Assembly: GCF_000721495.1 (NCBI RefSeq)
Contig: NZ_JOHY01000005.1
Location: 1 to 64,000, forward strand
Direction: 5' to 3'
Length of the DNA stretch: 64,000 nucleotides
From: Streptomyces sp. NRRL F-5123
GTDB lineage: Bacteria > Actinomycetota > Actinomycetes > Streptomycetales > Streptomycetaceae
The position numbers and the translations under genes are program-made. Of this stretch, positions 1 to 64,000 are shown one piece after another. Position 1 is the stretch's first letter, and every line of letters starts with the position of its first letter. The notes beneath the pieces are model-generated. The model had not been told where the DNA came from, ran no database searches, and saw only the letters and a list, made by a program, of their open reading frames with translations.

Positions 1-311
1 CACCCCCACCGGCGGCCGGCCGCCGACGAGACCCCGGGAGGGGGACGATCCGGGGGTGCCCCCGCAGGAATGCGCTACCCAGCGCGGCACCGACTCGGGA
101 AGAGGGTGAGCGCGCATTCCGAGGAGGTACCCCCGGAGTGGCACCCGACCCCACCCACCGAAGCAGAAGCGCGATGCCCCGCCGGGCAACACCCAGCGGC
201 GCGGGGCTGCATCCGATGTGCGGCCGGCGCCGCGTAGGCGCGCGCAACCCCACCGGCCGCAAGGTCCCGCCGAGGACAGGACGAGCCACCCCCCGCGGGC
301 CGAGGGCGCGC
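1..311. other. Intergenic stretch without a supportable gene
   Basis: I see no convincing gene here. A GAGGAGGT sequence near 121-128 is followed by a GTG at 138, but the frame it opens is Arg/Pro-rich and runs antisense into the TerD-like gene. The segment is probably the 3' flank of that gene plus the flank of a gene outside the window. Confidence 0.5.
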
Positions 312-1355
312 TCACGCGTCCGCGGGAACCCACCGCAGAGCCCACCCGTAGGCGTAGTCGACCGTACGCTGAGGGCTGAGGCCCGGACGGGCCGGGAGGT
401 AGCGGGCCTCGCGGCGCAGCCGCAGCACCGCACCCCCGCCCCCGCCCTCCCCCGCACGCTCCCGCGTGAGAAGCACGAGCGCGCACACCGCCGACCCACC
501 CCCTGAGGGAGGCAGCGCGAAGTCCGCCGGCGGCCCGTGCTCGGGCCGCACCTCCACCGTGCCGCCGGAATCCGCGAAGCTCCCGCCGCGCACCGCGAGG
601 AAGACCAGCACCCGACGGAAGCGCACCGCCTGGTCGAGGTTGACGGTCAGTTCCGCTCTGCCGCCGCCCGCGTCGAGCTGGACGTACGGCGGCAGCCACA
701 GCGCCCCGGTGGCGCCGCCGAGCGCCTGCACCACCCCCTTGCGGCCGTCGGCGAGCTCGAAGAGCGCCCCCAACTCGGCGCCGCCGTCCGCGCTGTGGGC
801 GATCCGCAGCAGCCCGGGGCCCAGCCGCGTACCGCCGGCCGCGCGGCGGCCGGCCCCGGCCGGGGGGCGCCGCGCGGCGGAGGGCAGCGGCGGCGCGGTC
901 CGGGCCAGGGCGCGCAGCCGCCACCCCCCGCCCTCCCGGTAGCACTCGCCGACCGCGGTGGCGGGCCCGCCGGTGACGCCGGGCAGCTCGAACCGCACGG
1001 GCCCGCCGCCGCCGAGCGCGCTCAGCCGCGGGGCCGGGATCCGCGCGGCGGGCCCGCCCTCGGCGCGTACCACCACGAGCACCGCGGTGACCGCACTTTC
1101 GAGTGACGCCAGGTCGAGCAGGAGGGTGTCGACGGCCGAGCCGTCCGCGCCGCCCTCCCGCGTGTGGGTGACGGCTCCCGAGACGTGCTCGGGCGCCTCG
1201 GCGACGACGAGGTCCGCCGGGCCGCGCACCGCGCCGTCCGCGAGCAGGAGCGCGCACAGCTCCGCCCGCGGCGTGCCCTGACCCGCGCCGCGGCGGAACT
1301 CCAACCGGACTTCCGCGGTCGGCAAACGGACGCTTTCCCCCCTGCGCAGCAGCAC
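312..1355 (-). CDS. TerD-family-like stress protein
   Basis: The protein has about 347 residues and resembles the TerD/TerE calcium-binding stress family, seen as an N-terminal LLRRGESVRLP strand and a first domain (about 1-170) with the THTREGG and SAVDTLLLDLASL pattern of TerD beta-sandwiches, then a more diverged second domain. The Asp residues that bind calcium in classic TerD are poorly conserved. The start is placed at GTG 1355 because GGGGGAGGT lies just upstream; a longer frame to 1472 would begin with Arg-rich non-conserved sequence. It is divergent from the next gene. TerD proteins are usually linked to tellurite or oxidative stress; the role here is inferred. Confidence 0.65.
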   Translation of the reverse strand: MLLRRGESVRLPTAEVRLEFRRGAGQGTPRAELCALLLADGAVRGPADLVVAEAPEHVSGAVTHTREGGADGSAVDTLLLDLASLESAVTAVLVVVRAEGGPAARIPAPRLSALGGGGPVRFELPGVTGGPATAVGECYREGGGWRLRALARTAPPLPSAARRPPAGAGRRAAGGTRLGPGLLRIAHSADGGAELGALFELADGRKGVVQALGGATGALWLPPYVQLDAGGGRAELTVNLDQAVRFRRVLVFLAVRGGSFADSGGTVEVRPEHGPPADFALPPSGGGSAVCALVLLTRERAGEGGGGGAVLRLRREARYLPARPGLSPQRTVDYAYGWALRWVPADA

Positions 1356-1489
1356 TGCAGACCTCCCCCGGCGCGTCGCGCCTCCCCGGCGGCCCCTCCG
1401 GCACACGCCTTTTACCTGATCACAGCGCTGTTCCGTGACCGGTTTCCGGGGGTTCGCTCGTATTGGGGACATCGTGCCACGAGGAAGCC

Positions 1490-1508
1490 GTCAAACACCC
1501 GTCAAACA
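1490..1508 (+). repeat. Short direct repeat in divergent promoter region
   Basis: GTCAAACA occurs at 1490-1497 and again at 1501-1508, an 11 bp period that would place both copies on the same DNA face. It lies about 55 bp before the downstream start and could be a regulator site; this is inference. Confidence 0.3.
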
Positions 1509-1560
1509 ACCCTCTAATCGGTCTCCCCAACGACCACATCGTGGGCTTAACTTATGGCTC

Positions 1561-2184
1561 ATGACCACCCCCCGCGGTTCGTACGGTGGCGGCTACGGCG
1601 GCTACCCCTCGTCTGCGTCCTTCCCGGACACCCCGATCTACGACAGCCTCGTCGCCGAGCGCGGCACGCCGCAGATCGCCCCGATCCGCGTACCGACGCC
1701 GTACTCCGGCTTCGACTCAGGCATGCCCGCCGGCTACGGCGCCAACCTGCCCGCCACCCGGCCGGCGCTGCCCGCCCTGCCGGCCGGCCCCTCGTCGCCC
1801 TCCTACCAGCCGCCGCAGCCTCCGGCGCCCGGCGGCTACCCGGGCGGCGGCTACCCGCAGCAGCCCGCGCCGTACGTCCCGCAGCAGGCGCAGCCTCCCC
1901 GCGGCGGCTACGCCAACAACGGCTTCAACGGCGGCAACGGTTTCAACGGCGGCTTCCCGCCCGGCGGCGCGCCGATGGGCGCGCCGATGGGCCAGCCCAT
2001 GAACGGCCAGCCGGGCGGCTACGGCGGCGGCATGCCGCAGCAGGCTCCGCCCGGCGGCTACGAGGCCGCGCGCCCGGTGCCGCCGCGTCCCGTTCCTCCG
2101 CGGCAGGTCCCCGGCGGCCACCCCGAGGAGCAGTACCCGCGGCGCAACCTCGGCAACGGCGGCGGAGGTTACTACCAGGGCTGA
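1561..2184 (+). CDS. Conserved Gly/Pro/Gln-rich protein (DUF6643-like)
   Basis: The protein has 207 residues and no transmembrane segment. Its only ordered-looking, conserved piece is near residues 24-43 (TPIYDSLVAERGTPQIAP), which I recognise from a family common in Streptomyces. The rest is low-complexity Gly, Pro, Gln, Tyr and Asn, likely disordered. ATG 1561 is chosen because the family motif follows closely; no strong ribosome binding site is visible, and ATG 1554 is in another frame. Function is unknown. Confidence 0.75.
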   Translation: MTTPRGSYGGGYGGYPSSASFPDTPIYDSLVAERGTPQIAPIRVPTPYSGFDSGMPAGYGANLPATRPALPALPAGPSSPSYQPPQPPAPGGYPGGGYPQQPAPYVPQQAQPPRGGYANNGFNGGNGFNGGFPPGGAPMGAPMGQPMNGQPGGYGGGMPQQAPPGGYEAARPVPPRPVPPRQVPGGHPEEQYPRRNLGNGGGGYYQG

Positions 2185-2216
2185 CCTGCGGGGGCACGCG
2201 CTGGCACCATGGCGTC

Positions 2217-3044
2217 ATGAGTCCGCTGACGCTGAGCGCCCTGAACATCCATCCGGTCAAGTCGCTGCGCGCCGTCGGCGTGCACGAGGCGGTTGTCGAG
2301 CCCTGGGGGCTCGCGGGGGACCGCCGCTGGATGCTGGTCGACGCCGGCGACACGGCCGTGACGCAGCGCGAGCACGCGCAGCTTGCGCTGGTCGGCGCGC
2401 TGCCGCTGCCCGGCGGCGGGCTGCGGCTGTCCGCGCCCGGACAGCCGGACCTCGATGTCGCCGTGCCTCCCGCGGGGGCGGAACTGCGCGGCGTGCGGAT
2501 CTTCGCGGGCAAGGTGGACGTGGTCGCCGCCGACGCGTCGGCCGGCGCGTGGTTCGGCGCGTACCTCGGCGAGCCGGTGCGTCTGGTGTTCCTCGACGAG
2601 CCCGCCGTCCGGCGGCCGATCGACCCGGCCTACGCGCGCCCCGGCGAGACCGTCAGCCTCGCCGACGGCTTCCCGCTGCTGCTCGCCTCGTCCTCCTCGC
2701 TCGGCGCCCTCAACGCGCTGATCGCCGCCGGGGACCGCCCCGCGGAGGGCCCCCTGCCGATGAACCGCTTCCGGCCCAACGCGGTGGTCGACGGCGCCGC
2801 CGCGTGGGCGGAGGACGGCTGGCGGCGGGTGCGGATCGGCGAGGTGGTCTTCCGGGTCGCCAAACCCTGCGGGCGCTGCGTGGTCACCACCACCGACCAG
2901 TCGACCGCCTTCCGCGGAAAGGAGCCACTTCGGACGCTGGCGCGGCACCGAAACGTCGGCTCCCGCCTGCTCTTCGGGCAGAACCTGGTCCCTGAGGGCA
3001 CCGGAACCCTGCGCGTCGGCGATCCGTTGACCGTTCTGGAGTGA
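2217..3044 (+). CDS. MOSC domain-containing protein
   Basis: The 275-residue protein has an N-terminal MOSC beta-barrel (about 1-120, starting LTLSALNIHPVKSLR) followed by a MOSC domain. The conserved cysteine motif KPCGRCVVTTTDQ lies near residue 215. MOSC proteins of the YcbX/mARC type handle molybdenum cofactor or a transferred sulfur and detoxify N-hydroxylated compounds; no ferredoxin domain is attached here, so an electron partner would be separate. It starts 32 bp after the previous gene and may be cotranscribed. Family assignment is firm, substrate unknown. Confidence 0.88.
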   Translation: MSPLTLSALNIHPVKSLRAVGVHEAVVEPWGLAGDRRWMLVDAGDTAVTQREHAQLALVGALPLPGGGLRLSAPGQPDLDVAVPPAGAELRGVRIFAGKVDVVAADASAGAWFGAYLGEPVRLVFLDEPAVRRPIDPAYARPGETVSLADGFPLLLASSSSLGALNALIAAGDRPAEGPLPMNRFRPNAVVDGAAAWAEDGWRRVRIGEVVFRVAKPCGRCVVTTTDQSTAFRGKEPLRTLARHRNVGSRLLFGQNLVPEGTGTLRVGDPLTVLE

Positions 3045-3156
3045 CGTGCGGACGCGCCGTCCCGCCCTTCCGGCGGGTTGCCGGCGCCTTTGCGCGTCGG
3101 TCGTGCCGTCCGGGGGTATGCGTGGGCGGTAGGGACGGGTGAAGGAGGTGGCGGCC

Positions 3157-3780
3157 GTGGCTCGTCGGAGCAGGACCACCAGGTTCGCGTGGCGCTGGCG
3201 GCGCAATCCGCTGCGCCGGCGTTCCGACCTCGTCGAGGCCTGGATCGGACTGGTCACCGTGCTGCTGATCTGCACGGTGCCGCTCGTCGGCTGGTGGGCC
3301 GGCCAGTCGGCGGACCGCGCCCTGACCCGGGTCGCGCGCGTCCAGCGGAGCGAGCGCAGTCTCGTACCCGCCACCGTGGTGCCCGCGTCCGCGGCGCGCG
3401 GCGCCCGCACCGCGCCGGGCGCGGAGCGGGCGGTGGGCCGGCAGGCGGATCCGGCCGGCGAGGAGGTGCTGCGCTGGACGGCGCCTGACGGCACGTCGCG
3501 CTCCGGGAAGGTGCCGCTGGATCTCGAGGTGTGGCACGGCACCCGGCTGCTGCTGTGGACGGACCACCAGGGCGGGCTGGTCGCGCCGCCGCTGGACCAC
3601 GCGACGGCCACCGCGCACGCCGCGCTGGCCGGGGTGACGACCGCGGGCGTGGCCGCCGGCGCGCTGCTGCTGGCGCGGCAGCTGCTGCTGTGGCGGCTGA
3701 CGCAGCGCAGGATGGAATCCTGGGACCGCGCCTGGGCCCGGTTCGGCCAGGACTGGGGCCGGGCCGGAGCCGGCGGCTGA
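3157..3780 (+). CDS. Rv1733c-like membrane protein
   Basis: The 207-residue protein has a basic N-terminus, one transmembrane segment near residues 28-50 (VEAWIGLVTVLLICTVPLVG), an extracytoplasmic loop of about 100 residues, and a second segment near 150-172. This layout and the RRNPLRRRSDLVEAW motif match the actinobacterial Rv1733c-like family of unknown function. GTG 3157 is chosen because AAGGAGGT at 3142-3149 is well spaced for it; the upstream GTG 3139 lacks a site. Confidence 0.78.
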   Translation: MARRSRTTRFAWRWRRNPLRRRSDLVEAWIGLVTVLLICTVPLVGWWAGQSADRALTRVARVQRSERSLVPATVVPASAARGARTAPGAERAVGRQADPAGEEVLRWTAPDGTSRSGKVPLDLEVWHGTRLLLWTDHQGGLVAPPLDHATATAHAALAGVTTAGVAAGALLLARQLLLWRLTQRRMESWDRAWARFGQDWGRAGAGG

Positions 3781-3940
3781 CCCGGCGGCGCACGGCTCCG
3801 CCGCGGGGGCGCCCCGGTGCGCGGGCGGATGCGCCGGGCGACGCCGCCCGCCTGACGGGACGTCGTCAACAGCGCCCCTTCGCGCACGCTACGGTTGATC
3901 CCCGGTCGGCCGACGCAAGAGGTGGGGGCAGGGCAACCCG

Positions 3941-6355
3941 ATGGCACATGGCGTGGTGCAGGTCACCAACCCGAGCAGTTCACGGTGGCGCCGCCGCACG
4001 GGCGAGTACGCCACGGTGGCCGACGCGCTGGCCGCCGCCGCCGACGGCGACGTGCTGACGGTGGGTCCCGGCACGTACCGCGAGAACCTGGTGATAGACC
4101 ACGCGGTCACCCTGCGCTGCGCGGACGGCCCCGGCACGGTGCGGATCGCCCCCTCGTCGGGCGTGGCGGTGACGGTGCGGGCCTCGGCCTCGGTGCACGA
4201 CCTGGTGGTCGAGGGCCAGGACAGCACGGCCGCCGCGCTGCTGGTGGAGGCGTGCTCGCCGGAGCTGACGGGGCTGCGGGTCAACGCGCGTTCGGCGGTG
4301 GGCGTCGAGGTGCGCGACAACGCCCGCCCGACCGCCAGGCGTTGCACGGTGGACAACCCGGCGGGCGTCGGCATCAGCGTGCTGGACGCGGCGGGCGGGC
4401 TGTTCGAGGACTGCGAGGTGGTCGCGGCAGGCCAGTCCGGCGTGACGGTGCGCACGGGCGGCAGCCCGCGGCTCGAGCGCTGCCGGGTGCACCACGTCTC
4501 GGGCTCCGGCCTGTCGGTCACCGGCGAGCACAGCTCGCTGGAGGCGGTCGGCTGCGAGGTGTTCGAGGTGCGCGGGACGGGCCTGCACCTCTCGCAGCGC
4601 GCCTCGGGCCAGCTCACCGACTGCCGGGTGCACGGCACCACAGGCGACGGGATCTCGCTGGATTCCGACGCGGTGCTGGCGATGTCCGACTGCGACGTCC
4701 ACGACATCCCGGAGAACGCCGTGGACCTGCGGGCCCGCGCGGTGCTCACGCTGACCCGCTGCACGGTCCGCCGCTTCGGCCGCAACGGCCTGTCGGTGTG
4801 GGACCCGGGCACGAGGGCCGACGCCAACGGGTGCGAGATCCACGACAGCACGGGCGACTACCCGGCGGTGTGGGTCAGCGACGGCGCGGTGGCCGTTATC
4901 GACGCCTGCCGCGTGCACGACGTGCCGGACGCGCTGTTCGTGCTGGACCGCGGCTCGCGCGCGGACGTGGTGGACAGCGACTTCACGCAGATCCGCAACA
5001 CCGCGGTGTCGGTGAGCGACGGCGCCAACGTCCAGCTGGACGACTGCCGGATCCGCGACGCGGCGACCGGCGCCTGGTTCCGCGACCACGGCAGCGGCGG
5101 CACCTTCGCCCAGGTCACCATCGACTCCGCGTCGACCGGCGTGATCGTCACCAAGGGCGCGGACCCGGCGCTGGAGCGCTGCACGGTGACCAACACGACC
5201 GAGTCCGGCATCTACGTCTCGGCCGAGGGCCGCGGCACCTTCACCGCCTGCAAGGTGACCGGCAGCAAGGGCTACGGCTTCCACATCATCGACGGCTGCC
5301 GCTCCACGCTGACCCGCTGCCGCACCGAGCGCTGCGCCCGCGGCGGCTACGAGTTCGCCGAGCCCGGCCCGGTGACGGAGGACTGCACGAGCGACCGGGC
5401 CGCGACGCCCGAGCCGGCCCCCGTCACGGTGCCGCCGGTGCCCGAGCGGCAGCCGGCGGGACGGTCGTACGGGCTGCTCGGCGGGGTGCCGCAGCAGCAG
5501 CCCGCCCAGCCCGCGGCGCAGCCGGAGCCCGCCCCGGCCGCCGGGCGCGGGAGCGCCGAGGTGCTGGCCGAACTGGACGCGCTGGTCGGCCTGGACGGCG
5601 TCAAGCGCGAGGTGCGCACCCTCATCGACATGATCGCGGTGGGCCGCCGCCGCCTTGAGGCCGGCCTCAAGGCGCCCTCCCCGCGCCGCCATCTGGTCTT
5701 CACCGGCTCCCCCGGCACCGGCAAGACCACTGTGGCGCGGCTCTACGGCGAGATCCTGGCGTCGCTCGACGTGCTGGAGCGCGGCCACCTGGTGGAGGTG
5801 GCCCGGGTCGACCTGGTCGGCGAGCACATCGGCTCGACCGCGATCCGCACCCAGGAGGCCTTCGAACGGGCCCGCGGCGGCGTGCTGTTCATCGACGAGG
5901 CCTACGCGCTCGCGCCGGAGGACGGCGGCCGGGACTTCGGCCGGGAGGCGATCGACACCCTGGTCAAGCTGATGGAGGACCACCGGGACGCGGTCGTCGT
6001 GATCGTCGCCGGGTACACCGCCGAGATGGAGCGCTTCCTCGCCTCCAACCCCGGTGTGGCGTCCCGCTTCTCGCGGACGATCACCTTCGGCGACTACTCG
6101 GCCGAGGAGCTGCTGCGGATCGTGGAGTCGCAGGCCGCGGAGCAGGAGTACCGGCTCGGCGAGGACGCGGGCGAGGCGCTGCTGAAGTACTTCTCCGCCC
6201 TGCCCAAGGGCCCCGCGTTCGGTAACGGGCGGGCGGCGCGGCAGGCGTTCGAGGCGATGGTGGAGCGGCACGCGGTGCGCCTGGCGCACGTCGACGAGCC
6301 CACCCACGACGAACTCCAACTGCTCTACCCGGAGGATCTGCCCGAGCTGCCCTGA
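3941..6355 (+). CDS. Right-handed beta-helix / CbxX-type AAA+ ATPase fusion
   Basis: The 804-residue protein fuses two modules. Residues about 20-500 are a long right-handed parallel beta-helix made of repeated 22-24 residue coils with Cys, Asn and Asp ladders, such as are found in carbohydrate-active or protein-binding scaffolds. After a Pro/Gln-rich linker (about 500-540) comes an AAA+ domain of the CbxX/CfqX (EccA C-terminal-like) type, with Walker A GSPGTGKTTVARLYG near 588 and Walker B GGVLFIDEAYAL near 646. Known relatives are Rubisco-activase-like or type VII secretion chaperone ATPases; here the helix may hold a substrate that the ATPase remodels. No secretion signal is seen, so it should be cytoplasmic. 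Confidence 0.85.
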   Translation: MAHGVVQVTNPSSSRWRRRTGEYATVADALAAAADGDVLTVGPGTYRENLVIDHAVTLRCADGPGTVRIAPSSGVAVTVRASASVHDLVVEGQDSTAAALLVEACSPELTGLRVNARSAVGVEVRDNARPTARRCTVDNPAGVGISVLDAAGGLFEDCEVVAAGQSGVTVRTGGSPRLERCRVHHVSGSGLSVTGEHSSLEAVGCEVFEVRGTGLHLSQRASGQLTDCRVHGTTGDGISLDSDAVLAMSDCDVHDIPENAVDLRARAVLTLTRCTVRRFGRNGLSVWDPGTRADANGCEIHDSTGDYPAVWVSDGAVAVIDACRVHDVPDALFVLDRGSRADVVDSDFTQIRNTAVSVSDGANVQLDDCRIRDAATGAWFRDHGSGGTFAQVTIDSASTGVIVTKGADPALERCTVTNTTESGIYVSAEGRGTFTACKVTGSKGYGFHIIDGCRSTLTRCRTERCARGGYEFAEPGPVTEDCTSDRAATPEPAPVTVPPVPERQPAGRSYGLLGGVPQQQPAQPAAQPEPAPAAGRGSAEVLAELDALVGLDGVKREVRTLIDMIAVGRRRLEAGLKAPSPRRHLVFTGSPGTGKTTVARLYGEILASLDVLERGHLVEVARVDLVGEHIGSTAIRTQEAFERARGGVLFIDEAYALAPEDGGRDFGREAIDTLVKLMEDHRDAVVVIVAGYTAEMERFLASNPGVASRFSRTITFGDYSAEELLRIVESQAAEQEYRLGEDAGEALLKYFSALPKGPAFGNGRAARQAFEAMVERHAVRLAHVDEPTHDELQLLYPEDLPELP

Positions 6356-6523
6356 GCCGCACGGTCCCCGCCCGCGCCCCGGGCGGGGTACAAGAGGGCG
6401 GCCGCCGGGCGCGCGGCGGCGGGCACGTGGAAAGATGGGGCAGATGCGCCCGCGGCGCACCGCGGCGGCCGGTCACACCGGGAAGAACCCAGAACGCACA
6501 AGACGCAGAAGACGAGGTCACGG

Positions 6524-7351
6524 GTGGGCGACAACCAGAACCTCCTCGCCGAGCAGCGCAGGGCACTGATCCTGGACGAGGTGCGCCGCCGCGGTGGTGT
6601 GCGGGTCAACGAGCTGACGCGCAGGCTCAACGTCTCGGACATGACGGTCCGCCGGGATCTGGACGCGCTCGCCCGGCAGGGCGTGGTGGAGAAGGTGCAC
6701 GGCGGAGCGGTGCCGGTCGTCGAGGCCAGCAGCCACGAGCCGGGCTTCGAGGCGAAGTCCGGCCTGGAGCTGGGCGCCAAGGAGGCCATCGCGACGGCCG
6801 CCGCCGCCCTGGTGCCGCCCGGCAGCGCGATCGCCCTGGCCGGCGGTACGACCGCGTACGCCCTCGCGCACCATCTGCTGGACGTACCGGACCTGACGGT
6901 GGTGACCAACTCCGTGCGCGTCGCCGACGTCTTCCAGAACAACCAGCGGCGCCCCGGCGCGGCCCCCGGCGAGGGGTCGGCCACCGTGGTGATCACCGGC
7001 GGGGTGCGGACGCCTTCGGAGACCCTCGTCGGGCCGGTGGCCGACCGGGCGATCCAGGCCCTGCACTTCGACCTGCTCTTCCTGGGCGTGCACGGCATCT
7101 CGGTGGAGGCGGGCCTGTCGACGCCGAACCTGGCGGAGGCCGAGACCAACCGGCATTTCGTCCGCTCGGCCCGCCGGGTCGTGGTGATCGCCGACCACAC
7201 CAAGTGGGGAACGGTGGGCCTCAGCTCGTTCGCGTCGCTGGAGGACGTGGACACGCTGGTGACGGACGCGGGCATCCCCGAGGTGCTGCGGGCCGAGATC
7301 GCCGAGCACCTGTCGGACCTCATCGTGGCGGGCGAGCCCGCCGAGAGCTGA
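6524..7351 (+). CDS. DeoR/GlpR-family transcriptional regulator
   Basis: The 275-residue protein has a DeoR winged helix at about 8-63 (ILDEVRRRGGVRVNEL ... DMTVRRDLDAL) and a DeoR C-terminal sugar-phosphate sensor domain with VVTNS, HFDLLFLGVHGI and IADHTKWG motifs. Such regulators respond to phosphorylated sugars and usually repress neighbouring carbohydrate genes; no sugar gene adjoins it here. GTG 6524 follows a GAGGT sequence. The last 29 bp of the gene plus its 3' flank are duplicated downstream. Confidence 0.9.
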   Translation: MGDNQNLLAEQRRALILDEVRRRGGVRVNELTRRLNVSDMTVRRDLDALARQGVVEKVHGGAVPVVEASSHEPGFEAKSGLELGAKEAIATAAAALVPPGSAIALAGGTTAYALAHHLLDVPDLTVVTNSVRVADVFQNNQRRPGAAPGEGSATVVITGGVRTPSETLVGPVADRAIQALHFDLLFLGVHGISVEAGLSTPNLAEAETNRHFVRSARRVVVIADHTKWGTVGLSSFASLEDVDTLVTDAGIPEVLRAEIAEHLSDLIVAGEPAES

Positions 7352-7437
7352 CCGCCCTGCGGCCGGATCCGCCCGTGCGCTCGTCGTGGCGGGGGAGCCC
7401 GCCGAGAGCTGAGCGGCGGGCGGCCGGATCCGCCCGT
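7323..7437 (+). repeat. Tandem duplication of the 3' end of the DeoR gene
   Basis: Bases 7323-7376 recur at 7384-7437 with a 61 bp period and only a few differences, including the same in-frame TGA and the following GGCCGGATCCGCCCGT. The second copy lies outside the gene and touches the stop codon of the next (leftward) gene. Confidence 0.85.
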
Positions 7438-7847
7438 CAGCCGCCGATCCAGGACCACGCGCTGCTGGGCGCCAGCAGGAAGAGCACGACCGCGACGACC
7501 AGGACGATGCCCGCGAAGGCGCGCAGCCGCCGCACGCCGGGCGTCAGGGGGCGCCGGGGCGGCCGGTTGTCGGGCCGCCACGCGGCGGCGTGCTGCGAGG
7601 GGGTGTGCGGCCGGCTGCGGCGCCGCCCGAAGCGGCGCGGCACGGCGTCGACGCCCCGCTCGTCCTCCTCGCGCAGCCGGCGGGCGACGATCCTGGCCCG
7701 CGCCGAGGGCTCCTTCGGCGCGGTGGCGCGTATCGCGCGCTCGGAGTCGTTGGCGAACTGCTCCCACACGTCGTCGGGCAGCGACGGCTCGTCGGCCGCG
7801 GGTGGTGGTTCGGTGGTCACTTCTGCGCTCTCGTCTCGTCCAGGCAT
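7437..7847 (-). CDS. Small membrane protein of unknown function
   Basis: The 136-residue protein has an acidic N-terminus with a DDVWEQFANDSERAIRA segment, a strongly basic middle and one C-terminal transmembrane helix (FAGIVLVVAVVLFLLAP, about 112-130). It resembles conserved single-pass Streptomyces proteins with no assigned role. ATG 7847 is used although no clear ribosome binding site precedes it. It lies downstream of the large membrane protein gene in the same direction, separated by a hairpin. Confidence 0.65.
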   Translation of the reverse strand: MPGRDESAEVTTEPPPAADEPSLPDDVWEQFANDSERAIRATAPKEPSARARIVARRLREEDERGVDAVPRRFGRRRSRPHTPSQHAAAWRPDNRPPRRPLTPGVRRLRAFAGIVLVVAVVLFLLAPSSAWSWIGG

Positions 7848-7948
7848 GGCCGGGGCGGCGGCACTCGGCGCGCTTTCCCCCCACCGGCGAATCGATACTT
7901 CCCCTGCCACTTTTACCACGCCGGATGCCGTGCGCGGCGTGATACTCC

Positions 7949-7971
7949 GGCTGCGGGCGGCTCCGCCGCAG
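7949..7971 (-). terminator. Possible terminator hairpin
   Basis: CTGCGGGCGG and CCGCCGCAG form a GC-rich stem with a short loop immediately after the end of the upstream leftward gene. There is no T-run, which is usual in this kind of genome. Confidence 0.4.
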
Positions 7972-7972
7972 G

Positions 7973-9391
7973 TCAGCGGTATTCCGCGAACCTGGGGCGG
8001 ATCCCGAGCAGGGTCAGCGCCGCCGCCAGGCCGAGCGCCCCCGCGGGTACCGCGGGCCAGCCGTCGAGGGCGCCGTGGGCGTCGGCGGCGTGCTGCGTGA
8101 AGTCGGCCAGCTGCCGGTCGGCGAGGCGCTCCAGGGTGGTGGAGAAGTCCCAGAAGTCGAAGGCGACGTTGCCGCGGCCGACCTCGGTGAGCACCACCGC
8201 GGCCGCCTCGGTGTCGCCCTTGTCCTTGAGCGAGCGCAGCCTGTCGTCGTCGGAGCGGAAGTTCGCGTAGCGGCCGAGCATGTCCTGGTAGGCGGGGCGC
8301 TCCCCTGCGGTGGCGTAGCCGTCCGGGGTCAGGAGCCCGTCGAGCCGCTTGGCGAGGGTGTCGAACTGCGCCTCGTCCGCCTCGCCGAAGGCGCTGTCGT
8401 GCACGAACCAGCGGCTCTCGGTGGCCGCGGCCTGCGAGGCGACGGCGCCGGCCTCGGCGAGGTTGGTCCAGGGCCGCAGCCCCTGGCTGCTCGCGGCGTC
8501 CACCGCGTCGGCGGCGGCGTTCATGGCCAGCGCCCCGGCCAGGGTGACGGCGAGGGTCGCGGCGGTCGCGACGAGCAGCGCCGGGTTGAAGCGCCTGCGG
8601 TAGTCGCGGGCCAGCTCCCACTGCCACCACAGCAGCAGCAGGACGGCGAGCGCGCCCAGCACCCCGACCGCCAGGCCCCAGCGCACAGCGGCGTGCCGCG
8701 CGTCGTTGCGCTGCACGTCGGCCTGCTGCTGGTAGGCCGCCGACAGGGCGTCGGCGAGCGGCAGCAGCCGGCTGTACATGATGCTGCCGGCCGAGACGTT
8801 CATGGCGACGGCGAAGCGCGGCGGGTGGCCGACGGTCTGGTCGGGGTCCTGCTCGGCGACGTAGCGGGCGCGCCCGCTGAGGTCGTCGTACTGCCCGAGG
8901 CTGTCGAGCAGCTGCGCCACCCGCGCGCCCTGGCCGGGGTCGCCGCCGAGCTTGCGGAGCAGCTCGCTCACCAGCGTGCGGTCCCGCTGCGCGGTGATCA
9001 GGGCGTTCAGCTGGTTGCCGACGATCACGTCCGGGTCGTCCGCGGAGCGGCCGGGGGCCAGGGTGTCGGCGCGCTGCGCGTCGAGGTCGGCGAGCGTGGA
9101 GCGCAGCTGCGCGGCCGCCGAGGCGCGGTCGGTCACGGTGCTGCCGAAGCGGGCGGTGGCGTGCCGTACGGAGACCGCGCCGGCGACCGCGACCGCGCAC
9201 AGGACGCCCAGCGCCACCAGGACGGCTGCGGTGCGGACGGCGAGCCGCCGCGACCCGCCGCCGGTCAGCCGCAGCCTGCGGGGCGCCCGGTAGGTCTCCG
9301 CCGGGCTCGCCGGCGCCGCCGCGGGCTCTTCGGTGTCAGGGGCCTCCTGGGCCGGCGGGGCCGTGTGAGCCGACGCCTGGGACATCGTCAT
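7973..9391 (-). CDS. Four-pass membrane protein with extracytoplasmic helical domains
   Basis: The 472-residue protein has a Pro/Ala-rich cytoplasmic N-terminus, a membrane helix near 51-75, a helical extracytoplasmic region of about 165 residues, two adjacent membrane helices (about 240-295), a second extracytoplasmic helical region and a last membrane helix near 445-465. The duplicated helix-bundle/TM layout resembles actinobacterial sensor-like proteins such as GlnX, but I cannot confirm orthology. ATG 9391 and ATG 9385 are both possible starts. Confidence 0.65.
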   Translation of the reverse strand: MTMSQASAHTAPPAQEAPDTEEPAAAPASPAETYRAPRRLRLTGGGSRRLAVRTAAVLVALGVLCAVAVAGAVSVRHATARFGSTVTDRASAAAQLRSTLADLDAQRADTLAPGRSADDPDVIVGNQLNALITAQRDRTLVSELLRKLGGDPGQGARVAQLLDSLGQYDDLSGRARYVAEQDPDQTVGHPPRFAVAMNVSAGSIMYSRLLPLADALSAAYQQQADVQRNDARHAAVRWGLAVGVLGALAVLLLLWWQWELARDYRRRFNPALLVATAATLAVTLAGALAMNAAADAVDAASSQGLRPWTNLAEAGAVASQAAATESRWFVHDSAFGEADEAQFDTLAKRLDGLLTPDGYATAGERPAYQDMLGRYANFRSDDDRLRSLKDKGDTEAAAVVLTEVGRGNVAFDFWDFSTTLERLADRQLADFTQHAADAHGALDGWPAVPAGALGLAAALTLLGIRPRFAEYR

Positions 9392-9510
9392 GCCGTGACG
9401 CTAGGCGCGGGTCGGGAAAGGGCGGTGGCCTCCGGGCGACCGCGGGGTGTCCTACGCGTAACAGAACTGCCGCGAAAGCATGGGGAGTTGGCGTCCGTGG
9501 GGGCCCGGGT

Positions 9511-9569
9511 GCGCGCGGTCAGGGGGCGTCCGCGGCGGCCCGGCGCGCGCGGTCAGGGGGCGTCCGCGG
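9511..9569 (-). repeat. Tandem duplication of the 3' end of the cytochrome b gene
   Basis: The sequence GCGCGCGGTCAGGGGGCGTC and the next five bases occur at 9511-9535 and again at 9545-9569, a 34 bp period. The second copy contains the stop codon of the cytochrome b gene; the first lies just beyond it. Confidence 0.75.
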
Positions 9570-10245
9570 GCGGGGCGGCCGGCGGCGCGGACGCCGGCCC
9601 GTCGGGCTCCTGCCCGTCGGGAGGCCGCCACAGCGGATGCTCCTCGCGCGCCCACCAGCGCGGTACGTATCCGGTGCGCAGACCGCGGCGGGCCTCGGGG
9701 TCCTGCAGCGCGAACCACACGTGCCCGGCGATGACGGCGGCGAAGACCAGCGCGAGCCAGTCGTGCACGAAGGTGGAGCCGGTGCGCCAGACCAGCGGGG
9801 CCAGCCGCGGGAACCACATGATCACCCCCGTGCCGGCCATGACCAGCAGCGCGCCGGTCGCGAAGGCGGCGTAGAGCTTCTGGCCCGCGTTGAACTTGCC
9901 CGCGAGGCTGGGCTCGCGCCTGCGGTGGCGCAGCGCGACGCGCAGCCAGCGCCAGTCGTGCGGGAAGAAGCGGCCGAGGCGGCCGGTGTCGGCGCGGAAG
10001 GCGCGCGAGGCCAGGCCGAGCAGCACGGGCAGCGGCACGGCGATCCCGGAGTACTCGTGCACGGTGACCAGGAGCCGGCGGCGGCCGACGATCTCGGCGA
10101 GCTGCGGCAGGTACAGGCACGCGCCGGTGGCGACGCACACGCCCATCAGCCAGGTGACCGAGCGGTGCACCCAGGTCTCGGCGCGGGTGAAGCGGCGCAG
10201 CCCGGTGGCGCGGGCGGGCTTCGGGCGCGGGGTCACGGCGGTCAT
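9553..10245 (-). CDS. Cytochrome b/b6-type membrane subunit
   Basis: The 230-residue protein is a four-helix di-haem cytochrome b of the formate dehydrogenase gamma/thiosulfate reductase type. Candidate haem-ligand histidines occur in TWVHRSVTW, VTVHEYSG, TFVHDWLAL and IAGHVWFAL, one per helix. It overlaps the preceding oxidoreductase gene by ATGA at 10242-10245, so the two are translationally coupled. It very likely anchors the molybdo-enzyme to the membrane and exchanges electrons with the quinone pool. Confidence 0.88.
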   Translation of the reverse strand: MTAVTPRPKPARATGLRRFTRAETWVHRSVTWLMGVCVATGACLYLPQLAEIVGRRRLLVTVHEYSGIAVPLPVLLGLASRAFRADTGRLGRFFPHDWRWLRVALRHRRREPSLAGKFNAGQKLYAAFATGALLVMAGTGVIMWFPRLAPLVWRTGSTFVHDWLALVFAAVIAGHVWFALQDPEARRGLRTGYVPRWWAREEHPLWRPPDGQEPDGPASAPPAAPPADAP

Positions 10246-11000
10246 GAGGTGGGGTCGTCGCGGCGGCCGTTGGACTTGCCCACCCAGCCGTCGACGTCGT
10301 AGCCGTAGTTCTCCCAGTAGCCGGGCCGCACGTCCTTGGTGACGGTGATGCCGGACAGCCACTTCGCGGACTTGTAGAAGTACATCGGCGCCACGTAGAG
10401 CCGGACCGGGCCGCCGTGGGCGGCGCTGACGGGCTTGTCGTCCATGGTCAGCGCCACCAGCACGTCGGCGCGGCGGGCCTGCTCCAGCGTCAGGCTCTCG
10501 GTGTAGACGCCGTCGAAGCAGGTGAAGCGGACGGCGGTGCCGGCGGAACGCACGCCGGCGGCGTCCAGCAGGGTCGACAGCCGCACCCCGGAGAAGGCGG
10601 TGTGCGGCACCCGCCAGCCGGTGACGCACTGCACGTCGCGCACCAGCCGGGTCTGCGGCAGGGCGCGCAGGTCGGCGAGCCGGTATTCGGCGGGGCGGTC
10701 CACCAGCCCGCCGAGGGTGAGGCGGTAGTCGCTCTCGCCACGGTGCGGCACGGAGTTGGAGACCGAGTAGAAGCGGAAACCGCCGCCGCCGGGCAGCAGC
10801 GAGGTCACCCCGGTGGGGTCCTTGGCGCTGACCGACGCCAGGACGGAGTCCAGCCGGTCCTGCACCGCGCCGCCGACCGCGACCCCGGCCGCGCCGAGTC
10901 CGAGCATGCCGAGCACCGTGCGCCGCCCCACGGGGCTGCCGCGGCCCTCCTCGGGTCCGGGGCCGTGGGGTGTGTCCGGTGGCGGCGTGCGGTCGTCCAT
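10242..11000 (-). CDS. Molybdopterin-dependent oxidoreductase (sulfite oxidase/MsrP-like), Tat-exported
   Basis: The 252-residue protein has a twin-arginine signal (GRRTVLGMLGLGAAG) and a sulfite-oxidase-fold domain. The conserved cysteine expected to bind molybdenum is in DVQCVTGWRV near residue 126, and HGGPVRLYV and the YKSAKW motif are family landmarks. With the coupled cytochrome b gene it forms a membrane-bound extracytoplasmic oxidoreductase; MsrP-like enzymes reduce oxidised methionine or related S/N-oxides. Substrate is not determined by sequence. Confidence 0.88.
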   Translation of the reverse strand: MDDRTPPPDTPHGPGPEEGRGSPVGRRTVLGMLGLGAAGVAVGGAVQDRLDSVLASVSAKDPTGVTSLLPGGGGFRFYSVSNSVPHRGESDYRLTLGGLVDRPAEYRLADLRALPQTRLVRDVQCVTGWRVPHTAFSGVRLSTLLDAAGVRSAGTAVRFTCFDGVYTESLTLEQARRADVLVALTMDDKPVSAAHGGPVRLYVAPMYFYKSAKWLSGITVTKDVRPGYWENYGYDVDGWVGKSNGRRDDPTS

Positions 11001-11063
11001 GGGTCGATTCGAGCACGCCGGCGGCCGTCTGGCCAGGGCCCCGGACGGTCCGTCAGGCTTCCG

Positions 11064-11882
11064 TCACATCCGGGCGGCACGCCGGGCCTGCGGCACCCGG
11101 GCCAGCAGCCGGGCGAGGGCGCCGTTGAAGGCGTCGGGGCGCTCCAGGTTGGGCATGTGGCCCGCGTCCTCGACGACGGTGAGGGTCGCGCCGGGGATGT
11201 GCCGGTGCAGGTACTCCGCGTCGGAGACGGGGGTGAAGACGTCCTCGCGGCCGACGACGACCAGGGCGGGCACCGCGATCCCGGCCAGGGTGGCGGTGTA
11301 GTCGGGGCGTTCGGCCCGGCCGCGCAGCGCGGCGGCCGCGCCCTGCGGCGGGGCGGCGAGCATCATGCGGAGCACGTGGTCGGCCACGTCGGGCCGCCGC
11401 GCGAGGGTCGCGGGGCAGACCATCGAGCCGAGCACCTCGCGGGCGTACCCGGCCGTGCCCTCGCGCTCCAGCCGGTCCGCGCGGGCGTACCGCTCCTGCC
11501 TGCCCTGCTCGGTGTCGGCCTGCGCGAAGGTGTCGGCGAGGACCAGCCCGGCGACGCGGTGCGGGAAGAGCCGGTGGAACTCCAGGGCGATCTGACCGCC
11601 CATCGACAGCCCGCACACCACCGCGTCGGCGACCCCGAGGTGGTCGAGCAGCGCCGCGAGGTCGCGGGCGAAGGTGCCGAGCGGGGTGCTGCCGGCGACG
11701 ACCTGGCTGCCGCCGTAGCCGCGCAGGTCGGGGGTGATGACCCGGTGGCCGGGGGCGGCGTCCTGCTGCGGCGCCCACATGGTGAGGTCGAAGGGGTGCC
11801 CGTGGATCAGCAGCAGGGCGCTGCCGTCGCCGCCCGTGTCGCAGTAGGTCATGCTGATGCCGTTGACGAAAGCCGTGTTCAC
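11064..11882 (-). CDS. Alpha/beta hydrolase
   Basis: The 272-residue protein is a typical alpha/beta hydrolase: oxyanion-side LLIHGHPFD, nucleophile elbow GLSMGG, acid residue in VVGREDVFTP and histidine in DAGHMPNLERP. It resembles the 3-oxoadipate enol-lactonase and haloperoxidase-like group, but the substrate is uncertain. GTG 11882 is chosen because AAGGGGGGAACC precedes it. It is divergent from a MocR-type regulator and likely its target. Confidence 0.88.
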   Translation of the reverse strand: MNTAFVNGISMTYCDTGGDGSALLLIHGHPFDLTMWAPQQDAAPGHRVITPDLRGYGGSQVVAGSTPLGTFARDLAALLDHLGVADAVVCGLSMGGQIALEFHRLFPHRVAGLVLADTFAQADTEQGRQERYARADRLEREGTAGYAREVLGSMVCPATLARRPDVADHVLRMMLAAPPQGAAAALRGRAERPDYTATLAGIAVPALVVVGREDVFTPVSDAEYLHRHIPGATLTVVEDAGHMPNLERPDAFNGALARLLARVPQARRAARM

Positions 11883-11938
11883 CTGCGGTTCCCCCCTTGT
11901 CGTGGTTACTGTCCCGATGCTAGGCAGAGGGCAATCAG

Positions 11939-11974
11939 CGGAGCAATGACCGGCTTTGATGTCGGAGCAATGAG
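11939..11974. promoter_or_regulatory. Direct repeat, candidate MocR operator
   Basis: CGGAGCAATGA occurs at 11939-11949 and 11963-11973, each followed by a CCGG within a few bases. The 24 bp period and the position between two divergent genes fit the direct-repeat operators used by MocR-type regulators. Confidence 0.5.
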
Positions 11975-11990
11975 CCGGTGCCCCGACGGG

Positions 11991-12037
11991 CGGCACGGGC
12001 GGGCGGCACGGGCGGGCGGCACGGACAGGCGGCACGG
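11991..12037. repeat. 13 bp tandem repeat upstream of the MocR-type gene
   Basis: CGGCACGG occurs at 11991, 12004, 12017 and 12030, exactly 13 bp apart, with linkers GGCGG or ACAGG. It sits just upstream of the regulator start and may be a binding array or a simple slippage repeat. Confidence 0.7.
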
Positions 12038-12055
12038 ACAGGCGGGGGAGCGGGT

Positions 12056-13399
12056 ATGGCGCGGGATTTCCGGCAGGCGGCCGACGCGGTCGCGGCGCAG
12101 ATCGCGGCGGGGCGGCTGCGTCCGGGCGACCGGCTGCCGACGCAGCGGGCGTTCGCGCGGCGGTACGGCGTCGCCGAGTCGACGGCGAGCCGGGTGTACG
12201 CCGAGCTGACCCGGCGCGGCCTGGTCGTCGGCGAGGTGGGACGCGGCACCTTCGTACGGGCCGCGGCGCCCGCCGCGGACCCGGCGCTCGCCGAGCCGGG
12301 CACCGCCCGCGTCGACCTGGAGCTCAACTACCCCGTCACGCCGGGCCAGCCGGAGGCGCTGGCCGCGGGGCTCGCCCGGCTGGCCAGGCCGGACGTGCTG
12401 GGGGCCGCGCTGGGCCCTTCCGGGGCGGGCGGTACGGCCGCGGCGCGGGCCGCGGCGGCGGAGCTGCTCGCCCGGCCGGGCTGGGCGCCGGACCCGGCGG
12501 GCGTGCTCTTCGCCGGCAACGGGCGGCAGGCGGTCGCCGCGTGCGTGGCCGCACTGGTGCGCCCCGGCGGGCGGCTGGGCGTCGAGGCGCTGACGTACCC
12601 GGTGGTCAAGGCGATCGCGGCGCGGCTCGGGGTGACCCTGGTGCCGCTGGAGTGCGACGCCGAGGGGCTGCTGCCCGGCGCGCTGCTCGCCGCGCACCGG
12701 GCCGCGCCGCTCGGCGGGCTCTACGTCCAGCCGACGCTGCACAATCCGCTGGGCACCACCATGGGGCCCGGGCGGCGGGCCGAACTGGCGGCGGCGCTGC
12801 GGGAATCGGGGCTGCCCGCCGTCGAGGACGCCATCTGGGCCTTCCTGCGGGCGGACGCGCCGCCGCCGCTGGCCGCGTACGCGCCGGAGCGGGTCGTGCT
12901 GGTCGACAGCCTCTCCAAGCGCCTCGCGCCGGGCCTGACGGCGGGCTTCGCGGCGACCCCGGCGGCGCTCACCGCGCGGGTGTCGGCCGCACTGCGCTCC
13001 GGCGGCTGGACGAGCGCCGGGTACGCGCTGGCCGCGGCGACCGGGTGGATCGGCGACGGCACCGCCGCAGCCCTGAGCGCCGCCAAGCGGGAGGACGCCC
13101 GGCTGCGCGCCGAGCTGGCCGCCGAGGCGCTGGCGGGGCTCGCCGTCCGGTCCGGCCCGTGCTCGTATTTCTGCTGGCTGGAGCTGCCGCCGCCGTGGCG
13201 GGCCGACACCTACGTGGCCGCCGCCGCCCGGCGCGGCATCGCGGTGACGCCCGCGGCGTCCTTCGTGGTGGGCTCGCACAGCACGCCGGCCGCGGTGCGG
13301 ATCGGGCTGGCCTCTCCCCCGCCGCCGGTGCTGCGCCGGGCGCTCGACACGCTGGCCGAGCTGGTGCGGACCGGCCCGGACGACCTCGGTCCGGAGTGA
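12056..13399 (+). CDS. MocR/PdxR-type regulator (GntR winged helix fused to aminotransferase domain)
   Basis: The 447-residue protein has an N-terminal GntR winged helix (about 5-70, with GDRLPTQRAFARRYGVAEST) and a fold-type I aminotransferase-like domain. The PLP-binding lysine is in VDSLSKRLAPG near residue 287, and QPTLHNPLGTTM and the final arginine strand AAVRIGLASP are conserved. Such proteins sense PLP or an amine adduct and control a divergent gene, here probably the alpha/beta hydrolase. ATG 12056 follows GGGGGAGCGGGT. Confidence 0.9.
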   Translation: MARDFRQAADAVAAQIAAGRLRPGDRLPTQRAFARRYGVAESTASRVYAELTRRGLVVGEVGRGTFVRAAAPAADPALAEPGTARVDLELNYPVTPGQPEALAAGLARLARPDVLGAALGPSGAGGTAAARAAAAELLARPGWAPDPAGVLFAGNGRQAVAACVAALVRPGGRLGVEALTYPVVKAIAARLGVTLVPLECDAEGLLPGALLAAHRAAPLGGLYVQPTLHNPLGTTMGPGRRAELAAALRESGLPAVEDAIWAFLRADAPPPLAAYAPERVVLVDSLSKRLAPGLTAGFAATPAALTARVSAALRSGGWTSAGYALAAATGWIGDGTAAALSAAKREDARLRAELAAEALAGLAVRSGPCSYFCWLELPPPWRADTYVAAAARRGIAVTPAASFVVGSHSTPAAVRIGLASPPPPVLRRALDTLAELVRTGPDDLGPE

Positions 13400-13644
13400 A
13401 CGACCCCACGGCCGGTCGGCGGCACCTGATGCCCCGCCGGCGCCCGTCCGCCCACCGAACCGGCAGGTCAGCGGTGCGACGCGCGACAAGTTGCGACATT
13501 CCCCACATCGGGTGACGCTGATATCGCATCACGGAGTGCTGAAGCAGTCACTCTAAGCAGTTCGCTCAACCGTTCCCATCGGAGCGGCGTACGGCCGGCG
13601 CCCGCATGTGCGGGACCGTCCCAGCCGCGGAGGGAGTCGCAGCC

Positions 13645-14226
13645 GTGATCATGCAAGCGGACCAGACCGACCGGACCGACCCGACCCACCGAACACCGCG
13701 CGAGTGCGTCCTCGAACTGGAGGCGCACCCGTACCGGATCCAGCAGATCCGCCGCATCGTGGCCGCGCAGCTGCGCTACTGGCGGCTCGATCCGCTGGTC
13801 CAGCCCGCCGCGAGCGCCACCAGCGAGCTGCTGGCCAACGTGCACCGGCACGCCCGGCCCGACAAGAAGTGCGGCGTCCGGCTGACCCTCGCCGACGACC
13901 GACTGACCGTGGCCGTCACCGACAGCGACCCGCGGCTGCCGCAGCTGCGGCCCGTGGAGCCGATGGCCACCACCGGGCGCGGCCTGACGATGGTCGAGGC
14001 GCTGAGCGACACGTGGGGCACCGACCTGCTGCCGGAGGACGCCGGCAAGGTCGTGTGGTTCGTGCTGCGCACGCCGGTCGCGGTGCCGACGATGCTGCCG
14101 GGCCGCAACACCGTACCGTTCGAGCGCGCCATGGCCGAGCCGCTGCCGGAGCCGGCCCTGGAGCCCGTCACCGCGCCGGTCACCGGCACGGTCCCCGAAC
14201 CGGCCGCCGTCGCTGCGGCGGCCTGA
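13645..14226 (+). CDS. ATP-binding protein (RsbW-like HATPase)
   Basis: The 193-residue protein is a GHKL ATPase of the anti-sigma/serine-kinase type: SATSELLANVHRHA is the N-box, AVTDSDPRLP the D-box and TTGRGLTMVEALSD the G-box. Streptomyces carries dozens of such standalone domains, which bind or phosphorylate STAS partners or sigma factors. The last 45 residues are a Pro/Glu/Ala tail. GTG 13645 follows GGAGGGA with 9 bp spacing; ATG 13651 is an alternative. Confidence 0.85.
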   Translation: MIMQADQTDRTDPTHRTPRECVLELEAHPYRIQQIRRIVAAQLRYWRLDPLVQPAASATSELLANVHRHARPDKKCGVRLTLADDRLTVAVTDSDPRLPQLRPVEPMATTGRGLTMVEALSDTWGTDLLPEDAGKVVWFVLRTPVAVPTMLPGRNTVPFERAMAEPLPEPALEPVTAPVTGTVPEPAAVAAAA

Positions 14227-14317
14227 CCGCGCGGGCCGCCGGTGTGGGCGCCGGCGGCACCGCGCACCGGGCGCCGCCTCCCCCGCGCATGGGGAGGCGG
14301 CGCCCGACGTACGCCCG

Positions 14318-14752
14318 TCACCCGGCCGCGACCGCCCGCAGGACATCCAGCCGGGCTGAGCGGTGCGCCGGGCTCCGGGCGGCGAGCGGCGAGCGGCGAG
14401 CGGCGAGCGGCGAGCACGCCCACCAGCAGCACCACGGCGAGCGGCAGCGGCGGGATCGCGAACGCGCCCGTGCCGGTGCCGCCGGCGGCCGGCACCAGGG
14501 CCCGGCGCCCCCGTCACCGTCACCGTCACCGTCAGGCTCGGGCCCGTCGCTGCCGGCCCGCCCACCGCCCGACGGCGCGAGACGCCCGGGTGTCCGCCGC
14601 TCTCCCGCAGCGCCCCCACCTGAGCGGTCCGCCCGGCGCGCGGGGCGGGCGTGACCGCGGTGAAGCGGCCGGCCGGGAGGCCCACCGTCACGCCGTCCAG
14701 GACCCGCACCGCGGTGTCGCCGAGGCCGTGGACCTCATCGCGTCCACCACAC
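14318..14752 (-). pseudogene. Fossil of an ABC transporter (ATPase start joined to FtsX-like permease end)
   Basis: Read on the minus strand, 14752-14650 encodes DTAVRVLDGVTVGLPAGRF, the first strands of an ABC ATPase, but the Walker A that should follow is absent. After a scrambled stretch with 6 bp (CGTCAC) and 7 bp (GGCGAGC) slippage repeats, about 14480-14420 encodes IPPLPLAVVLLVGVLAA and, in a shifted frame, 14356-14318 encodes ARLDVLRAVAAG and a stop, the hallmark C-terminus of FtsX/MacB-type permeases. An ATPase/permease pair has apparently been reduced to its two ends by internal deletion. Confidence 0.6.
14381..14416. repeat. 7 bp tandem repeat in the ABC fossil
   Basis: GGCGAGC is repeated about five times. 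It lies where the permease remnant changes frame and is a likely slippage site. Confidence 0.7.
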
Positions 14753-14849
14753 GGCGGCGGCCCCGCCGCCGGTCTCGCTGCCGGCTGCGGGGCCGCGCCG
14801 ATCGGTCGGCACGCCGACCGTCAGGCCCGATCGGTCGGCACGCGGGCCG

Positions 14850-15164
14850 TCAGGCACCGTCCTTGCCGCTGCTCCGGTCACGCGGGCTGCGGGCGAAGTG
14901 CTCCTCCAGCACCGACATGCGGCGCCAGTACTCCTCCTCGTCGATCTCGCCGGAGGCGAAGCGCCGGCCGAGCACCGCGAGCGGGCTGTGCTCGCTGCCG
15001 CCGCCCGCCGCGGGCGGCCCGAACTGCCGCCACGGGGCGCCGCGTCCGCGCCACACCGTGCGGCGCAGCACGGTGATCACGGCGGCCACCGCGAACACCC
15101 AGATCAGGGGGAAGAAGAGGATCCACGGGCCGGGCCCGCCGTCGTGCCACGCCAGGGTGTCCAT
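14850..15164 (-). CDS. SHOCT domain membrane protein
   Basis: The 104-residue protein has an N-terminal membrane helix (about 12-35, ILFFPLIWVFAVAAVITVL) and a C-terminal SHOCT motif (LGRRFASGEIDEEEYWRRM, about 66-84). SHOCT is a short oligomerisation module at the end of many actinobacterial membrane proteins. The start follows GAGGAGTT. Function unknown. Confidence 0.85.
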   Translation of the reverse strand: MDTLAWHDGGPGPWILFFPLIWVFAVAAVITVLRRTVWRGRGAPWRQFGPPAAGGGSEHSPLAVLGRRFASGEIDEEEYWRRMSVLEEHFARSPRDRSSGKDGA

Positions 15165-15420
15165 CGTCTGTCAACTCCTCGGTCCTGCCGGGTTCTCCCG
15201 ACACCACCGAGCCTCGCTTCCCCGGCCGCCGAAGTCGTCGTACGGCCAGCGGCACCGCGGCTGCTCCGCGCGGAGTACGCCGCGCCCGCCCGGCACCCCC
15301 GCGGGCGGCGCCGGGCGCAGGCCGCGGGCCTCCGGGGGCAGGCGCAGCGGGCGGCGCGGGGGGGGCGTACGCCCACCGGAACGTACGCTCCCGGCGCCGC
15401 CGTACGCCCTTCGCCCCGGG

Positions 15421-16644
15421 TCAGCCGCCGAGGACGGCCAGCGGGTCGTCGAGCACCGGCTGCCAGGCCAGCTCCGCGGCGCCCACCAGGCTGTTGTGGT
15501 CCAGCGCGCAGGCCAGCACGGGCACGCTGCCGCTGCGGCCCCACAGGCTGTGGTCGGCGACGACCGCGCGCAGCGCCTCCGGGTCGGCGTCCAGCAGGTG
15601 ACGGTGCAGCCCGCCGAGCAGGATGCGGTCCGGGTTGAGGACGTTGACGAGTCCGGCGAGGCCGCGTCCGAGCCGGTCGATCATCAGCAGCGCCGCGGCC
15701 CTGACGGCGGGGTCGGCGTACTCCGTACGCAGCAGGGCCGCGCTCTGGTCGAGCAGCGACACCTCGGGGCCCGGGGCCCGCCCGGCCGCCTCGAGGAAGG
15801 CCAGCGGGTCGGCCTCGACGTCCAGGCAGCCGCGGCTGCCGCAGTAGCAGGGCCGCCCGTCGGGCCGTACGGTGAGGTGGCCGACCTCCAGCGCGAGGCC
15901 CGAACTCCCGGTGTGCAGACGGCCGTCCAGCACCAGCGCGCCGCCCACGCCGCGGTGCCCGGAGGCGACCACCAGCAGGTGCTGCGCGCCGCGCCCCGCG
16001 CCGTGCCGGTGCTCGGCGAGGGCCGCGACGTTGACGTCGTTGCCGACGAAGGACGGGACCGGCTCGCCGTCCGGGCCCAGGATGCCCACCTCGGCGATCT
16101 TCCCGGCGAAGACCTCGGCCACCTGCGTACCGGCCGGCCAGGACAGGTGCAGCGGGTTGAGCGCGAGGCCCTCGGGCTCGGCGATCGCGGACGGCACCGC
16201 GAGGCCCGCCCCGACGCACAACCGTCCCGACTCCCGCAGCAGCCCGGCGCCCGCCTCGACAACCGCGCCCAGCACGTGGGCGGCGTCGGGCGGCACGGTC
16301 ATGGAGCCGGGCGCCGTCGCCACGATCTCGCCGCCGAGGCCCACGAGCGCGGCGCGGAAGCCGTCGGCGTGCACCTGCGCGGCGAGCGCGACCGGACCCC
16401 CGGGCGCGACGTCCAGCCGGTGCGAGGGCCGCCCCTGCGCGCCCGCCGGGCCGTTGGGCCGGGTGTCCACCCGGATCAGCCCCAGCGCTTCCAGTTCGGC
16501 GGCGACCGCTCCCGCCGTGGCCCTGGTCACCCCCAGCTCCGCGGTGAGCAGTGCGCGGGTCGCCGCACGGCCGGTGTGCACGAGCGCGAGCGCGGGGCCG
16601 AGTGCTCCGCGGCCCCGCTCCAGCCTTGTCCGAATCTGTGTCAC
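15421..16644 (-). CDS. ROK-family transcriptional regulator
   Basis: The 407-residue protein has an N-terminal winged helix (about 20-70, TRALLTAELGVTRATAGAVAAELEALGLI) and a ROK sugar-kinase-like domain with the zinc motif CYCGSRGCLD. Such NagC/XylR-type repressors usually control sugar transport. GTG 16644 is used; a longer start at GTG 16671 would overlap the divergent MFS gene. The divergent major facilitator is the likely target. Confidence 0.87.
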   Translation of the reverse strand: MTQIRTRLERGRGALGPALALVHTGRAATRALLTAELGVTRATAGAVAAELEALGLIRVDTRPNGPAGAQGRPSHRLDVAPGGPVALAAQVHADGFRAALVGLGGEIVATAPGSMTVPPDAAHVLGAVVEAGAGLLRESGRLCVGAGLAVPSAIAEPEGLALNPLHLSWPAGTQVAEVFAGKIAEVGILGPDGEPVPSFVGNDVNVAALAEHRHGAGRGAQHLLVVASGHRGVGGALVLDGRLHTGSSGLALEVGHLTVRPDGRPCYCGSRGCLDVEADPLAFLEAAGRAPGPEVSLLDQSAALLRTEYADPAVRAAALLMIDRLGRGLAGLVNVLNPDRILLGGLHRHLLDADPEALRAVVADHSLWGRSGSVPVLACALDHNSLVGAAELAWQPVLDDPLAVLGG

Positions 16645-16661
16645 CCCCCTATTCTCACTTT

Positions 16662-18020
16662 GTGCCGACACTGAACAAAATAGGGACGGCCCTGAGTCGA
16701 TCTTCCCGACCGTCCCGGCCTTCCCGTTCCCCGATCACCGATCCCGCCCTGCGCCGGCTGCGCATCGCCCTGACCGTCTTCTTCGCGGTCGACGGCTTCC
16801 TCTTCGCGGGCTGGGTCGTCCGCATTCCCGCCATCAAAGCCCAGACCGGCGCCTCCGCGAGCCAGCTCGGGCTGGCCCTGCTCGGCGTGTCGGCGGGCGC
16901 GGTGGCCACCATGGTGCTCACCGGACGGCTCTGCCGCCGCTTCGGCAGCGACCGCGTCACCGTCGGCACCGCGATCATGCTGTCGCTGAGCATCGCCCTG
17001 CCGCCGCAGACCCACTCGGCACTGGCACTCGGCCTGGTCCTGCTGGTGTTCGGCATAGCGTACGGCGGTCTGAACGTCGCCATGAACAGCCTCGCCGTGG
17101 ACCTGGTGACGGCACTGCGCCGCCCGGTCATGTCGTCCTTCCACGCCGCCTACAGCTGCGGCGGGCTCGTCGGCGCCGGCCTGGGCGGGCTGCTGGCGCC
17201 GCACCTGTCGCCGGCCGTCCACCTGGCGCTGCTCACCCCGGTCGGCCTGGTCACCGTGCTGCTCACCGGCCGCGTCCTGCTGGGCACGAGGCTCCAGGCA
17301 CCGCCCGAGCAGATCCCCCCGCCCGCCGCACGTACCCCCGCACCGGCCGCACCAGGCGCACCGGGCGCACCGGGCGCACCGGAAACGACGCCGGGCAACG
17401 GGACCTCCGCACCGGCCGCACCGGAAACGACGCCGGGCAACGGGACCTCCGCGTCCGCCACCGCACGCCACCCGGGCCTGCTCGTCGCGCTCTTCGGCCT
17501 GATCGCGGCCTGCTCGACGTACGGCGAGGGGGCGCTCGCCGAGTGGGGCCCGCTGCACGTCCAGCAGGACCTGCACCGCGGCCCCGGCGTCGCCGCCGCC
17601 GGATACGCCGCGGTGACCCTGGCGATGACGCTCGGCCGGCTGTCCGGGACGGCCCTGCTGCTGCGGCTCGGGCAGACCCGGGTGCTGGTGCTGGGCGCGG
17701 TGCTCGCGGCGGGCGGCATGCTGCTCGCAGCGCTGGCCCCGCTGCTGCCGCTGGTCGTCCTGGGCTTCGCGCTCACCGGGCTCGGGCTCTCCAACACCTT
17801 CCCGACCACGATCGCCCGGGCGGGCGCGCTGACCGGCCCCGGCGGCGTGGCCGCCGCGTCCACCTTCGGCTACGGCGGGCTGCTGCTCGGCCCGCCGACG
17901 ATCGGCTTCCTCACCGACGCGGTGGGGCTCCCTACCGCTCTGACGACGGTGTCGGCCCTCGGCGCCGTCGCGGCGGCGCTGGCGTACTCGGTGCGCAACC
18001 TGGGGCGTACGGCGGCCTGA
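16662..18020 (+). CDS. MFS transporter, sugar-permease-like
   Basis: The 452-residue protein is a 12-helix major facilitator with VVRIPAIKAQTGAS and GLNVAMNSLAVDL motifs of the fucose-permease/YbjJ-like group. The central cytoplasmic loop (about 215-268) is Pro/Gly/Thr-rich and contains an in-frame 14-codon duplication. GTG 16662 lies only 17 bp from the divergent ROK regulator start, so the two promoters overlap. Substrate unknown; a sugar or sugar derivative is likely from the regulator type. Confidence 0.87.
   Translation: MPTLNKIGTALSRSSRPSRPSRSPITDPALRRLRIALTVFFAVDGFLFAGWVVRIPAIKAQTGASASQLGLALLGVSAGAVATMVLTGRLCRRFGSDRVTVGTAIMLSLSIALPPQTHSALALGLVLLVFGIAYGGLNVAMNSLAVDLVTALRRPVMSSFHAAYSCGGLVGAGLGGLLAPHLSPAVHLALLTPVGLVTVLLTGRVLLGTRLQAPPEQIPPPAARTPAPAAPGAPGAPGAPETTPGNGTSAPAAPETTPGNGTSASATARHPGLLVALFGLIAACSTYGEGALAEWGPLHVQQDLHRGPGVAAAGYAAVTLAMTLGRLSGTALLLRLGQTRVLVLGAVLAAGGMLLAALAPLLPLVVLGFALTGLGLSNTFPTTIARAGALTGPGGVAAASTFGYGGLLLGPPTIGFLTDAVGLPTALTTVSALGAVAAALAYSVRNLGRTAA
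17376..17452 (+). repeat. In-frame 42 bp duplication inside the MFS loop
   Basis: A 35 bp sequence encoding APETTPGNGTSA occurs at 17376-17410 and 17418-17452. The 42 bp period preserves frame, so the loop has grown by 14 residues. Confidence 0.8.
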
Positions 18021-18037
18021 CGGGGCCGGGCGCGCGC

Positions 18038-18068
18038 GAGCCCCGCGGGACGGCGTCCTGCGGGGCTC
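18038..18068. terminator. Bidirectional terminator hairpin
   Basis: GAGCCCCGC and GCGGGGCTC form a perfect 9 bp stem that extends further inward. It sits between the convergent MFS and MarR genes. Confidence 0.7.
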
Positions 18069-18109
18069 GTACGCGTACGACGGGGGGCACGGGAAGTGCG
18101 GGAAGGGCC

Positions 18110-18511
18110 TTACGCCTCGGCGTGCTTCGGGAGCATCCGCTCCAGGACGGCACGGTGGCCGGGGCGGGCCTCGGCATGGCGGGAGCGGCCACTGTCGGTG
18201 ATCGCGACGTAGACGCCGCGGCGGTCCTCCGAGCAGATGCCGCGGTCGACCAGCCCTTCCTTCTCCAGCCTCGCCACCAGCCGTGACAGCGCACTCTGGC
18301 TGAGGTGGACGCGATCGGCCAGCTCCTGCACGCGGAAGGTGCAGCCGCCGTCCTCCGGGTCGCCGGCGAGCACGTCGAGAACCTCGAAGTCACTCGCGCA
18401 CAGACCGTACTGGTTCAGCTCACGGTCCAGTTCGCAGGCCGTGCGGGCGTGGATGGCGAGGATCTCCCGCCACTCGCGCTCCAGCGCACGCTCGTCCTTG
18501 TCCACTGCCAT
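18110..18511 (-). CDS. MarR-family transcriptional regulator
   Basis: The 133-residue protein shows the MarR winged helix (VQELADRVHLSQSALSRLVARLEK, wing ICSEDRRGVYVAIT) and flanking dimerisation helices. It is divergent from a drug-type exporter, with two ATGC-N4-GCAT palindromes in between, the standard arrangement for ligand-released autorepression and exporter control. Confidence 0.9.
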   Translation of the reverse strand: MAVDKDERALEREWREILAIHARTACELDRELNQYGLCASDFEVLDVLAGDPEDGGCTFRVQELADRVHLSQSALSRLVARLEKEGLVDRGICSEDRRGVYVAITDSGRSRHAEARPGHRAVLERMLPKHAEA

Positions 18512-18555
18512 GCCCGCAGGGTAGCAGAAAACGGACCCCGATGCACGGTAATTAA

Positions 18556-18582
18556 ATGCGCTTGCATCTCATGCACTTGCAT
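18556..18582. promoter_or_regulatory. Tandem MarR operator palindromes
   Basis: ATGCGCTTGCAT (18556-18567) and ATGCACTTGCAT (18571-18582) are two near-identical imperfect palindromes 15 bp apart, just upstream of the exporter start. Confidence 0.75.
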
Positions 18583-18596
18583 GTAATCTACCGATC

Positions 18597-20174
18597 ATGA
18601 CCTCTCCGTCAGCCACGTCCACCACCGTCCCCCGTGCGCAGGACCGATGGAGCGCCCTCCAATGGGGCACGCTCTTCGTGCTGTGCGCCGCGCTCTTCCT
18701 CGATGCCCTCGACGTCTCGATGGTCGGCGTGGCCCTCCCCTCCATCGGCTCCGAACTCTCGCTGTCGACCACCTCGCTGCAGTGGGTCGTCAGCGGCTAC
18801 ATCCTGGGCTACGGCGGCCTGCTGCTGCTCGGCGGCCGCGCGGCCGACCTGCTCGGCAGGCGCCGGGTCTTCCTGATCGCGCTCGGCGTCTTCGCCGTCG
18901 CCTCGCTGCTCGGCGGCCTCGTCGACTCCGGCTCGCTGCTCATCGCCACCCGCTTCGTCAAGGGCCTGAGCGCCGCCTTCACCGCTCCCGCGGGCCTGTC
19001 GATCATCACCACCACCTTCGCCGAGGGCCCGATCCGCAACCGCGCCCTGACCATCTACTCCAGCTGCGGCGCGACCGGCTTCTCCATGGGCCTGGTCCTC
19101 TCCGGCTTCCTCACCGAGGCCGGCTGGCGCTGGACGATGCTGCTGCCCGCGCCGGTCGCGGTGATCGCGCTGATCGCCGGCCTCAAGCTGATCCCGCGCA
19201 CCCCGCGGGAGAGCACGCAGGGCCGCGGCTACGACCTGCCGGGCGCCGTGACCGGCACCGCCTCGATGCTGCTGCTAGTCTTCACGGTCGTCTCGGCCTC
19301 CAGCGCCGGCTGGGCGTCGGCCCGCACGCTGGGCTCCTTCGCCGCCGTCGCGGTGCTGCTCGCGGCCTTCACCGTCATCGAGAACCGCTCCTCGTCGCCG
19401 CTGATCCGGCTCGGTGTGCTCCGCTCGTCCACGCAGGTGCGGGCCAACCTGGGGGCCGCGACCTTCTTCGGCTCGTACGTCGGCTTCCAGTTCCTGGTCA
19501 CGCAGTACCTGCAGAACGTGCTCGGCTACAGCGCCATGCAGACCGCGCTGGCCTTCCTGCCCGCCGGCGCGCTGGTGGCGATCCTCTCCACCCGGATGGG
19601 CCCGGTCGTCGACCGGTTCGGCACCCCGCGGGTGACCGCGTTCGGCTTCCTGGCCCTCGTCATCGGCTACGTCCTCTTCCTGCGCATCGACCTGCACCCG
19701 AGCTACGCCGGCGTCATCCTGCCGTCGATGCTGCTGCTCGGCGGGGCCTTCGCCACGGCCTTCCCGGCGCTCAACATCCAGGCCACCAACGGCGTCAAGG
19801 ACCATGAGCAGGGCATGGTCTCCGGCCTGCTCAACACGTCCTTCCAGGTCGGCGGCGCGATCTTCCTCGCGGTGGTGACGGCGGTGGTCACCGCCAACAC
19901 CGACACCTCCGGCGGCGCGGCCGGCAGCAAGCAGGCGGTGCTGGACAGCTACCGCCCCGCGCTGTGGGTCGTCACCGTCATCGGCCTCGTCGGCCTGCTT
20001 CTCACCCTGACCGGCCTGCGCAGGCGGCGCCCGACGTACGGCATCCTCGTCGCCTCCTCCGAGGGCGACGAGCGGGCACGGCAGGCCGCAGCGGAGCGGG
20101 AGGCCGCCGAGAACGGCGCGGTGGCGTCCGCGGGAGCGTCCCGCACCGACGGTGACGGCTCTGCCCGCGCCTGA
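18597..20174 (+). CDS. DHA2-type multidrug exporter (MFS)
   Basis: The 525-residue protein is a 14-helix DHA2 major facilitator: N-terminal LDALDVSMVGVALPSIGSEL, motif A GGRAADLLGRRR and motif C region GFSMGLVLSGFLTEAGWRW. It should expel a hydrophobic compound using the proton gradient, under control of the divergent MarR. The 60-residue C-terminal tail is charged and cytoplasmic. Confidence 0.92.
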   Translation: MTSPSATSTTVPRAQDRWSALQWGTLFVLCAALFLDALDVSMVGVALPSIGSELSLSTTSLQWVVSGYILGYGGLLLLGGRAADLLGRRRVFLIALGVFAVASLLGGLVDSGSLLIATRFVKGLSAAFTAPAGLSIITTTFAEGPIRNRALTIYSSCGATGFSMGLVLSGFLTEAGWRWTMLLPAPVAVIALIAGLKLIPRTPRESTQGRGYDLPGAVTGTASMLLLVFTVVSASSAGWASARTLGSFAAVAVLLAAFTVIENRSSSPLIRLGVLRSSTQVRANLGAATFFGSYVGFQFLVTQYLQNVLGYSAMQTALAFLPAGALVAILSTRMGPVVDRFGTPRVTAFGFLALVIGYVLFLRIDLHPSYAGVILPSMLLLGGAFATAFPALNIQATNGVKDHEQGMVSGLLNTSFQVGGAIFLAVVTAVVTANTDTSGGAAGSKQAVLDSYRPALWVVTVIGLVGLLLTLTGLRRRRPTYGILVASSEGDERARQAAAEREAAENGAVASAGASRTDGDGSARA

Positions 20175-20179
20175 ACTCG

Positions 20180-20240
20180 GCGTGCCCGCGGTACGGGGGC
20201 GGGCACGCGACCGGCCCCGCGCGCTACGGCGCGCGGGGCC
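20180..20240. terminator. Pair of strong terminator hairpins
   Basis: Two GC-rich hairpins follow the exporter: 20180-20208 (stem GCGTGCCCGC) and 20213-20240 (stem GGCCCCGCGC). They separate it from the convergent response regulator gene. Confidence 0.75.
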
Positions 20241-20387
20241 GCCGGCGTCCGGGGGTTCCGAGCGCGTTCGGCTTGCGGGCTCCGCAGCAGCGAGGGCGCC
20301 GCGCCTCGCCGCCGCGGCGCGGGGATGATGCGCGGGCCGGGCTCGTGAGGCGGAATCGTGACAGCGGGCTCGCGAGGCCGGACGGCC

Positions 20388-21053
20388 TCAGCCGAGCCAG
20401 CCGGGGCGGACCAGGCCCGATTCGTAGGCCAGGACGACCAGTTGGGCGCGGTCGCGGGCGCCGAGCTTGACCATGGCCCGGCTGACGTGCGTCTTCGCCG
20501 TGAGCGGGCTGACGACCAGGCGGCGCGCGATCTCCTCGTTGGACAGGCCCATGCCGACCAGCGCCATGACCTCGCGCTCGCGGTCGGTGAGCTCGTCGAG
20601 CGCGCCCGCGGCCGCGGGCTCCTTCGACCGGGCGGCGAACTCCGCGATCAGGCGCCGCGTCACACCGGGCGAGAGCAGCGCGTCGCCGGCCACCACCGCG
20701 CGGACCGCGCGCAGCAGCTCCGCGGGCTCGGTGTCCTTGACCAGGAAGCCCGAGGCGCCCGAGCGGATCGCCTCGAAGACGTACTCGTCCAGCTCGAAGG
20801 TGGTCAGGACGACGACCTTCACGTCCGCCAGCGCCGCGTCGCCGGTGATGTCGCGGGTCGCCGCGAGCCCGTCCGTCAGCGGCATGCGGATGTCCATCAG
20901 GACGGCGTCGGGCCGCGTCCCGCGCACGACGCGCAGTGCCTCCCGACCGTCCGCGGCCTCGCCCACCACCTCGATGTCGGCCTGGGCGTCGAGCAGCGCC
21001 CGGAAACCCGCCCGCACCAGCACCTGGTCGTCGGCCAGCACAACGCGGATCAT
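20388..21053 (-). CDS. NarL/FixJ-family response regulator
   Basis: The 221-residue protein has a receiver domain with acidic pocket D8/D9, phosphoacceptor D54 in VLMDIRMP and K105 in GFLVKDTEP, followed by a LuxR-type helix-turn-helix (LTDREREVMALVGMGLSNEEIARRL). It overlaps the kinase gene by ATGA at 21050-21053, so the pair is translationally coupled. Confidence 0.94.
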   Translation of the reverse strand: MIRVVLADDQVLVRAGFRALLDAQADIEVVGEAADGREALRVVRGTRPDAVLMDIRMPLTDGLAATRDITGDAALADVKVVVLTTFELDEYVFEAIRSGASGFLVKDTEPAELLRAVRAVVAGDALLSPGVTRRLIAEFAARSKEPAAAGALDELTDREREVMALVGMGLSNEEIARRLVVSPLTAKTHVSRAMVKLGARDRAQLVVLAYESGLVRPGWLG

Positions 21054-22345
21054 GAACGCTCCTCGGCAGCCGGTCCGGCCGCATGGTCGGGGGTGTCCTC
21101 GGCAGGGGCGCCAGGGCCGGCAGGGTCCGCGGCCGCGGTCCGGCCGCCGAGCGGGAGGCGGGCGCGGACGCGGTAGCCGCCGTCGGGGCGCGGGCCCGTC
21201 TCGACCGTGCCGCCCAGCGCCGCGGCCCGCTCGCGCATGCCGACCAGGCCGTTGCCGCCGCCGGTCTCGCCGCCCGCCGAGGCGGGGCCGTCGTCGTCCA
21301 CCTGGACCTGGAGCAGGCCGGGCCGGTAGGCGAGGTGGACCCGGGCGGTGCGCGAACCGGAGTGCCGCACCACGTTGGTCAGCGCCTCCTGGACGATACG
21401 GAAGGCGGCGAGGTCGGCGCCGGGCGGCAGCGCGACCCGCTCGCCGTCGACGGTCACTTCGGCGCGCAGCCCGGCGGCGGTGGCCTGCTCGACCAGCTCG
21501 GGCAGCCGGTCCAGCCCGGGGACGGGGGCGCGCGGCGCCTCGCTGCCCGGGGTGCGCAGCGCACTGAGCACCTGGCGCACCTCCCCCAGGGCCTCCTTGC
21601 TCGCCGCCTTGATGGTGGTCAGCGCGGTGCGCGCCTGCTCGGGCCGCTCGTCCATGAGCGCCAGGGCGACACCGGCCTGGACGTTGATCAGCGAGATGCT
21701 GTGCGCCAGCACGTCGTGCAGCTCCTGCGCGATACGCAGCCGCTCCTCGTCCGCCCGGCGCTGCTCGGCCGCGGCCCGCTCCCGCCGCTCGCGGGCGATC
21801 CGCTCGCGCCGCACCCGGAAGAGCTCGGCCGCGGCCAGCACCGCCGCCAGCCAGGCGGCGACACCCGAGACCTCCGTCCACGACGCCTGGGAGTCGCCGG
21901 AGGGCGGCAGCCAGCGGTAGAGCCACAGCACGACGAGGGCGTGGGCGGCGAAGGCACTGCCGGCCACGACGAGCACGCCTTTGCGGTGCCCGGCGGCCAC
22001 CGCGCTGAAGAAGGCCACGACGAGGCTCGCGAAGACCGGCCCGTACGGGTAGCCGAGCACGACGTAGAGCAGCGTGACCACGGCGACGCCCGCGGCGACG
22101 GGGACGGGCGCGCGGCGGCGCAGCAGGAGCAGGGCGGGGCCCGCCAGCAGCAGCAGGTAGCCGAGCCGGTCGAGGTCGACGCGTACGGACTGGTGCCGCC
22201 CGGCCGCGCTGGAACCGGTGATCTGGAGGAACGCCAGCAGTACGACCGGGACCCACAGCGAGAGCACGCCGCGGCGGCGCGACTCCCCCGCGGGCGCGGG
22301 CCCGTGCCCGCCGTGCGGCGGCCCCGGGTGCACCTCGTACGTCAT
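21050..22345 (-). CDS. NarL-type sensor histidine kinase
   Basis: The 431-residue protein has four or five membrane helices in its first 180 residues, a HisKA_3 domain with the phosphoacceptor histidine in LRIAQELHDVLAHS near residue 210, and a C-terminal HATPase with GNGLVGMRERAAALGG. There is no large extracytoplasmic domain, so it probably senses a membrane or intracellular signal. Its partner is the downstream response regulator. Confidence 0.93.
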   Translation of the reverse strand: MTYEVHPGPPHGGHGPAPAGESRRRGVLSLWVPVVLLAFLQITGSSAAGRHQSVRVDLDRLGYLLLLAGPALLLLRRRAPVPVAAGVAVVTLLYVVLGYPYGPVFASLVVAFFSAVAAGHRKGVLVVAGSAFAAHALVVLWLYRWLPPSGDSQASWTEVSGVAAWLAAVLAAAELFRVRRERIARERRERAAAEQRRADEERLRIAQELHDVLAHSISLINVQAGVALALMDERPEQARTALTTIKAASKEALGEVRQVLSALRTPGSEAPRAPVPGLDRLPELVEQATAAGLRAEVTVDGERVALPPGADLAAFRIVQEALTNVVRHSGSRTARVHLAYRPGLLQVQVDDDGPASAGGETGGGNGLVGMRERAAALGGTVETGPRPDGGYRVRARLPLGGRTAAADPAGPGAPAEDTPDHAAGPAAEERS

Positions 22346-22403
22346 GCGTCCACGCTAGACCGCTGGGGCCGGGGGCGGCGTCCGCTGCGCGAGGGCGGTG
22401 CGG

Positions 22404-23258
22404 CTACTCCGTGGGGAGTACGCCGCGGGCCGCCTCGGCGCCGGCCGGCTCGCCGGAGGGGGCTGCGGCTGCGGCGTCGTCCCTCCCGCTGCCGGCCTGG
22501 TCGCCGGGCGCCAGCCCGACCTGTGCGGCGAGCGCGGCGGCGGCCTGCTCGAAGAACGGGCCGCGCGCCTCGACCACCCGGTTGAACTGCCCGAACAGCT
22601 CGAAACTGACGATCCCGAAGAGCTGTGCCCAGACGGCGACCAGCGCGGCGACCACACGTATCGGCAGCTCGGGCGCGAGCTCGGCGGCGAGCCGGACGGC
22701 GTCGGCACGCACCGGCTCGGCGAGCGGGCGGCCGGCGGACTCGCCGAGCAGTCCGGCGGCATGCGCGTCGCGCACGACCGAGACGAGGGCGAGCGGCACC
22801 CGGGACGCGGGGCCCACGGTGGTCTGCGGCGCGGCGTAGCCGGGCACCGGCGAGCCGTAGATCAGGGCGTACTCCTGCGGATGCGCGACCGCCCACTCCC
22901 GGACCGCGCCGCAGACCGCCTGCCAGCGGTCGACCGGTGCGGCGGTGGCCGGTGCCTTCACCCCGGCCACCGCCGCTGCGGCGGCGCGGTCGCGGGCGTC
23001 CGCGTCGACCCCGGCGAGCGCCCGCTCCGCCGCCTCGCCGACGGCGTCGTACGCGTCGATGATGAGAGCGGTGAGCAGGTCGTCCCGGGAGGGGAAGTAG
23101 CGGTAGAGGGCGGAGGACGCCATCCCCAGCTCCCGCGCGACGGCACGCAGCGAGAGCCCGGCCGACCCGTGGGCGGCGAGCTGTCGGCTCGCCTCCTCCT
23201 TGATCGCCTCGGTGATCTCGGCCCTGGCCCTTTCCCTGGCTCCCTTGATGGCACTCAT
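22404..23258 (-). CDS. TetR-family regulator
   Basis: The 284-residue protein has an N-terminal TetR helix-turn-helix (LSLRAVARELGMASSALYRYF, about 31-51) and a long TetR_C ligand domain with an Ala/Gly-rich tail. ATG 23258 follows CTGGGGA; the upstream frame extension is not family-like. It is divergent from the Ddn-like gene, and an 11 bp inverted repeat lies between them. Confidence 0.9.
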   Translation of the reverse strand: MSAIKGARERARAEITEAIKEEASRQLAAHGSAGLSLRAVARELGMASSALYRYFPSRDDLLTALIIDAYDAVGEAAERALAGVDADARDRAAAAAVAGVKAPATAAPVDRWQAVCGAVREWAVAHPQEYALIYGSPVPGYAAPQTTVGPASRVPLALVSVVRDAHAAGLLGESAGRPLAEPVRADAVRLAAELAPELPIRVVAALVAVWAQLFGIVSFELFGQFNRVVEARGPFFEQAAAALAAQVGLAPGDQAGSGRDDAAAAAPSGEPAGAEAARGVLPTE

Positions 23259-23320
23259 GGTCCCCAGTGTGCCATCGGAGAAGAGCATTGGCCAAGAACG
23301 AGATCGGGGAGATAAAAAGA

Positions 23321-23384
23321 GAGCGGTGCTCTTGCTTTCGGGGCCCACACAGGAGCACACTGTTCTCAAGCGAGAGCACCGCTC
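23321..23384. promoter_or_regulatory. Inverted repeat between TetR and Ddn-like genes
   Basis: GAGCGGTGCTC (23321-23331) is exactly reverse-complementary to GAGCACCGCTC (23374-23384). Both arms lie in the divergent promoter region and include AAGC-type flanks, so they may be paired TetR half-operators. Confidence 0.55.
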
Positions 23385-23434
23385 ACGGAATGAGAGCGGA
23401 AGACAGGAACGACAGGAAAGAAGGAGAGGCCGTC

Positions 23435-23926
23435 ATGTCCGAGCAGGTCCTGCACGTCCGGAAGCCCGGTTGGATCACTGTGAACGTCCTCAACCGCGCG
23501 GTCGCCTTCCTGACCCGCCGCGGGCTCAGCGTCTGGGGCTCCCGGGTCCTGGCCGTCAGGGGCCGCAAGAGCGGCGAGTGGCGGACGACGCCGGTCAATC
23601 TGCTGGCGCTGGAGGGGAAGCGGTATCTGGTCGCCCCGCGGGGGCACGTGCAGTGGACGCACAACATGCGGGCGGCGGGCGGCGGTGAGCTCCGCCTGGG
23701 CAAGAAGGCGGAGGCGTTCACGGCGGTGGAGGTCGGCGACGACGAGAAGGTGCCGGTGCTGCGCGCCTACCTGAAGCGCTGGAAGGCGGAGGTCGGGGTC
23801 TTCTTCGACGGTGTCGGCCCGGATTCGTCGGACGAGCAGCTGCGCGCGATAGCCCCCAGGCACCCGGTGTTCCGCATCACCGAGCCGGGCGGGCGTTCGG
23901 ACGCGGGTGCGGATTCCGGCGCGTGA
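23435..23926 (+). CDS. Ddn-like deazaflavin (F420)-dependent nitroreductase family protein
   Basis: The 163-residue protein has the split-barrel fold of the Ddn/F420-dependent quinone reductase group, with LAVRGRKSGEWRTTPVNLL and RYLVAPRGHVQW motifs characteristic of cofactor binding. Such enzymes reduce quinones, unsaturated ketones or nitro compounds with F420H2. ATG 23435 follows AAGGAGAG. Likely controlled by the divergent TetR protein. Confidence 0.87.
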   Translation: MSEQVLHVRKPGWITVNVLNRAVAFLTRRGLSVWGSRVLAVRGRKSGEWRTTPVNLLALEGKRYLVAPRGHVQWTHNMRAAGGGELRLGKKAEAFTAVEVGDDEKVPVLRAYLKRWKAEVGVFFDGVGPDSSDEQLRAIAPRHPVFRITEPGGRSDAGADSGA

Positions 23927-24044
23927 GCGGGCGGGTGTGCGCAAGCACCCGAATGCGCGGAGGCGCACGGAAAGGGTCCGGCAGGGCGGCCCGCGTCGGC
24001 GTCCGGGCGGCCGCCGCCGGGGAACGGCCGCCCGTGGCCGGCGG

Positions 24045-25340
24045 TCAGGCGCGGCTGAAACTGTCCAGCGCGCGCCGGGCGACGGGGTGGGTGCGGACGA
24101 TTTCGGCGAGCGACCTCTTGCCGCTGGTGATGCCGGCGAACGCCCGCCAGGCCGGCGGGAAGGTGGTCAGCGCCGTGTGGAAGAGCCCCGGCCGCTGCTC
24201 GAAGACGCCGAGCAGCCGGCGCCCGACTCCCATCTCGACGCCGAGGCCCGCCTTGACGGCGAAGGCGTAGTTGAGCGCCTGCCGCCGGGCGTCCACCGCG
24301 TCGTGCGCCTCGGCGATGCGTACGGCCCACTCCCCCGCGAGCCGGCCGGAGCGCAGCGCGTAGGAGATGCCCTCGCGCGTCCAGGGTTCGAGCAGCCCGG
24401 CCGCGTCACCGCAGACCAGCACCCGGCCGCGGGAGAGCGGCGAGTCGTCGGCGCGGCAGCGGGTGAGGTGCCCGGTGGAGACGCTGGGCTCGAATCCGGC
24501 GAGCCCGAGCCGGGCGACGAAGTCGTCCAGGTAGCGCTTGGTGGCGCCACCGTCGCCGCGGGCCGAGATCACGCCGACGGTGAGGGAGTCACCCTTGGGG
24601 AAGACCCAGCCGTAACTGCCCGGCAGCGGGCCCCAGTCGATCAGCACCCGGCCGGCCCAGTCCTCCGCCACGGACGGCGGGACAGGGATCTCCGCCTCCA
24701 GACCGAGGTCGACCTGGTCGAGCTTGACCCCGACGTGTGCCCCTATCCGGCTGGCGCTGCCGTCGGCGCCGATGACCGCGCGGGCGTAAACGATCTCCTC
24801 GTCGCGCTTGCCGGCGGCGCCGCCGCTGCCGCTCGCGCTCACGACGACCGCGACCGTGCGCCGGTCCGGCACCCCGGGGCCGTGCTGCTCGACCCGGGAG
24901 ACGGTCACACCGGTGCGCACCACGGCGCCCGCCTCGCGGGCCGCGTCGACGAGCGCGGCGTCGAACTCCGGGCGGTTGACGAGGCCGAAGAGCATCTGCC
25001 GAGAGCGCTTGGTCCTGGTCCGGCGGCCGTTGAGGCTGAAGGTGACCGCGTGCACCCGCTCGCGCAGCGGGAGGTCGAAGCCGGGCGGCAGCGCGTCCCG
25101 CGAGGGGCCGATGAGGCCGCCGCCGCAGGTCTTGTACCTGGGGAGTTCTGCCTTCTCCAGCAGCAGGACGCGCCGCCCGGTGACCGCCGCCGCGTGCGCG
25201 GCCGACGCTCCGGCGGGGCCCGCGCCGATCACCACGACGTCCCAGACCCCCGGCGTCTCCCCGTCCTGCGCTTCGCTGCCCTGCGCCGCCTGCTCACCGC
25301 TCACGTCTGATCCGCTCCCGCTCGGCCCGTCCGTCGTCAC
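24045..25340 (-). CDS. Geranylgeranyl-reductase-family FAD oxidoreductase
   Basis: The 431-residue protein has an FAD-binding Rossmann motif VVIGAGPAGASAA near residue 35, the PRYKTCGGG motif and VCGDAAGLLEPWTREG, all characteristic of geranylgeranyl reductases. It probably saturates an isoprenoid chain, for example on menaquinone or a polyprenyl lipid. The first 30 residues are a disordered Ser/Gly/Glu tail. Starts at GTG 25340. Confidence 0.9.
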   Translation of the reverse strand: MTTDGPSGSGSDVSGEQAAQGSEAQDGETPGVWDVVVIGAGPAGASAAHAAAVTGRRVLLLEKAELPRYKTCGGGLIGPSRDALPPGFDLPLRERVHAVTFSLNGRRTRTKRSRQMLFGLVNRPEFDAALVDAAREAGAVVRTGVTVSRVEQHGPGVPDRRTVAVVVSASGSGGAAGKRDEEIVYARAVIGADGSASRIGAHVGVKLDQVDLGLEAEIPVPPSVAEDWAGRVLIDWGPLPGSYGWVFPKGDSLTVGVISARGDGGATKRYLDDFVARLGLAGFEPSVSTGHLTRCRADDSPLSRGRVLVCGDAAGLLEPWTREGISYALRSGRLAGEWAVRIAEAHDAVDARRQALNYAFAVKAGLGVEMGVGRRLLGVFEQRPGLFHTALTTFPPAWRAFAGITSGKRSLAEIVRTHPVARRALDSFSRA

Positions 25341-25459
25341 CCCTGCTCAGGGCATCCTATTGCTCCCGCCGGACCATACTTGCTGTGGCACCATCGGCAG
25401 CGACCGTTGCGTGCACCCACCGAGCGCCGCGACCCGCCGATTCCTACGAGGAGCAGCCC

Positions 25460-26821
25460 ATGCCGTCCGTTCCGCTGTCCCAGACCGTGGCCTCGCTGAT
25501 GCCCCGCGCGCGTACCGAGCTGGCGGAGCTGGTGTCCTTCGCCTCGGTGGCCGACGAGCGCCAGTACCCGCGCAGCGAGAGCGAGAAGGCGGCGGCCTGG
25601 GTGGCGGCGGCCCTGCGCGGCGAGGGCTTCCAGGAGGTGGCGCTGCTGGACACCCCGGACGGCACGCAGTCGGTCTACGGCCTGCTGCCCGGCCCGGAGG
25701 GCGCCCCCACGGTGCTGCTGTACGCGCACTACGACGTGCAGCCCCCGCTGGACGAGTCGGCGTGGCTGACACCGCCGTTCGAGCTGACCGAGCGCGACGG
25801 GCGGTGGTACGGCCGGGGCGCCGCCGACTGCAAGGGCGGGCTGCTCATGCACCTGACGGCGCTGCGGGCGCTCGCCGCGCAGGGCGGGGTGCCGGTCACC
25901 GTAAAGGTGATCGCTGAGGGCTCGGAGGAGCAGGGCACCGGCGGGCTGGAGCGCTACGCCGAGGCGCACCCCGAACTGCTGACCGCGGACGCGATCGTGA
26001 TCGGCGACGCGGGCAACTTCCGGGTCGGGCTGCCGACGGTCACCTCGGTGCTGCGCGGCATGGCGCAACTGGAGGTCCGGGTGGCAACGCTCGAAGGCAA
26101 CCTGCACTCGGGCCAGTTCGGCGGCGCGGCACCCGACGCGCTGGCGGCGCTGATCCGCATGCTCGACTCGCTGCGCGACGCGTCCGGCGCGACCACGGTC
26201 GCCGGCCTGGACGGCTCGGGCACCTGGGCGGGCCTGGAGTACCCGGAGGAGGACTTCCGGCGGGACGCCAAGGTGCTCGACGGTGTCGGGCTGGTCGGTA
26301 CGGGCACGGTCGCCGACCGGCTCTGGGCCCGGCCCTCGGTGACGGTGATGGGCATCGACGCCCCGCCGGTGGTCGGCGCGACCCCGTCGGTGCAGGCCAC
26401 CGCCGGTGCCCGGGTGAGCGTTCGGGTGCCTCCGGGCATGACGGCGGAGCACGCCGCGACAGCGCTGGAGGAGCACCTGCGGGCGGCCGCGCCGTGGGGC
26501 GCGCAGGTCGAGGTGAAGCACTGCGGCAGCGGCCAGCCCTTCCAGGCCGACACGAGCAGCCCGGCGTACACGGCGATGGCCGAGGCGATGCGCGAGGCGT
26601 ACGGGCAGGAGATGGCCATCGCGGGGCAGGGCGGTTCGATCCCGCTGTGCAACACGCTCGCGACGCTGTACCCGCAGGCGGAGATCCTGCTGATCGGGCT
26701 GAGTGAGCCGGAGGCCCGGATCCACGCGGTCAACGAGAGCGTGTCGCCGGAGGAGTTGGAGCGGCTGTCGCTCACCGAGGCGGTGTTCCTGCAGCGTTAC
26801 GCGGCCTCGAAGGCGTCATAG
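25460..26821 (+). CDS. M20-family dipeptidase
   Basis: The 453-residue protein is a metallopeptidase with metal-binding YAHYDVQPP and RGAADCKGG, catalytic EGSEEQG and a dimerisation insert between residues about 200 and 330. It should hydrolyse dipeptides in the cytoplasm. ATG 25460 follows ACGAGGAG. Confidence 0.93.
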   Translation: MPSVPLSQTVASLMPRARTELAELVSFASVADERQYPRSESEKAAAWVAAALRGEGFQEVALLDTPDGTQSVYGLLPGPEGAPTVLLYAHYDVQPPLDESAWLTPPFELTERDGRWYGRGAADCKGGLLMHLTALRALAAQGGVPVTVKVIAEGSEEQGTGGLERYAEAHPELLTADAIVIGDAGNFRVGLPTVTSVLRGMAQLEVRVATLEGNLHSGQFGGAAPDALAALIRMLDSLRDASGATTVAGLDGSGTWAGLEYPEEDFRRDAKVLDGVGLVGTGTVADRLWARPSVTVMGIDAPPVVGATPSVQATAGARVSVRVPPGMTAEHAATALEEHLRAAAPWGAQVEVKHCGSGQPFQADTSSPAYTAMAEAMREAYGQEMAIAGQGGSIPLCNTLATLYPQAEILLIGLSEPEARIHAVNESVSPEELERLSLTEAVFLQRYAASKAS

Positions 26822-26837
26822 CCGCAGCCGGTGCGGC

Positions 26838-26872
26838 CCCCGGCCCCGCGGGATGCGGGGCAGGGGCCGGGG
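26838..26872. terminator. Bidirectional terminator hairpin
   Basis: CCCCGGCCCC and GGGGCCGGGG form a long GC stem between the convergent dipeptidase and NUDIX genes. Confidence 0.65.
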
Positions 26873-26888
26873 CCGGTGGCCCTCCGGC

Positions 26889-27986
26889 TCACTGTGCGGG
26901 GTGGCCGGCTTCGAGGTTGAGCGGGCGGCCCTGCTCGCGGGCGCGCAGGGCCCAGCGCAGCCGGTCGAGCCGGACGGGCGGCAGCAGGCCCGCGGCCTCG
27001 TCCTCGGTGACGAAGCGCCAGTCGCGCAGCTCGGCCGGTGGCAGCAGCAGCCGGCCGATGTCGGCGGTGGGCATGCGCCCGCCGTCGAAGATGAGCCGCA
27101 GCCCGCCGTGTCCGGCGGGGTGCGGCGGTTCCCAGTCGACGACGAGGAGTTCCAGGCCGCCGGTCAGCTCGATACCGAGTTCCTCGGCGACCTCGCGGTG
27201 CCCCGCGGCGGCCGGCGACTCACCGCGTTCGACGATCCCGCCGGGGAATTCCCAGCCGGACTTGTAGGTGGGGTCGACCAGCAGCACCCGGTCGGCGTCG
27301 TCGAAGAGCAGCACTCCGGCGGCGACCGTCTCGGCCCGCGGCTCGGGCGTCTGGACGATCCCGCACGCGCCCTCGCCCCGGGCGAGCGCCTCGGCGATCT
27401 GCAGCGCGGTCTGCCGCGGCGTCAGGCCGGCGGTGGACACCACGTGCGCGTCCCGGGTGAGCCAGGGCAGCGCGTCGAGGTAGTCGGGCACGCGCTCCAG
27501 CGCCCAGCGGCAGGCCGCCTCGTCCGCCGGTGAGGGGTCCGCCGCGTCCGTGCCGTCCGCGCCGTGCGGGTGGTCCGCGCGGCCCGCGGCGCCGGTAGGG
27601 TCGCGGTGTCCGGTACTGGTGGCGATCCGGTGACGCAGGATCGTTTCTCCGGGATCCAGCACGATATGTCTGACCTCGATCCCGCGCGCCGCGAGACGGC
27701 CGAAGATCTCATCCCGGTACGCCTGCCTCAGCAGCGCCATCGGCACCACGAGCACCCCGCCGACCTCGGCGAGCAGCCCGGCCGCGGCCTCGGTCACCAG
27801 CCGCCGCCAGAGGGTGAGTTCCTGGTAGTCGGTGACCTCCTGGAGCCGCTTCTCGGGCAGCAGTTGCCGCAGGCAGCCCGCGAGGACGTCGGGGTCGTAC
27901 AGGGTGCTTTCCGGTATGAGGTCGAGCAGCTCGCGCGCAGCAGCGCTCTTGCCCGCGCCGAACGCCCCGTTCACCCAGATGATCAC
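26889..27986 (-). CDS. P-loop kinase-like domain fused to NUDIX hydrolase
   Basis: The 365-residue protein begins with a P-loop (WVNGAFGAGKSAAAREL, residues 4-20) in an AAA/kinase-like domain of about 190 residues and ends with a NUDIX domain. The Nudix box is complete: GGIVERGESPAAAGHREVAEE. The first domain resembles tunicamycin-resistance-like or nucleotide kinase ATPases. A two-step nucleotide or cofactor repair role is plausible but not shown. Confidence 0.87.
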   Translation of the reverse strand: MIIWVNGAFGAGKSAAARELLDLIPESTLYDPDVLAGCLRQLLPEKRLQEVTDYQELTLWRRLVTEAAAGLLAEVGGVLVVPMALLRQAYRDEIFGRLAARGIEVRHIVLDPGETILRHRIATSTGHRDPTGAAGRADHPHGADGTDAADPSPADEAACRWALERVPDYLDALPWLTRDAHVVSTAGLTPRQTALQIAEALARGEGACGIVQTPEPRAETVAAGVLLFDDADRVLLVDPTYKSGWEFPGGIVERGESPAAAGHREVAEELGIELTGGLELLVVDWEPPHPAGHGGLRLIFDGGRMPTADIGRLLLPPAELRDWRFVTEDEAAGLLPPVRLDRLRWALRAREQGRPLNLEAGHPAQ

Positions 27987-28009
27987 GGTGCCCCCTTCTC
28001 CGTTGACCC

Positions 28010-28585
28010 CTACGAATTGCCCGGATCATCGGCACCGGCAAACGCGTCCTCCCCGGCAGCCCCGCGCAGCGGCCGCAGCAGCCGGTGCGGCGCGGCGATC
28101 GCCGCGGTCACCGGGTCGGAGCGGACGGGCCGGCCGGGCAGCACGCGGGTGCGCATCTCGACGCCGGCCGGGGGCACCTGCGCCAGCGCGCAGTGCGGGC
28201 ACCCGCCCGTCATGTCGAGCCGGGTCCCGCACTCCGCGTGGTGGAAGGTCCGGGTCGGCTCGCCTTCCACCGCGTACTCCCCGCCCCAGCGGAGCAGGCC
28301 GTGCAGCGGCGGCCACAGGCCGAGTCCGGCGTCGGTCAGCACGTAGTCGTAACGCGGCGGGGACTGCTGGTAGGCCTCCTTGCGCAGGACGCCGGCCTCG
28401 GTGAGCGCGGCGAGCCGCGTGGTGAGCACGGCCCGCGGGATGTCCAGATGGGCCAGGAAGTCGCCGAAGCGGCGGACCCCGTAGAAGGCGTCGCGCAGGA
28501 TCAGCAGGCTCCAGCGCTCGCCGACCACCTCCAGGGCGCGGGCGAGCGAGCAGTCCTGCCGGGCGTAGTCCGTACCGAGTGCCAT
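28010..28585 (-). CDS. HxlR-family transcriptional regulator
   Basis: The 191-residue protein has an HxlR winged helix (CSLARALEVVGERWSLLILR ... RAVLTTRLAALTEAGVL) and a C-terminal region with four cysteines (about 120-135) that may bind a metal. It is divergent from an MFS exporter, with paired GTTC-N3-GAAC palindromes between them. Confidence 0.87.
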   Translation of the reverse strand: MALGTDYARQDCSLARALEVVGERWSLLILRDAFYGVRRFGDFLAHLDIPRAVLTTRLAALTEAGVLRKEAYQQSPPRYDYVLTDAGLGLWPPLHGLLRWGGEYAVEGEPTRTFHHAECGTRLDMTGGCPHCALAQVPPAGVEMRTRVLPGRPVRSDPVTAAIAAPHRLLRPLRGAAGEDAFAGADDPGNS

Positions 28586-28604
28586 GGGCCCAGCGTACCG
28601 GCAG

Positions 28605-28664
28605 GTTCGGTGAACAGACCGACATGCTAGGCTGCCGCCACCCAGTGAGTTCAATGAACAGACT
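28605..28664. promoter_or_regulatory. Two HxlR-type operator palindromes
   Basis: GTTCGGTGAAC (28605-28615) and GTTCAATGAAC (28649-28659) share the dyad GTTC-N3-GAAC and the 3' extension AGAC. The 44 bp spacing is four helical turns. Confidence 0.65.
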
Positions 28665-28723
28665 CACCTGACTCCACCTTGCCCGCGCCCCGACGGGCCG
28701 GCCGCACCCCGCGGAGGGAACCC

Positions 28724-30202
28724 ATGAACGCCCAGGCCGCACACGACGATCCGGCCCCGGCCGCCGCACCGCCCGGCCCCCGCAACCACGGACCGGCACC
28801 CGCGCCCGTGTCCCCGACGGCCCCCGCGTCCCCGGCGCCCGGCGCGGGCGTCACCCTGCTCACCGTCGGCCTCGGCACCCTGGTCACGCTGATGGCCTTC
28901 ACCGCCCCCACCGCCACGCTCGCCGTCACCGCGCGGGGACTGCACTCCGGCCCCGTCGCCCAGACCTGGATGCTGACCGGCACCCCGGTCGGCCTCGCGG
29001 CCCTGCTGCTCACCATGGGCAGCACGGCGGACGCCCGCGGGCGCCGCCGCACCTTCGCCGCGGGCAGCGTCCTGCTGCTGCTCGCCACCGTGCTCGCCGC
29101 CGCCGCACCCGGCACCGCCCTCTTCCTGACCGGCCGCGTCCTCCAGGGCGCGGCCAGTGCGGCCGTCCTCGCCGCGGGCCTCGGCCTGATCGCCGAGACC
29201 CACCCGGCCGGCCACCACCGGGTGCGGGCCCTCGGCGTCTGGGGGTCGACCGTCGGCGCCGGCATCGCCCTCGGTCCGCTCTGCGCGGCGCTGCTGGCCG
29301 ACGCCTGGGACTGGCGGGCGATCTACTGGGGCCTGGCCCTGCTGACCGTGCCCGTTGTCGTGCTGACCGCCGCCGTGCCCGAATCCCGCGCCGCCCGCCC
29401 CCGGCGGCTCGACCTGGCGGGCGCGGTCACCCTCAGCGCGGGCATCGGAGCGCTGGTCGCCGGGTTCGGCGAGAGCCGCGGCGGCTGGCTGCGGCCCGCC
29501 GTCCTGGTCCTGGTCGCGGCAGCCGTCGCCGTGCTCGCCGCCTTCGCCGCGATCGAGCGCCGGGTCGCCGAGCCGATGCTCGATCCCGCGCTGTGGCGCA
29601 GCCCCGTCTTCCTCGCCTCCGGCGCCGGGGCGCTGACCACGGGCCTGGCCGTCGTGGGGCTGTTCAGCTACCTGCCGACCGTGGTGCAGGGTGTGCTCGG
29701 CACCAGCGCGGTCGCCACCAGCCTGCTGCTCGTCGTCTGGTCCGGGCTGTCCGCCGTCTCGGCGCTGCTGGCCCGGCGGCTCGCCGTGCACATGGGCGCC
29801 GCAACGCAAGCCGCGCTGGGCCTGGTGACATCCGCTGCCGGACAGGCGGGCCTCTACGGCCTGCACACCGGCGGCTCGTACGCCCGGCTCTTCCCGGGCC
29901 TCGTCGTCGCGGGCGCCGGCAGCGGCATCCTGAACGCCGCACTGGCCCGGCTCGCCGTCGCGAGCGTCCCCGCCGACCGCAGCGCCATGGGCTCGGGCGC
30001 CAACAACACCGCCCGCTACGTCGGTTCCGCGCTCGGCGTCGCGCTGACCGTCTCCGTCGTGACGGCCGCGCACGGCAGCTCCCCCGCCGCCGCCCTCGCC
30101 GCGGGCGCCGACCACGCCTTCCTCCTCAGCGCCGCCGTGTGCCTGGCCGGCGCGGCGGCCGTCCTGCTGCTGGCCCGCCGCGCGGACCGCACCGCGGCCT
30201 GA
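28724..30202 (+). CDS. MFS exporter
   Basis: The 492-residue protein is a major facilitator of the DHA family, with a 35-residue Pro/Ala-rich N-terminal extension before the first helix, motif A MGSTADARGRRR and motif C-like GVWGSTVGAGIALGP. ATG 28724 follows GGAGGGA. It is probably controlled by the divergent HxlR regulator and exports a small molecule. Confidence 0.9.
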   Translation: MNAQAAHDDPAPAAAPPGPRNHGPAPAPVSPTAPASPAPGAGVTLLTVGLGTLVTLMAFTAPTATLAVTARGLHSGPVAQTWMLTGTPVGLAALLLTMGSTADARGRRRTFAAGSVLLLLATVLAAAAPGTALFLTGRVLQGAASAAVLAAGLGLIAETHPAGHHRVRALGVWGSTVGAGIALGPLCAALLADAWDWRAIYWGLALLTVPVVVLTAAVPESRAARPRRLDLAGAVTLSAGIGALVAGFGESRGGWLRPAVLVLVAAAVAVLAAFAAIERRVAEPMLDPALWRSPVFLASGAGALTTGLAVVGLFSYLPTVVQGVLGTSAVATSLLLVVWSGLSAVSALLARRLAVHMGAATQAALGLVTSAAGQAGLYGLHTGGSYARLFPGLVVAGAGSGILNAALARLAVASVPADRSAMGSGANNTARYVGSALGVALTVSVVTAAHGSSPAAALAAGADHAFLLSAAVCLAGAAAVLLLARRADRTAA

Positions 30203-30562
30203 GCCCGGCGCCGTGCCGCCCGCACGGGTCCGGCTTGACAGGGCCGCCCCACCCCGCTCGGCGACGGGGAGGGGCGACGGACGGGAGCGACCGGCCGCCC
30301 GGCGAGACCGGCGTGAGCACCGACTGCACGGCCAGGGCCTTGGACTCGCGCACCTCCCGGGGGACAGCCCCAGCCGTGCGTGCGGCACCGCCGGGGGGCG
30401 CCCCCAGATCCGAAGGACCCCGGGGGGCGTCACGAACCGGGCCGTCACCAACACCTCGGACGCCGGGTGCGACTGCCCCCGGCAGTTCCCCCACCGTTCT
30501 GCTGCACCGCTGGGGGCCCGGGGCCGAAGAACCCCGGGGAAGGTCCGTCCCCGACCGGGCCG
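30203..30562. other. Non-coding spacer holding the first part of a tandem repeat array
   Basis: No gene is supported. The right half consists of the first two diverged units of the ~120 bp array described separately; the left half has a GC-rich stretch after the MFS gene with no clear terminator. Confidence 0.55.
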
Positions 30563-30800
30563 TCACCAACACCTCGGACGCCACGTGCGACTGATCCGGC
30601 AGCCCCGGCAACTCGTGCCGCACCGCTGAAGGGCACCCCGCGACCGACGGGCTCCGGCTCCGGAAGCGGTCCTCCCGGACCCGGCCACCACCAACACACC
30701 CGCACACCACGTGCGACTGATCCGGCAGCCCCGGCAACTCGTGCCGCACCGCTGAAGGGCACCCCGCGACCGACGGGCTCCGGCTCCGGAAGCGAGCCCC
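30385..30800. repeat. Four-unit ~120 bp tandem repeat array
   Basis: Units anchored on GCACCGCTG (or GCACCGCCG) start at about 30385, 30504, 30620 and 30746, periods 119, 116 and 126 bp. The last two are nearly identical for over 80 bp; the first two are diverged but share CCGTCACCAACACCTCGGACGC. The array overlaps the 3' end of the leftward ROK gene and supplies its C-terminal codons. Confidence 0.8.
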
Positions 30801-31735
30801 TGGGCCGCTGCGGCGGCCGCGCCGACCAGGCCCGCGTCGGTGCCCAGCTTGGCCGGGACGACGTCGACGCCCGCGGCGAAGGACAGCGTCGCGTAGCGCG
30901 CGAGGTGCTCGCGCAGCGGGTCGAAGAGCACCGGGCCGGCACCGGCCACCCCGCCGCCGATGACGGCGACATGGATCTCCACCAGCGTCGCGGTCGCGGC
31001 GATGCCGGCCGCGAGCGCCTGCGCGGCGCGGTCGAAGGACGCCAGCGCGAGCGGGTCGCCGGCCCGCGCGGACTCGGCGACGGCCGCGGCCGTCGGCGCG
31101 GCGCCCGCGGGCGGCGTCCAGCCGGACTCCACCGCGCGGCGGGCGATGTTGGGGCCGCTGGCCAGCCGTTCGACGCAGCCGCGCGAGCCGCACGGGCACG
31201 CGTCGCCGTCGAGGTCGACGCTGATGTGCCCGATGTGCCCGGCGTTGCCGGTCGGCCCGGGCAGCAGCGTGCCGCCGAGCACCAGCCCGCCGCCGACGCC
31301 GGTGGACACCACCATGCACAGCGCGTTGTCGTAGCCGCGCGCCGCGCCCTGCCAGTGCTCGGCGGCGGTCATCGCCACGCCGTCGCCTGCCAGCACCACC
31401 GGCAGCCCGCCGGCAGCCCCGGCGACCCGCGGGGCGAGCGGGAAGTCCCGCCAGCCGGGCACGTTGACCGGGCTGACGGTGCCGTGCACGGCGTCCACCG
31501 GGCCCGCGCTGCCTATCCCGACGGCGACGGCCGCGTCCCACTGCGGCGCCGCGCGCAGCTCGCCGACCACCTCGGCGACGGCCCGCATGACCGTCTCGCC
31601 GTCGCCCCCGGGGGGCGTCGGCCGCAGCGACCGCGTGACCAGGCGGCCGTCGGTGTCGACGAGCGCCCCGGCGATTTTCGTACCGCCGATGTCCAGTGCG
31701 GCCACGAGTGGACCGGTCACGCCGTGCAGGTGCAT
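30563..31735 (-). CDS. ROK-family sugar kinase with repeat-derived C-terminal extension
   Basis: The 390-residue protein is a ROK kinase: phosphate-binding LDIGGTKIAGALVD, catalytic GVAMTAAEHW region with aspartate, zinc motif CPCGSRGCVE and STGVGGGLVLGG. Typical members end near residue 315, shortly after the GTDAGLVGAAAAA helix. Here the frame runs on for about 70 Arg/Cys/Gly-rich residues through two copies of the tandem array (RGALQRCGTSCRGCRISRTW twice). The tail looks non-native. The divergent LacI regulator suggests sugar phosphorylation. Confidence 0.85.
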   Translation of the reverse strand: MHLHGVTGPLVAALDIGGTKIAGALVDTDGRLVTRSLRPTPPGGDGETVMRAVAEVVGELRAAPQWDAAVAVGIGSAGPVDAVHGTVSPVNVPGWRDFPLAPRVAGAAGGLPVVLAGDGVAMTAAEHWQGAARGYDNALCMVVSTGVGGGLVLGGTLLPGPTGNAGHIGHISVDLDGDACPCGSRGCVERLASGPNIARRAVESGWTPPAGAAPTAAAVAESARAGDPLALASFDRAAQALAAGIAATATLVEIHVAVIGGGVAGAGPVLFDPLREHLARYATLSFAAGVDVVPAKLGTDAGLVGAAAAAAQGLASGAGARRSRGALQRCGTSCRGCRISRTWCAGVLVVAGSGRTASGAGARRSRGALQRCGTSCRGCRISRTWRPRCW

Positions 31736-31768
31736 CGCTTCGGGGTCTCCTTCGGTGTGGTGCGGTGT

Positions 31769-31786
31769 CGCACGAGGTCTCGTGCG
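31769..31786. promoter_or_regulatory. Perfect hairpin in the ROK kinase leader
   Basis: CGCACGAG and CTCGTGCG form an 8 bp stem with a 2-base spacer, about 35 bp upstream of the ROK kinase start. It could be an operator palindrome. Confidence 0.4.
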
Positions 31787-31917
31787 AGGTCTCGCGCCCG
31801 ATGGCGCCGGAGTCGTGCGGGTACGGTGCGGGGCGGCGGGTCCGGTACGACGGATCGTGCCGGACCGACGGCCAGGGTTCCGCGACGGCGGCCCCGGGGG
31901 TAGTCTCGCCTGATCGT

Positions 31918-31929
31918 GACAACGTTGTC
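31918..31929. promoter_or_regulatory. LacI-type operator palindrome
   Basis: GACAACGTTGTC is a perfect 12 bp palindrome with the central CG typical of LacI-family operators, 30 bp before the LacI-type gene. It fits autoregulation and control of the divergent ROK kinase. Confidence 0.7.
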
Positions 31930-31958
31930 CATCTCTTGCCGCAGGGAATACTACGACC

Positions 31959-32981
31959 GTGACCCATACTGCTGGACGAGTCCCCCGGCCCACCATGAAG
32001 GACGTCGCCGCTCGCGCGGGCGTCGGCCTCAAGACGGTGTCCCGGGTGGTGAACGAGGAACCGGGCGTCACGCCCGACACCATGGCCCGCGTCCAGGCCG
32101 CCATCGACGCCCTCGGCTTCCGGCGCAACGACAGCGCGCGGCTGCTCCGCACCCGCCGCACGGCCAGCGTGGGCCTGGTCCTCGAAGACCTCGCGGACCC
32201 CTTCTACGCTGCCCTCAGCCGGGCCGTGGAGGACGTGGCGAGCGCGCACGGGGCGCTGCTGTTCACCGGGTCGAGCACCGAGAACCCGCGCCGCGAGCAG
32301 GAGCTGGTGCTCGCCTTCTGCGCCCGCCGGGTCGACGGCCTGGTCGTGGTGCCGGCCGGTGACGACCACCGCTACCTGAGCCCGGAGATCGACGCGGGTG
32401 TGGCCACCGTGTTCGTGGACCGGCCCGCCGGCCGCATCGACGCCGACGTCGTCCTCACCGACAACGCGGGCGGCACCCGCACCGGCGTCGCCCACCTCAT
32501 AGCGCACGGCCACCGCAGGATCGGCTTCATCGGCGACCAGCCCGGCATCCACACCGCCGCCCAACGGCTGCGCGGCTACCGCGAGGCGATGGCCGACGCC
32601 GGGCTGACCGTCCGCCCCGAGTGGTACGCGATGGGCCCCACCACGCCCGACCGCGTGCAGGCGGCGCTGGCGGTGATGCTGTCCGGTCCCGAGCCGGTCA
32701 CGGCGCTCTTCGCGGGCAACAACCGGGTCACCGTGAGCGCGGTCCGCGTGCTGTCCGGCCGCCCCGAGCGCATCGCCCTGGTCGGCTTCGACGACTTCGA
32801 GCTGGCCGACCTTCTCGATCCGCCGGTCACGGTCGTGGCCCAGGACGCCCCGGGCCTGGGGCGGACCGCCGCGCAGCTGCTCTTCCGGCGGCTGGACGGC
32901 GCGGTGGAGGGGACCAGCCGCGTCGAGCTGCCCGCCCGGCTCGTCCCGCGGGGCTCCGGCGAGATCCCGCCGTCCTCCTGA
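31959..32981 (+). CDS. LacI-family transcriptional regulator
   Basis: The 340-residue protein has an N-terminal LacI helix-turn-helix (TMKDVAARAGVGLKTVSRVVN) with hinge helix, and a periplasmic-binding-protein-like sugar domain (VGLVLEDLADPFYAALSRAVE; IALVGFDDFELADLL). GTG 31959 is the start. It is divergent from a ROK kinase, with a LacI palindrome between. Confidence 0.93.
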   Translation: MTHTAGRVPRPTMKDVAARAGVGLKTVSRVVNEEPGVTPDTMARVQAAIDALGFRRNDSARLLRTRRTASVGLVLEDLADPFYAALSRAVEDVASAHGALLFTGSSTENPRREQELVLAFCARRVDGLVVVPAGDDHRYLSPEIDAGVATVFVDRPAGRIDADVVLTDNAGGTRTGVAHLIAHGHRRIGFIGDQPGIHTAAQRLRGYREAMADAGLTVRPEWYAMGPTTPDRVQAALAVMLSGPEPVTALFAGNNRVTVSAVRVLSGRPERIALVGFDDFELADLLDPPVTVVAQDAPGLGRTAAQLLFRRLDGAVEGTSRVELPARLVPRGSGEIPPSS

Positions 32982-32993
32982 CCGGACGGCGGC

Positions 32994-34271
32994 TCAGCGC
33001 CCCGCCAGGGCGTCGAGCTCGCCGCGGGTCAGCCCGGTGCGGGAGGCCACCTCGGCCGGGTCGAGGGCGCCGCAGTCCAGGCCGCGCAGCAGGTGGCCGC
33101 ACAGCGCGCGGGCCGTCGCCGGCTCGTCCAGCACCGCGCTGCCCCCGGCGCGCTTTCCGGCGTAGGCCGCGAGCCGCGCCGCGGCGGCGTCCAGGTCCTC
33201 CCGGCAGAAGGCGTAGACGGCGGCGTAGCGGGTGGGCAGATGCGCCGGGTGCATGTCCCAGCCCTGGTGGTAGGCGCGGGCCAGCGAGCGCCGCACCAGC
33301 CCGTAGTGCAGCCGCCATGCGGTGTGCACGTCCTGCGTGGAGCCGACCGGCAGGACGTTGGTGGAGCCGTCCGAGAGCCGTACGCCGGTGCCTGCGGCGG
33401 CGACCTGCATGACGGCCTTGGCGTGGTCGGCGGCGGGGTGGTCGGGGGCCTGGTGGGAGGGGCCGACACCGCATGCGGCGCTGTAGTCGAAGGTGCCGTA
33501 GTGCAGCGCGGTGAGACGGCCGGCCGCGGCGCCGATGAGCCGGGAGACCGTCGCGGTGCCGTCCGGGCCCAGTACGGCCTGGGTGGTCTCGATCTGGACC
33601 TCGAAACGGATCCGGCCCTCCGGCAGCCCCGCGGCCCGCTCGAACTGCCCGCACAGCTCGGCCATCGCGGCCACCTGCGCGGGGAATGTCACCTTGGGCA
33701 GCGTGACCACCAGCCCGTCCGGCAGCCCTCCCGCGTCGAGCAGCGCGGTCAGGAAGACGTCCAGGGTGCGGATGCCGCGCTCACGTACGGCGGCCTCCAG
33801 GCACTTCATCCGGATCCCGGCCCACGGCGGCGCCCCCTGGCGCCCGGCCATTTCCGCGACGGTACGGGCGGCGGCGCGGGCGGCGGCGTCCTCCTCGGCG
33901 TCGGGCCGCGGGCCGTAGCCGTCCTCGAAGTCGATGCGCAGGTCCTCCACGGGCTCCCGGCGCAGCTTGGCGCGGACCCGGTCGTGCACCTCGGCGGCGA
34001 GCCCGGCGGGCAGCGCGAGCAGCTCGCCGAACGCGGCGGCGTCCGGGGCGTGCGCGTCCAGCGCGGCCAGCGCCCGGTCGCCCCACTCCCGCGGGGTGCC
34101 GGGGCCCGCGGTGTCGGCGGGCACGTAGACGGTGTGCACGGGCTGCCGGGTGCCCGGGTCGCCGGGGTAGCGGCGGGCGAGTTCGGCGTCGGTGGCCGCG
34201 AGCGAGGCGCCGACGCGGGCCACGTCCGCGCCGGTGAGCGTCCTTCGGTCCGAGCCCGTCACAGGCCCCAC
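32994..34271 (-). CDS. Citrate-lyase-beta-like aldolase family protein (DUF6986-like)
   Basis: The 425-residue protein has a TIM-barrel signature of the HpcH/HpaI and citrate lyase beta group: LRIDFEDGYGPRPDAEED, RFEVQIETTQAV and LHYGTFDYSAACG. In actinomycetes this family stands near purine or glyoxylate catabolism genes, but no such neighbour is seen. It likely acts on an acyl-CoA or 2-oxo acid with a divalent metal. Confidence 0.78.
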   Translation of the reverse strand: MGPVTGSDRRTLTGADVARVGASLAATDAELARRYPGDPGTRQPVHTVYVPADTAGPGTPREWGDRALAALDAHAPDAAAFGELLALPAGLAAEVHDRVRAKLRREPVEDLRIDFEDGYGPRPDAEEDAAARAAARTVAEMAGRQGAPPWAGIRMKCLEAAVRERGIRTLDVFLTALLDAGGLPDGLVVTLPKVTFPAQVAAMAELCGQFERAAGLPEGRIRFEVQIETTQAVLGPDGTATVSRLIGAAAGRLTALHYGTFDYSAACGVGPSHQAPDHPAADHAKAVMQVAAAGTGVRLSDGSTNVLPVGSTQDVHTAWRLHYGLVRRSLARAYHQGWDMHPAHLPTRYAAVYAFCREDLDAAAARLAAYAGKRAGGSAVLDEPATARALCGHLLRGLDCGALDPAEVASRTGLTRGELDALAGR

Positions 34272-34365
34272 CTTCCCCGTACCGGCCGACGTCCGTGTCC
34301 GTGAATCGACGGAGCGACGCTAACCCGGGCGTACGGCCAGGTCAACACCGTCCGGGCAACGCCGC

Positions 34366-34396
34366 GGCCCCCGTGCGCGCGGGGCGTACGGGGGCC
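34366..34396 (-). terminator. Terminator after etfA
   Basis: GGCCCCCGT and ACGGGGGCC form a perfect 9 bp stem about 25 bp beyond the etfA stop codon. Confidence 0.7.
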
Positions 34397-34420
34397 TGCG
34401 GGCAGCAGCCCGGGGGCGGT

Positions 34421-35383
34421 TCAGCCCTTGCGGGCCTTGATCTCCGCGGTGAGCTGCGGGACGACCTGGAAGAGGTCGCCGACCACGCCGTAGTCGACGA
34501 GGTCGAAGATCGGGGCCTCGGCGTCCTTGTTGACGGCGACGATCGTCTTGGACGTCTGCATGCCGGCCCGGTGCTGGATGGCGCCGGAGATGCCGTTGGC
34601 GACGTAGAGCTGCGGCGAGACCGACTTGCCGGTCTGGCCGACCTGGTTGCTGTGCGGGTACCAGCCGGCGTCCACCGCGGCGCGCGAGGCGCCGACGGCC
34701 GCGCCGAGGGAGTCGGCCAGCTCCTCGATGAGGGAGAAGTTCTCGGCGCCGTTGACTCCGCGGCCGCCGGAGACCACGATCGCGGCCTCGGTCAGCTCCG
34801 GCCGCCCGGTGGACTGGCGCGGGGTGCGGGAGACGACCTTGGTGCCGGTGGCCAGCTCGCCGAAGACGACCTCCAGCGGCTCGACGGCGCCGGCCGCGGG
34901 AGCGGCCTCGACGGGCGCGGAGTTGGGCTTGACGGTGATGACCGGGACGCCGCGGGTGACGCGCGAGCGGGTCGTGAAGGCGGCGGCGAAGACCGACTGG
35001 GTCGCGACCGGGCCCTCGTCGCCCGCCGTCACGTCGACGGCGTCGGTGATGATGCCCGAGCCGAGCCGCAGCGCGAGCCGCGCGGCGATCTCCTTGCCCT
35101 CGGCGGAGGACGGGACGAGGACGGCGACCGGGGAGACGGCAGCGGCGGCGGCCTGCAGGGCGTCCACCTTGGGCACGACGAGGTAGTCGGTGAATTCCGG
35201 GGCGTCTGCGGTGAGCACCTTGACGGCGCCGTGCTCGGCGAGCACCGGGGCGGCGGTGTCGGCACCGGCGCCGAGGTGGACGGCGACCGGGTCGCCGATC
35301 CGGCGGGCCAGGGTGAGCAGTTCGAGGGTGGGCTTGCGGACGGCGCCGTCCACGTGGTCGACGAGGACGAGGACTTCAGCCAT
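34421..35383 (-). CDS. etfA: Electron transfer flavoprotein alpha subunit
   Basis: The 320-residue protein has the ETF alpha layout: an N-terminal nucleotide-binding-like domain and a C-terminal FAD domain with [29 protein letters not shown] and [20 protein letters not shown]. It accepts electrons from acyl-CoA dehydrogenases together with EtfB and passes them to the quinone pool. It lies 86 bp downstream of etfB in the same direction. Confidence 0.97.
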
Positions 35384-35469
35384 GGGTGCGTTCTCCTGCG
35401 GAAGAAGGGGAGTCGGGGGCGGGAGCGGGCGGACGGGCCCGGGCGCGGCGCGCCGGGCGGGGCCGTCCG

Positions 35470-36255
35470 TCAGATGAACTTCTGCTCCGCGAGGTAGGCG
35501 GCGAGCTGCTTGCCGCCCTCGCCCTCGTCCTTGACGATCGTGCCCGCGGTGCGCGCCGGGCGCTGGGTGGCGTCCTGCACCGCGGTCCAGGCACCGCCGA
35601 GGCCGACATCGGCCGCGTCGATGCCCAGGTCCGACAGGTCCAGGGACTCCACCGGCTTCTTCTTGGCGGCCATGATGCCCTTGAAGGACGGGTAGCGGGC
35701 CTCGCCGGACTGGTCGGTCACCGACACCAGTGCGGGCAGCGACGCCTCCAACTGCTCGCTCGCCGCGTCCCCGTCCCGCCGCCCGGTCACCTTGCCGCCG
35801 GACACCGCGACCTCGGACAGCAGCGTGACCTGCGGGATACCGAGCCGCTCGGCGAGCAGCGCGGGCACCACGCCGGCGGTGCCGTCGGTGGAGGCCATGC
35901 CCGTCACGACCAGGTCGTAGCCGATGTGCTCCACAGCCTTGGCCAGCACCAGCGAGGTGCCGATGGCGTCCGTGCCGTGCAGCTCGTCGTCCTCGACGTG
36001 GACGGCCTTGTCGGCGCCCATCGACAGCGCCTTGCGCAGCGCGTCCCTGGCGTCCTCGGGGCCCACCGTCAGTACGGTGATCTCCGCGTCGTCCGCGGCG
36101 TCCGCGATCTGCAGCGCCTGCTCGACCGCGTACTCGTCCAGCTCCGACAGCAGTCCGTCGACCGCCTCGCGGTCGGTGGTCAGGTCATCGGCGAAGTGGC
36201 GGTCGCCGGTGGCGTCGGGCACGTACTTCACAGCGACTACGATCCTCAAGCTCAC
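35470..36255 (-). CDS. etfB: Electron transfer flavoprotein beta subunit
   Basis: The 261-residue protein begins SLRIVVAVKYVPDA and contains the beta-subunit signature VTGMASTDGTAGVVPALLAERLG. It binds AMP and, with EtfA, forms the soluble electron carrier for fatty-acid beta-oxidation. It is the first gene of the etfBA unit. Confidence 0.97.
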   Translation of the reverse strand: MSLRIVVAVKYVPDATGDRHFADDLTTDREAVDGLLSELDEYAVEQALQIADAADDAEITVLTVGPEDARDALRKALSMGADKAVHVEDDELHGTDAIGTSLVLAKAVEHIGYDLVVTGMASTDGTAGVVPALLAERLGIPQVTLLSEVAVSGGKVTGRRDGDAASEQLEASLPALVSVTDQSGEARYPSFKGIMAAKKKPVESLDLSDLGIDAADVGLGGAWTAVQDATQRPARTAGTIVKDEGEGGKQLAAYLAEQKFI

Positions 36256-36404
36256 GCCTGCTCTCCTACTGCTTCGTCCTGCACGTCTTCGTCAACTGCC
36301 CCGGCAGCGCCCTGGAAGTGCCCCGGAACTGGCAGCATAGGCGCCAGTGGCATCGGCTCCCCGCCGCGTACTGCACGCGTCGCGTCGAGTCCCCTGCGGT
36401 TATA

Positions 36405-36417
36405 TTACTCGCCAGTA
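36405..36417. promoter_or_regulatory. Candidate operator upstream of etfB
   Basis: TTACTCGCCAGTA contains the dyad TACT-N4-AGTA inside the 244 bp leader of etfB, next to an AT-rich TATAT. The dyad resembles TetR-type fatty-acid regulator sites; the binding protein is not known. Confidence 0.4.
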
Positions 36418-36499
36418 CACAGACCGCGCCGCCCCTTCGCAAGGTCCTCGACTGTGACCTGCCCGACGTCCGCGGCACCGGCCCGCCGAGGACGGCCGC

Positions 36500-36826
36500 T
36501 CAGACCGCGGCTGCGAGCGCCGCGATCACGTCGGCTCTGCGCGGCTGCCCGACCGCGCGGCGCACCACCGCGCCGCCGGCATCCAGCACCAGCACGGTCG
36601 GGGTCTTCTCGATCCGCAGCCGCCGGACCAGGCCGAGGTGCGCCTCGGCGTCGATCTCCACGTGCCGCACCCCCTCGATCATCCCGGACACCTCGGCCAG
36701 CACGCGCCGGGTCGCCCGGCAGGGCGCGCAGAACGCGCTGGAGAACTGCACCAGGGTGGCCCGCTCCCCCAGCGGCCCGCCGAGCTCGGCGGCGGCCAGC
36801 CGCTCGGTCTCGTCCGCGGCACCCAT
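36500..36826 (-). CDS. Thioredoxin-like protein
   Basis: The 108-residue protein is a thioredoxin fold with the redox motif FCAPC near residue 33 and the cis-proline in RIEKTPTVLVLD. ATG 36826 follows GAGGAGG. It is cytosolic, with no signal peptide, and could reduce a local partner. It follows a transglutaminase-like gene. Confidence 0.88.
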   Translation of the reverse strand: MGAADETERLAAAELGGPLGERATLVQFSSAFCAPCRATRRVLAEVSGMIEGVRHVEIDAEAHLGLVRRLRIEKTPTVLVLDAGGAVVRRAVGQPRRADVIAALAAAV

Positions 36827-36852
36827 ACGCGTCCTCCTCGGGGCATTGCCGT

Positions 36853-37449
36853 TCAGGGCAGTTCGGTCGGCAGCACGATCCGCGCGCTGCTCGGCGCCGC
36901 CCGCAGGCAGTCCACCACCTGCGACGGCGGCGCCGCGTACACCGTCGGATAGTCGCACTCCCCCAGCTCCGGGCGGACAGGGAAGGCGAGCCGCTCCACG
37001 TCGAGGGAGAAAGCGGCGTCCACACCGGGTTTGTTCCCGCGTGCGTCCACCCTGCTCCAGCGGTCCGCCCCCGGCAGCCGCAGGGCGACCAGGCCGTGGA
37101 CGACGGGGTCGGACCCGTCGTCCTCGGTCAACCGCTGGTAGCACAGGCCCGCCGGGATGCCGCGGGCCCGCAGCAGGGCGGCGAGGGCGTGGGACTTGGC
37201 GTAGCAGATGCCGTTGCGCTGGGCCAGCACGTCGGACGCCCGCCAGGTGACGCGCGGGTCCCCCGAGTCGAAGGAGTGCGGGATCATGTCGCGCACGTAT
37301 TCGTACGCCGTGTGCGCATACTCATGCAGATTGTCGGCGTCCTCGGCGAGGAGCGCGGCCGTCTCGACCACCACCGGGTCGTGGTGGTCGAGGACGTCGT
37401 CAGCCACGAGGAAGGCGGAAAGGTCGGCGGTCTCCGGGATCGGTTCCAT
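36853..37449 (-). CDS. Transglutaminase-like cysteine protease family protein
   Basis: The 198-residue protein has the transglutaminase core with catalytic cysteine in NGICYAKSHALAALLRARG, histidine in VVHGLVALRLPG and aspartate in WSRVDARG. No signal peptide is visible, so it should act in the cytoplasm as a peptidase or amidase on an unknown substrate. Confidence 0.88.
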   Translation of the reverse strand: MEPIPETADLSAFLVADDVLDHHDPVVVETAALLAEDADNLHEYAHTAYEYVRDMIPHSFDSGDPRVTWRASDVLAQRNGICYAKSHALAALLRARGIPAGLCYQRLTEDDGSDPVVHGLVALRLPGADRWSRVDARGNKPGVDAAFSLDVERLAFPVRPELGECDYPTVYAAPPSQVVDCLRAAPSSARIVLPTELP

Positions 37450-37511
37450 GGGCAGACCCTAGGGAGCCGCCGTCCGCAGATCAATCAATTTACCAGTTGT
37501 CGTATATCTAT

Positions 37512-38621
37512 TCAGACGTGCGCGACTTCCTCCGCGATGGCCGCGGCGAAGGCGTCCACGTCCGCCTCCGTGGTGTCGAAAGCGCACATCCAGCGCACCT
37601 CGCCCGTGGACTCGTCCCAGAAGTAGAAGCGGAAGCGCTTCTGCAGCCGCTCGGCGACCTCGCGCGGCAGCACCGCGAAGACGGCGTTGGACTGCACGGA
37701 CCGGGTCACCCGGACGCCCTCGATGCCGCGCACGGCCGCCTCCAGCCGGCGGGCCATCGCGTTGGCGTGCCCGGCGCTGCGCAGCCACAGGTCGCCGGCC
37801 AGCAATGCCTCGAACTGCACCGACACGAAGCGCATCTTGGACGCCAGCTGCATCGACAGCTTGCGCAGATACCGCAGCCCGCGCACCCGCTGCGGGTCCA
37901 GCACGACGACGCACTCGCCGAGCAGCAGCCCGTTCTTGGTGCCGCCGAAGGACAGGATGTCGACGCCCGCCTCGGTGGTGAAACGGGCGAGGGGCACCCC
38001 GAGCGTCGCGGCGGCGTTGGCGAGCCGCGCGCCGTCCATGTGCACCGCGAGGCCCAGTTGGTGGGCGTGGTCGCAGATCGCCGCGACCTCCTGCGGGGTG
38101 TAGCAGGTGCCCAGCTCGGTGGTCTGGGCGATCGACACGACCTGCGGCTGCGCGCGGTGCTCGTCGTCGAAGCCGTACGCCTGCCGGTCGATCAGCTCGG
38201 GAGTGAGCTTGCCGTCCGGGGTGGGGACGGTGAGCAGCTTCAGGCCGCCCACGCGCTCGGGCGCGCCGCACTCGTCCACGTGGATGTGCGCGCTCTCGGC
38301 ACACACCACCGCGCCCCAGCGCTCGGTCACCGCCTGCAGGCCCGTCACGTTGGCGCCCGTGCCGTTGAAGACCGGGAAGACCTCGGCGGTCGGGCCGAAG
38401 TGCCGCCGGAAGACCTCCTGGAGCGCGGCGGTGTACGCGTCCTCGCCGTAGGCGACCTGGTGGCCGCCGTTGGCGAGCGCGAGGGCGGCGAGCACCTCGG
38501 GGTGAACGCCGGCGTAGTTGTCGCTGGCGAAGCCGCGGACGGCCGGGTCGTGCCGGCGTACGGCGTCGGTACGGTCGGCCGGGGTGCCGGCCGGGTCGGT
38601 CACGGTTGGGGCGTCAGCCAC
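37512..38621 (-). CDS. Low-specificity L-threonine aldolase
   Basis: The 369-residue protein is a fold-type I PLP enzyme with FASDNYAGVHPEVL, HMDGARLANAAATLG and the PLP lysine in DILSFGGTKNGLLLG. It cleaves L-threonine or L-allo-threonine to glycine and acetaldehyde. GTG 38621 lies inside the 3' end of the SDR gene, a 22 bp overlap indicating an operon. Confidence 0.93.
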   Translation of the reverse strand: MADAPTVTDPAGTPADRTDAVRRHDPAVRGFASDNYAGVHPEVLAALALANGGHQVAYGEDAYTAALQEVFRRHFGPTAEVFPVFNGTGANVTGLQAVTERWGAVVCAESAHIHVDECGAPERVGGLKLLTVPTPDGKLTPELIDRQAYGFDDEHRAQPQVVSIAQTTELGTCYTPQEVAAICDHAHQLGLAVHMDGARLANAAATLGVPLARFTTEAGVDILSFGGTKNGLLLGECVVVLDPQRVRGLRYLRKLSMQLASKMRFVSVQFEALLAGDLWLRSAGHANAMARRLEAAVRGIEGVRVTRSVQSNAVFAVLPREVAERLQKRFRFYFWDESTGEVRWMCAFDTTEADVDAFAAAIAEEVAHV

Positions 38622-39358
38622 TGGCGGGTCCCGTTCACTTCTGCTGCGTTGCGGTTCCACTGGGTCGCGATCGCCTCGGCGAGGTCGGTCACGTCGGTGA
38701 AGCCGGGGAAGGTCGACTGCGGGCGCTCGGCCCGCAGGCCGTCGTGCACCAGCGCCTTGATCACCAGGACGGTGGCCGCCGCGGTGGGGCCGCCGTCGCC
38801 GCCGAGCCGGCGGAAGGAGTCGCCGAGCGCGAGCGTCCAGGCCTCCGCGGCGGCCTTCGCGGCGGCGTAGGCCGCGTTGCCCGCGGTCGGGCGGCTCGCG
38901 CCCGCGGCGCTGATCAGCACGTAGCGGCCGCCGGGGCTGCGCATGAGCCCGTCGTGGAAGCCCAGCGAGGTGTTCTGAACGGTGCGGACGAGCAGCTGGT
39001 GCAGCACGTCCCAGTCGGCCAGCTCGGTCTCCGGGAAGGACGCCGAGCCGCGCCAGCCGCCCACCAGGTGCACCAGGCCGTCGACCCTGCCGTGGTCCTT
39101 CTCGATCCGGGCCGCCCAGTCCTGGGTGGCCTCCAGGTCGAGCAGGTCGACGATCTCACCGGTGATGTCGGCGCCGCCGGCGTCGTAGCGGGCCGCGTCG
39201 ACGGCCTCGGCCAGCCGCTCGGGGTCGTGGTCCACCGCGACGACGTGGCCGCCCGCGCGGGCGAGCCGCTGCAGCACCGCGCGGCCTGCCGGCCCGCCGG
39301 CGCCCGCCACGGCGATCACGGCTCCGTCGAGACCGCCGGAATACGTGTCGGTCGTCAT
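38600..39358 (-). CDS. Short-chain dehydrogenase/reductase
   Basis: The 252-residue protein has a Rossmann fold with AVAGAGGPAGRAVLQRL (TGxxxGxG variant), VHLVGGWRG, catalytic serine in YVLISAAGAS and the YxxxK pair in AAYAAAKAAAEAW. It is likely an NAD(P)-dependent oxidoreductase. ATG 39358 follows GAGGAGG. Its promoter region has been displaced by the prophage, whose integrase gene ends 23 bp upstream. Confidence 0.87.
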   Translation of the reverse strand: MTTDTYSGGLDGAVIAVAGAGGPAGRAVLQRLARAGGHVVAVDHDPERLAEAVDAARYDAGGADITGEIVDLLDLEATQDWAARIEKDHGRVDGLVHLVGGWRGSASFPETELADWDVLHQLLVRTVQNTSLGFHDGLMRSPGGRYVLISAAGASRPTAGNAAYAAAKAAAEAWTLALGDSFRRLGGDGGPTAAATVLVIKALVHDGLRAERPQSTFPGFTDVTDLAEAIATQWNRNAAEVNGTRQWLTPQP

Positions 39359-39440
39359 CTCCGCCTCCTCGGCCGCACCGGTCACGCGGCACTCCCTACC
39401 AGGCCGGCACCGGTGATCCCCTTGGTGGAAGTAGTAGGCC
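39359..39440. other. Probable attL junction region
   Basis: Chromosomal SDR sequence, including its ribosome binding site, directly abuts the 3' end of the phage serine recombinase gene, so the left junction must lie in or next to this segment. GCACCGGTCAC and GCACCGGTGAT form a short direct repeat here, but I cannot define the core without attR or an empty site. Confidence 0.4.
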
Positions 39441-41346
39441 CACCTGCGCCAGGTTTCACAAGACCCTCCGGTGAATCGTCGATCACGCCGCAAATCTTCA
39501 TGGGGGGCAGAGTGTAGCCATCCGGCGCAAGGACCCCCTCATACTGCCCCAGGGCCTCCAGGGCGAGGGCGTACAGGCCGCCATCGAACCACCGACGAGC
39601 GATGCGGTAGAAGTAGGCCCAGCCCTTCCCACCCATGCGCTCGTCGCGGTTGTAGTCGTGCCACGACTTCTCATGGCGCAGCTTCTCCAGCAGCATTTCA
39701 AAGCACGCGCGATCCTCTGGCTTCGGCTTCGAGCCTCCTTCCAGGATGCTCTTGATCCGCTGCCATTGCTCATCAGAGACACCGACTGGAATCTTGATCT
39801 TGTTACTGCGGTGCCATTCGATCATCGGGTCCTTACTTCCGCCCGATCGCGCAATGGTGTTGTCGCCGACAATCTCCACTCGCACCCGCAGAAGCTCCAG
39901 GATGCGCTTCTTGTCTGCCGGATTCAAGGTCGTCACGTTGGCCTTGACCTGGTCAATCGTCTTCCGCATGGCGTCGGCCCGCTGCTTTTTGCTGTCGACC
40001 TCTTCCAGCCACTCGGCAATGCGATCCTGCTCCTCGCGCAGCTTCTGCTCCTTGGCGGCGATCTCCCCCTTCAGCTCGTCGATCAGCTTCATGTCCATCT
40101 CGTCGTCCTCGTCGAGAGAGGCCGCGAGCATGGCGATCTTCTTCCGTCGAGCGTTGCGCAGAGTGTTCAGCGCGGCATCGATCTCCTTCGAGCGCGCACG
40201 GTAAGACTCGGCTCGCTCGGGAACGCTTCCGAGCCACTTGTCGACCATGCCCATGATGGCCTCGGGGTCGCTTATGAGCTTCGAGACCTCGTCCCACACC
40301 AGCTCTTCGACCTCCTCGCCAGGGATCGGCTTGCAGTCGTGCCCCTCGGCCGCGGTTGCGGGGTTGGAGCACCGGTACGAGAGGTCGTCCGTGTCGTGCC
40401 GGTGCACCCCGTGGCGACCGTGGCCACACACGCTGAAGAGGTGGCCCGACAGGAGGTGACTGCCGTAGTTCGTCCGAGGAGCCCCCTTCATGTCGTCCAG
40501 GACGGCCTCCAGCGCCTTGCGCCGCTCCTCGGATTCGAAAAGGGGGGGCAGCTCCAGGCGGTAGCTCGTCATGATCTCCTCGCCGTCCTCGTTCACGCCG
40601 GAGAAGCTGAAGTCGACGTACCCTCGGACGGCCAGTCGCAGGCGGAGGACCAGGTTGTCTCCCGTCCACTGCTTGCCGGTGCGAGTGAAGCGCTTGAGCT
40701 CGTTCAGAGCGTTGGCGGCTTCCCCGCGGCTCATCTTGCCGTCAACCAGGAACTCAGTCGCCTTGAAGATGTTCTTCTGCTCCGCAGGGTTGATAACCGG
40801 CTCGCCGTCTTCGTCAAGCATGTAGCCGTAGGGCGGCGTACCGCTGGCCCAGCCGCCTCCGGAGACCTTCTTGATCCGGCCACCCATCGTGCGCTCCAGG
40901 ATCAGGGCGTGCTCGACCTCAGCCATGTATGCGAGGAGGGAGAGCTGGATGCCGAACATCTGGTCTTCGGAGTCGATCCGGCCGTCAGCAGTCGCGACGC
41001 GCACGCCGTGGTCGGTGGCGTCGTAGACCCAGCGATGGATGTTGCGCATAGTTCGCCCGATGCGGTCCAGCTTGGCGAACACAACTACGTCGATCAGACC
41101 CGCCGCGATGTCTTCGGTCAGCCGATCCAGCTCGTCTCGGTGTGCAAGTTTGCCAGAGACGCCTCCATCGCAGTACACGTCCACGATGGTGTGGGGCGTA
41201 TGGCGTAGCTGGTACGTGACCCACGCTCGGCTCCGCTCCTCTTGAACGTCTAGGCCGTAGCCGTCGAGCTGCTTGGCAGTGGAAACGCGCAGGTAGATAG
41301 CTACGCGGAGCGTCTTGCGTTTCCGCGGCAGAGTCTTGGTTCGCAT
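39382..41346 (-). CDS. int: Large serine recombinase (phage integrase)
   Basis: The 654-residue protein is a large serine recombinase. The resolvase domain carries the nucleophile S22 in IYLRVSTAKQ and the arginine motif FAKLDRIGRTMRN. The recombinase domain follows (PYGYMLDEDGEPVINPAEQ), then a zinc ribbon region with several Cys/His residues (about 345-385) and a coiled coil (about 440-510) that controls synapsis. It should integrate the phage between attP and attB and, with a directionality factor, excise it. The last residues may cross the attachment junction. Confidence 0.95.
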   Translation of the reverse strand: MRTKTLPRKRKTLRVAIYLRVSTAKQLDGYGLDVQEERSRAWVTYQLRHTPHTIVDVYCDGGVSGKLAHRDELDRLTEDIAAGLIDVVVFAKLDRIGRTMRNIHRWVYDATDHGVRVATADGRIDSEDQMFGIQLSLLAYMAEVEHALILERTMGGRIKKVSGGGWASGTPPYGYMLDEDGEPVINPAEQKNIFKATEFLVDGKMSRGEAANALNELKRFTRTGKQWTGDNLVLRLRLAVRGYVDFSFSGVNEDGEEIMTSYRLELPPLFESEERRKALEAVLDDMKGAPRTNYGSHLLSGHLFSVCGHGRHGVHRHDTDDLSYRCSNPATAAEGHDCKPIPGEEVEELVWDEVSKLISDPEAIMGMVDKWLGSVPERAESYRARSKEIDAALNTLRNARRKKIAMLAASLDEDDEMDMKLIDELKGEIAAKEQKLREEQDRIAEWLEEVDSKKQRADAMRKTIDQVKANVTTLNPADKKRILELLRVRVEIVGDNTIARSGGSKDPMIEWHRSNKIKIPVGVSDEQWQRIKSILEGGSKPKPEDRACFEMLLEKLRHEKSWHDYNRDERMGGKGWAYFYRIARRWFDGGLYALALEALGQYEGVLAPDGYTLPPMKICGVIDDSPEGLVKPGAGGPTTSTKGITGAGLVGSAA

Positions 41347-41364
41347 GATTCCCCCACGTGGCTG

Positions 41365-41409
41365 GGCGCGCGAACGCGCGAAGCCCCCCGCGCCTGTCGG
41401 CCGGGGGGC
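41365..41409 (-). terminator. Double hairpin upstream of the integrase gene
   Basis: GCGCG-AAC-style inverted repeat (41366-41380) and a stem GCCCCCCG/CGGGGGGC (41383-41390 with 41402-41409) occupy the gap between the early cluster and the integrase. It is a likely terminator or attenuator; it lacks the hammerhead core. Confidence 0.55.
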
Positions 41410-41439
41410 GCGTTCACGCCGTGTGTAACTGTAGCTGGA

Positions 41440-41550
41440 TTAGTGCAACTTGACCACCGGGCCAAGGAGGATCCGCGCGAGGCGTTCCCGCTCTGCCGGC
41501 GTCCATGTCGTCTTCCGCCACTCGACGGTCACCGCGGGCCTGTCGCTCAC
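41440..41550 (-). CDS. Small prophage protein (36 aa)
   Basis: The frame begins GTG at 41550, overlapping the previous stop as GTGA, and encodes a basic peptide with WRKTTWTPAERERLARILLG. Coupling to the upstream gene and the helical pattern support a real gene; function unknown. Confidence 0.55.
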   Translation of the reverse strand: MSDRPAVTVEWRKTTWTPAERERLARILLGPVVKLH

Positions 41551-41951
41551 GGTGCCACCCAGCCGTTGTTGCTGGTCGCCCGGCGGTGCGGCTGGCCGTA
41601 GTGATCCACGGGGTCACCGCAGATGAAGCACGGACCGTTCTTCATGAACTCGGCCTCTATGCGCGCGCGGTCGAGCTCGTTCACGTGGTAGACCGCGGTG
41701 CCGTACTTGGCCTCCAGCAAGTTGAACTCCACGCGGAGGCGGTCAGCCTCCCGACTCAGTCCGAGGCCGGTGTGGAAGATCCGCTTCGGGCGCCGGCCAC
41801 GCAGCCGGCCGAAGGCGGCCACACCATGCAGGGTGTAGACGTTCTCGCGGTTGAACTCGGGGTAGCGGCGCGCCTGGTGGAACCCGTAGACGATCAGGAT
41901 GTCCTCGGGCGTGATCGGGTCGAGCGACTGGAACTCCTGCGTCACTTGCAC
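41547..41951 (-). CDS. Prophage protein with CxxC motif
   Basis: The 134-residue protein has an N-terminal helical/strand region (ITPEDILIVYGFHQARRYPE) and a C-terminal CFICGDPVDHYGQPH motif that may bind zinc and resembles part of an HNH finger, though the nuclease core is incomplete. GTG 41951 lies in a TGTGYAAGTG element; GTG 41945 is an alternative. Confidence 0.6.
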   Translation of the reverse strand: MQVTQEFQSLDPITPEDILIVYGFHQARRYPEFNRENVYTLHGVAAFGRLRGRRPKRIFHTGLGLSREADRLRVEFNLLEAKYGTAVYHVNELDRARIEAEFMKNGPCFICGDPVDHYGQPHRRATSNNGWVAP

Positions 41952-42172
41952 ACTGCCCGGTTTTCGAACGACGCCCGCGACTCGGACGTCAGGTGGAACC
42001 CGCCGAAGTCGCAGGCGTGCACCCGGTGCTCGATCTTCAGACCCCGCCTGCTGCCGGCGGCGTCACCGCGCCTGCTCCGCTTGGCCTGCGCCCGCCCGAG
42101 CGCCTTCTCGGCGTTGCGCGAGCTCATGAAGTCCCGCTTCCCGCACTTGCACGTCTTCCAGTCGCACGTCAC
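41942..42172 (-). CDS. Zinc-ribbon-like actinophage protein
   Basis: The 76-residue basic protein starts CDWKTCKCGKRDFMSSRNAE and has a second cysteine in HACDFGGFHLT. I recognise the pattern as a recurring small actinophage protein, probably nucleic-acid binding. It overlaps both neighbours by a few bases. Confidence 0.68.
   Translation of the reverse strand: MTCDWKTCKCGKRDFMSSRNAEKALGRAQAKRSRRGDAAGSRRGLKIEHRVHACDFGGFHLTSESRASFENRAVCK
41943..41952 (-). promoter_or_regulatory. Dispersed phage element (stoperator-like)
   Basis: TGTGCAAGTG followed by ACGC, oriented with leftward transcription. It overlaps the first codons of the 41547-41951 gene. Confidence 0.5.
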
Positions 42173-42672
42173 AGCTCTTGGATTCCCTTCGCTCCGCCCG
42201 TCCTGCGGGTCGTCTTCTTCTTCGTCTTCAGGCTCGGGTCGTCCTTCGTGAACTTGTCACACTTACACGACAGGATGTGGCACTTGCCGCGGGACGACCC
42301 GTCGATTGCGTGGTTGTTCGGGCTGTGCCCGCACTCGGGGTTCCAGCAGTAGCCGGGCCAGCCCTCCGCCTTGCCATCGGCGTTGGCCAGGATGATCCCC
42401 GACGAGGTGAGCGGCACGACCCGGCCGGTCCCTCCGATGTGCACCTTCTTGGCAAAGGCTTCCGCCTCGGCCGCGGCTCCGAAGGGGCCGATGTTCAGGC
42501 CCTTCGTGCCATCAGCCCAGGTGTGGACCAGGACGACGAGGTCGCGCATCTGGAGCATGTCGCCGATCTCCTTGATCAGCGCCTTCGCCATCTGCTCGGG
42601 ACCCTCGAAGGTCTCGTCATCCATGATGTCGACGACCCTCTTGATCTCGTGCGTCCTAGGGGTGATCCTCAC
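42169..42672 (-). CDS. Prophage protein with C-terminal zinc cluster
   Basis: The 167-residue protein begins at GTG 42672, which overlaps the upstream stop codon as GTGA. Residues about 40-110 look like a mixed alpha/beta domain; near 118-150 a cysteine/histidine cluster (CWNPECGHSPNNH, CHILSCKCDKF) should bind zinc, followed by a Lys/Thr-rich tail. Function unknown; nucleic-acid binding is possible. Confidence 0.65.
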   Translation of the reverse strand: MRITPRTHEIKRVVDIMDDETFEGPEQMAKALIKEIGDMLQMRDLVVLVHTWADGTKGLNIGPFGAAAEAEAFAKKVHIGGTGRVVPLTSSGIILANADGKAEGWPGYCWNPECGHSPNNHAIDGSSRGKCHILSCKCDKFTKDDPSLKTKKKTTRRTGGAKGIQEL

Positions 42673-42872
42673 GGACGCTCGCCCTCGGGAACGTCCTCGA
42701 CGTCGACCACCTCGCACCAGGACTCGACGTACTCGGCGACTTCCTGCTCGACCAGCTCGCTGGCCTCCGCCTCGTCCTTGCCCTCCGGGTCGAAGTCGTC
42801 GTCGACCTCGAAGTAGGCGGTCCTCTCGGTGTTGATGTAGGGGCCGCTCACGCTGACCTTCAGGTACTTCAT
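42669..42872 (-). CDS. Small acidic prophage protein
   Basis: The 67-residue protein begins MKYLKVSVSGPYINTERTAY and then becomes very acidic (EGKDEAEASELVEQEVAEY). It overlaps the upstream gene by ATGA. Acidic early phage proteins often mimic DNA or inhibit host factors, but nothing specific is visible. Confidence 0.62.
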   Translation of the reverse strand: MKYLKVSVSGPYINTERTAYFEVDDDFDPEGKDEAEASELVEQEVAEYVESWCEVVDVEDVPEGERP

Positions 42873-43081
42873 CAGCCGACCACCAGGTCCGCGGCGCGGG
42901 CCGAGCGAGCGATGCGGATCTGCTCGCGGGCGTGCTCGATGTCGTTACGGAAGTGGTCGACGATCTCCTGCTTCGCCTCGGTGAGCGTCAGCGGGGTCGC
43001 ATACTCGGAGGCGAACTTGATGGGGAGGATCTTGGGAAACGCTGCGTCGCTCCAGTCGACGAAGAACTTCTCGCGGGCCAC
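42872..43081 (-). CDS. Small prophage protein
   Basis: The 69-residue protein starts at GTG 43081 after GAGGAG (AREKFFVDWSDAAFPKI...) and ends in a helical region IVDHFRNDIEHAREQIRIA. ATG 43108 in the same frame is rejected because it falls inside the ribozyme core and lacks a ribosome binding site. It is the first gene after ribozyme A. Confidence 0.62.
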   Translation of the reverse strand: MAREKFFVDWSDAAFPKILPIKFASEYATPLTLTEAKQEIVDHFRNDIEHAREQIRIARSARAADLVVG

Positions 43082-43103
43082 TGTGTGCTCCTCTCGTCCG
43101 GCT

Positions 43104-43159
43104 GCCATCGTCAGGAGGTGGGCGCCACCCCACCCCGACCCCCTTACGGGGGTTTCGGC
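43104..43159 (-). ncRNA. Hammerhead ribozyme A (type II)
   Basis: On the minus strand the order is GCC, GAAA, stem III CCCCC/GGGGG with loop GUAA, UC, an 8 bp stem I with loop GUGGCG, CUGACGA, then U and GGC. Predicted cleavage is between 43137 and 43136. One U is inserted between the core and stem II, so this copy is slightly degenerate. Confidence 0.75.
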
Positions 43160-43161
43160 GA

Positions 43162-43171
43162 CACTTACACA
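43162..43171 (-). promoter_or_regulatory. Dispersed phage element (stoperator-like)
   Basis: TGTGTAAGTG followed by TCGC, joined directly to the 5' side of ribozyme A and just after the upstream stop codon. Confidence 0.6.
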
Positions 43172-43172
43172 T

Positions 43173-43583
43173 TCACTCCGCGAGCGGCTTCACGAAGCGG
43201 GGGTCGACGTACTGGATGCCCCCCTGCGCCTCGACCTTGACGTCACCCTCCCCGTCGCGTGGACCGACCAGCGTGCCCTTCACCTCGCCCGTGAAGAGCA
43301 CGGCACCACCGGAGGCGGTCTCGGCCTCCGCGCTCACGATCACACGGTCTCCGAGCTTCAGCCGGGCGCCGAGCGCTGCCTCCAGCTCGCTCACCAGGCT
43401 CCCGAGGTCGCCGTGCGAGTCCTCCCACTCGTCGATGCGGGCCTCGTCGTACGCCTCTTGCGACACGCCCTCCTTCAGGTCGCCGCCGTCGTTCAGGAAG
43501 TCGCAGATGCGCTCCTCGCGCTTGTCGTACGCCTTGCGGTACCGGGCGATGATCTCCAGGGCGGTCTCGGGCTTCGTGTTCAC
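43173..43583 (-). CDS. Prophage protein of unknown function
   Basis: The 136-residue acidic protein has a helical N-terminus (ALEIIARYRKAYDKREERI) and a beta-rich C-terminus (LGDRVIVSAEAE ... LFTGEVKGTLVGPRD). GTG 43583 overlaps the upstream stop codon. No family recognised. Confidence 0.62.
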   Translation of the reverse strand: MNTKPETALEIIARYRKAYDKREERICDFLNDGGDLKEGVSQEAYDEARIDEWEDSHGDLGSLVSELEAALGARLKLGDRVIVSAEAETASGGAVLFTGEVKGTLVGPRDGEGDVKVEAQGGIQYVDPRFVKPLAE

Positions 43584-43804
43584 TGTTCGGTCCCCTCTCC
43601 GTTGATGACCCGCACTCCGTAGCGACGGGTGTTGACGTAGGTGTAGACGTTCCATGTCGTGCCGACCGGCTTGTCCAAGTCGACCCAGTCCCCCAGGAGC
43701 TTGATCACCCAGCTCCCGCGCTTGTCCAGGATCTCGACCGCCGTTCCGTCCGGCAGTTCGTCGAGCTCTCGGATCGTCGTGATGATGTTGTCCAACTTAC
43801 ACAC
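43580..43804 (-). CDS. Small prophage protein
   Basis: The frame encodes about 74 residues with DNIITTIRELDELPDGTAVE and TWNVYTYVNTRRYGVRV, a compact beta-rich fold. Starts at GTG 43804 and GTG 43822 both overlap the end of the dNMP kinase gene; a TGTGTAAGT element overlaps the start. Function unknown. Confidence 0.55.
   Translation of the reverse strand: MCKLDNIITTIRELDELPDGTAVEILDKRGSWVIKLLGDWVDLDKPVGTTWNVYTYVNTRRYGVRVINGEGTEQ
43794..43803 (-). promoter_or_regulatory. Dispersed phage element (stoperator-like)
   Basis: TGTGTAAGTT, one mismatch to the consensus, oriented with leftward transcription at the dNMP kinase stop codon. Confidence 0.5.
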
Positions 43805-44393
43805 TGGGGCCTGCGTGTGCAAGTGGCGCGATCAGGTTGGCGACGCCGGCCAGCCGCTTGTGCAGGTCGGCTATCGAGCCGTCGTTCACCAGGATGTGAT
43901 CGAAGTCGTAGTCGTCGAGTGCGACCTCCGACCCGTACACCCGGCCGTACTTGTCCTTGGCCGGGCCGATGCCGGGCCGGGTCACCCGGATCACGAGGCC
44001 GCCGCGGTCGCGCACCGCTCCGGCCTCGTTCGGAAAGCGCACGTCGGTCACCACCAGGGCCGACGTGTCGTCGTGCTGGCGGAACAGGGCGTCCACCCAG
44101 ACGCTCTCGCCGAACAGCCTTCGGCCGGCGTCCGTGCCGACACGATGCAGCAGGGCCCGCACCTCGGGGTAGTGGTCCTTGGCGTACTCCCAGCCGACAT
44201 CCCGTATCAGGACGCTCAGCCGGATGTTCCCCGTACCGTACGGACCCGGGATCACGGGGTCGACGGCGAGCAGAACCTCGCGCAGCTTGTCGGCGAAGGC
44301 CGCCGGCCTCCAACCACGGGTGATGAGGACGTTCGCCGATTCGTTCTTGCCGGAGCGGGCGTATCCGCTCAGGCCGATGATCAGGTCACTCAT
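43797..44393 (-). CDS. Deoxynucleoside monophosphate kinase
   Basis: The 198-residue protein has a P-loop (IIGLSGYARSGKNESAN, residues 5-21), the acceptor helix with FADKLREVLLAVDP, the HRVGTDAGRRLFGE segment and VVTDVRFPNEA, matching phage dNMP kinases of the T4 gp1 type. It phosphorylates dNMPs during phage DNA replication. It overlaps the upstream gene. Confidence 0.9.
   Translation of the reverse strand: MSDLIIGLSGYARSGKNESANVLITRGWRPAAFADKLREVLLAVDPVIPGPYGTGNIRLSVLIRDVGWEYAKDHYPEVRALLHRVGTDAGRRLFGESVWVDALFRQHDDTSALVVTDVRFPNEAGAVRDRGGLVIRVTRPGIGPAKDKYGRVYGSEVALDDYDFDHILVNDGSIADLHKRLAGVANLIAPLAHAGPSV
43816..43825 (+). promoter_or_regulatory. Dispersed element in reverse orientation
   Basis: TGTGCAAGTG followed by GCGC, on the plus strand. 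It is the only copy in the leftward cluster oriented against transcription and lies inside the kinase gene, so it may be chance. Confidence 0.3.
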
Positions 44394-44697
44394 CCTCGAA
44401 CTCCTGGGGGTACTCGGGGAAGGTCAGATCGACTGCGTTCTGACGGGCCTCCTCGAAGCCGGCCAGCCACTCCCCCCGAAGGGTGAAGCCTTCCGGCACC
44501 TCCGGCTCCAGGCCGCGCAGCTCCTCGGCCGCGTCGCGGTAGGCCGCGCGTACCAGGTCGTCGAGCTCGTGCTTGGCCTCGTCGTACTCGTCGCCGTACT
44601 TGCCGACGAGCATGTTGGCCATCTGCACCTCGACGGTCGGCGCCCAGCGCGATCCCTGGCCCGGTACGTACTCCCAACCTTCTCGCTCGCGCGCCAT
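44386..44697 (-). CDS. Prophage protein of unknown function
   Basis: The 103-residue acidic protein (WEYVPGQGSRWAPTVEVQMAN ..., with KHELDDLVRAAYRDAAEEL) overlaps both neighbours by a few bases (ATGA at 44697). It is highly helical. No family recognised. Confidence 0.62.
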   Translation of the reverse strand: MAREREGWEYVPGQGSRWAPTVEVQMANMLVGKYGDEYDEAKHELDDLVRAAYRDAAEELRGLEPEVPEGFTLRGEWLAGFEEARQNAVDLTFPEYPQEFEDE

Positions 44698-44942
44698 CAG
44701 GCACCCGCCGCGATCTGCCAGACCTTCGCCATGCCGCCCCGCCCGGACGGCCGGCGGTCGCCTCGCCACTCGACGAGGCCCTTGGCCATGAGGGTGTTGC
44801 GGGCGGCGTTGATGCTCGACAGCAGGATGTGCAGCTTGCTCGACAGCTCGAAGTCGGTCATGCCGTCCGGTGCGTAGAGGATGGCCTCCAGGACCCTGTC
44901 GGCGTGCGTGTCCATCGGTCGGTTGGCGAGGGCTCGGCTCAT
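44697..44942 (-). CDS. Small winged-helix protein
   Basis: The 81-residue protein looks like a winged helix: ADRVLEAILYAPDGMTDFEL, then SSINAARNTLMAKGLVEWRG as the recognition helix and wing. It could be a regulator of the phage early genes. It is the first gene after ribozyme B. Confidence 0.68.
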   Translation of the reverse strand: MSRALANRPMDTHADRVLEAILYAPDGMTDFELSSKLHILLSSINAARNTLMAKGLVEWRGDRRPSGRGGMAKVWQIAAGA

Positions 44943-44969
44943 CGGTCAGGTCTCCTTGGTCTGCGGCTT

Positions 44970-45023
44970 GGCTCGTCAGCGCGTGGGCAGCCATCCCACG
45001 CGGACCCCCGAAGGGGTTTCACC
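44970..45023 (-). ncRNA. Hammerhead ribozyme B (type II)
   Basis: Order on the minus strand: GGU, GAAA, stem III CCCC/GGGG with a UUCG loop, UC, a perfect 8 bp stem I CGCGUGGG/CCCACGCG with loop AUGGCUG, CUGACGA, GCC. Predicted cleavage between 45003 and 45002. It begins 11 nt after a stop codon and ends 27 nt before the next start. Confidence 0.88.
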
Positions 45024-45034
45024 TTGCGGTCAAA

Positions 45035-45769
45035 TCAGCGGGCAAGACTCTTGTGCCGTCCGCCGATCCGGGTCTGCCCGAGGTCCGCCCGGTGTCCGGC
45101 CTCCTTGCCTTCGCCGAAGCCCGAGCCGGTGATCTTGCGGGGCCCCGCCTTGCGCACCTTCGGGTGCAGGCGCTCGTACTCGGCGACCACCATCTGCTTC
45201 CGGTCGGACAGCACCAGCTCGGCACTGCGGCCCGCAGTGGTCGGTGTCGTCTCCTCGGCCGCCAGGTGCTCGGCCTGAACCAAGCGGCTGAAGACGGCGT
45301 TGCGGAAGCCGGCGTGCCACGCCTTGCGGTAGGCGGTGGTGGACTCTCCCCACTGCGGGCGCCCGCGGTTGACGCCGTTGAAAGCCTGGAGGACGAGAGA
45401 GTTGAAGAGCATGTCGATCCGGTCCAGCGTCGACTCGAAGGCGACGATCTTGACCAGCCGGTACCGTCGTCGGGTCGACGAGTCCTGGAGGGCCCAGTAC
45501 ACGGTCTGGCCGCCGAGCGCCTTTGCGATGTGGGTCAGGAGGTCTGCTCGGTCGACGACGTACGTCCCCTTGATCCGATACGAGCGCTCCACGATCTTGT
45601 CGGACTTGGGGTCCGCCTCTGCGAGCATCGCCCGCTCGATCCCGTACTTCGCCATGAGCTCGGCGGCCTTGGCGAAGTAGGCCAGCGCCTCGTCGGGATG
45701 GGCGCCCGGATCCTCCGCCTTCGCCAGGAGGGCGCGGATCTGCTTCAACTTCGGGTTCTCATTGGACAT
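45035..45769 (-). CDS. DUF2786-domain protein
   Basis: The 244-residue protein begins KLKQIRALLAKAEDPGAHPDE and continues with the helical DUF2786 motif EALAYFAKAAELMAKYGIE; the rest (LSDRKQMVVAEYERLHPKV) matches the phage proteins that carry this domain. DUF2786 proteins are common in phages and transposons, with no proven function. ATG 45769 follows GGAGCAGAG. Confidence 0.85.
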   Translation of the reverse strand: MSNENPKLKQIRALLAKAEDPGAHPDEALAYFAKAAELMAKYGIERAMLAEADPKSDKIVERSYRIKGTYVVDRADLLTHIAKALGGQTVYWALQDSSTRRRYRLVKIVAFESTLDRIDMLFNSLVLQAFNGVNRGRPQWGESTTAYRKAWHAGFRNAVFSRLVQAEHLAAEETTPTTAGRSAELVLSDRKQMVVAEYERLHPKVRKAGPRKITGSGFGEGKEAGHRADLGQTRIGGRHKSLAR

Positions 45770-45794
45770 CTCTGCTCCACTTGCGCGATGGGTT

Positions 45795-45848
45795 GGCTCA
45801 TCAGGACCGGAGATCCACTTCGGCCGACCCCCTGCCGGGGGTTTCGCC
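45795..45848 (-). ncRNA. Hammerhead ribozyme C (type II)
   Basis: Order: GGC, GAAA, stem III CCCCC/GGGGG with loop GGCA, UC, stem I of 8 positions with one A-C mismatch and loop UGGAU, CUGAUGA, GCC. Predicted cleavage between 45826 and 45825. It begins directly after the TGA stop codon of the upstream gene. Confidence 0.88.
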
Positions 45849-46088
45849 TCACTTACACACGTGGCCGTTCGACGGAGGCCAGACCTTGAACCAGCCCGTC
45901 GCGATGGCTCGACCGTCGCGGTCGACGAACACGGACCGGCGCCCACCGTTGGGGAGATCTGTGCTCACGCACGCGGCGGTACGGAGCTTGGTCTGCCGAA
46001 TGTGGTTGTCGTCGATGTAGTAGATGCCGAGTCCGATCGGTTGGCCGTCGTCCTTCGAGTTGTGCGTCAACACTCGGGTGAACGCCAT
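45849..46088 (-). CDS. Small prophage protein
   Basis: The 79-residue protein (MAFTRVLTHNSKDDGQPI, then GGRRSVFVDRDGRAIATGWF) is beta-rich and ends CK-stop inside a TGTGTAAGTG element. No family recognised. Confidence 0.6.
   Translation of the reverse strand: MAFTRVLTHNSKDDGQPIGLGIYYIDDNHIRQTKLRTAACVSTDLPNGGRRSVFVDRDGRAIATGWFKVWPPSNGHVCK
45850..45859 (-). promoter_or_regulatory. Dispersed phage element (stoperator-like)
   Basis: TGTGTAAGTG overlapping the stop codon of the upstream gene and adjoining ribozyme C. Confidence 0.6.
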
Positions 46089-46089
46089 G

Positions 46090-46521
46090 TCAGCTCGTCT
46101 CCTTGTGGCCGTCGAAGCAGTAGACGTACGAGGTGTCGCCCACGCTGGCCCAGCAGAGACGGTGGCCCCAGACGGTGCCCCAGTATTCGCGGTGAGCCTT
46201 CTTGTTGGCTGCCGTCCACGCCTTCCGCTTCGCCGGGTCGTTCAGCTTGGGGTCCAGGTAGACGACGTTCCCCGCGCGGTCGACGTAGTACGAGTAGCCG
46301 GCGGTGTCGCCACGCCGACCGGCATCCCAGTAGCAGTTGCGGTCGTCCGAGTCGTCAGTGCACGGCCGGCTCGGGACGTGGAATACGGGGAGGTACACGA
46401 CCTTCGCCGGTACCGCTGGCGGCTTGTGCTTGGTTGTCGGCGAGGCCGAGGCCCGGGAGGTCGAGGCCAGGGCCCCGAGCAGGGCCGCGACCAGGAGACC
46501 GATCAGTAGGTTCTTCTTCAC
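46090..46521 (-). CDS. Secreted or membrane-anchored prophage protein
   Basis: The 143-residue protein starts with a clear signal sequence (KKNLLIGLLVAALLGALAS) and has four cysteines in the mature part (CTDDSDDRNCYW, LCWAS, YCFDG), suggesting two disulfides. It could modify the cell surface or act in superinfection control. The gene is overlapped at its 5' end by the upstream reading frame. Confidence 0.7.
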   Translation of the reverse strand: MKKNLLIGLLVAALLGALASTSRASASPTTKHKPPAVPAKVVYLPVFHVPSRPCTDDSDDRNCYWDAGRRGDTAGYSYYVDRAGNVVYLDPKLNDPAKRKAWTAANKKAHREYWGTVWGHRLCWASVGDTSYVYCFDGHKETS

Positions 46522-46789
46522 GAGGGGTTCCCTTCATGCTGAGTGATCCGGTGCGAGGCGGCGGGGGCGTCCACTTGGCAGGAAGTTGGTATTGGTAGGC
46601 GGTCAGCTCGGGAATCTCGTGAGGCTCGGCGACGCCGTTCGCGACGGCGACGGAGTACACATCGACGAACAGGGCTATCGCCTTCTTCACGATGTCGCTG
46701 TTGGTCAGCCCGGTCGGTTCGAGGATCTGGAGGTGCCGGGCCAGTTCCTCGTCGACTCGCGCAGCAACCTGGCGGGGCGGGGTGCTCAA
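46355..46789 (-). CDS. Ribbon-helix-helix-like protein with long overlapping tail
   Basis: The frame starts at TTG 46789, overlapping the previous stop, and encodes PPRQVAARVDEELARHLQIL and TNSDIVKKAIALFVDVY, a pattern like ribbon-helix-helix DNA-binding proteins. The stop at 46355 makes it overlap the signal-peptide gene by 167 nt; the overlapping part is low-complexity (PREEEPTDRSPGRG), so a premature stop or frameshift in related phages is possible. Confidence 0.55.
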   Translation of the reverse strand: MSTPPRQVAARVDEELARHLQILEPTGLTNSDIVKKAIALFVDVYSVAVANGVAEPHEIPELTAYQYQLPAKWTPPPPRTGSLSMKGTPREEEPTDRSPGRGPARGPGLDLPGLGLADNQAQAASGTGEGRVPPRIPRPEPAVH

Positions 46790-46971
46790 CTCGGACCCCC
46801 CGTCAGACGCTGGATCTCCTCGCGGAGCATGTCCTTCTCGCGCGCTTCGCTCATGAGCAGATCGCGCAGGTCGGCGAGCTTGAACTGCGCCCACGCGGCG
46901 AGCTTCGCCTCGCGCTCGTTCTCAAAGAGCTTGGGGTACGTGCGCTTCAGTTCTTCCCAGCGCTGATTCAT
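46786..46971 (-). CDS. Small helical prophage protein
   Basis: The 61-residue protein (NQRWEELKRTYPKLFENERE ... LLMSEAREKDMLREEIQRL) is predicted all-helical and possibly a coiled coil. It overlaps the upstream gene by ATGA. Confidence 0.6.
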   Translation of the reverse strand: MNQRWEELKRTYPKLFENEREAKLAAWAQFKLADLRDLLMSEAREKDMLREEIQRLTGGPS

Positions 46972-47189
46972 GCCGCGGCCTCCGCCAGCTCCAACTCGGC
47001 GAACTCCGTCACGCGCCCGTCCTGGGTCAGGTAGCCCGCGTGCATCAGGTCGACCGCGGCCCGGACGTACGAGCCCTGGAGGTTCGCGATCATCCCGCTC
47101 CGGACCAGGAGAGCGAACAGGTCCAGCGTCTCCCTGGCGTCGAGCTCACCCGCCTCGAAGGCCATGATGTCGATGGCGATGTCCTTCAT
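46968..47189 (-). CDS. Conserved actinophage protein
   Basis: The 73-residue protein (KDIAIDIMAFEAGELDARET, then LQGSYVRAAVDLMHAGYLTQ) matches a short family I recall from many actinophages, with no known function. ATG 47189 fits the family start; ATG 47198 is possible. Confidence 0.68.
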   Translation of the reverse strand: MKDIAIDIMAFEAGELDARETLDLFALLVRSGMIANLQGSYVRAAVDLMHAGYLTQDGRVTEFAELELAEAAA

Positions 47190-47207
47190 GCGTCCCATGT
47201 CTTGTCC

Positions 47208-47217
47208 CACTTACACA
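47208..47217 (-). promoter_or_regulatory. Dispersed phage element (stoperator-like)
   Basis: TGTGTAAGTG followed by GGAC. Here the element lies downstream of its ribozyme (D), between it and the next start. Confidence 0.55.
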
Positions 47218-47224
47218 CTCGGTT

Positions 47225-47278
47225 GGCTCATCAGGACCGGAGATCCACTCCGGCCGACCCCCTGCCGGGGGTTTCGCC
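47225..47278 (-). ncRNA. Hammerhead ribozyme D (type II)
   Basis: Order: GGC, GAAA, stem III CCCCC/GGGGG with loop GGCA, UC, perfect 8 bp stem I GGCCGGAG/CUCCGGUC (one G-U) with loop UGGAU, CUGAUGA, GCC. Predicted cleavage between 47256 and 47255. It differs from C by a change that turns C's A-C mismatch into a G-C pair. Confidence 0.9.
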
Positions 47279-47285
47279 TTGGGTG

Positions 47286-47468
47286 CTACTCCTCGCGGAC
47301 GCTGACCGCGTAGGCCCGCTCCTCCCCCATCGGGTCGCGCGTCACCACGCGGATCTCCACGGGCTCGCCGGAAGTCGGAGGGATCAGTTCAGCCGAGATG
47401 ATCGCGGCCGGACGGGCAAGGCCCGCGAGGAAGGAGTAGAGGTGGTATCGAACTTCGAGGGCGTTCAC
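47286..47468 (-). CDS. Small prophage protein
   Basis: The 60-residue protein starts at GTG 47468 after CGGAGGT (NALEVRYHLYSFLAGLARPA ... EIRVVTRDPMGEERAYAVSV). It is beta-rich; no family recognised. Confidence 0.6.
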   Translation of the reverse strand: MNALEVRYHLYSFLAGLARPAAIISAELIPPTSGEPVEIRVVTRDPMGEERAYAVSVREE

Positions 47469-47508
47469 CGCGACCTCCGTTTCGTTGGTTACACTAACAC
47501 GATTGCGA

Positions 47509-47518
47509 CACTTACACA
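47509..47518 (-). promoter_or_regulatory. Dispersed phage element (stoperator-like)
   Basis: TGTGTAAGTG followed by TCGC, overlapping the stop codon of the 47512-47682 gene. This 43 bp gap is the only one over 40 bp in the leftward cluster that has the element but no ribozyme. Confidence 0.6.
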
Positions 47519-47682
47519 TCTCTGTCGAGGATTGCGTGCCATGCGTACTGGGCGGCGCAGTAGTACAGGGACTCAGACCCTTCTCCGCGGCCGGCCGCAA
47601 CCCAGCTACGTTCGGCCGCGTCCACCTCGTACAGTGCAGCGGTTGCCTCGTCGTCGGGCCCCGCCATCGGACGGCGGATCAC
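47512..47682 (-). CDS. Small prophage protein
   Basis: The 56-residue protein begins at GTG 47682, overlapping the upstream stop as GTGA (IRRPMAGPDDEATAALYEVD ... YCAAQYAWHAILDRD). ATG 47667 is an alternative. No family recognised. Confidence 0.55.
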   Translation of the reverse strand: MIRRPMAGPDDEATAALYEVDAAERSWVAAGRGEGSESLYYCAAQYAWHAILDRDV

Positions 47683-48092
47683 GAGTACACCAGGTCCCCG
47701 AAGAGTGCCACCTGCACGATCGCGTCGGCCGCGTCCGCGTCGATCATTCCGGTCTCGATGCCTTCCTCGTCCTTGTCGAGCCACGACTGCACGATGTACC
47801 CGTGGATTTCGCTGTTGACGTACCCCTGGTCCAGGTCGAGGAGCTTGGCGTATGCCTCGCGAACGTCGTCGGCGTTGAGGTAGTGGACGCCGTCGACCTC
47901 GCGCTTACCCCCGAAGTTCCGGTCGTCGATGCCCTCGACGATCGTCCAGGTCTTCCCCTCGGGCAGCGCGTCGAACTCGGCCTGCGTCGGCCGCATCGCC
48001 CAGTACGTGATCCCGCCCTCCGCGGCGGTGTCGATGATGTCCTGGGCGATCGAGTCGGTGAGGCACTTCTTGATCTGAGCGGCGGTAGGCAC
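47679..48092 (-). CDS. Prophage protein of unknown function
   Basis: The 137-residue acidic protein (PTAAQIKKCLTDSIAQDIID ... HYLNADDVREAYAKLLDLDQ) is mostly helical. It belongs to the coupled run 47512-48528. No family recognised. Confidence 0.62.
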   Translation of the reverse strand: MPTAAQIKKCLTDSIAQDIIDTAAEGGITYWAMRPTQAEFDALPEGKTWTIVEGIDDRNFGGKREVDGVHYLNADDVREAYAKLLDLDQGYVNSEIHGYIVQSWLDKDEEGIETGMIDADAADAIVQVALFGDLVYS

Positions 48093-48103
48093 TGTTGATC
48101 TCC

Positions 48104-48406
48104 TCAGTCCTCGGTCATGATGACGGCCCGGTGCGTCCGGGTCGATCGGATGAACTCCGGGAAGGTCCGCACGATCGCGGGCGCAGAGAGCTGGTCGTGA
48201 ACCAGCCGGACGAGGATCAACTCACCGGTCGGGCAGCACCCGTCGATGCAGTTGTCCCAGTAGGCGATCAGTCGCTTGTCCTCGATCCACATGTCGTTGA
48301 CCGCGGTCTCGAACTCCTCCTGTCGCGCGTCCTCGTCGGGATTGACGAGGATCGCGCGCAGCTTCTCGGCCCAGCGGTTGAACCGCTCGTCGATCGACTC
48401 GGACAT
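48104..48406 (-). CDS. Prophage protein of unknown function
   Basis: The 100-residue protein (ERFNRWAEKLRAILVNPDED, NCIDGCCPTGELILVRLVHD) overlaps the upstream small gene by one base (TGATG). No family recognised. Confidence 0.62.
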   Translation of the reverse strand: MSESIDERFNRWAEKLRAILVNPDEDARQEEFETAVNDMWIEDKRLIAYWDNCIDGCCPTGELILVRLVHDQLSAPAIVRTFPEFIRSTRTHRAVIMTED

Positions 48407-48528
48407 CAGACGACGGCCGAGCCGTCGTACTTGTTACGGCGCACCTCGCGCCGCTCCAGGGTGGTGGCCCTGTCCTTGCGCTTCGAGTCGCGGACGGTGC
48501 GGTCGTGGTCGCGGAACTTGGGGGTCAT
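48406..48528 (-). CDS. Small basic prophage protein (40 aa)
   Basis: A 40-residue, very basic peptide (TPKFRDHDRTVRDSKRKDRA, then LERREVRRNKYDG) starts at ATG 48528 right after ribozyme E and overlaps the next gene by one base. Coupling and spacing support it as a gene. Confidence 0.6.
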   Translation of the reverse strand: MTPKFRDHDRTVRDSKRKDRATTLERREVRRNKYDGSAVV

Positions 48529-48554
48529 CTGCTGTGCTCCTTGCTACGTGGCCT

Positions 48555-48610
48555 GGCTCGTCAGGACGTGGGCTGCCATCCCACGCCGACCCCCCGCAGG
48601 GGGTTTCGCC
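48555..48610 (-). ncRNA. Hammerhead ribozyme E (type II)
   Basis: Order: GGC, GAAA, stem III CCCCC/GGGGG with loop UGCG, UC, 8 bp stem I GGCGUGGG/CCCACGUC with loop AUGGCAG, CUGACGA, GCC. Predicted cleavage between 48588 and 48587. It begins directly after the TAA of the upstream gene. Confidence 0.9.
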
Positions 48611-48862
48611 TTAGCCGAACCGGAAGGTCAGACCCAGCAGCTCGGGGACGCTGGACTCGACGATCTCGACGTCGTACCAGGCATTCCCGCGGGTCCGGCC
48701 CGCGCCGGTCTCCGGGAAGATGTGGTCGTCTGCCCAGTCGCTCCGCTCGTCGGTGTCCTCCGCGGGAAGCGGGAGGGGAACGGTGACGACCGCCTCGGTC
48801 TTGATCTCTGCCCCGCCCTCGTAGGTGTTGGTGATGGCGAGCTTCACCGTCGCCTCGCTCAC
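48611..48862 (-). CDS. Small prophage protein
   Basis: The 83-residue protein starts at GTG 48862 overlapping the upstream stop (EATVKLAITNTYEGGAEIKT ... ELLGLTFRFG). It is beta-rich. No family recognised. Confidence 0.6.
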   Translation of the reverse strand: MSEATVKLAITNTYEGGAEIKTEAVVTVPLPLPAEDTDERSDWADDHIFPETGAGRTRGNAWYDVEIVESSVPELLGLTFRFG

Positions 48863-49068
48863 AGCCCCATCTCCTCGACCAGCTCGTCGACCGTGGGAGT
48901 CGGCTGCAACTCCCAGGGCAGTGCCAGGAGCAGGCCCTCGACCTGGTCCGCCAGCTCGCACAGGGTCAGCCACTCCGGGGTGCCCGGGTCCTGCTCGGTG
49001 CGCCACTCCTGCACCTCCTTGACGAGGGCCTGGAGCTTCGTCGTGCGCTCTCGGATCTCTGCGCTCAC
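48859..49068 (-). CDS. Small helical prophage protein
   Basis: The 69-residue protein (EIRERTTKLQALVKEVQEWR ... DQVEGLLLALPWEL) looks like a helical hairpin. GTG 49068 overlaps the upstream stop as GTGA. Confidence 0.6.
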   Translation of the reverse strand: MSAEIRERTTKLQALVKEVQEWRTEQDPGTPEWLTLCELADQVEGLLLALPWELQPTPTVDELVEEMGL

Positions 49069-49412
49069 AGGGCCAGCTCCGCGACGTACTCGGCGATCTC
49101 GTCGTCGGTCATCACGCGGCCCTCGCCTTCCGGGTCGTCCTCGTCGTAGACGTGGTGCATGTCGTCGACTTCGTCGTCGGTGGCGTGACCGCACAGCCAG
49201 TCGATCGCCACCCCCTCGTTACCGGAGACGGCCAGGACCCGCGCGATGGCGTCAGCCTCGGAGCAGGTGAAGTGACCACCCGCCTCGGCCGTACCGAGCC
49301 GCGTGAATACCGCTGCCAAGTCGTCAACCGCGTCAATCAGTCGCTCGGGGGCCCGGTGGTTCACGGTCACCTCTACGACGGTCGGACGGAACAGTCTGCG
49401 GAACAGCTTCAT
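49065..49412 (-). CDS. Acidic prophage protein
   Basis: The 115-residue protein has a basic N-terminus (KLFRRLFRPTVVEVTVNHRA) and an acidic rest with HFTCSEADAIARVLAVSGNE and DDDEIAEYVAEL-like end. First gene after ribozyme F. No family recognised. Confidence 0.6.
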   Translation of the reverse strand: MKLFRRLFRPTVVEVTVNHRAPERLIDAVDDLAAVFTRLGTAEAGGHFTCSEADAIARVLAVSGNEGVAIDWLCGHATDDEVDDMHHVYDEDDPEGEGRVMTDDEIAEYVAELAL

Positions 49413-49437
49413 TCGTCACGCCTTCACGTTCTGGCCT

Positions 49438-49491
49438 GCCTCATCGGGCCGTGGTCTGCCATCCCACGACGACCCCCGAAGGGGTTTCGGC
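49438..49491 (-). ncRNA. Hammerhead ribozyme F (type II, altered core)
   Basis: Order: GCC, GAAA, stem III CCCC/GGGG with loop UUCG, UC, 7 bp stem I GUCGUGG/CCACGGC with one G-A mismatch at its end, CCGAUGA, GGC. Stem II is inverted relative to the other copies but still pairs. The conserved U4 of CUGAUGA is C here, which should impair cleavage. Predicted site between 49471 and 49470. Confidence 0.78.
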
Positions 49492-49498
49492 GTTGCGA

Positions 49499-49508
49499 CA
49501 CTTACACA
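49499..49508 (-). promoter_or_regulatory. Dispersed phage element (stoperator-like)
   Basis: TGTGTAAGTG followed by TCGC, between the upstream stop codon and ribozyme F. Confidence 0.6.
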
Positions 49509-49509
49509 G

Positions 49510-50127
49510 CTAGACCGCCTTGACGAACTCGAAGCCCCTCGTCGAGGTGCCGATCAGCCGATCTCTCCACACCACCCAGGTAACGGCCTGAACCGTCGAG
49601 GGGAGCTCGCGCAGCCGCTGGGCGGCCTCGCGGTAGCAGCGCGCGATCAGGGCGTACCGGCCCTTCGCACCCAGCCCCCGCTCCCGCGCCCCGTACTCCT
49701 CGCCGACCGCGATGTCGTGTGCGTGCCGGTCGACGCAGACCGCCTCCGCATCCTCCGGGTCGAGTATGCAGCGGTAGAAGTGGCCGGTCTTGCGGTCCAT
49801 CGGGAGCACTTCGATGGGGTCGGCCCCCGCCAGGATCTTGGCGGCCTTGGCCAGGGCGTCGCCGAGGTGCCCCGAAGGCTCCCCCGTCTCGTACGCCGCG
49901 GTGGCCAGCTCGACGTTCAGGGGCCAGGAGGTCTGCGGGGACAGCGCGGCCAGGAGGCCAGCCCCCTTACGCGCGTCACCGTCCGTCATCATGGTCGCCA
50001 GGTCGTGGGCGTTGCGATACCAGAAGCGCCCCTGCGTCTCTTGCTCCTCGGTGGCCGCCCACCACGTGTTGATGACGTTTTGGACAAACCCTTCACGCGT
50101 CGCCCCGTCAGCCCTGATGTCGATCAT
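49510..50127 (-). CDS. Conserved phage protein (DUF7178-like)
   Basis: The 205-residue protein (FVQNVINTWWAATEEQETQG, GLLAALSPQTSWPLNVELAT, PMDRKTGHFYRCILDPEDAE) matches a family of actinophage proteins I recognise by pattern. The helix-hairpin-like GLLAALSPQ region and VDRHAHDIAV resemble DNA glycosylase-like folds, but this is only a suggestion. Confidence 0.75.
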   Translation of the reverse strand: MIDIRADGATREGFVQNVINTWWAATEEQETQGRFWYRNAHDLATMMTDGDARKGAGLLAALSPQTSWPLNVELATAAYETGEPSGHLGDALAKAAKILAGADPIEVLPMDRKTGHFYRCILDPEDAEAVCVDRHAHDIAVGEEYGARERGLGAKGRYALIARCYREAAQRLRELPSTVQAVTWVVWRDRLIGTSTRGFEFVKAV

Positions 50128-50152
50128 GAAACCTTCCTTCCCCTCCCGCGGC

Positions 50153-50221
50153 TGCTCATCAGGAGGCAGGCACCGCCCTGCCCCGACCAGGACGACCGAG
50201 AGCGGCCGGCCTGGTTTCGCA
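50153..50221 (-). ncRNA. Hammerhead ribozyme G (type II, extended stem III)
   Basis: Order: UGC, GAAA, stem III CCAGG/CCUGG closed by an 18-nt inner segment, UC, 8 bp stem I GGGGCAGG/CCUGCCUC with loop GCGGUG, CUGAUGA, GCA. Stem II UGC/GCA and stem III differ in sequence from all other copies yet pair. Predicted cleavage between 50185 and 50184. Confidence 0.88.
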
Positions 50222-50229
50222 ATGAGGTG

Positions 50230-50337
50230 TTACGTGACGCTGATCAATCGGGGCTCCCTGTGAAAGCGGTACTCGGCGTCTGTCCCCTCGCGAGGACGTC
50301 GAGCGTCGAGTAATGCCTGGTTCCGGGTGATCTTCAT
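50230..50337 (-). CDS. Small basic prophage protein (35 aa) between two ribozymes
   Basis: ATG 50337 follows GAGAGGG and opens a 35-residue frame (KITRNQALLDARRPREGTDA ... RLISVT). It lies alone between ribozymes H and G, which would release it as a one-gene RNA. Function unknown. Confidence 0.6.
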   Translation of the reverse strand: MKITRNQALLDARRPREGTDAEYRFHREPRLISVT

Positions 50338-50375
50338 GTGACCCTCTCGGACTTGGTGAAATGTGCTACGCGGTT

Positions 50376-50429
50376 GGCTCATCAGGGCCCGGGAACCACC
50401 CGGACCGACCGGCTTTCGCCGGTTTCGCC
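50376..50429 (-). ncRNA. Hammerhead ribozyme H (type II)
   Basis: Order: GGC, GAAA, stem III CCGGC/GCCGG with a GAAA tetraloop, UC, 8 bp stem I GGUCCGGG/CCCGGGCC with loop UGGUU, CUGAUGA, GCC. Stem III is rebuilt relative to CCCCC/GGGGG copies. Predicted cleavage between 50407 and 50406. Confidence 0.92.
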
Positions 50430-50435
50430 TTGCGA

Positions 50436-50445
50436 CACTTACACA
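50436..50445 (-). promoter_or_regulatory. Dispersed phage element (stoperator-like)
   Basis: TGTGTAAGTG followed by TCGC, joined to the 5' side of ribozyme H; UGUGU of this element can pair with GCACA at 50366-50362. Confidence 0.6.
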
Positions 50446-50446
50446 A

Positions 50447-50839
50447 CTACAGCTTCATGAACACTACGTCGGGCGCGCCCAGCGTCCAGTTCGGGACGCG
50501 CTCGGTCTCGACGAAACCGAATCGCCGGTAGTAGTCCGGCAGGAACCCGTCGAAGCAGTCGAGTTTCGAGGCCCCGTAGTGCAGGATCGCGTCCCACACC
50601 ATCCCCTCCCCGCGTCCCTTGACCAGGCTGAACAGCCCGATCAGGATCCCGTCGTTCGCCACCCCGAAGCCCGACGCGAAGTCGTCGCTCAGGTAGTAGC
50701 GGGCGTCGCGAGGCATCTCCTCCGGCTTGCTCGTCGCCTCCGCGATCCTCGGGGTGGTCAGCCTCGCGAAGTCCAGAGCCGCGGTGTACTCCTCCCACGA
50801 CGCGGGGTGCACGATGCCCGTCACGATTGCAGTGGTCAC
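50447..50839 (-). CDS. GNAT-like acetyltransferase
   Basis: The 130-residue protein shows a GNAT-like pattern with GVANDGILIGLFSLVKGRG before an acceptor loop and FLPDYYRRFGFVETERVPNW, the usual Y-x-RxGF end motif. Phage acetyltransferases can modify host targets. The canonical RxxGxG/A CoA loop is weak, so it may be inactive or diverged. Confidence 0.7.
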   Translation of the reverse strand: MTTAIVTGIVHPASWEEYTAALDFARLTTPRIAEATSKPEEMPRDARYYLSDDFASGFGVANDGILIGLFSLVKGRGEGMVWDAILHYGASKLDCFDGFLPDYYRRFGFVETERVPNWTLGAPDVVFMKL

Positions 50840-50868
50840 GCTTTATCTCCTCAGGAGTCGAGCAGGCT

Positions 50869-50924
50869 GGCTCATCAGCGACCGGCAACCCAAGCCGGTC
50901 GGACGCCCCAAAGGGCGTTTCGCC
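50869..50924 (-). ncRNA. Hammerhead ribozyme I (type II)
   Basis: Order: GGC, GAAA, stem III CGCCC/GGGCG with loop UUUG, UC, perfect 8 bp stem I CGACCGGC/GCCGGUCG with loop UUGGGUU, CUGAUGA, GCC. Predicted cleavage between 50902 and 50901. It begins directly after the TAA of the upstream gene. Confidence 0.93.
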
Positions 50925-51062
50925 TTACCGGGGTGTGACTCGCGTCAGTACCTCCGGGTCGTGCTTCGCGTGCCACTCCGTCCAGCACGCCTCCGAGCAG
51001 AAGTCCTCGTGTGCCCGGATCGGGGCGTGGCACCCGTCGTTCTCGCACTCGTCGATCTCCAC
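50925..51062 (-). CDS. Small zinc-finger-like prophage protein (45 aa)
   Basis: GTG 51062 follows GAGGGGTGAGC and encodes EIDECENDGCHAPIRAHEDF then CSEACWTEWHAKHD. Cysteine/histidine spacing fits a treble-clef type zinc finger. Upstream neighbour is 10 bp away. Confidence 0.65.
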   Translation of the reverse strand: MEIDECENDGCHAPIRAHEDFCSEACWTEWHAKHDPEVLTRVTPR

Positions 51063-51072
51063 TGCTCACCCC

Positions 51073-51306
51073 TCAGTTCGTCGCGAAGCCGCGCAGCTCG
51101 GCGAGCACCATCAGGCACTCGGTGACGGTCGTCAGGTCCGAGTAGTCGATGCTCGAACCGTGCTGCTCATCCGAGAATCGCTGGAGCTTGGCCCGGAGCT
51201 CGGCCGGGGAGGCGGGCAGATACTCCGCCATCAGTCGGTCGAAGGACTCCGGACTGGTCTGGAAGCTGCCGTGCGTCGTGACGCGCAGCCGAACGTGACC
51301 GAACAA
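51073..51306 (-). CDS. Small prophage protein
   Basis: The 77-residue protein starts at TTG 51306 after GGGGGATAGGG (FGHVRLRVTTHGSFQTSPES ... VTECLMVLAELRGF). No family recognised. Confidence 0.57.
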   Translation of the reverse strand: MFGHVRLRVTTHGSFQTSPESFDRLMAEYLPASPAELRAKLQRFSDEQHGSSIDYSDLTTVTECLMVLAELRGFATN

Positions 51307-51317
51307 TCCCTATCCCC

Positions 51318-51512
51318 CTACTTCTTGAGCCAGGAGCAGGCGTACGCCGAGCCCTGGTCGCAGTCGTCCTGCTTGCTGGTCGCGAAGCCGTCGTTGTATG
51401 TACTCACCGCGTCGGCGCTCTTGCCCGGCCGAACCTCCGGATGGATGGTGCCGAACACCACACCACCACCCAGGAGGAATCCGACGAGCAGCGCCACCAT
51501 CGAGCGCTTCAT
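51318..51512 (-). CDS. Small membrane or secreted prophage protein
   Basis: The 64-residue protein has a membrane helix or signal anchor (KRSMVALLVGFLLGGGVVFG) and two cysteines near the C-terminus (DDCDQGSAYACSW). It could act at the cell surface. ATG 51512 lies 3 bp from the end of the previous gene. Confidence 0.65.
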   Translation of the reverse strand: MKRSMVALLVGFLLGGGVVFGTIHPEVRPGKSADAVSTYNDGFATSKQDDCDQGSAYACSWLKK

Positions 51513-51515
51513 CGG

Positions 51516-51695
51516 TCAGGCCCCGGCCAGGACGCGGGCCTTGCGGGCGTTGAAGCGCCGCACGTCGGCCTGGTAGGTCTGCTCCTGGAACTCCAGCGCC
51601 AGGGCGACCAGGCTGTTCTTGCGGAGCTCGCCGTTGATCCGCGCCCGAATCCGGCCGTACTGGATGCTCTGCGGGGTCTTGTCCAGCGACACCAT
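51516..51695 (-). CDS. Small prophage protein (59 aa)
   Basis: ATG 51695 follows GAGAGGGA and encodes 59 residues (VSLDKTPQSIQYGRIRARIN ... LALEFQEQTYQADVRRFNA). Basic and helical. First gene after ribozyme J; no family recognised. Confidence 0.6.
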   Translation of the reverse strand: MVSLDKTPQSIQYGRIRARINGELRKNSLVALALEFQEQTYQADVRRFNARKARVLAGA

Positions 51696-51725
51696 GACGT
51701 ACTCCCTCTCGGAGTTGAGCAGGCT

Positions 51726-51779
51726 GGCTCATCAGCGACCAGGAACCACCTGGCCGGACCCCCTCTCGGGAGTTTCGCC
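51726..51779 (-). ncRNA. Hammerhead ribozyme J (type II)
   Basis: Order: GGC, GAAA, stem III CUCCC/GGGGG (one U-G) with loop GAGA, UC, 8 bp stem I CGGCCAGG/CCUGGUCG with loop UGGUU, CUGAUGA, GCC. Predicted cleavage between 51757 and 51756. It is the promoter-proximal copy. Confidence 0.92.
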
Positions 51780-51785
51780 TTGCGA

Positions 51786-51795
51786 CACTTACACA
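51786..51795 (-). promoter_or_regulatory. Dispersed phage element (stoperator-like)
   Basis: TGTGTAAGTG followed by TCGC, between the upstream stop codon and ribozyme J. Confidence 0.6.
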
Positions 51796-51800
51796 TCTGG

Positions 51801-52193
51801 TCAGATCAGACGGAGGCACGTCACCTTCCGGACCTCCAAGGTCAGCCAGCCCCCGGCCTCCTGGTACTGCGGCTCATACGGGGAACTCTGAGCGTCGGCG
51901 AGCAACCACTCGACCGTGAAGGTAGCGACGCCGGTCAGCGCCTGAATCCAAGCCAGGGCCACTTCACTCTCGAAGGGCCAGAGCTCGATGACCGGGTCCG
52001 ACTCGCCCTCGCCGTCGAAGGTCTCGACCACGTATCCGGCCTGGGCGATCGGGGGCTTGGGGTTGATCTCGGTGAGGTACTGCGGGTAGCCGAACCGCCC
52101 GGCGCAGTCGATGCAGAGGTGCTTCCTCACGCCTTCGGTGGTGTCGTAGAAGTGGGTCGCGTTGGCGGCGTGGCCCAGGTAGGTGCAGTTCAT
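51801..52193 (-). CDS. Prophage protein with N-terminal zinc finger
   Basis: The 130-residue protein starts at ATG 52193 after GAGAGGGA. CTYLGHAANATHFYDTTEGV and LCIDCAGRFGYPQ give a Cys/His set for one zinc; the rest (VVETFDGEGESDPVIELWPF) is beta-rich. It is the promoter-proximal gene of the leftward cluster. Confidence 0.65.
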   Translation of the reverse strand: MNCTYLGHAANATHFYDTTEGVRKHLCIDCAGRFGYPQYLTEINPKPPIAQAGYVVETFDGEGESDPVIELWPFESEVALAWIQALTGVATFTVEWLLADAQSSPYEPQYQEAGGWLTLEVRKVTCLRLI

Positions 52194-52216
52194 GTCCGTC
52201 CCTCTCGACGTTGTTA

Positions 52217-52226
52217 CACTTACACA
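52217..52226 (-). promoter_or_regulatory. Dispersed phage element (stoperator-like)
   Basis: TGTGTAAGTG followed by TAAC, about 25 bp upstream of the first gene of the leftward cluster. Confidence 0.6.
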
Positions 52227-52644
52227 CTTGGTGTTCAAGGTCAACCCGCATCGGCGGGGACCTGGCACCTCCGGGGGTCCTTGACGACCGTGGACCGCTC
52301 CCCGAGGGGCCGGTCACCGGAGGCTTTGCGGAAGCCTTGCGGCTCCCCCCGCCCCCTTCACGCCGGGGGCGGGACTTCCTTGTGAGACTCAGTCTCTCGA
52401 CTGTGTCTCGCCGTTCCCTCCGCCCCGTTTCCGGGGCCGTTCTGGGAACGGTGACAGTGACTCGCCTTGCCCCTCTCGGTCACAACCAACTTGCCTAGTA
52501 TCGGCGGCGCAAGGGCTCACCCCACGCCGTTCCACGCCCCGTACGGGCGACGCTTCACCAGGATTGGCCGGGTCGGATTGTGGCCGCAAAAGCGGCCCCG
52601 ACTCTGCTCAGGTCTGTATGTCGGAGGGTTTCGCGAAAGTCTCC

Positions 52645-52654
52645 CACTTGCACA
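52645..52654 (-). promoter_or_regulatory. Dispersed phage element (stoperator-like)
   Basis: TGTGCAAGTG, C variant, inside the non-coding region. Confidence 0.5.
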
Positions 52655-52871
52655 GCCCCAGGACCGCAGATGGTGGCCCATCCCTGGTTCGATTCGGTGT
52701 TCGGCCGGTAGCCTCCCCTACTCACCCACACACTCCCAGAGGGGGTGCTGCGACGTCCCTTGCGGGGGCCGGATGAGCGCCTTGCGAAGTTCTGTGAGCC
52801 GCTGGCCTGCTGGCCTTGGCTCGTTCCGAGCTTACCGGGCTCGGGCCGTTTGTGCAACTTGCGCTTTGCTC

Positions 52872-52881
52872 AACTTACACA
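52872..52881 (-). promoter_or_regulatory. Dispersed phage element (stoperator-like)
   Basis: TGTGTAAGTT, one mismatch, with a related GCAAGTTGCAC sequence 17 bp further left. Confidence 0.5.
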
Positions 52882-52992
52882 CTTGGGGAGCCGTTAACCA
52901 CCGGTCGCAGTTCGTTCCCAGGTGCATCGGTAACCCTGGTCACTCGCCCTGTGCTGTCTTGCTGAGCTCGACTCTACACGAAGTTGAGCCGC

Positions 52993-53002
52993 TGTGCAAG
53001 TG
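52993..53002 (+). promoter_or_regulatory. Dispersed phage element (stoperator-like)
   Basis: TGTGCAAGTG followed by TCGC on the plus strand, facing the late genes. Confidence 0.5.
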
Positions 53003-53056
53003 TCGCTTGCGCTTCCCTTGCGGCGTCCCGTGGTGGCGACGGGCAGAACGTTGCCA

Positions 53057-53066
53057 CACTTGCACA
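53057..53066 (-). promoter_or_regulatory. Dispersed phage element (stoperator-like)
   Basis: TGTGCAAGTG followed by TGGC, 2 bp after a leftward TTGACA at 53073-53068. Confidence 0.5.
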
Positions 53067-53187
53067 CCGATGTCAAACCTCGCAGGTCAGGGGGCGTCCG
53101 AAGGGGGATCAGATCGCATCTAAGCGGCGTTCCCAAGGGCGTTGGGCCAGGGTGTCAACGCGCCTTCAAGGGCAGCCGAGGGCACGC

Positions 53188-53217
53188 GTTCTAGGCCACC
53201 TGAGACGTGCCTGTCAA
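53188..53217 (-). promoter_or_regulatory. Leftward early promoter candidate
   Basis: TTGACA (53217-53212) and TAGAAC (53193-53188) on the minus strand are separated by 18 bp, a near-consensus vegetative promoter pointing at the leftward cluster. Confidence 0.65.
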
Positions 53218-53234
53218 GCGTGAGCGACGACACC

Positions 53235-53264
53235 TTGACGCCGAGCGGCGGGGTGGGGTATAAC
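53235..53264 (+). promoter_or_regulatory. Rightward promoter candidate
   Basis: TTGACG (53235-53240) and TATAAC (53259-53264) are separated by 18 bp. It is back-to-back with the leftward promoter and would read antisense through the next gene toward the late region. Confidence 0.6.
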
Positions 53265-53334
53265 CCCCTGCGCGCGAGAGCGGAGACCGCCACGTCTTAG
53301 CGGCCAAGATCGCGCCACGGTTTCAGGGTCGATC

Positions 53335-53985
53335 TCACGATCGAAAAAGCGTATCAGCAGCCACAAACACCAAGGTCACGCAGAACGCGATGGGTGGCAG
53401 ATTGTCTGTCACCTTCCTCGTCCAATGAGGCTCCTCGACAGCAGCCCCCTCGCGGCGATCCACGTCGACCAGGGGGACACTGAGGAACTGCACATCCGCC
53501 TGGGCGCCATCGACAAGTATCGAGATCCGCACAACCTGCTTACGCGCCAGGAGGAAGGGCTTCACCGTGAGGCTGTTGCGCGAAGCGGGATCGACCTCAA
53601 CGACGGGAGGAGTGCTGCCAGTCGGCTCCGTCGAGACGTCAAGCACAGCAACGATGTCGGCCCCGAGGTCGTACTTGATCGGCGCGCCGGCGTGAAACTG
53701 GTCGAGAGTGATGTCCTTGCGACCGCCGTTTTTGAGCTCCAGCTCAATTACGCGAGGCCGAAGAACAGGCGTAATGCCGTGAGTCACCATGAGCGCGCTG
53801 GTCGCACTATGAGAAGCCACAAACAGTGACGTGTTCGCCAGGGTCCGGTACACAAGGCGACGCTTGGGGTTGCTGGCCCGCACGGTCGCTAACGCGCCGA
53901 GCGCTCCGAGCGCCAGGGCAACAACTGTCGTGACAGCGAACTGCCAGAAGTCGCCGTCCTTGTACCAAGCCGCCGCAGTCAACAT
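53335..53985 (-). CDS. Membrane protein, probable lysogenic cargo
   Basis: The 216-residue protein has an N-terminal membrane helix (WQFAVTTVVALALGALGALA), a beta-rich extramembrane domain of about 140 residues (VIELELKNGGRKDITLDQF, ADIVAVLDVSTEP) and a C-terminal membrane helix (PPIAFCVTLVFVAADTLF). Base usage is less GC-biased than its neighbours. Its isolated position between the control region and the HNH gene, opposite to the late operon, fits a cargo gene such as a superinfection-exclusion factor; this is inference. ATG 53985 is preferred over a longer start. Confidence 0.65.
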   Translation of the reverse strand: MLTAAAWYKDGDFWQFAVTTVVALALGALGALATVRASNPKRRLVYRTLANTSLFVASHSATSALMVTHGITPVLRPRVIELELKNGGRKDITLDQFHAGAPIKYDLGADIVAVLDVSTEPTGSTPPVVEVDPASRNSLTVKPFLLARKQVVRISILVDGAQADVQFLSVPLVDVDRREGAAVEEPHWTRKVTDNLPPIAFCVTLVFVAADTLFRS

Positions 53986-53995
53986 GCCCCGGATT

Positions 53996-54166
53996 CTAGA
54001 GCGTCCCCTCCAGGGCTTGACGAACATGGTCAGCATTCAGCGCGACCTCCGGGTGCGCGGCGGCGAACAGCCGCAGCCGGCCGAGCGGGGAGTCGGGGGC
54101 GGGGGGCTCGGTGGCCAGCTCGGTGCCGGCGACCTGAAGGGCGAAGGCGAGGTCGTCGTCGGTCAT
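53996..54166 (-). CDS. Small acidic protein upstream of the membrane protein
   Basis: ATG 54166 follows CTGGAGGG and encodes 56 residues (TDDDLAFALQVAGTELATEP ... LRLFAAAHPEVALNADHVRQ), a compact helical protein. It ends 10 bp before the membrane protein start, so the two form an operon. It may be a regulator or partner. Confidence 0.55.
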   Translation of the reverse strand: MTDDDLAFALQVAGTELATEPPAPDSPLGRLRLFAAAHPEVALNADHVRQALEGTL

Positions 54167-54310
54167 GCCCTCCAGCGTAAGGCGTAGGCCAGCAAGCCGC
54201 CCACGCTCTGTGGCGCCCCTCCGGGCGCCCCCAGCCGCTTCGCCAGACATCTCTTCGCCGCTGCTACTAGCCTCGGTGGCCGCCGCCAGGCGGCCCAGCC
54301 CCAAGCCTCA

Positions 54311-54320
54311 TGTGTAAGTG
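54311..54320 (+). promoter_or_regulatory. Dispersed phage element (stoperator-like)
   Basis: TGTGTAAGTG followed by TGAC on the plus strand, in the leader of the rightward late operon. Confidence 0.55.
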
Positions 54321-54380
54321 TGACCACCGTCACGTGAAGTGGTCTTTGTGCGAGGCCAGCCGAGCTCCGTATCTATAAGT

Positions 54381-54495
54381 GTAAGTAGCTAAGAGCAAGA
54401 CGAACTTGCAGGCTGAAGGCCCTGTCGGGCCTCGCTGGAGCAAGCGTGCTTCGCAGTTAGGGGCGCGGAGCGCCCCACTGAGCGTAGCTACTTAC
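54381..54495 (+). ncRNA. Structured leader closed by an 11 bp inverted repeat
   Basis: GTAAGTAGCTA (54381-54391) is exactly complementary to TAGCTACTTAC (54485-54495). Inside lie two smaller hairpins, GGCCC-UGUC-GGGCC and GGGGCG-CGGA-GCGCCCC. The 115-base unit could be a structured RNA, an attenuator or a terminator before the HNH gene. No known class is recognised. Confidence 0.45.
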
Positions 54496-54589
54496 TACCT
54501 ACAGACCCCCTCGGGTTGACAGCTCATGGCAGCTACCTCGACAGGTAGGACGTCACCGAGGGTGCAACTTCCACGTCGGAGGTGATCCG

Positions 54590-54904
54590 ATGCCGAACTG
54601 GGAAGGGTCGGACAGGCGCTCGCGCCTGCCGGCCGACTGGCCCAAGCGCCGGCTCCGGGTCCTGCGGCGGGACGGAGGGCAGTGCACCGCGCTGACAGAA
54701 GCGGGTGGACGCTGCATTTCGACCGCAACCGACGTGGACCACGTCCGACCCGGTGACGATCACAGCGACTCGAACCTGACGTCGTTGTGCTCATACCACC
54801 ACCGGATCAAGTCGAGCCGTGAGGGTGCGGCGGCCTTGGCCGCCAAGCGACGTGCGATCGAGCGGAAGTTCCGACGCACCGAGCAGCATCCCGGGCTCCT
54901 CTGA
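54590..54904 (+). CDS. HNH endonuclease
   Basis: The 104-residue protein has the HNH metal finger: CTALTEAGGRCISTATDVDH, DDHSDSNLTSLC and YHHRIKSSREG. HNH proteins encoded just before terminase genes assist cos cleavage and packaging in many siphoviruses, and this position fits. ATG 54590 follows GGAGGTG. Confidence 0.92.
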   Translation: MPNWEGSDRRSRLPADWPKRRLRVLRRDGGQCTALTEAGGRCISTATDVDHVRPGDDHSDSNLTSLCSYHHRIKSSREGAAALAAKRRAIERKFRRTEQHPGLL

Positions 54905-55272
54905 CCCGCGCTCCTGGGCGCAGGGGGACAACACCGCCCCCTGAGTCTGTCCCGGTTGAGCGCGAGCGCCCCCGAGCCCTCCTCTCCTCGGGCGAGGCGC
55001 CGGCCCCTGGCTCACCACCAGGGCCGAGACTTCCGGCCGCGCATGTGAGTCCTCGTATGCGTTGCGCGGCCGGGTTGAGGCTGGGGGTCGCTCCCCCGCG
55101 TCGGCAGGTTCGCAGCCGGTGCGTGCACCCCGGTTCGTGGGTTCGATCCCGCGCGGCGCACAAGGAGCGGATGACGGCCATGCTCCTTCGATCAAATAGC
55201 CCGTCCGTGCCTACCGGGCCACACGTCATTAACGCCCGGCATTCTTCGAAGGAGGGGACGCGCATCAAGACC
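54905..55272. other. Non-coding stretch upstream of the packaging genes
   Basis: No gene is supported. It may contain the cos or pac region because it lies between the HNH and terminase genes. A tRNA-like T-arm near 55136-55153 is noted but not supported as a gene. Confidence 0.5.
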
Positions 55273-55551
55273 GTGAAGATCAAGGCTGACGACGCCCGAG
55301 ACCTGCTCGAAGGCATCTCGTCTGCCGGCTTCGAGTACGTCACGGACGTGCAGACCGGCGAGAGTCGATGGCATGAGCTTCGACAGCTCATCGTGCGCGA
55401 CGAAGCCGGCCAGCTCTTCGCGAGCGACTACGAGGACGGCCTCACCGAGAACCAGGAGGGCGACCACTGGTGGTACCGGGAGTTCGCCGAGTTCTACCCG
55501 GTGCGTCAGCGCGAGGTCGTCGTCGTCGAGTACGAGCGGATCTCCGCGTGA
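55273..55551 (+). CDS. Small prophage protein, start codon uncertain
   Basis: The protein has about 93 residues (KIKADDARDLLEGISSAGFE, ELRQLIVRDEAGQLFASDYE) and is acidic. GTG 55273 is annotated, but the only good ribosome binding site (GGAGGGG, 55251-55257) is spaced for the in-frame ATC at 55264, so a rare AUC start is possible. No family recognised. Confidence 0.6.
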   Translation: MKIKADDARDLLEGISSAGFEYVTDVQTGESRWHELRQLIVRDEAGQLFASDYEDGLTENQEGDHWWYREFAEFYPVRQREVVVVEYERISA

Positions 55552-55784
55552 CCGGCTGGACCTGGGCGTGGATCGCCTGGCTCGGCGCCTTCGTGGTGAT
55601 CGAGGGCAAGGCGCTCTTCAACAAGACGGAGGGCGACACCCTCAGTGAGCACGTCTGGAAGTGGTTCGCTACGGGCCAGGGCTCGGCGGGTACTCCGTCC
55701 GGCTGGGTCCGGCTGCGCCGTTTCGGCCTGCTCGCGTTCATGGCCTGGCTGTCCGTCCACTTCCTGACGGGCGGCCGATTCTAA
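55548..55784 (+). CDS. Two-pass membrane protein, holin-like
   Basis: The 78-residue protein has one helix at its N-terminus (GWTWAWIAWLGAFVVIEGKA) and another at its C-terminus (RFGLLAFMAWLSVHFLTG). Size and topology resemble small phage membrane proteins, including holins, but its place before terminase is unusual for lysis. GTG 55548 overlaps the previous stop as GTGA. Confidence 0.65.
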   Translation: MTGWTWAWIAWLGAFVVIEGKALFNKTEGDTLSEHVWKWFATGQGSAGTPSGWVRLRRFGLLAFMAWLSVHFLTGGRF

Positions 55785-55794
55785 GGAGGGGGCC

Positions 55795-56052
55795 CTGCCC
55801 GATACGTACGACAACACCACCTACAGCTTCGAGCTGGGTCCGACTGGCAGTCTCAGCCAGACGGTTCCCTCGGAGCTGCGCACGCAGGAGGTCGACGCCG
55901 CGGCGAAGGCCGTAGCCGACGCCTACCTCGCGTTCTGCGCGCTCATCAACTTCGAGCCCTACAGCGTCCGCGTGGTCCTCTACACCGAGGCTGGCGAGCG
56001 CGACAGCATCGAGCTGATGTCGACCGAGCCGAACGAGTCCGGCGGCGAGTGA
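55795..56052 (+). CDS. Small prophage protein with a CTG start
   Basis: The 85-residue acidic protein (PDTYDNTTYSFELGPTGSLS, VDAAAKAVADAYLAFCALIN, RDSIELMSTEPNESGGE) follows an ideal AAGGAGGGGG. The frame has an in-frame stop at 55765-55767 and no ATG, GTG or TTG before the CTG at 55795, so translation must begin at CTG or not at all. Family unknown; several late actinophage genes of this size sit before the terminase. Confidence 0.65.
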   Translation: MPDTYDNTTYSFELGPTGSLSQTVPSELRTQEVDAAAKAVADAYLAFCALINFEPYSVRVVLYTEAGERDSIELMSTEPNESGGE

Positions 56053-56070
56053 ACTGAAAGGAGGTGACCG

Positions 56071-56502
56071 GTGGGCGCACGTGGCCCTGTCCCAAACCGT
56101 GAGGAAGACCTCGCGCGCCCCCGGTCGCGCAAGGGGTCCGACGAGCAGGAGACCAAGCGCGGCATGATGCGGCCGGTCCGCATCCCCCGCGCTGACCCTG
56201 ACTGGCACCCGGCTGCCAAGCAGCTCTACGAGAGCCTGCGGAAGTCCGGGCAATCCGACTTCTACCAGCAGTCCGACTGGGCCTACGCCTGGGCGCTCAT
56301 GGACGACTTCTCGCACTACAAGAAGTCGTACAAGCGCTCGGCGCAGATGGCCCAGACCCTGTACTCCGCCCTCGGGAACCTCCTGGTGACCGAGGGCGAT
56401 CGGCGCCGCGTGCGCATCGAGCTCCAGGAGCCCGAACCGGAAACGACGCCGGCCTCGATCCTCGCCATCGCTGACTACAAGCGGGAGCTGGAGGTCGACT
56501 GA
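56071..56502 (+). CDS. Terminase small subunit
   Basis: The 143-residue protein has a basic N-terminus, GARGPVPNREEDLARPRSRK, the family start of many actinophage small terminases, and a helical body (WHPAAKQLYESLRKSGQSDF, DFSHYKKSYKRSAQMAQTLY). It should recognise the packaging site. GTG 56071 follows AAGGAGGTGACC. Confidence 0.9.
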   Translation: MGARGPVPNREEDLARPRSRKGSDEQETKRGMMRPVRIPRADPDWHPAAKQLYESLRKSGQSDFYQQSDWAYAWALMDDFSHYKKSYKRSAQMAQTLYSALGNLLVTEGDRRRVRIELQEPEPETTPASILAIADYKRELEVD

Positions 56503-56518
56503 CCCTTGGAGGTGGGCC

Positions 56519-58159
56519 ATGGCTCATGCGCTCACCCCCGAGGAGATCGACCTCCTGGAGCCCAGCCACATCGGCCCGACCTGGCAGAAGGACACCTTCG
56601 GTCGCTGGGTCTTGCCGGAGAAGACGCTCGGCTGGCAGATCGCCGGCTGGTGCTCGGAGTACCTGCTCGCCGAGAACGGCGGGCCCTGGAAGCTGACGAA
56701 AGAACAGCTCCGCTTCATCCTGCACTGGTACGCCGTGGACGGCGCCGGCCGGTTTATCCACCGCAAGGGCGTCCTCCAGCGCATGAAGGGCTGGGGCAAG
56801 GACCCGCTCCTCGCGGTCATGTGCCTGGTCGAGCTGGTCGGCCCGAGCCGCTTCTCCCACTGGGACGAGGCCGGCGAGCCGGTCGGCATCCCGCACCCGC
56901 AGGCGTGGGTGCAGGTCACCGCGGTCAACCAGTCGCAGACGACGAACACGATGAGTCTGATCCCGTCCCTGATGTCGGACGCCTTCAAGGTGAAGTACGG
57001 CATCAAGGACGGCGCGGTCCTCATCCGTGCGAACGGCGGCAAGTGCCGGCTCGAAGCCGTGACGTCGAGCTACCGCGCCCTAGAGGGCAAGCGAACGACG
57101 TTCACTTTGCTGAACGAAACCCACCACTGGGTGAGCGGGAACAACGGCCACCGGATGTACGAAACGATCGACGGCAACGCGACCAAGAAGGACTCGCGGT
57201 ACCTGGCGATCACCAACGCCTACCTCCCCGGTGAGGACTCGGTCGCTGAGCGGATGCGCGAGGCGTGGGAGAAGATCCGCGAGGGCCGCATGGCCCAGAT
57301 CGGCTTCCTCTACGACAGCATTGAGGCTCACCCGGAGACTCCGCTCACCGCGGAGTCCCTGCGCATCGTCATCCCGAAGATCCGGGGTGACGCGGTCTGG
57401 CTGAACGTGGAGTCGATCATCGCGTCCGTCATGGACGCCACGATCGCTCCGTCCCGGAGCCGGCGCATGTGGCTGAACCAGGTCGTGGCCGAAGAGGACG
57501 CGATCTACGGGCCGGCCGAGTGGGACCCACTCCTCGACGAAGGCAAGTCGCTGAAGCCCGGAGACGAGATCGTTCTCGGGTTCGATGGCGGCAAGACCTC
57601 AGACAGCACAGCCTTGGTGGCTCTCCGCGTGCGCGACATGCACGCCGTCCTCCTCAACATCTGGGAGCACCCGGAGGGTGAGCAGGCGAAGGAGTGGACG
57701 GTCCCGCGGCATGAGGTCGACAGCGCCGTGCACGAGGCGTTCCGCCTCTTCGAGGTGCAGGCGTTCTTCGCGGACGTCGCGCTGTGGGAGAGCTACATCA
57801 CCGACTGGTCGGAGACGTACGGCGAGGGCCTGGCGGTGAAGTCGCCGGTCGGCAAGGACTCGATCGGCTGGGACATGCGTGGCTCGCAGAAGACCGTGAC
57901 GCTCGCCCATGAGCGGCTGATGCGCACGATCTTCGACAAGAAGCTGTCCCACGACGGTGACCTGACGTTGCGCCGGCACGTGCTCTCAGCTCGCCGTCGC
58001 ACGAACAACTACGGCATCTCCTTCGGCAAGGAGAGCAAGGACTCCCCGCGCAAGATCGACGCCTACGCGGCGCTGATGCTCGCGCACGAAGCCCTCCACG
58101 AGCTGCGTACGCGCGGCAAGAAGGTCCGCAAGCGGACCGGCCGGGGCTACTTCATGTGA
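56519..58159 (+). CDS. Terminase large subunit
   Basis: The 546-residue protein contains an ATPase domain with LQRMKGWGKDPLLAVMCLVE (Walker-like) and FTLLNETHHW, and a C-terminal nuclease domain with VLGFDGGKTSDSTALVALRV. It is the packaging motor and cuts concatemeric DNA. ATG 56519 follows TGGAGGTGGGCC. Confidence 0.95.
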   Translation: MAHALTPEEIDLLEPSHIGPTWQKDTFGRWVLPEKTLGWQIAGWCSEYLLAENGGPWKLTKEQLRFILHWYAVDGAGRFIHRKGVLQRMKGWGKDPLLAVMCLVELVGPSRFSHWDEAGEPVGIPHPQAWVQVTAVNQSQTTNTMSLIPSLMSDAFKVKYGIKDGAVLIRANGGKCRLEAVTSSYRALEGKRTTFTLLNETHHWVSGNNGHRMYETIDGNATKKDSRYLAITNAYLPGEDSVAERMREAWEKIREGRMAQIGFLYDSIEAHPETPLTAESLRIVIPKIRGDAVWLNVESIIASVMDATIAPSRSRRMWLNQVVAEEDAIYGPAEWDPLLDEGKSLKPGDEIVLGFDGGKTSDSTALVALRVRDMHAVLLNIWEHPEGEQAKEWTVPRHEVDSAVHEAFRLFEVQAFFADVALWESYITDWSETYGEGLAVKSPVGKDSIGWDMRGSQKTVTLAHERLMRTIFDKKLSHDGDLTLRRHVLSARRRTNNYGISFGKESKDSPRKIDAYAALMLAHEALHELRTRGKKVRKRTGRGYFM

Positions 58160-58161
58160 CC

Positions 58162-58171
58162 TGTGTAAGTG
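58162..58171 (+). promoter_or_regulatory. Dispersed phage element (stoperator-like)
   Basis: TGTGTAAGTG followed by ACGC, between the terminase and portal genes. Confidence 0.6.
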
Positions 58172-58190
58172 ACGCGAAAGGTGGTGAGGC

Positions 58191-59675
58191 ATGGCCGACA
58201 CCAGCCCGAAGGCTCTGGCAGTGGAACTCCTCGCCATTCTCGACCGTGACGAGGGCCGCCTGGAGCGGATCGACCGTTTCATCCGCGGCCGGCACGATGA
58301 CCCGTACATGCCGCCCCACGCGGACGACGAGTACAAGCTGCTCGCCAAGCGCGCGGTCTCCAACTGGATGCCCCTGCTCATCGGCACGCCGGCCCAGGCC
58401 CTGTACGTGGACGGCTACCGGCCGGGCACCGACGAGGGCGGCCTGCCCAAGGCGTCGGCCTCGACGAGCCCGCAGTGGTCGCACTGGCAGCGCTCGCGCC
58501 TGGACGCCCGGCAGGCCGCCATCTACCGCGGCGCGCTCGGCTTCGGTCACTCCTTCGTGCTGACGGAGCGGACCAAGAAGGGCGTGATCTCGAAGGGCCT
58601 GTCGGCGAAGAAGACCGCGGCCCTGTACGAGGACCCGGCCAACGACGACGAGCCGTACGCGGCCCTGACCGTCACGGCCTGGCCGAAGGACAAGAAGCCG
58701 GGCAAGGCCCGGATGTTCGACGGCAGGTACGAGTACGCGGTCACGTTCGAGTCCCTGCTCGACGCGGATTCGGTGCGCGCCAGTAAGGGCGTGCTGCACG
58801 GCGCCTCGGAGTGCCCGGTGACCCGCTTCGCGGCCCAAGTCGACCTCGAAGGTCGGACGGTCGGCGTGGTCGAGCCGATGATCCCGTTGCAGAACCGCCT
58901 CAACCAGACGATCTTCGATCTCCTGGTCGCACAGACGTACACCTCGCACGAGGTCCGGTACGCGACCGGCATGGCTCCGCCCATGCTGATGGAGCTGGTC
59001 GACGAGAACGGCAACGTCACCACCGACGCGGCGCTGGCGGTCGACACACGGCCCAAGCTCGGGCCGGACGGCAATCCGATGCCGGCCCCGATGAATCACA
59101 ACGCGCGCAGGTTTCTGTTCGCGGAGGATCCGGACGTCAAGTTCGGCAGCCTGCCGGCCGGCCCAATCGCCCCGCTGATCGAGTCCGTCGACATGAGCAT
59201 CCGGCACCTGGCCGCGATCTCGCAGACTCCCCCGCATTACCTGCTCGGGCAGATCGCGAACCTGTCCGCCGAGGCGTTGCTCGCCGCCGAGACGTCGCTG
59301 AACCGGAAGATCACCGAGTTCCAGTCGCTCTTCGGAGAGGCATGGGAGCGGGTGTTCAGGATCGCGGCGGAGATGGACGGTATCGAGTCCGCCCAGGACG
59401 ACTACATGGGCGAGGTCAAGTGGCGCGACATGGAGTCGCGTTCGCTGTCGCAGTCCGCTGATGCGCTCGGCAAGCTCCGCGACCAGCTCGGTATCCCCGC
59501 GCAGGGTCTGTGGAAGCGCGTGCCTGGCGTCACGCAGACGGAGTACGAGGACTGGGTCGACATGGCCGAGGACGAAGACTCCGCCGGCAAGCTCGCCAAC
59601 GCGCTGACCCGGGCCACGCCTTCGGCTGACCCGGTGCCGGCCAGTAACGACAGCAACGGGGCGGTCGCCGCGTGA
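58191..59675 (+). CDS. Portal protein
   Basis: The 494-residue protein is an SPP1-type portal: LERIDRFIRGRHDDPYMPPH, PLQNRLNQTIFDLLVAQTYT and ISQTPPHYLLGQIANLSAEA are typical motifs. It forms the DNA entry vertex of the capsid. It overlaps the MuF-like gene by 4 bp. Confidence 0.93.
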   Translation: MADTSPKALAVELLAILDRDEGRLERIDRFIRGRHDDPYMPPHADDEYKLLAKRAVSNWMPLLIGTPAQALYVDGYRPGTDEGGLPKASASTSPQWSHWQRSRLDARQAAIYRGALGFGHSFVLTERTKKGVISKGLSAKKTAALYEDPANDDEPYAALTVTAWPKDKKPGKARMFDGRYEYAVTFESLLDADSVRASKGVLHGASECPVTRFAAQVDLEGRTVGVVEPMIPLQNRLNQTIFDLLVAQTYTSHEVRYATGMAPPMLMELVDENGNVTTDAALAVDTRPKLGPDGNPMPAPMNHNARRFLFAEDPDVKFGSLPAGPIAPLIESVDMSIRHLAAISQTPPHYLLGQIANLSAEALLAAETSLNRKITEFQSLFGEAWERVFRIAAEMDGIESAQDDYMGEVKWRDMESRSLSQSADALGKLRDQLGIPAQGLWKRVPGVTQTEYEDWVDMAEDEDSAGKLANALTRATPSADPVPASNDSNGAVAA

Positions 59676-60760
59676 CGAGCTGGTCCCGCGAGTCCGAGGC
59701 CGATCGGGCAGCCGCCTCGTTCCAGACGGCGCTCAACCAGATCGGCGCGGCCACCGTCGTGGACGCGATGACGCTGTGGCAGGACGTCCCGACAGATGCT
59801 CGGACGTCCACCGCGGCCGGCTGGCTGAAGCGGGCCATCACGCTGGTGATGGGCCGGCGCCGGCAGAGCCGAGACCTGGCCCGCGCCTACTACCGCCTGG
59901 CCCGCGCTCTGCGGACCGGGGCGACGGTAGCTGACCCGTACCACCCCGAGCCCACGTACATCACCCTCGACGTGCTCCGCCGCGAGTTCGCCGAGCTGGC
60001 AGGAGAACCGCCTGAGAGCCCCCAGGAGGAGCCCTCGGACTCTTCCAGCTCCAACACCTCGGACTCCTCCTCGTCGGCCGCGACCAGCGCGTCTGGGGAA
60101 GCCGGCGGGGAGGCCACCGACCCTGACCAGGATCGGGAGGACGAGCTCGACCGCATTCTCGTCGAGGAGATCGAGGGCCTGATCGCAGCCGAGGAGCAGG
60201 CCGAGCGCGACGCGGAGCAGGAGCTCCGCACCGTGCTGGAGGCCCTCGGCTCGAACAACCTCCAGCAGAAGGTCGACGCGATCGACGGCGCCAGGAGCGC
60301 TGACGAGGTTGACCAGGAGCGCGAGGAAGCCCATCGACAGGCCGGCGCCCGCCAGGCCGCAGCCGCCGAGCGCGTTGCCATGAACGGCGGCCGGTCGGCG
60401 ATCTGGACGCACATGTCCAGGGACCGCCGGGCGATTGGCTACATCCGACTTTCGCGTACCGGTACCCCCTGTGGGTGGTGCGCGATGTTGATCAGCCGTG
60501 GTGCTGTCTACAGCTCCGCCAAGGCCGCGGAGTTCGCGGACGGCGACAAGTACCACGACAACTGCCACTGCTACGCCGAGCCTGTGTTCTCGCGCGGGCA
60601 GTACCAGAGCTCGCCCGCATACGAGCTCAACCGCCGGTACGCCGAGCTGTGGCCCAAGGTCACGCACGGCCTGTCCGGCAAGGCGGCTGTGTCCGCCTGG
60701 CGCCGGAACATCCGGCAAACGCAGAAGGCCGCAGCCCAGGAGGCTCGGCGTCCCCAATGA
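59672..60760 (+). CDS. MuF-like capsid maturation / minor head protein
   Basis: The 362-residue protein has a long acidic helical middle and a C-terminal MuF/VG15-type domain with TPCGWCAMLISRGAVYS and YHDNCHCYAEPVF, whose Cys/His residues may bind zinc. It sits between portal and scaffold, as in many siphoviruses. Confidence 0.87.
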   Translation: MTSWSRESEADRAAASFQTALNQIGAATVVDAMTLWQDVPTDARTSTAAGWLKRAITLVMGRRRQSRDLARAYYRLARALRTGATVADPYHPEPTYITLDVLRREFAELAGEPPESPQEEPSDSSSSNTSDSSSSAATSASGEAGGEATDPDQDREDELDRILVEEIEGLIAAEEQAERDAEQELRTVLEALGSNNLQQKVDAIDGARSADEVDQEREEAHRQAGARQAAAAERVAMNGGRSAIWTHMSRDRRAIGYIRLSRTGTPCGWCAMLISRGAVYSSAKAAEFADGDKYHDNCHCYAEPVFSRGQYQSSPAYELNRRYAELWPKVTHGLSGKAAVSAWRRNIRQTQKAAAQEARRPQ

Positions 60761-60778
60761 GCGTCCAGGAGGCGTGAA

Positions 60779-61288
60779 GTGCCCGAGCAGGAAACCCCCA
60801 GCACCGAGACCCCGGAGACCCCGGCCGAGACCGTCGAGACGCCCCCGGAGGGCGAGCAGCCCAAGGGCGAGGAGACGGCTCAGACCGAGGAGACCGTTCC
60901 CGCGGAGGTGCTTCGCAAGAAGCTGACCGAGGCGAACACCGAGGCGGCCGGCTACCGCACGAAGCTCCGCGACGTGGAGGCCAAGCTCAGCGCGGCCAAG
61001 ACCGTCGAGGAGTTCGAGGCGGCGACCGCCGACCTGAAGGGTCAGGTCGAAGCGCTGGAGCGACAGATCCTGCTCCGCGACGTAGCAGCGAAGTTCGAGC
61101 TCCCCGAGGCCCTGGCCAAGCGGCTGACCGGCACCACGCCGGCCGAGCTGGAGGCCGACGCCAAGGAGCTCCAGAAGCTCGTCGCACCGATCGCCCCCGC
61201 CTCGCTCAGCGGCGGCCTGGACCCCGACGACGGAGACGACTTCGACCCCGTCAAGGCCGCTCAGGAGGCGCGCAAGCGCCGCTACTGA
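60779..61288 (+). CDS. Scaffolding protein
   Basis: The 169-residue protein is Glu/Thr/Pro-rich at first, then a coiled coil (LRKKLTEANTEAAGYRTKLR, VEALERQILLRDVAAKFELP) and an acidic C-terminus. Location directly before the capsid gene and composition indicate a capsid assembly scaffold. Confidence 0.87.
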   Translation: MPEQETPSTETPETPAETVETPPEGEQPKGEETAQTEETVPAEVLRKKLTEANTEAAGYRTKLRDVEAKLSAAKTVEEFEAATADLKGQVEALERQILLRDVAAKFELPEALAKRLTGTTPAELEADAKELQKLVAPIAPASLSGGLDPDDGDDFDPVKAAQEARKRRY

Positions 61289-61296
61289 TCCACCCC

Positions 61297-61306
61297 GGCG
61301 TGTAAG
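61297..61306 (+). promoter_or_regulatory. Dispersed phage element (stoperator-like)
   Basis: CGTGTAAGTG followed by ACGC, one mismatch, between scaffold and capsid genes. Confidence 0.55.
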
Positions 61307-61356
61307 TGACGCACGCCGAGCCTCCCTGCATCCCCTACTGACAGGAGAACCACACA

Positions 61357-62415
61357 GTGCCGTACACCGAGCACGACGTTGTCAAGCCGGAGAAGATCGC
61401 GGCCACCGCCGCGGTCGCCCTGGAGCAGTCCCTCGTCGTCCCCGCGGTCTTCCAGCGCGAGGGCATCGACCAGTTCAAGGGCGCCAAGGACGATACGGTC
61501 AACATCAAGGTCGAGGGCGTCCTGCCCTATCGCACCTACGGGTGGCGGAACGACCGCAGCACCGAGATCCAGTTCGACACCTACAGCGAGCGGACCGTGT
61601 CCGTGACCTTCGGTGGCGACGTCTACTCCGGCGTCCAGCTCACCGACGAGCAGAACGAGATGGACCTGAACGGCTGGGCCAAGCTGATGGCCAAGCAGAC
61701 TGAGGCGGTCGGCAAGGGCCTGGAGTACCAGGCCGTCGACTACCTGCTCAACGCCCCGTACGAGGTCACCCTCGGCGGCGCGGTCTCCGGTCGCTCCCTG
61801 CGCCAGACCCTCATCCGGGCGCGCGAGGTGATGAACAAGTTCCGCATCCCGAAGGAAAGCCGGACCCTGCTGATCGGCTCCGGCTGGGAGAACGAGCTCC
61901 TGTCCGACGAGGATCTGAACCTCGCCTCCAACGTCGGCGACGCCGAGGCCGTCTCCGCTCTGCGCGAGGCCACCATCGGCCGCCGGTACGGCTTCAACAT
62001 CGTCACCAGCGACGAGGTCCCCGCCGACTTCGCCGTGGCGATGGTTCCGAGCGCGTTCATCTTCGTGACCGGCGCCCCGAGCGTCCCGCAGTCCGTCCCG
62101 TTCGGCGCCTCCGCCAGCTACAACGGCGTGGCCCTGCGCTGGATTCGCGACTACGACTCCAGGCGCCTGATGGACCGTTCGATCGTGAACACCTACAAGG
62201 GCTTCCGGACCGTGTCCGACTTCCTGGTCGGCCGCGACAACCAGAACCCCTCGCAGGGCTACGTGTCGACGTACGAGCACTTCGTGCGCGCGATCAAGCT
62301 GGACCTCGACGCGACCGCGGACGTGCTGCCCGACCCGGACGGCCCGGACGCCAAGCAGCAGGAGCTCGCCGCGATCACCGGCATCGCCGGCACCGCGGAC
62401 GGTGCCACCGTCTGA
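61357..62415 (+). CDS. Major capsid protein (HK97-fold)
   Basis: The 352-residue protein (VKPEKIAATAAVALEQSLVV, VSVTFGGDVYSGVQLTDEQN, RYGFNIVTSDEVPADFAVAM) has the composition and motif order of actinophage major capsid proteins. ATG-equivalent GTG 61357 follows ACAGGAGAACC. Confidence 0.93.
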   Translation: MPYTEHDVVKPEKIAATAAVALEQSLVVPAVFQREGIDQFKGAKDDTVNIKVEGVLPYRTYGWRNDRSTEIQFDTYSERTVSVTFGGDVYSGVQLTDEQNEMDLNGWAKLMAKQTEAVGKGLEYQAVDYLLNAPYEVTLGGAVSGRSLRQTLIRAREVMNKFRIPKESRTLLIGSGWENELLSDEDLNLASNVGDAEAVSALREATIGRRYGFNIVTSDEVPADFAVAMVPSAFIFVTGAPSVPQSVPFGASASYNGVALRWIRDYDSRRLMDRSIVNTYKGFRTVSDFLVGRDNQNPSQGYVSTYEHFVRAIKLDLDATADVLPDPDGPDAKQQELAAITGIAGTADGATV

Positions 62416-62438
62416 TCGGCTGAGTGAGCAGGGCGGGG

Positions 62439-62448
62439 TGTGTAAGTG
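62439..62448 (+). promoter_or_regulatory. Dispersed phage element (stoperator-like)
   Basis: TGTGTAAGTG followed by TCGC, after the capsid gene. Confidence 0.6.
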
Positions 62449-62486
62449 TCGCGCCCTGCCCCTCCTCGTGAGCGAAGGAGAACATC

Positions 62487-62960
62487 TTGGCGACCTACGC
62501 CACCCTCGACGAGCTGAAGGCTCGTCTGGACTGGACGCTCGACGCTGACGAGGAGCGCATCGCGAGCTCGGCCCTGGAGGACGCCTCCGACCTTGCCGGC
62601 CACTACGCCAACCGTGAGTGGCTGGAGGCGTCCGTCCCCCGCATCGTCAGGACCCTGGTCCTGAAGGCGGCCAAGCGGTACATGATCAACCCTTCGGGCT
62701 ACACACAGTCCCGAGCCGGCGACGAAACCCTGGCGTGGAGTGACGCACAGGGCGAGGACGCCGGCACCGTCCACTACACCGGCGACGAACAGCGACTCCT
62801 CCGGGAAATCGGCGGCCGAAAGCCCGGCCTGGCCTCAGTGGAGGTCAGCGCCTGGAACTCGGTGCGCCGGCCCGTCACGGTCGGCCTGGTCCCGGTCGCA
62901 CAGCCGGCCCCGAACGCCAAGCCTTTCCCGATGTTCTCGGACGAGATGGAGCCCTGGTGA
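62487..62960 (+). CDS. Head-tail connector protein
   Basis: The 157-residue protein (ATYATLDELKARLDWTLDAD, ASDLAGHYANREWLEASVPR, VRTLVLKAAKRYMINPSGYT) has the helical pattern of head-tail connectors of the gp6/gp15 type. TTG 62487 follows GAAGGAGAAC. It overlaps the next gene by GTGA. Confidence 0.82.
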   Translation: MATYATLDELKARLDWTLDADEERIASSALEDASDLAGHYANREWLEASVPRIVRTLVLKAAKRYMINPSGYTQSRAGDETLAWSDAQGEDAGTVHYTGDEQRLLREIGGRKPGLASVEVSAWNSVRRPVTVGLVPVAQPAPNAKPFPMFSDEMEPW

Positions 62961-63298
62961 GCTCCATGCAGCGCAGGCGCGGCGTCACCGCGCGGATTTG
63001 GAAGTCCTCGTACCGGACCGACCACCGCGGCAACCGAGTCTTGGTCGCCGACGCGGACGGCCCGTACGAGGTCCGCTGCGCGCTGATCCCGCAGCGCAGC
63101 GCGAGGGCCGAAGTGCCGGGCCAGCAGCAGATCAACATCACGCGGATGATCGTCGACCCCGACCTCGAAGGCGTGACGCTCTGGTCGCGTATCGAAGTGC
63201 TCGGGTCCGTCTGGGACGTGGTGACTCCGCCGGCCTACCACCACGGCGAGCGCCACACCCGGCACTGGTCGATCGACATCCGAGAGAGACCGAGCTGA
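62957..63298 (+). CDS. Head-closure / adaptor protein
   Basis: The 113-residue beta-rich protein (RRRGVTARIWKSSYRTDHRG, WSRIEVLGSVWDVVTPPAYH) fits a head completion protein by position and pattern. GTG 62957 overlaps the upstream stop. Confidence 0.75.
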   Translation: MSSMQRRRGVTARIWKSSYRTDHRGNRVLVADADGPYEVRCALIPQRSARAEVPGQQQINITRMIVDPDLEGVTLWSRIEVLGSVWDVVTPPAYHHGERHTRHWSIDIRERPS

Positions 63299-63741
63299 TG
63301 GCCACTATCTACCAGCGCACCCCGAAGCTGATCGCCCAGCTCCCCGAGGTCCAAGAGGCCATCTGGGAGCGCACCTTCGAGATCGCGGCCCGAGCCGAAG
63401 AGCTCCTGGTCGCGCACCGGTACGAGGGCATCGCTCAGGTCGACATCGCGAAGGGCGACATCGACGCCTACGTGGTGCTCGAAGACACCAACGTGACGAA
63501 CGCGAGTGGTGGCGCCAACTCCGCTGCCTCGATCGAGTTCGGCCGCAACGGCTACAACGTGCAGGTCGTCAACGACCAAGGCGAGGTCGTGAGCGAGTAC
63601 ACCGTCGCGCCGGCCGAGGGCCTTCACATCCTCGAAGACGCCTCGCGCCTGCCGCGCAAGCAGCGCCCGGTGCACGTCGCGAAGACGGTGAAGATCAAGG
63701 CCAGCAAGTTCTACCGCAACCGCAGCGGGGGGCGAGGCTGA
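63298..63741 (+). CDS. HK97 gp10-like / DUF5403-type tail completion protein
   Basis: The 147-residue protein (TIYQRTPKLIAQLPEVQEAI, ARAEELLVAHRYEGIAQVDI, IEFGRNGYNVQVVNDQGEVV) matches the tail-completion neighbourhood protein of actinophages. It overlaps the next gene by TGATG. Confidence 0.78.
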   Translation: MATIYQRTPKLIAQLPEVQEAIWERTFEIAARAEELLVAHRYEGIAQVDIAKGDIDAYVVLEDTNVTNASGGANSAASIEFGRNGYNVQVVNDQGEVVSEYTVAPAEGLHILEDASRLPRKQRPVHVAKTVKIKASKFYRNRSGGRG

Positions 63742-64000
63742 TGGCTGGACTCCCCCCACAGATCAAGGCGCTGGCCGAACTGACTCCGGTCGAGGATCTG
63801 ATGCTCGCGGTGCTCCGCCAGGGGCTCCCCGGCATCCAGGTCCAATCCCTCATCTCGAAGGACCAGACCTTCCCCCTCGTCCTCCCGCGTCGCGACACGA
63901 CCTTCGGGAACTGGGCGGGCGACACCCGCTTCCTCGACGCGGCCCGCGTGTCCGTCGAGTGCTTCTGCGAGGACCCTGACGGCGACGAGGACGCGGCGAT
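63741..64000 (+). CDS. Tail terminator-like protein, cut by window edge
   Basis: The first 86 residues (AGLPPQIKALAELTPVEDLM, AVLRQGLPGIQVQSLISKDQ, FLDAARVSVECFCEDPDGDE) resemble the minor tail or tail-terminator protein that follows the connector genes. The gene continues beyond base 64000. Confidence 0.72.
   Translation, partial: MAGLPPQIKALAELTPVEDLMLAVLRQGLPGIQVQSLISKDQTFPLVLPRRDTTFGNWAGDTRFLDAARVSVECFCEDPDGDEDAA

What the first reader, a model, noticed from the sequence alone, without database searches (positions are those of the whole stretch)
43104..51779. Array of ten type II hammerhead ribozymes in the early gene cluster of one prophage
On the leftward (minus) strand, ten elements of 54-69 nt each show the complete order of the hammerhead in its type II permutation: short open stem II, GAAA, a closed stem III, UC cleavage dinucleotide, a closed 7-8 bp stem I, then CUGANGA and the other side of stem II. 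Coordinates: 43104-43159, 44970-45023, 45795-45848, 47225-47278, 48555-48610, 49438-49491, 50153-50221, 50376-50429, 50869-50924, 51726-51779. Established knowledge: hammerheads, including type II forms, have been found by structure searches in bacterial and phage genomes, usually as isolated copies. Ten sense-oriented copies within 9 kb, all in one operon, is to my knowledge undescribed. Inference: the phage uses self-cleavage to split an early polycistronic RNA into separately controlled pieces.
Basis: partly seen in the sequence, partly recalled or inferred. Interest (0 to 1): 0.96.

Follow-up and report, generated by a model that had tools for sequence, protein, structure and literature searches.

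The report
Phage operon punctuated by self-cutting RNAs
A Streptomyces virus sleeping in this genome carries ten small RNAs that look self-cutting, one before each of ten early genes, and cousins of the virus put an unrelated tRNA-shaped RNA before largely the same genes, which suggests that both serve to chop one long message into separate gene messages.

Summary
All ten elements match the Rfam type II hammerhead model on the gene strand; the nine E<=0.001 matches found in the 8.8-Mb genome all lie here. Nine of ten have the intact core. Each fills a gap between genes, the predicted cut 55-69 nt before a start codon.

The novelty claim fails in part: Perreault et al. 2011 (PMC3088659, passages) describe several hammerheads flanking prophage genes and propose mRNA processing. 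Nor is the array unique: 10 of 14 related phage records carry 9-14 matches, and 25 of 39 IMG/VR terminase relatives 1-17.

Not found in print: four relatives without hammerheads (phiCAM, Sitrop, Zemlya, Lorelei) carry 7-10 copies of a 43-nt tRNA-like RNA that no Rfam family matches at E<=1 (three early regions), covaries, precedes largely the same genes and was never found together with hammerheads.

Best reading: interchangeable devices that cut an early polycistronic RNA, hammerheads by themselves, tRNA mimics probably by host RNase P. No cleavage was tested.

The parts
51718..51780 (-). type II hammerhead 1 (first in transcription order); predicted cut after C51757; leader 61 nt to start codon 51695
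   Evidence: RF02276 42.4 bits; intact core
50861..50925 (-). type II hammerhead 2; predicted cut after C50902; begins at the last base of the upstream TAA stop codon
   Evidence: RF02276 47.8 bits
50368..50430 (-). type II hammerhead 3; predicted cut after C50407
   Evidence: RF02276 47.1 bits
50146..50222 (-). type II hammerhead 4, long stem III; predicted cut after C50185
   Evidence: RF02276 45.8 bits
49430..49492 (-). hammerhead 5, core CCGAUGA (U4 to C): possibly weak or dead
   Evidence: 33.4 bits, below the gathering score
48547..48611 (-). type II hammerhead 6; predicted cut after C48588; begins at the last base of the upstream TAA stop codon
   Evidence: RF02276 42.5 bits
47217..47279 (-). 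type II hammerhead 7; predicted cut after C47256
   Evidence: RF02276 45.8 bits
45787..45849 (-). type II hammerhead 8, near copy of number 7 with a stem I mismatch; predicted cut after C45826
   Evidence: RF02276 39.8 bits
44961..45024 (-). type II hammerhead 9; predicted cut after C45003
   Evidence: 35.3 bits, just below the gathering score, E 8e-4; intact core
43096..43160 (-). type II hammerhead 10; predicted cut after C43137
   Evidence: RF02276 50.6 bits
42169..52193 (-). early gene block: small genes, mostly of unknown function, with a deoxynucleoside monophosphate kinase at 43797-44393, a DUF7178 gene at 49510-50127, a DUF7417 gene at 46968-47198, a DUF2786 gene at 45035-45769 and, at 50447-50839, a homologue of genes annotated acetyltransferase
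   Evidence: start codons picked by me from open frames
39385..41346 (-). large serine integrase at the end of the prophage
   Evidence: phrog_95 E 1.6e-84
42261..52880 (-). 11 copies of GTGTAAGT, oriented with transcription; five lie just before hammerheads (51794, 50444, 49507, 45858, 43170). Read as repressor stoperator sites; not compared with the published R4 site
   Evidence: R4-type stoperators described in PMC10276819 (passages)

Best explanation
The ten elements are type II hammerhead ribozymes that cut the leftward early polycistronic RNA of an R4-like (Arquatrovirinae-type) prophage at ten gene boundaries. Each cut leaves the upstream message ending in the stem III hairpin with GUC and a 2',3'-cyclic phosphate, and the downstream message beginning with 5'-OH directly at the stem I hairpin, 55-69 nt before a start codon. 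Both new ends are thus capped by hairpins, so each gene or short gene block gets its own message with its own stability and translation. Sister phages achieve the same with a 43-nt tRNA-like element before largely the same genes, probably cut at its 5' end by host RNase P. Shown by computation: hammerhead identity, core conservation, positions, recurrence as arrays in related phages, and the tRNA-like replacement with its covariation. Inferred: cleavage in the cell, the end chemistry (established hammerhead chemistry), RNase P as the cutter of the tRNA-like element, and effects on stability and translation.
For: All ten match RF02276. 51 of 52 parsed copies keep CUGANGA while stems diverge with pairing kept. 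In 10 of 10 copies the predicted cut lies 55-69 nt before a start codon, and the ribozyme begins between 1 nt inside and 20 nt after the upstream stop codon. Arrays of 9-14 matches in 10 of 14 related records (Marav's 14th is weak, 19.7 bits); of 39 terminase relatives 25 have 1-17 matches, 18 of them 8 or more. The 4 related records without hammerheads have 7-10 tRNA-like elements; none of 39 has both; 15 records with tRNA-like elements have no hammerhead; 80 loci found by a hammerhead-like pattern (80 of the 120 stretches) have no tRNA-like element. Of 20 gene families shared by the two kinds of phage, the element lies upstream in both kinds for 8 and in neither for 9, against 3 mixed (r 0.754, permutation p 3.5e-4). 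tRNA-like covariation: 99.5% of 923 cells paired, score 0.631 against 0.140 shuffled, 0 of 500 as high; in 46 copies outside the seed pattern all 14 pairs are standard, among them two pseudoknot pairs that the search model did not contain. Tandem prophage hammerheads were shown to cleave in vitro and one set in E. coli (PMC3088659, passages).
Against: No cleavage data for these copies. One of ten has a changed core and one a damaged stem I, and folding energies are unremarkable. In relatives 7 of 42 hammerheads overlap annotated genes (R4 five, Caelum one, VieEnRose one), perhaps through misplaced start codons, which is unproven. Seven of the 25 hammerhead-bearing IMG/VR records have only 1-4 matches, and 3 of 39 relatives have neither element. 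Some relatives carry other repeated structured elements before genes, so the slots may select for structure in general. The slot agreement could partly reflect that both elements can only sit where genes do not overlap; the phages are related, so rows are not independent. Two of the five covariation measures do not exceed shuffles (pairs with a change on both sides 9 against 8.3; further pair types 25 against 23.4). The tRNA-like element lacks a full CCA end (R-C-U), and its cutting is not shown.
Confidence: 0.72

Rival explanations
1. Regulated self-cleavage: each ribozyme is a gene switch whose cutting depends on translation of the upstream gene, a protein or a small molecule; uncut RNA is the working form of some genes.
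For: Three ribozymes begin at the last base of the upstream stop codon (50925, 48611, 45849), so a terminating ribosome would cover stem II and GAAA. Aminoglycosides, made by Streptomyces, bind a hammerhead ribozyme (statement with citation in PMC9239200, passage). Five of ten follow a stoperator-like site.
Against: No extra domain was seen: the matches here are minimal hammerheads of 63-77 nt, and sister phages replace them by an unrelated RNA.
Confidence: 0.15
2. The slots hold any stable RNA structure that insulates translation or protects mRNA; cutting is incidental.
For: Other relatives carry GC-rich hairpins or a further repeated element before genes (L328, L331, L332).
Against: The catalytic core is kept in 51 of 52 copies, which a mere hairpin would not need; the tRNA-like element keeps elbow residues and linker-to-T-loop pairs beyond a hairpin's needs.
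Confidence: 0.09
3. The repeats act in DNA, as recombination borders that help module exchange in the mosaic early region.
For: Early-gene trees disagree with each other; copies 45787 and 47217 are near-identical.
Against: Conservation follows RNA pairing, and the copies in the window and and 53 records are on one strand, that of the early genes.
Confidence: 0.03
4. Selfish or neutral ribozyme repeats without function for the phage.
For: Copy numbers vary (1-17) and one copy here has a changed core.
Against: Fixed place before start codons, presence in several genera, and replacement by a different RNA before largely the same genes.
Confidence: 0.01

Closest known systems
Clustered prophage hammerheads of Perreault et al. 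2011 (PMC3088659; passages read), Rfam RF02276 Hammerhead_II
   Same: Type II hammerheads, several per prophage, flanking small phage genes; proposed processing of long phage RNA; an antirestriction gene (ardA) next to hammerheads there, and here a gene family annotated OCR-like antirestriction in Marav, R4, Zemlya and Lorelei (hypothetical in Caelum and phiCAM, 'DNA methylase' in VieEnRose) next to hammerheads or the tRNA-like element.
   Different: The tandem sets tested there that the passages describe are small (the A. tumefaciens set is a triple; Figure 3 was not seen). Here 9-14 matches per phage recur in most sampled relatives, at a near-constant distance from start codons in the window, with a non-homologous replacement in sister genera. 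'Streptomyces' occurs 0 times in that paper's main text.
tRNA punctuation and RNase P cutting of polycistronic RNA (recalled from general knowledge)
   Same: A tRNA-shaped element between genes is cut to free the flanking messages; the tRNA-like element here has an acceptor stem, T-loop and D-loop-like GG.
   Different: No anticodon arm, 5-bp acceptor stem, R-C-U instead of RCCA, not a functional tRNA; its model R1 matches nothing in 35 host-genus genomes (150 candidates per genome scored, no positive control) and Rfam tRNA does not match the early regions of phiCAM, Zemlya or Lorelei at E<=1.
Halovirus HF1/HF2 hammerhead upstream of an early helicase gene (in PMC3088659, passage)
   Same: Hammerhead just upstream of a phage early gene; a transcript 5' end mapped within three nucleotides of the cut site.
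   Different: Described there as a structural variant 13 nt before one helicase gene, not as an array.
R4-type repressor-stoperator regulation (PMC10276819, passages)
   Same: Repeated sites in intergenic regions; GTGTAAGT here is repeated between genes and oriented with transcription.
   Different: A separate layer acting on transcription, not part of the ribozymes; the published R4 site was not compared.

Membership tests
Hammerhead ribozyme, type II (RF02276) | Covariance model match | tested here: met
   8 of 10 over the gathering score, the other 2 at 35.3 and 33.4 bits
Hammerhead ribozyme, type II (RF02276) | Core CUGANGA and GAAA with a UH cleavage site | tested here: met
   9 of 10 here, 51 of 52 with relatives; exception 49430-49492 with CCGAUGA (the parser required GAAA and a UH site)
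Hammerhead ribozyme, type II (RF02276) | Closed stems I and III, open stem II | tested here: met
   Stem III 4-5 contiguous pairs, stem I 7-8 in 9 of 10 (5 in 45787), stem II about 2-4 pairs read by eye; minimum-energy folds show stems I and III in 9 of 10, the full three-stem form in 2 of 10
Hammerhead ribozyme, type II (RF02276) | Pseudoknot of loop I with the tail 3' of stem II | tested here: inconclusive
   3 or more complementary bases in 51 of 52, up to 7 in Marav, Caelum and VieEnRose, but no chance control was made and short matches are expected
Hammerhead ribozyme, type II (RF02276) | Self-cleavage | not testable with these tools
   Needs transcription in vitro
tRNA (RF00005), considered for the replacing element | Model match, or found by a tRNA finder | tested here: not met
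   No RF00005 match at E<=1 in phiCAM, Zemlya, Lorelei early regions; ARAGORN gives 1 gene in the three, built over one copy's T-arm
tRNA (RF00005), considered for the replacing element | T-arm with TTCGAN loop and D-loop GG | tested here: met
   In 46 copies outside the seed pattern the linker GGCA is kept in 46 of 46, and each of the loop bases TTCGAG in 45 or 46 of 46
tRNA (RF00005), considered for the replacing element | Anticodon arm | tested here: not met
   Absent from the 66 aligned copies and the 46 further ones
RNase P substrate, considered for the replacing element | Coaxial acceptor/T stem, G1-C72-like pair, RCC at the 3' side | tested here: inconclusive
   11 pairs contiguous on the 3' strand, G-C first pair 46 of 46, R-C-U (A 33 or G 13; C 46; U 36 of 46), A at -1 in 173 of 197 contexts; cleavage not testable

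The most novel reading that the evidence does not exclude
Two unrelated RNA-cutting devices are interchangeable parts in one family of phages: self-cleaving hammerheads in some genera and, before largely the same genes, a so far unnamed minimal tRNA mimic cut by host RNase P in others, possibly exchanged more than once. If so, the long-open function of prophage hammerheads is mRNA punctuation, and these gaps are a place to look for further RNA-cutting elements (L328, L331 and L332 already show other repeated structures).
Probability: 0.45. Interest if true: 0.9.

Novelty: new variant of a known kind. Interest (0 to 1): 0.8.

Why it matters
The reason why ribozymes gather near phage genes was still called unknown in 2023 (PMC10085705, passage). 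Here are isolated phages (R4, Caelum, Marav) with 9-14 hammerhead matches each, and sister phages (phiCAM, Zemlya, Lorelei) with a different element before largely the same genes: a natural swap experiment that makes the mRNA-processing idea directly testable. It also yields a covariation-supported RNA element with no Rfam match that looks like a very small natural tRNA mimic used as a processing signal (inference).

Tried and rejected
Promoter reading of the GTGTAAGT repeat (ribozyme at the 5' end of a fresh transcript): dropped. Only the copy at 52225 showed, by eye, a TTGAC-like -35; copies also lie in the rightward late region, and R4-like phages are reported to have stoperators (PMC10276819, passages; a 2013 paper on R4-like phages is recalled, not read).

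Other Rfam classes: in window 38000-64000 the only matches besides RF02276 at E<=5 are three chance-level rows. The early regions of three relatives lacking both elements and of two with one or two hammerheads gave no other ribozyme family at E<=0.5; one tRNA row there (L330) was not pursued.

The first tRNA-like pattern had the wrong spacing; its zero results are void. It was corrected. One search replaces for the host genus, but had no positive control genome and scored 150 candidates per genome.

Trees: on the terminase tree the tRNA-like phages need two changes, and supported branches force two, but of seven quick early-gene trees of six to eight phages three need one and four need two, so the number of exchanges is open. 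The L307 terminase has one in-frame stop and entered the tree with X there.

Rows dropped before counts: Marav's weak match 43242-43288 was left out. For one search I picked 50 low-scoring rows by hand from the 300 of 357 shown; 2 were duplicates and 2 of another length were dropped, leaving 46. One search used 66 of the 122 distinct copies. One search counts downstream genes: 76 elements gave 73 element-bearing genes.

A pseudoknot statistic for the hammerheads was not claimed, because the copies share loop motifs.

Literature: (all ten searches); lists were capped (25 of 57, 25 of 199, 20 of 2093). Open-licence papers only; most subscription papers on Streptomyces phages are not covered. PMC8407740 was read in full text except the end of its reference list; PMC3088659, PMC10085705, PMC9239200, PMC11536984 and PMC10276819 in passages only; the rest as listings.

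Full report
OBSERVATION. A search of the whole 8.8-Mb assembly reports nine matches at E<=0.001, all in this stretch (150 of 12514 first-look candidates scored). Parsing shows GAAA, a GUC cleavage site, closed stems III and I, and CUGANGA in nine of ten; 49430-49492 has CCGAUGA, and 45787-45849 has a stem I mismatch. Folding energies are unremarkable (z -2.5 to 0.0), and only 47217 and 50368 have the full three-stem form as minimum-energy fold.

SURROUNDINGS. The ribozymes lie in a leftward block of small genes between a large serine integrase (39385-41346) and the rightward terminase and capsid genes. The latter are 82-84% identical in DNA, over 35-36% of the 24.7-kb query, to Streptomyces phages such as Marav, Caelum and TinaBelcher, which are filed under Arquatrovirinae; the terminase is 92-94% identical in protein to the nearest phages. 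Every ribozyme fills a gap between two genes: its 5' end lies between 1 nt inside and 20 nt after the upstream stop codon, and the predicted cut is 55-69 nt before the next start codon, in 10 of 10 (start codons were picked by me from open frames checked, and the small upstream gene at 50925-51062). Most genes of the block have no known function. A second repeat, GTGTAAGT, occurs 16 times in the prophage (0.18 expected on both strands together), 11 times on the minus strand and 5 on the plus strand, in the sense of transcription. It fits the repressor-stoperator system reported for R4 and its relatives (PMC10276819, passages), though the published site was not compared.

RELATIVES WITH HAMMERHEADS. 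Eight of eight phage records fetched first carry 9-14 matches at E<=0.01, all on the minus strand near the right end (Marav's 14th is weak). A second set of ten records added VieEnRose (10) and R4 (9) and eight without any: phiCAM, Sitrop, Zemlya and Lorelei of the same subfamily, and phiC31, Success, Goose and Tallboi outside it. So 10 of 14 records of this group (13 filed under Arquatrovirinae, plus Paolo, whose record gives no subfamily) have an array. In 35 genomes of the host genus, six including this one have a match, one of them seven in 9 kb. Of 80 IMG/VR loci kept for a terminase relative (118 found), the 39 on contigs of 40 kb or more were searched: 25 have hammerheads, from 1 to 17; 18 have 8 or more and 7 have 1 to 4. 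Some of these are the same phages as in GenBank, and one (L248, terminase 100% identical) appears to be this prophage itself.

THE REPLACEMENT. Reading the gaps of three related phages without hammerheads (phiCAM, Zemlya, Lorelei) showed another repeated element. It is 43 nt long: a 5-bp acceptor-like stem, a linker with YGGCA closed by one covarying pair, a 6-bp T-stem with the loop TTCGAGN, and then R-C-U. An exact pattern with corrected spacing found it in 77 stretches of IMG/VR DNA and 2 of the genome collection; 33 loci, some of them duplicates of one phage, hold four or more copies. On 66 aligned copies 99.5% of cells pair, the covariation score is 0.631 against 0.140 in shuffles (0 of 500 as high), and sliding the partners destroys it; two of the five measures, which count pairs and pair types, do not exceed shuffles. 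In 46 copies found by the model and not fixed by the pattern, all 14 pairs are standard in 46 of 46. The model favours pairing in 12 of them, but the two linker-to-T-loop pairs, which make a pseudoknot, were not in the model; one of these varies (AU 35, GC 8, UA 2, CG 1). Position -1 is A in 173 of 197 contexts. Rfam has no match at E<=1 to the element in these early regions; the model finds nothing in 35 host-genus genomes (limited as told under Tried and rejected), so it does not simply read ordinary tRNAs.

EXCLUSION AND SLOTS. In 18 phage records the model finds the element in four, the same four related phages that have no hammerhead: phiCAM 10, Sitrop 9, Zemlya 7, Lorelei 7. Fifteen IMG/VR records with the element have no hammerhead match; 80 loci with hammerhead-like pattern matches (80 of 120 stretches) have no such element; of 39 terminase relatives 25 have hammerheads, 11 the tRNA-like element, none both, 3 neither. 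Comparing genes of the window prophage and seven phages, 76 elements gave 73 element-bearing downstream genes. Of 20 gene families present in both kinds of phage, eight have an element upstream in both kinds, nine in neither, one only in hammerhead phages and two only in the others (r 0.754, permutation p 3.5e-4, Fisher p 0.0027). The clearest cases are families F5, F7, F11, F12 and F22; F11 is annotated OCR-like antirestriction in Marav, R4, Zemlya and Lorelei. Limits: related phages are not independent rows, families were made by single linkage, 7 of 42 hammerheads in relatives overlap annotated genes, and both elements need a gap to sit in.

HOW OFTEN EXCHANGED. On the terminase tree the tRNA-like phages form two clades among hammerhead phages, and supported branches force two changes. 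Seven early-gene trees disagree: three need one change and four need two. The early region is mosaic, so I claim at least one exchange.

MECHANISM. The kept core says that cutting is selected; the place says that the cut separates genes; the replacement says that what matters is the cut or the ends it makes. By established hammerhead chemistry the cut leaves a cyclic phosphate after GUC behind stem III and a 5'-OH at stem I. In the tRNA-like phages RNase P would cut before the first G, leaving the structured element at the head of the downstream message; a second predicted hairpin often follows. RNase P is an inference from the tRNA shape; self-cleavage or RNase Z cutting of this element is not excluded. 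Three relatives show yet other repeated structures before genes: five copies in L328, whose pattern recurs in no other IMG/VR record, and a few GC-rich hairpins in L331 and L332. These were not analysed further and warn that the slots may favour structured RNA more generally.

KNOWN OR NEW. Perreault et al. 2011 (PMC3088659, passages) already reported clusters of hammerheads in prophages, the processing idea, and activity in vitro and in E. coli. A later paper (PMC10085705, passages) says the reason for the association of ribozymes with phage-related genes is still unknown. Searches for hammerhead with Streptomyces and prophage, for Arquatrovirinae, for Streptomyces phage with ribozyme, for hammerhead with actino- or mycobacteriophage, for hammerhead with prophage and operon, and for tRNA-like with RNase P or Streptomyces and phage listed no paper that, by title and start of abstract, describes these arrays or the tRNA-like element; only open-licence papers are held and the lists were capped. 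The hammerhead array is therefore a larger, group-wide variant of a known kind; the tRNA-like element and its exchange with hammerheads are, as far as these searches go, new.

Noticed in passing
L160, L161, L162 and 33 loci with four or more copies; e.g. L161:9297-9339 minus: A 43-nt tRNA-like RNA element with no Rfam match, 7-10 copies per phage before early genes, with covarying stems and linker-to-T-loop pairs.
   Followed up: yes
L328:3899-7699 (IMGVR_UViG_2942284546_000003): Five copies of another ~55-nt element with a varying but matching 7-8 bp outer stem and ACCA at its 3' side in 4 of 5, before genes in a relative that lacks both hammerheads and the tRNA-like element.
   Followed up: partly
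L331 and L332, minus strand: A few GC-rich hairpins (GGCCGCCCC...GGGGCGGCC with a CAGGGAGNGGG loop), mostly just before start codons, in phages that have only one or two hammerheads.
   Followed up: partly
window 42261-62447: GTGTAAGT repeated 16 times in the sense of transcription (11 minus, 5 plus); probably repressor stoperator sites.
   Followed up: partly
window 45787-45849 and 47217-47279: Two near-identical hammerheads, so one probably arose by recent copying; the 45787 copy has a stem I mismatch.
   Followed up: partly
IMG/VR record of L288 (G067): A record with 17 type II hammerhead matches at E<=0.001, the largest array seen here.
   Followed up: no
gene family F11 in Marav, Caelum, VieEnRose, R4 (hammerhead upstream) and Zemlya, Lorelei, phiCAM (tRNA-like element upstream): The family, annotated OCR-like antirestriction in Marav, R4, Zemlya and Lorelei, follows one or the other element, as ardA follows hammerheads in Agrobacterium and Legionella (PMC3088659 passage).
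   Followed up: partly
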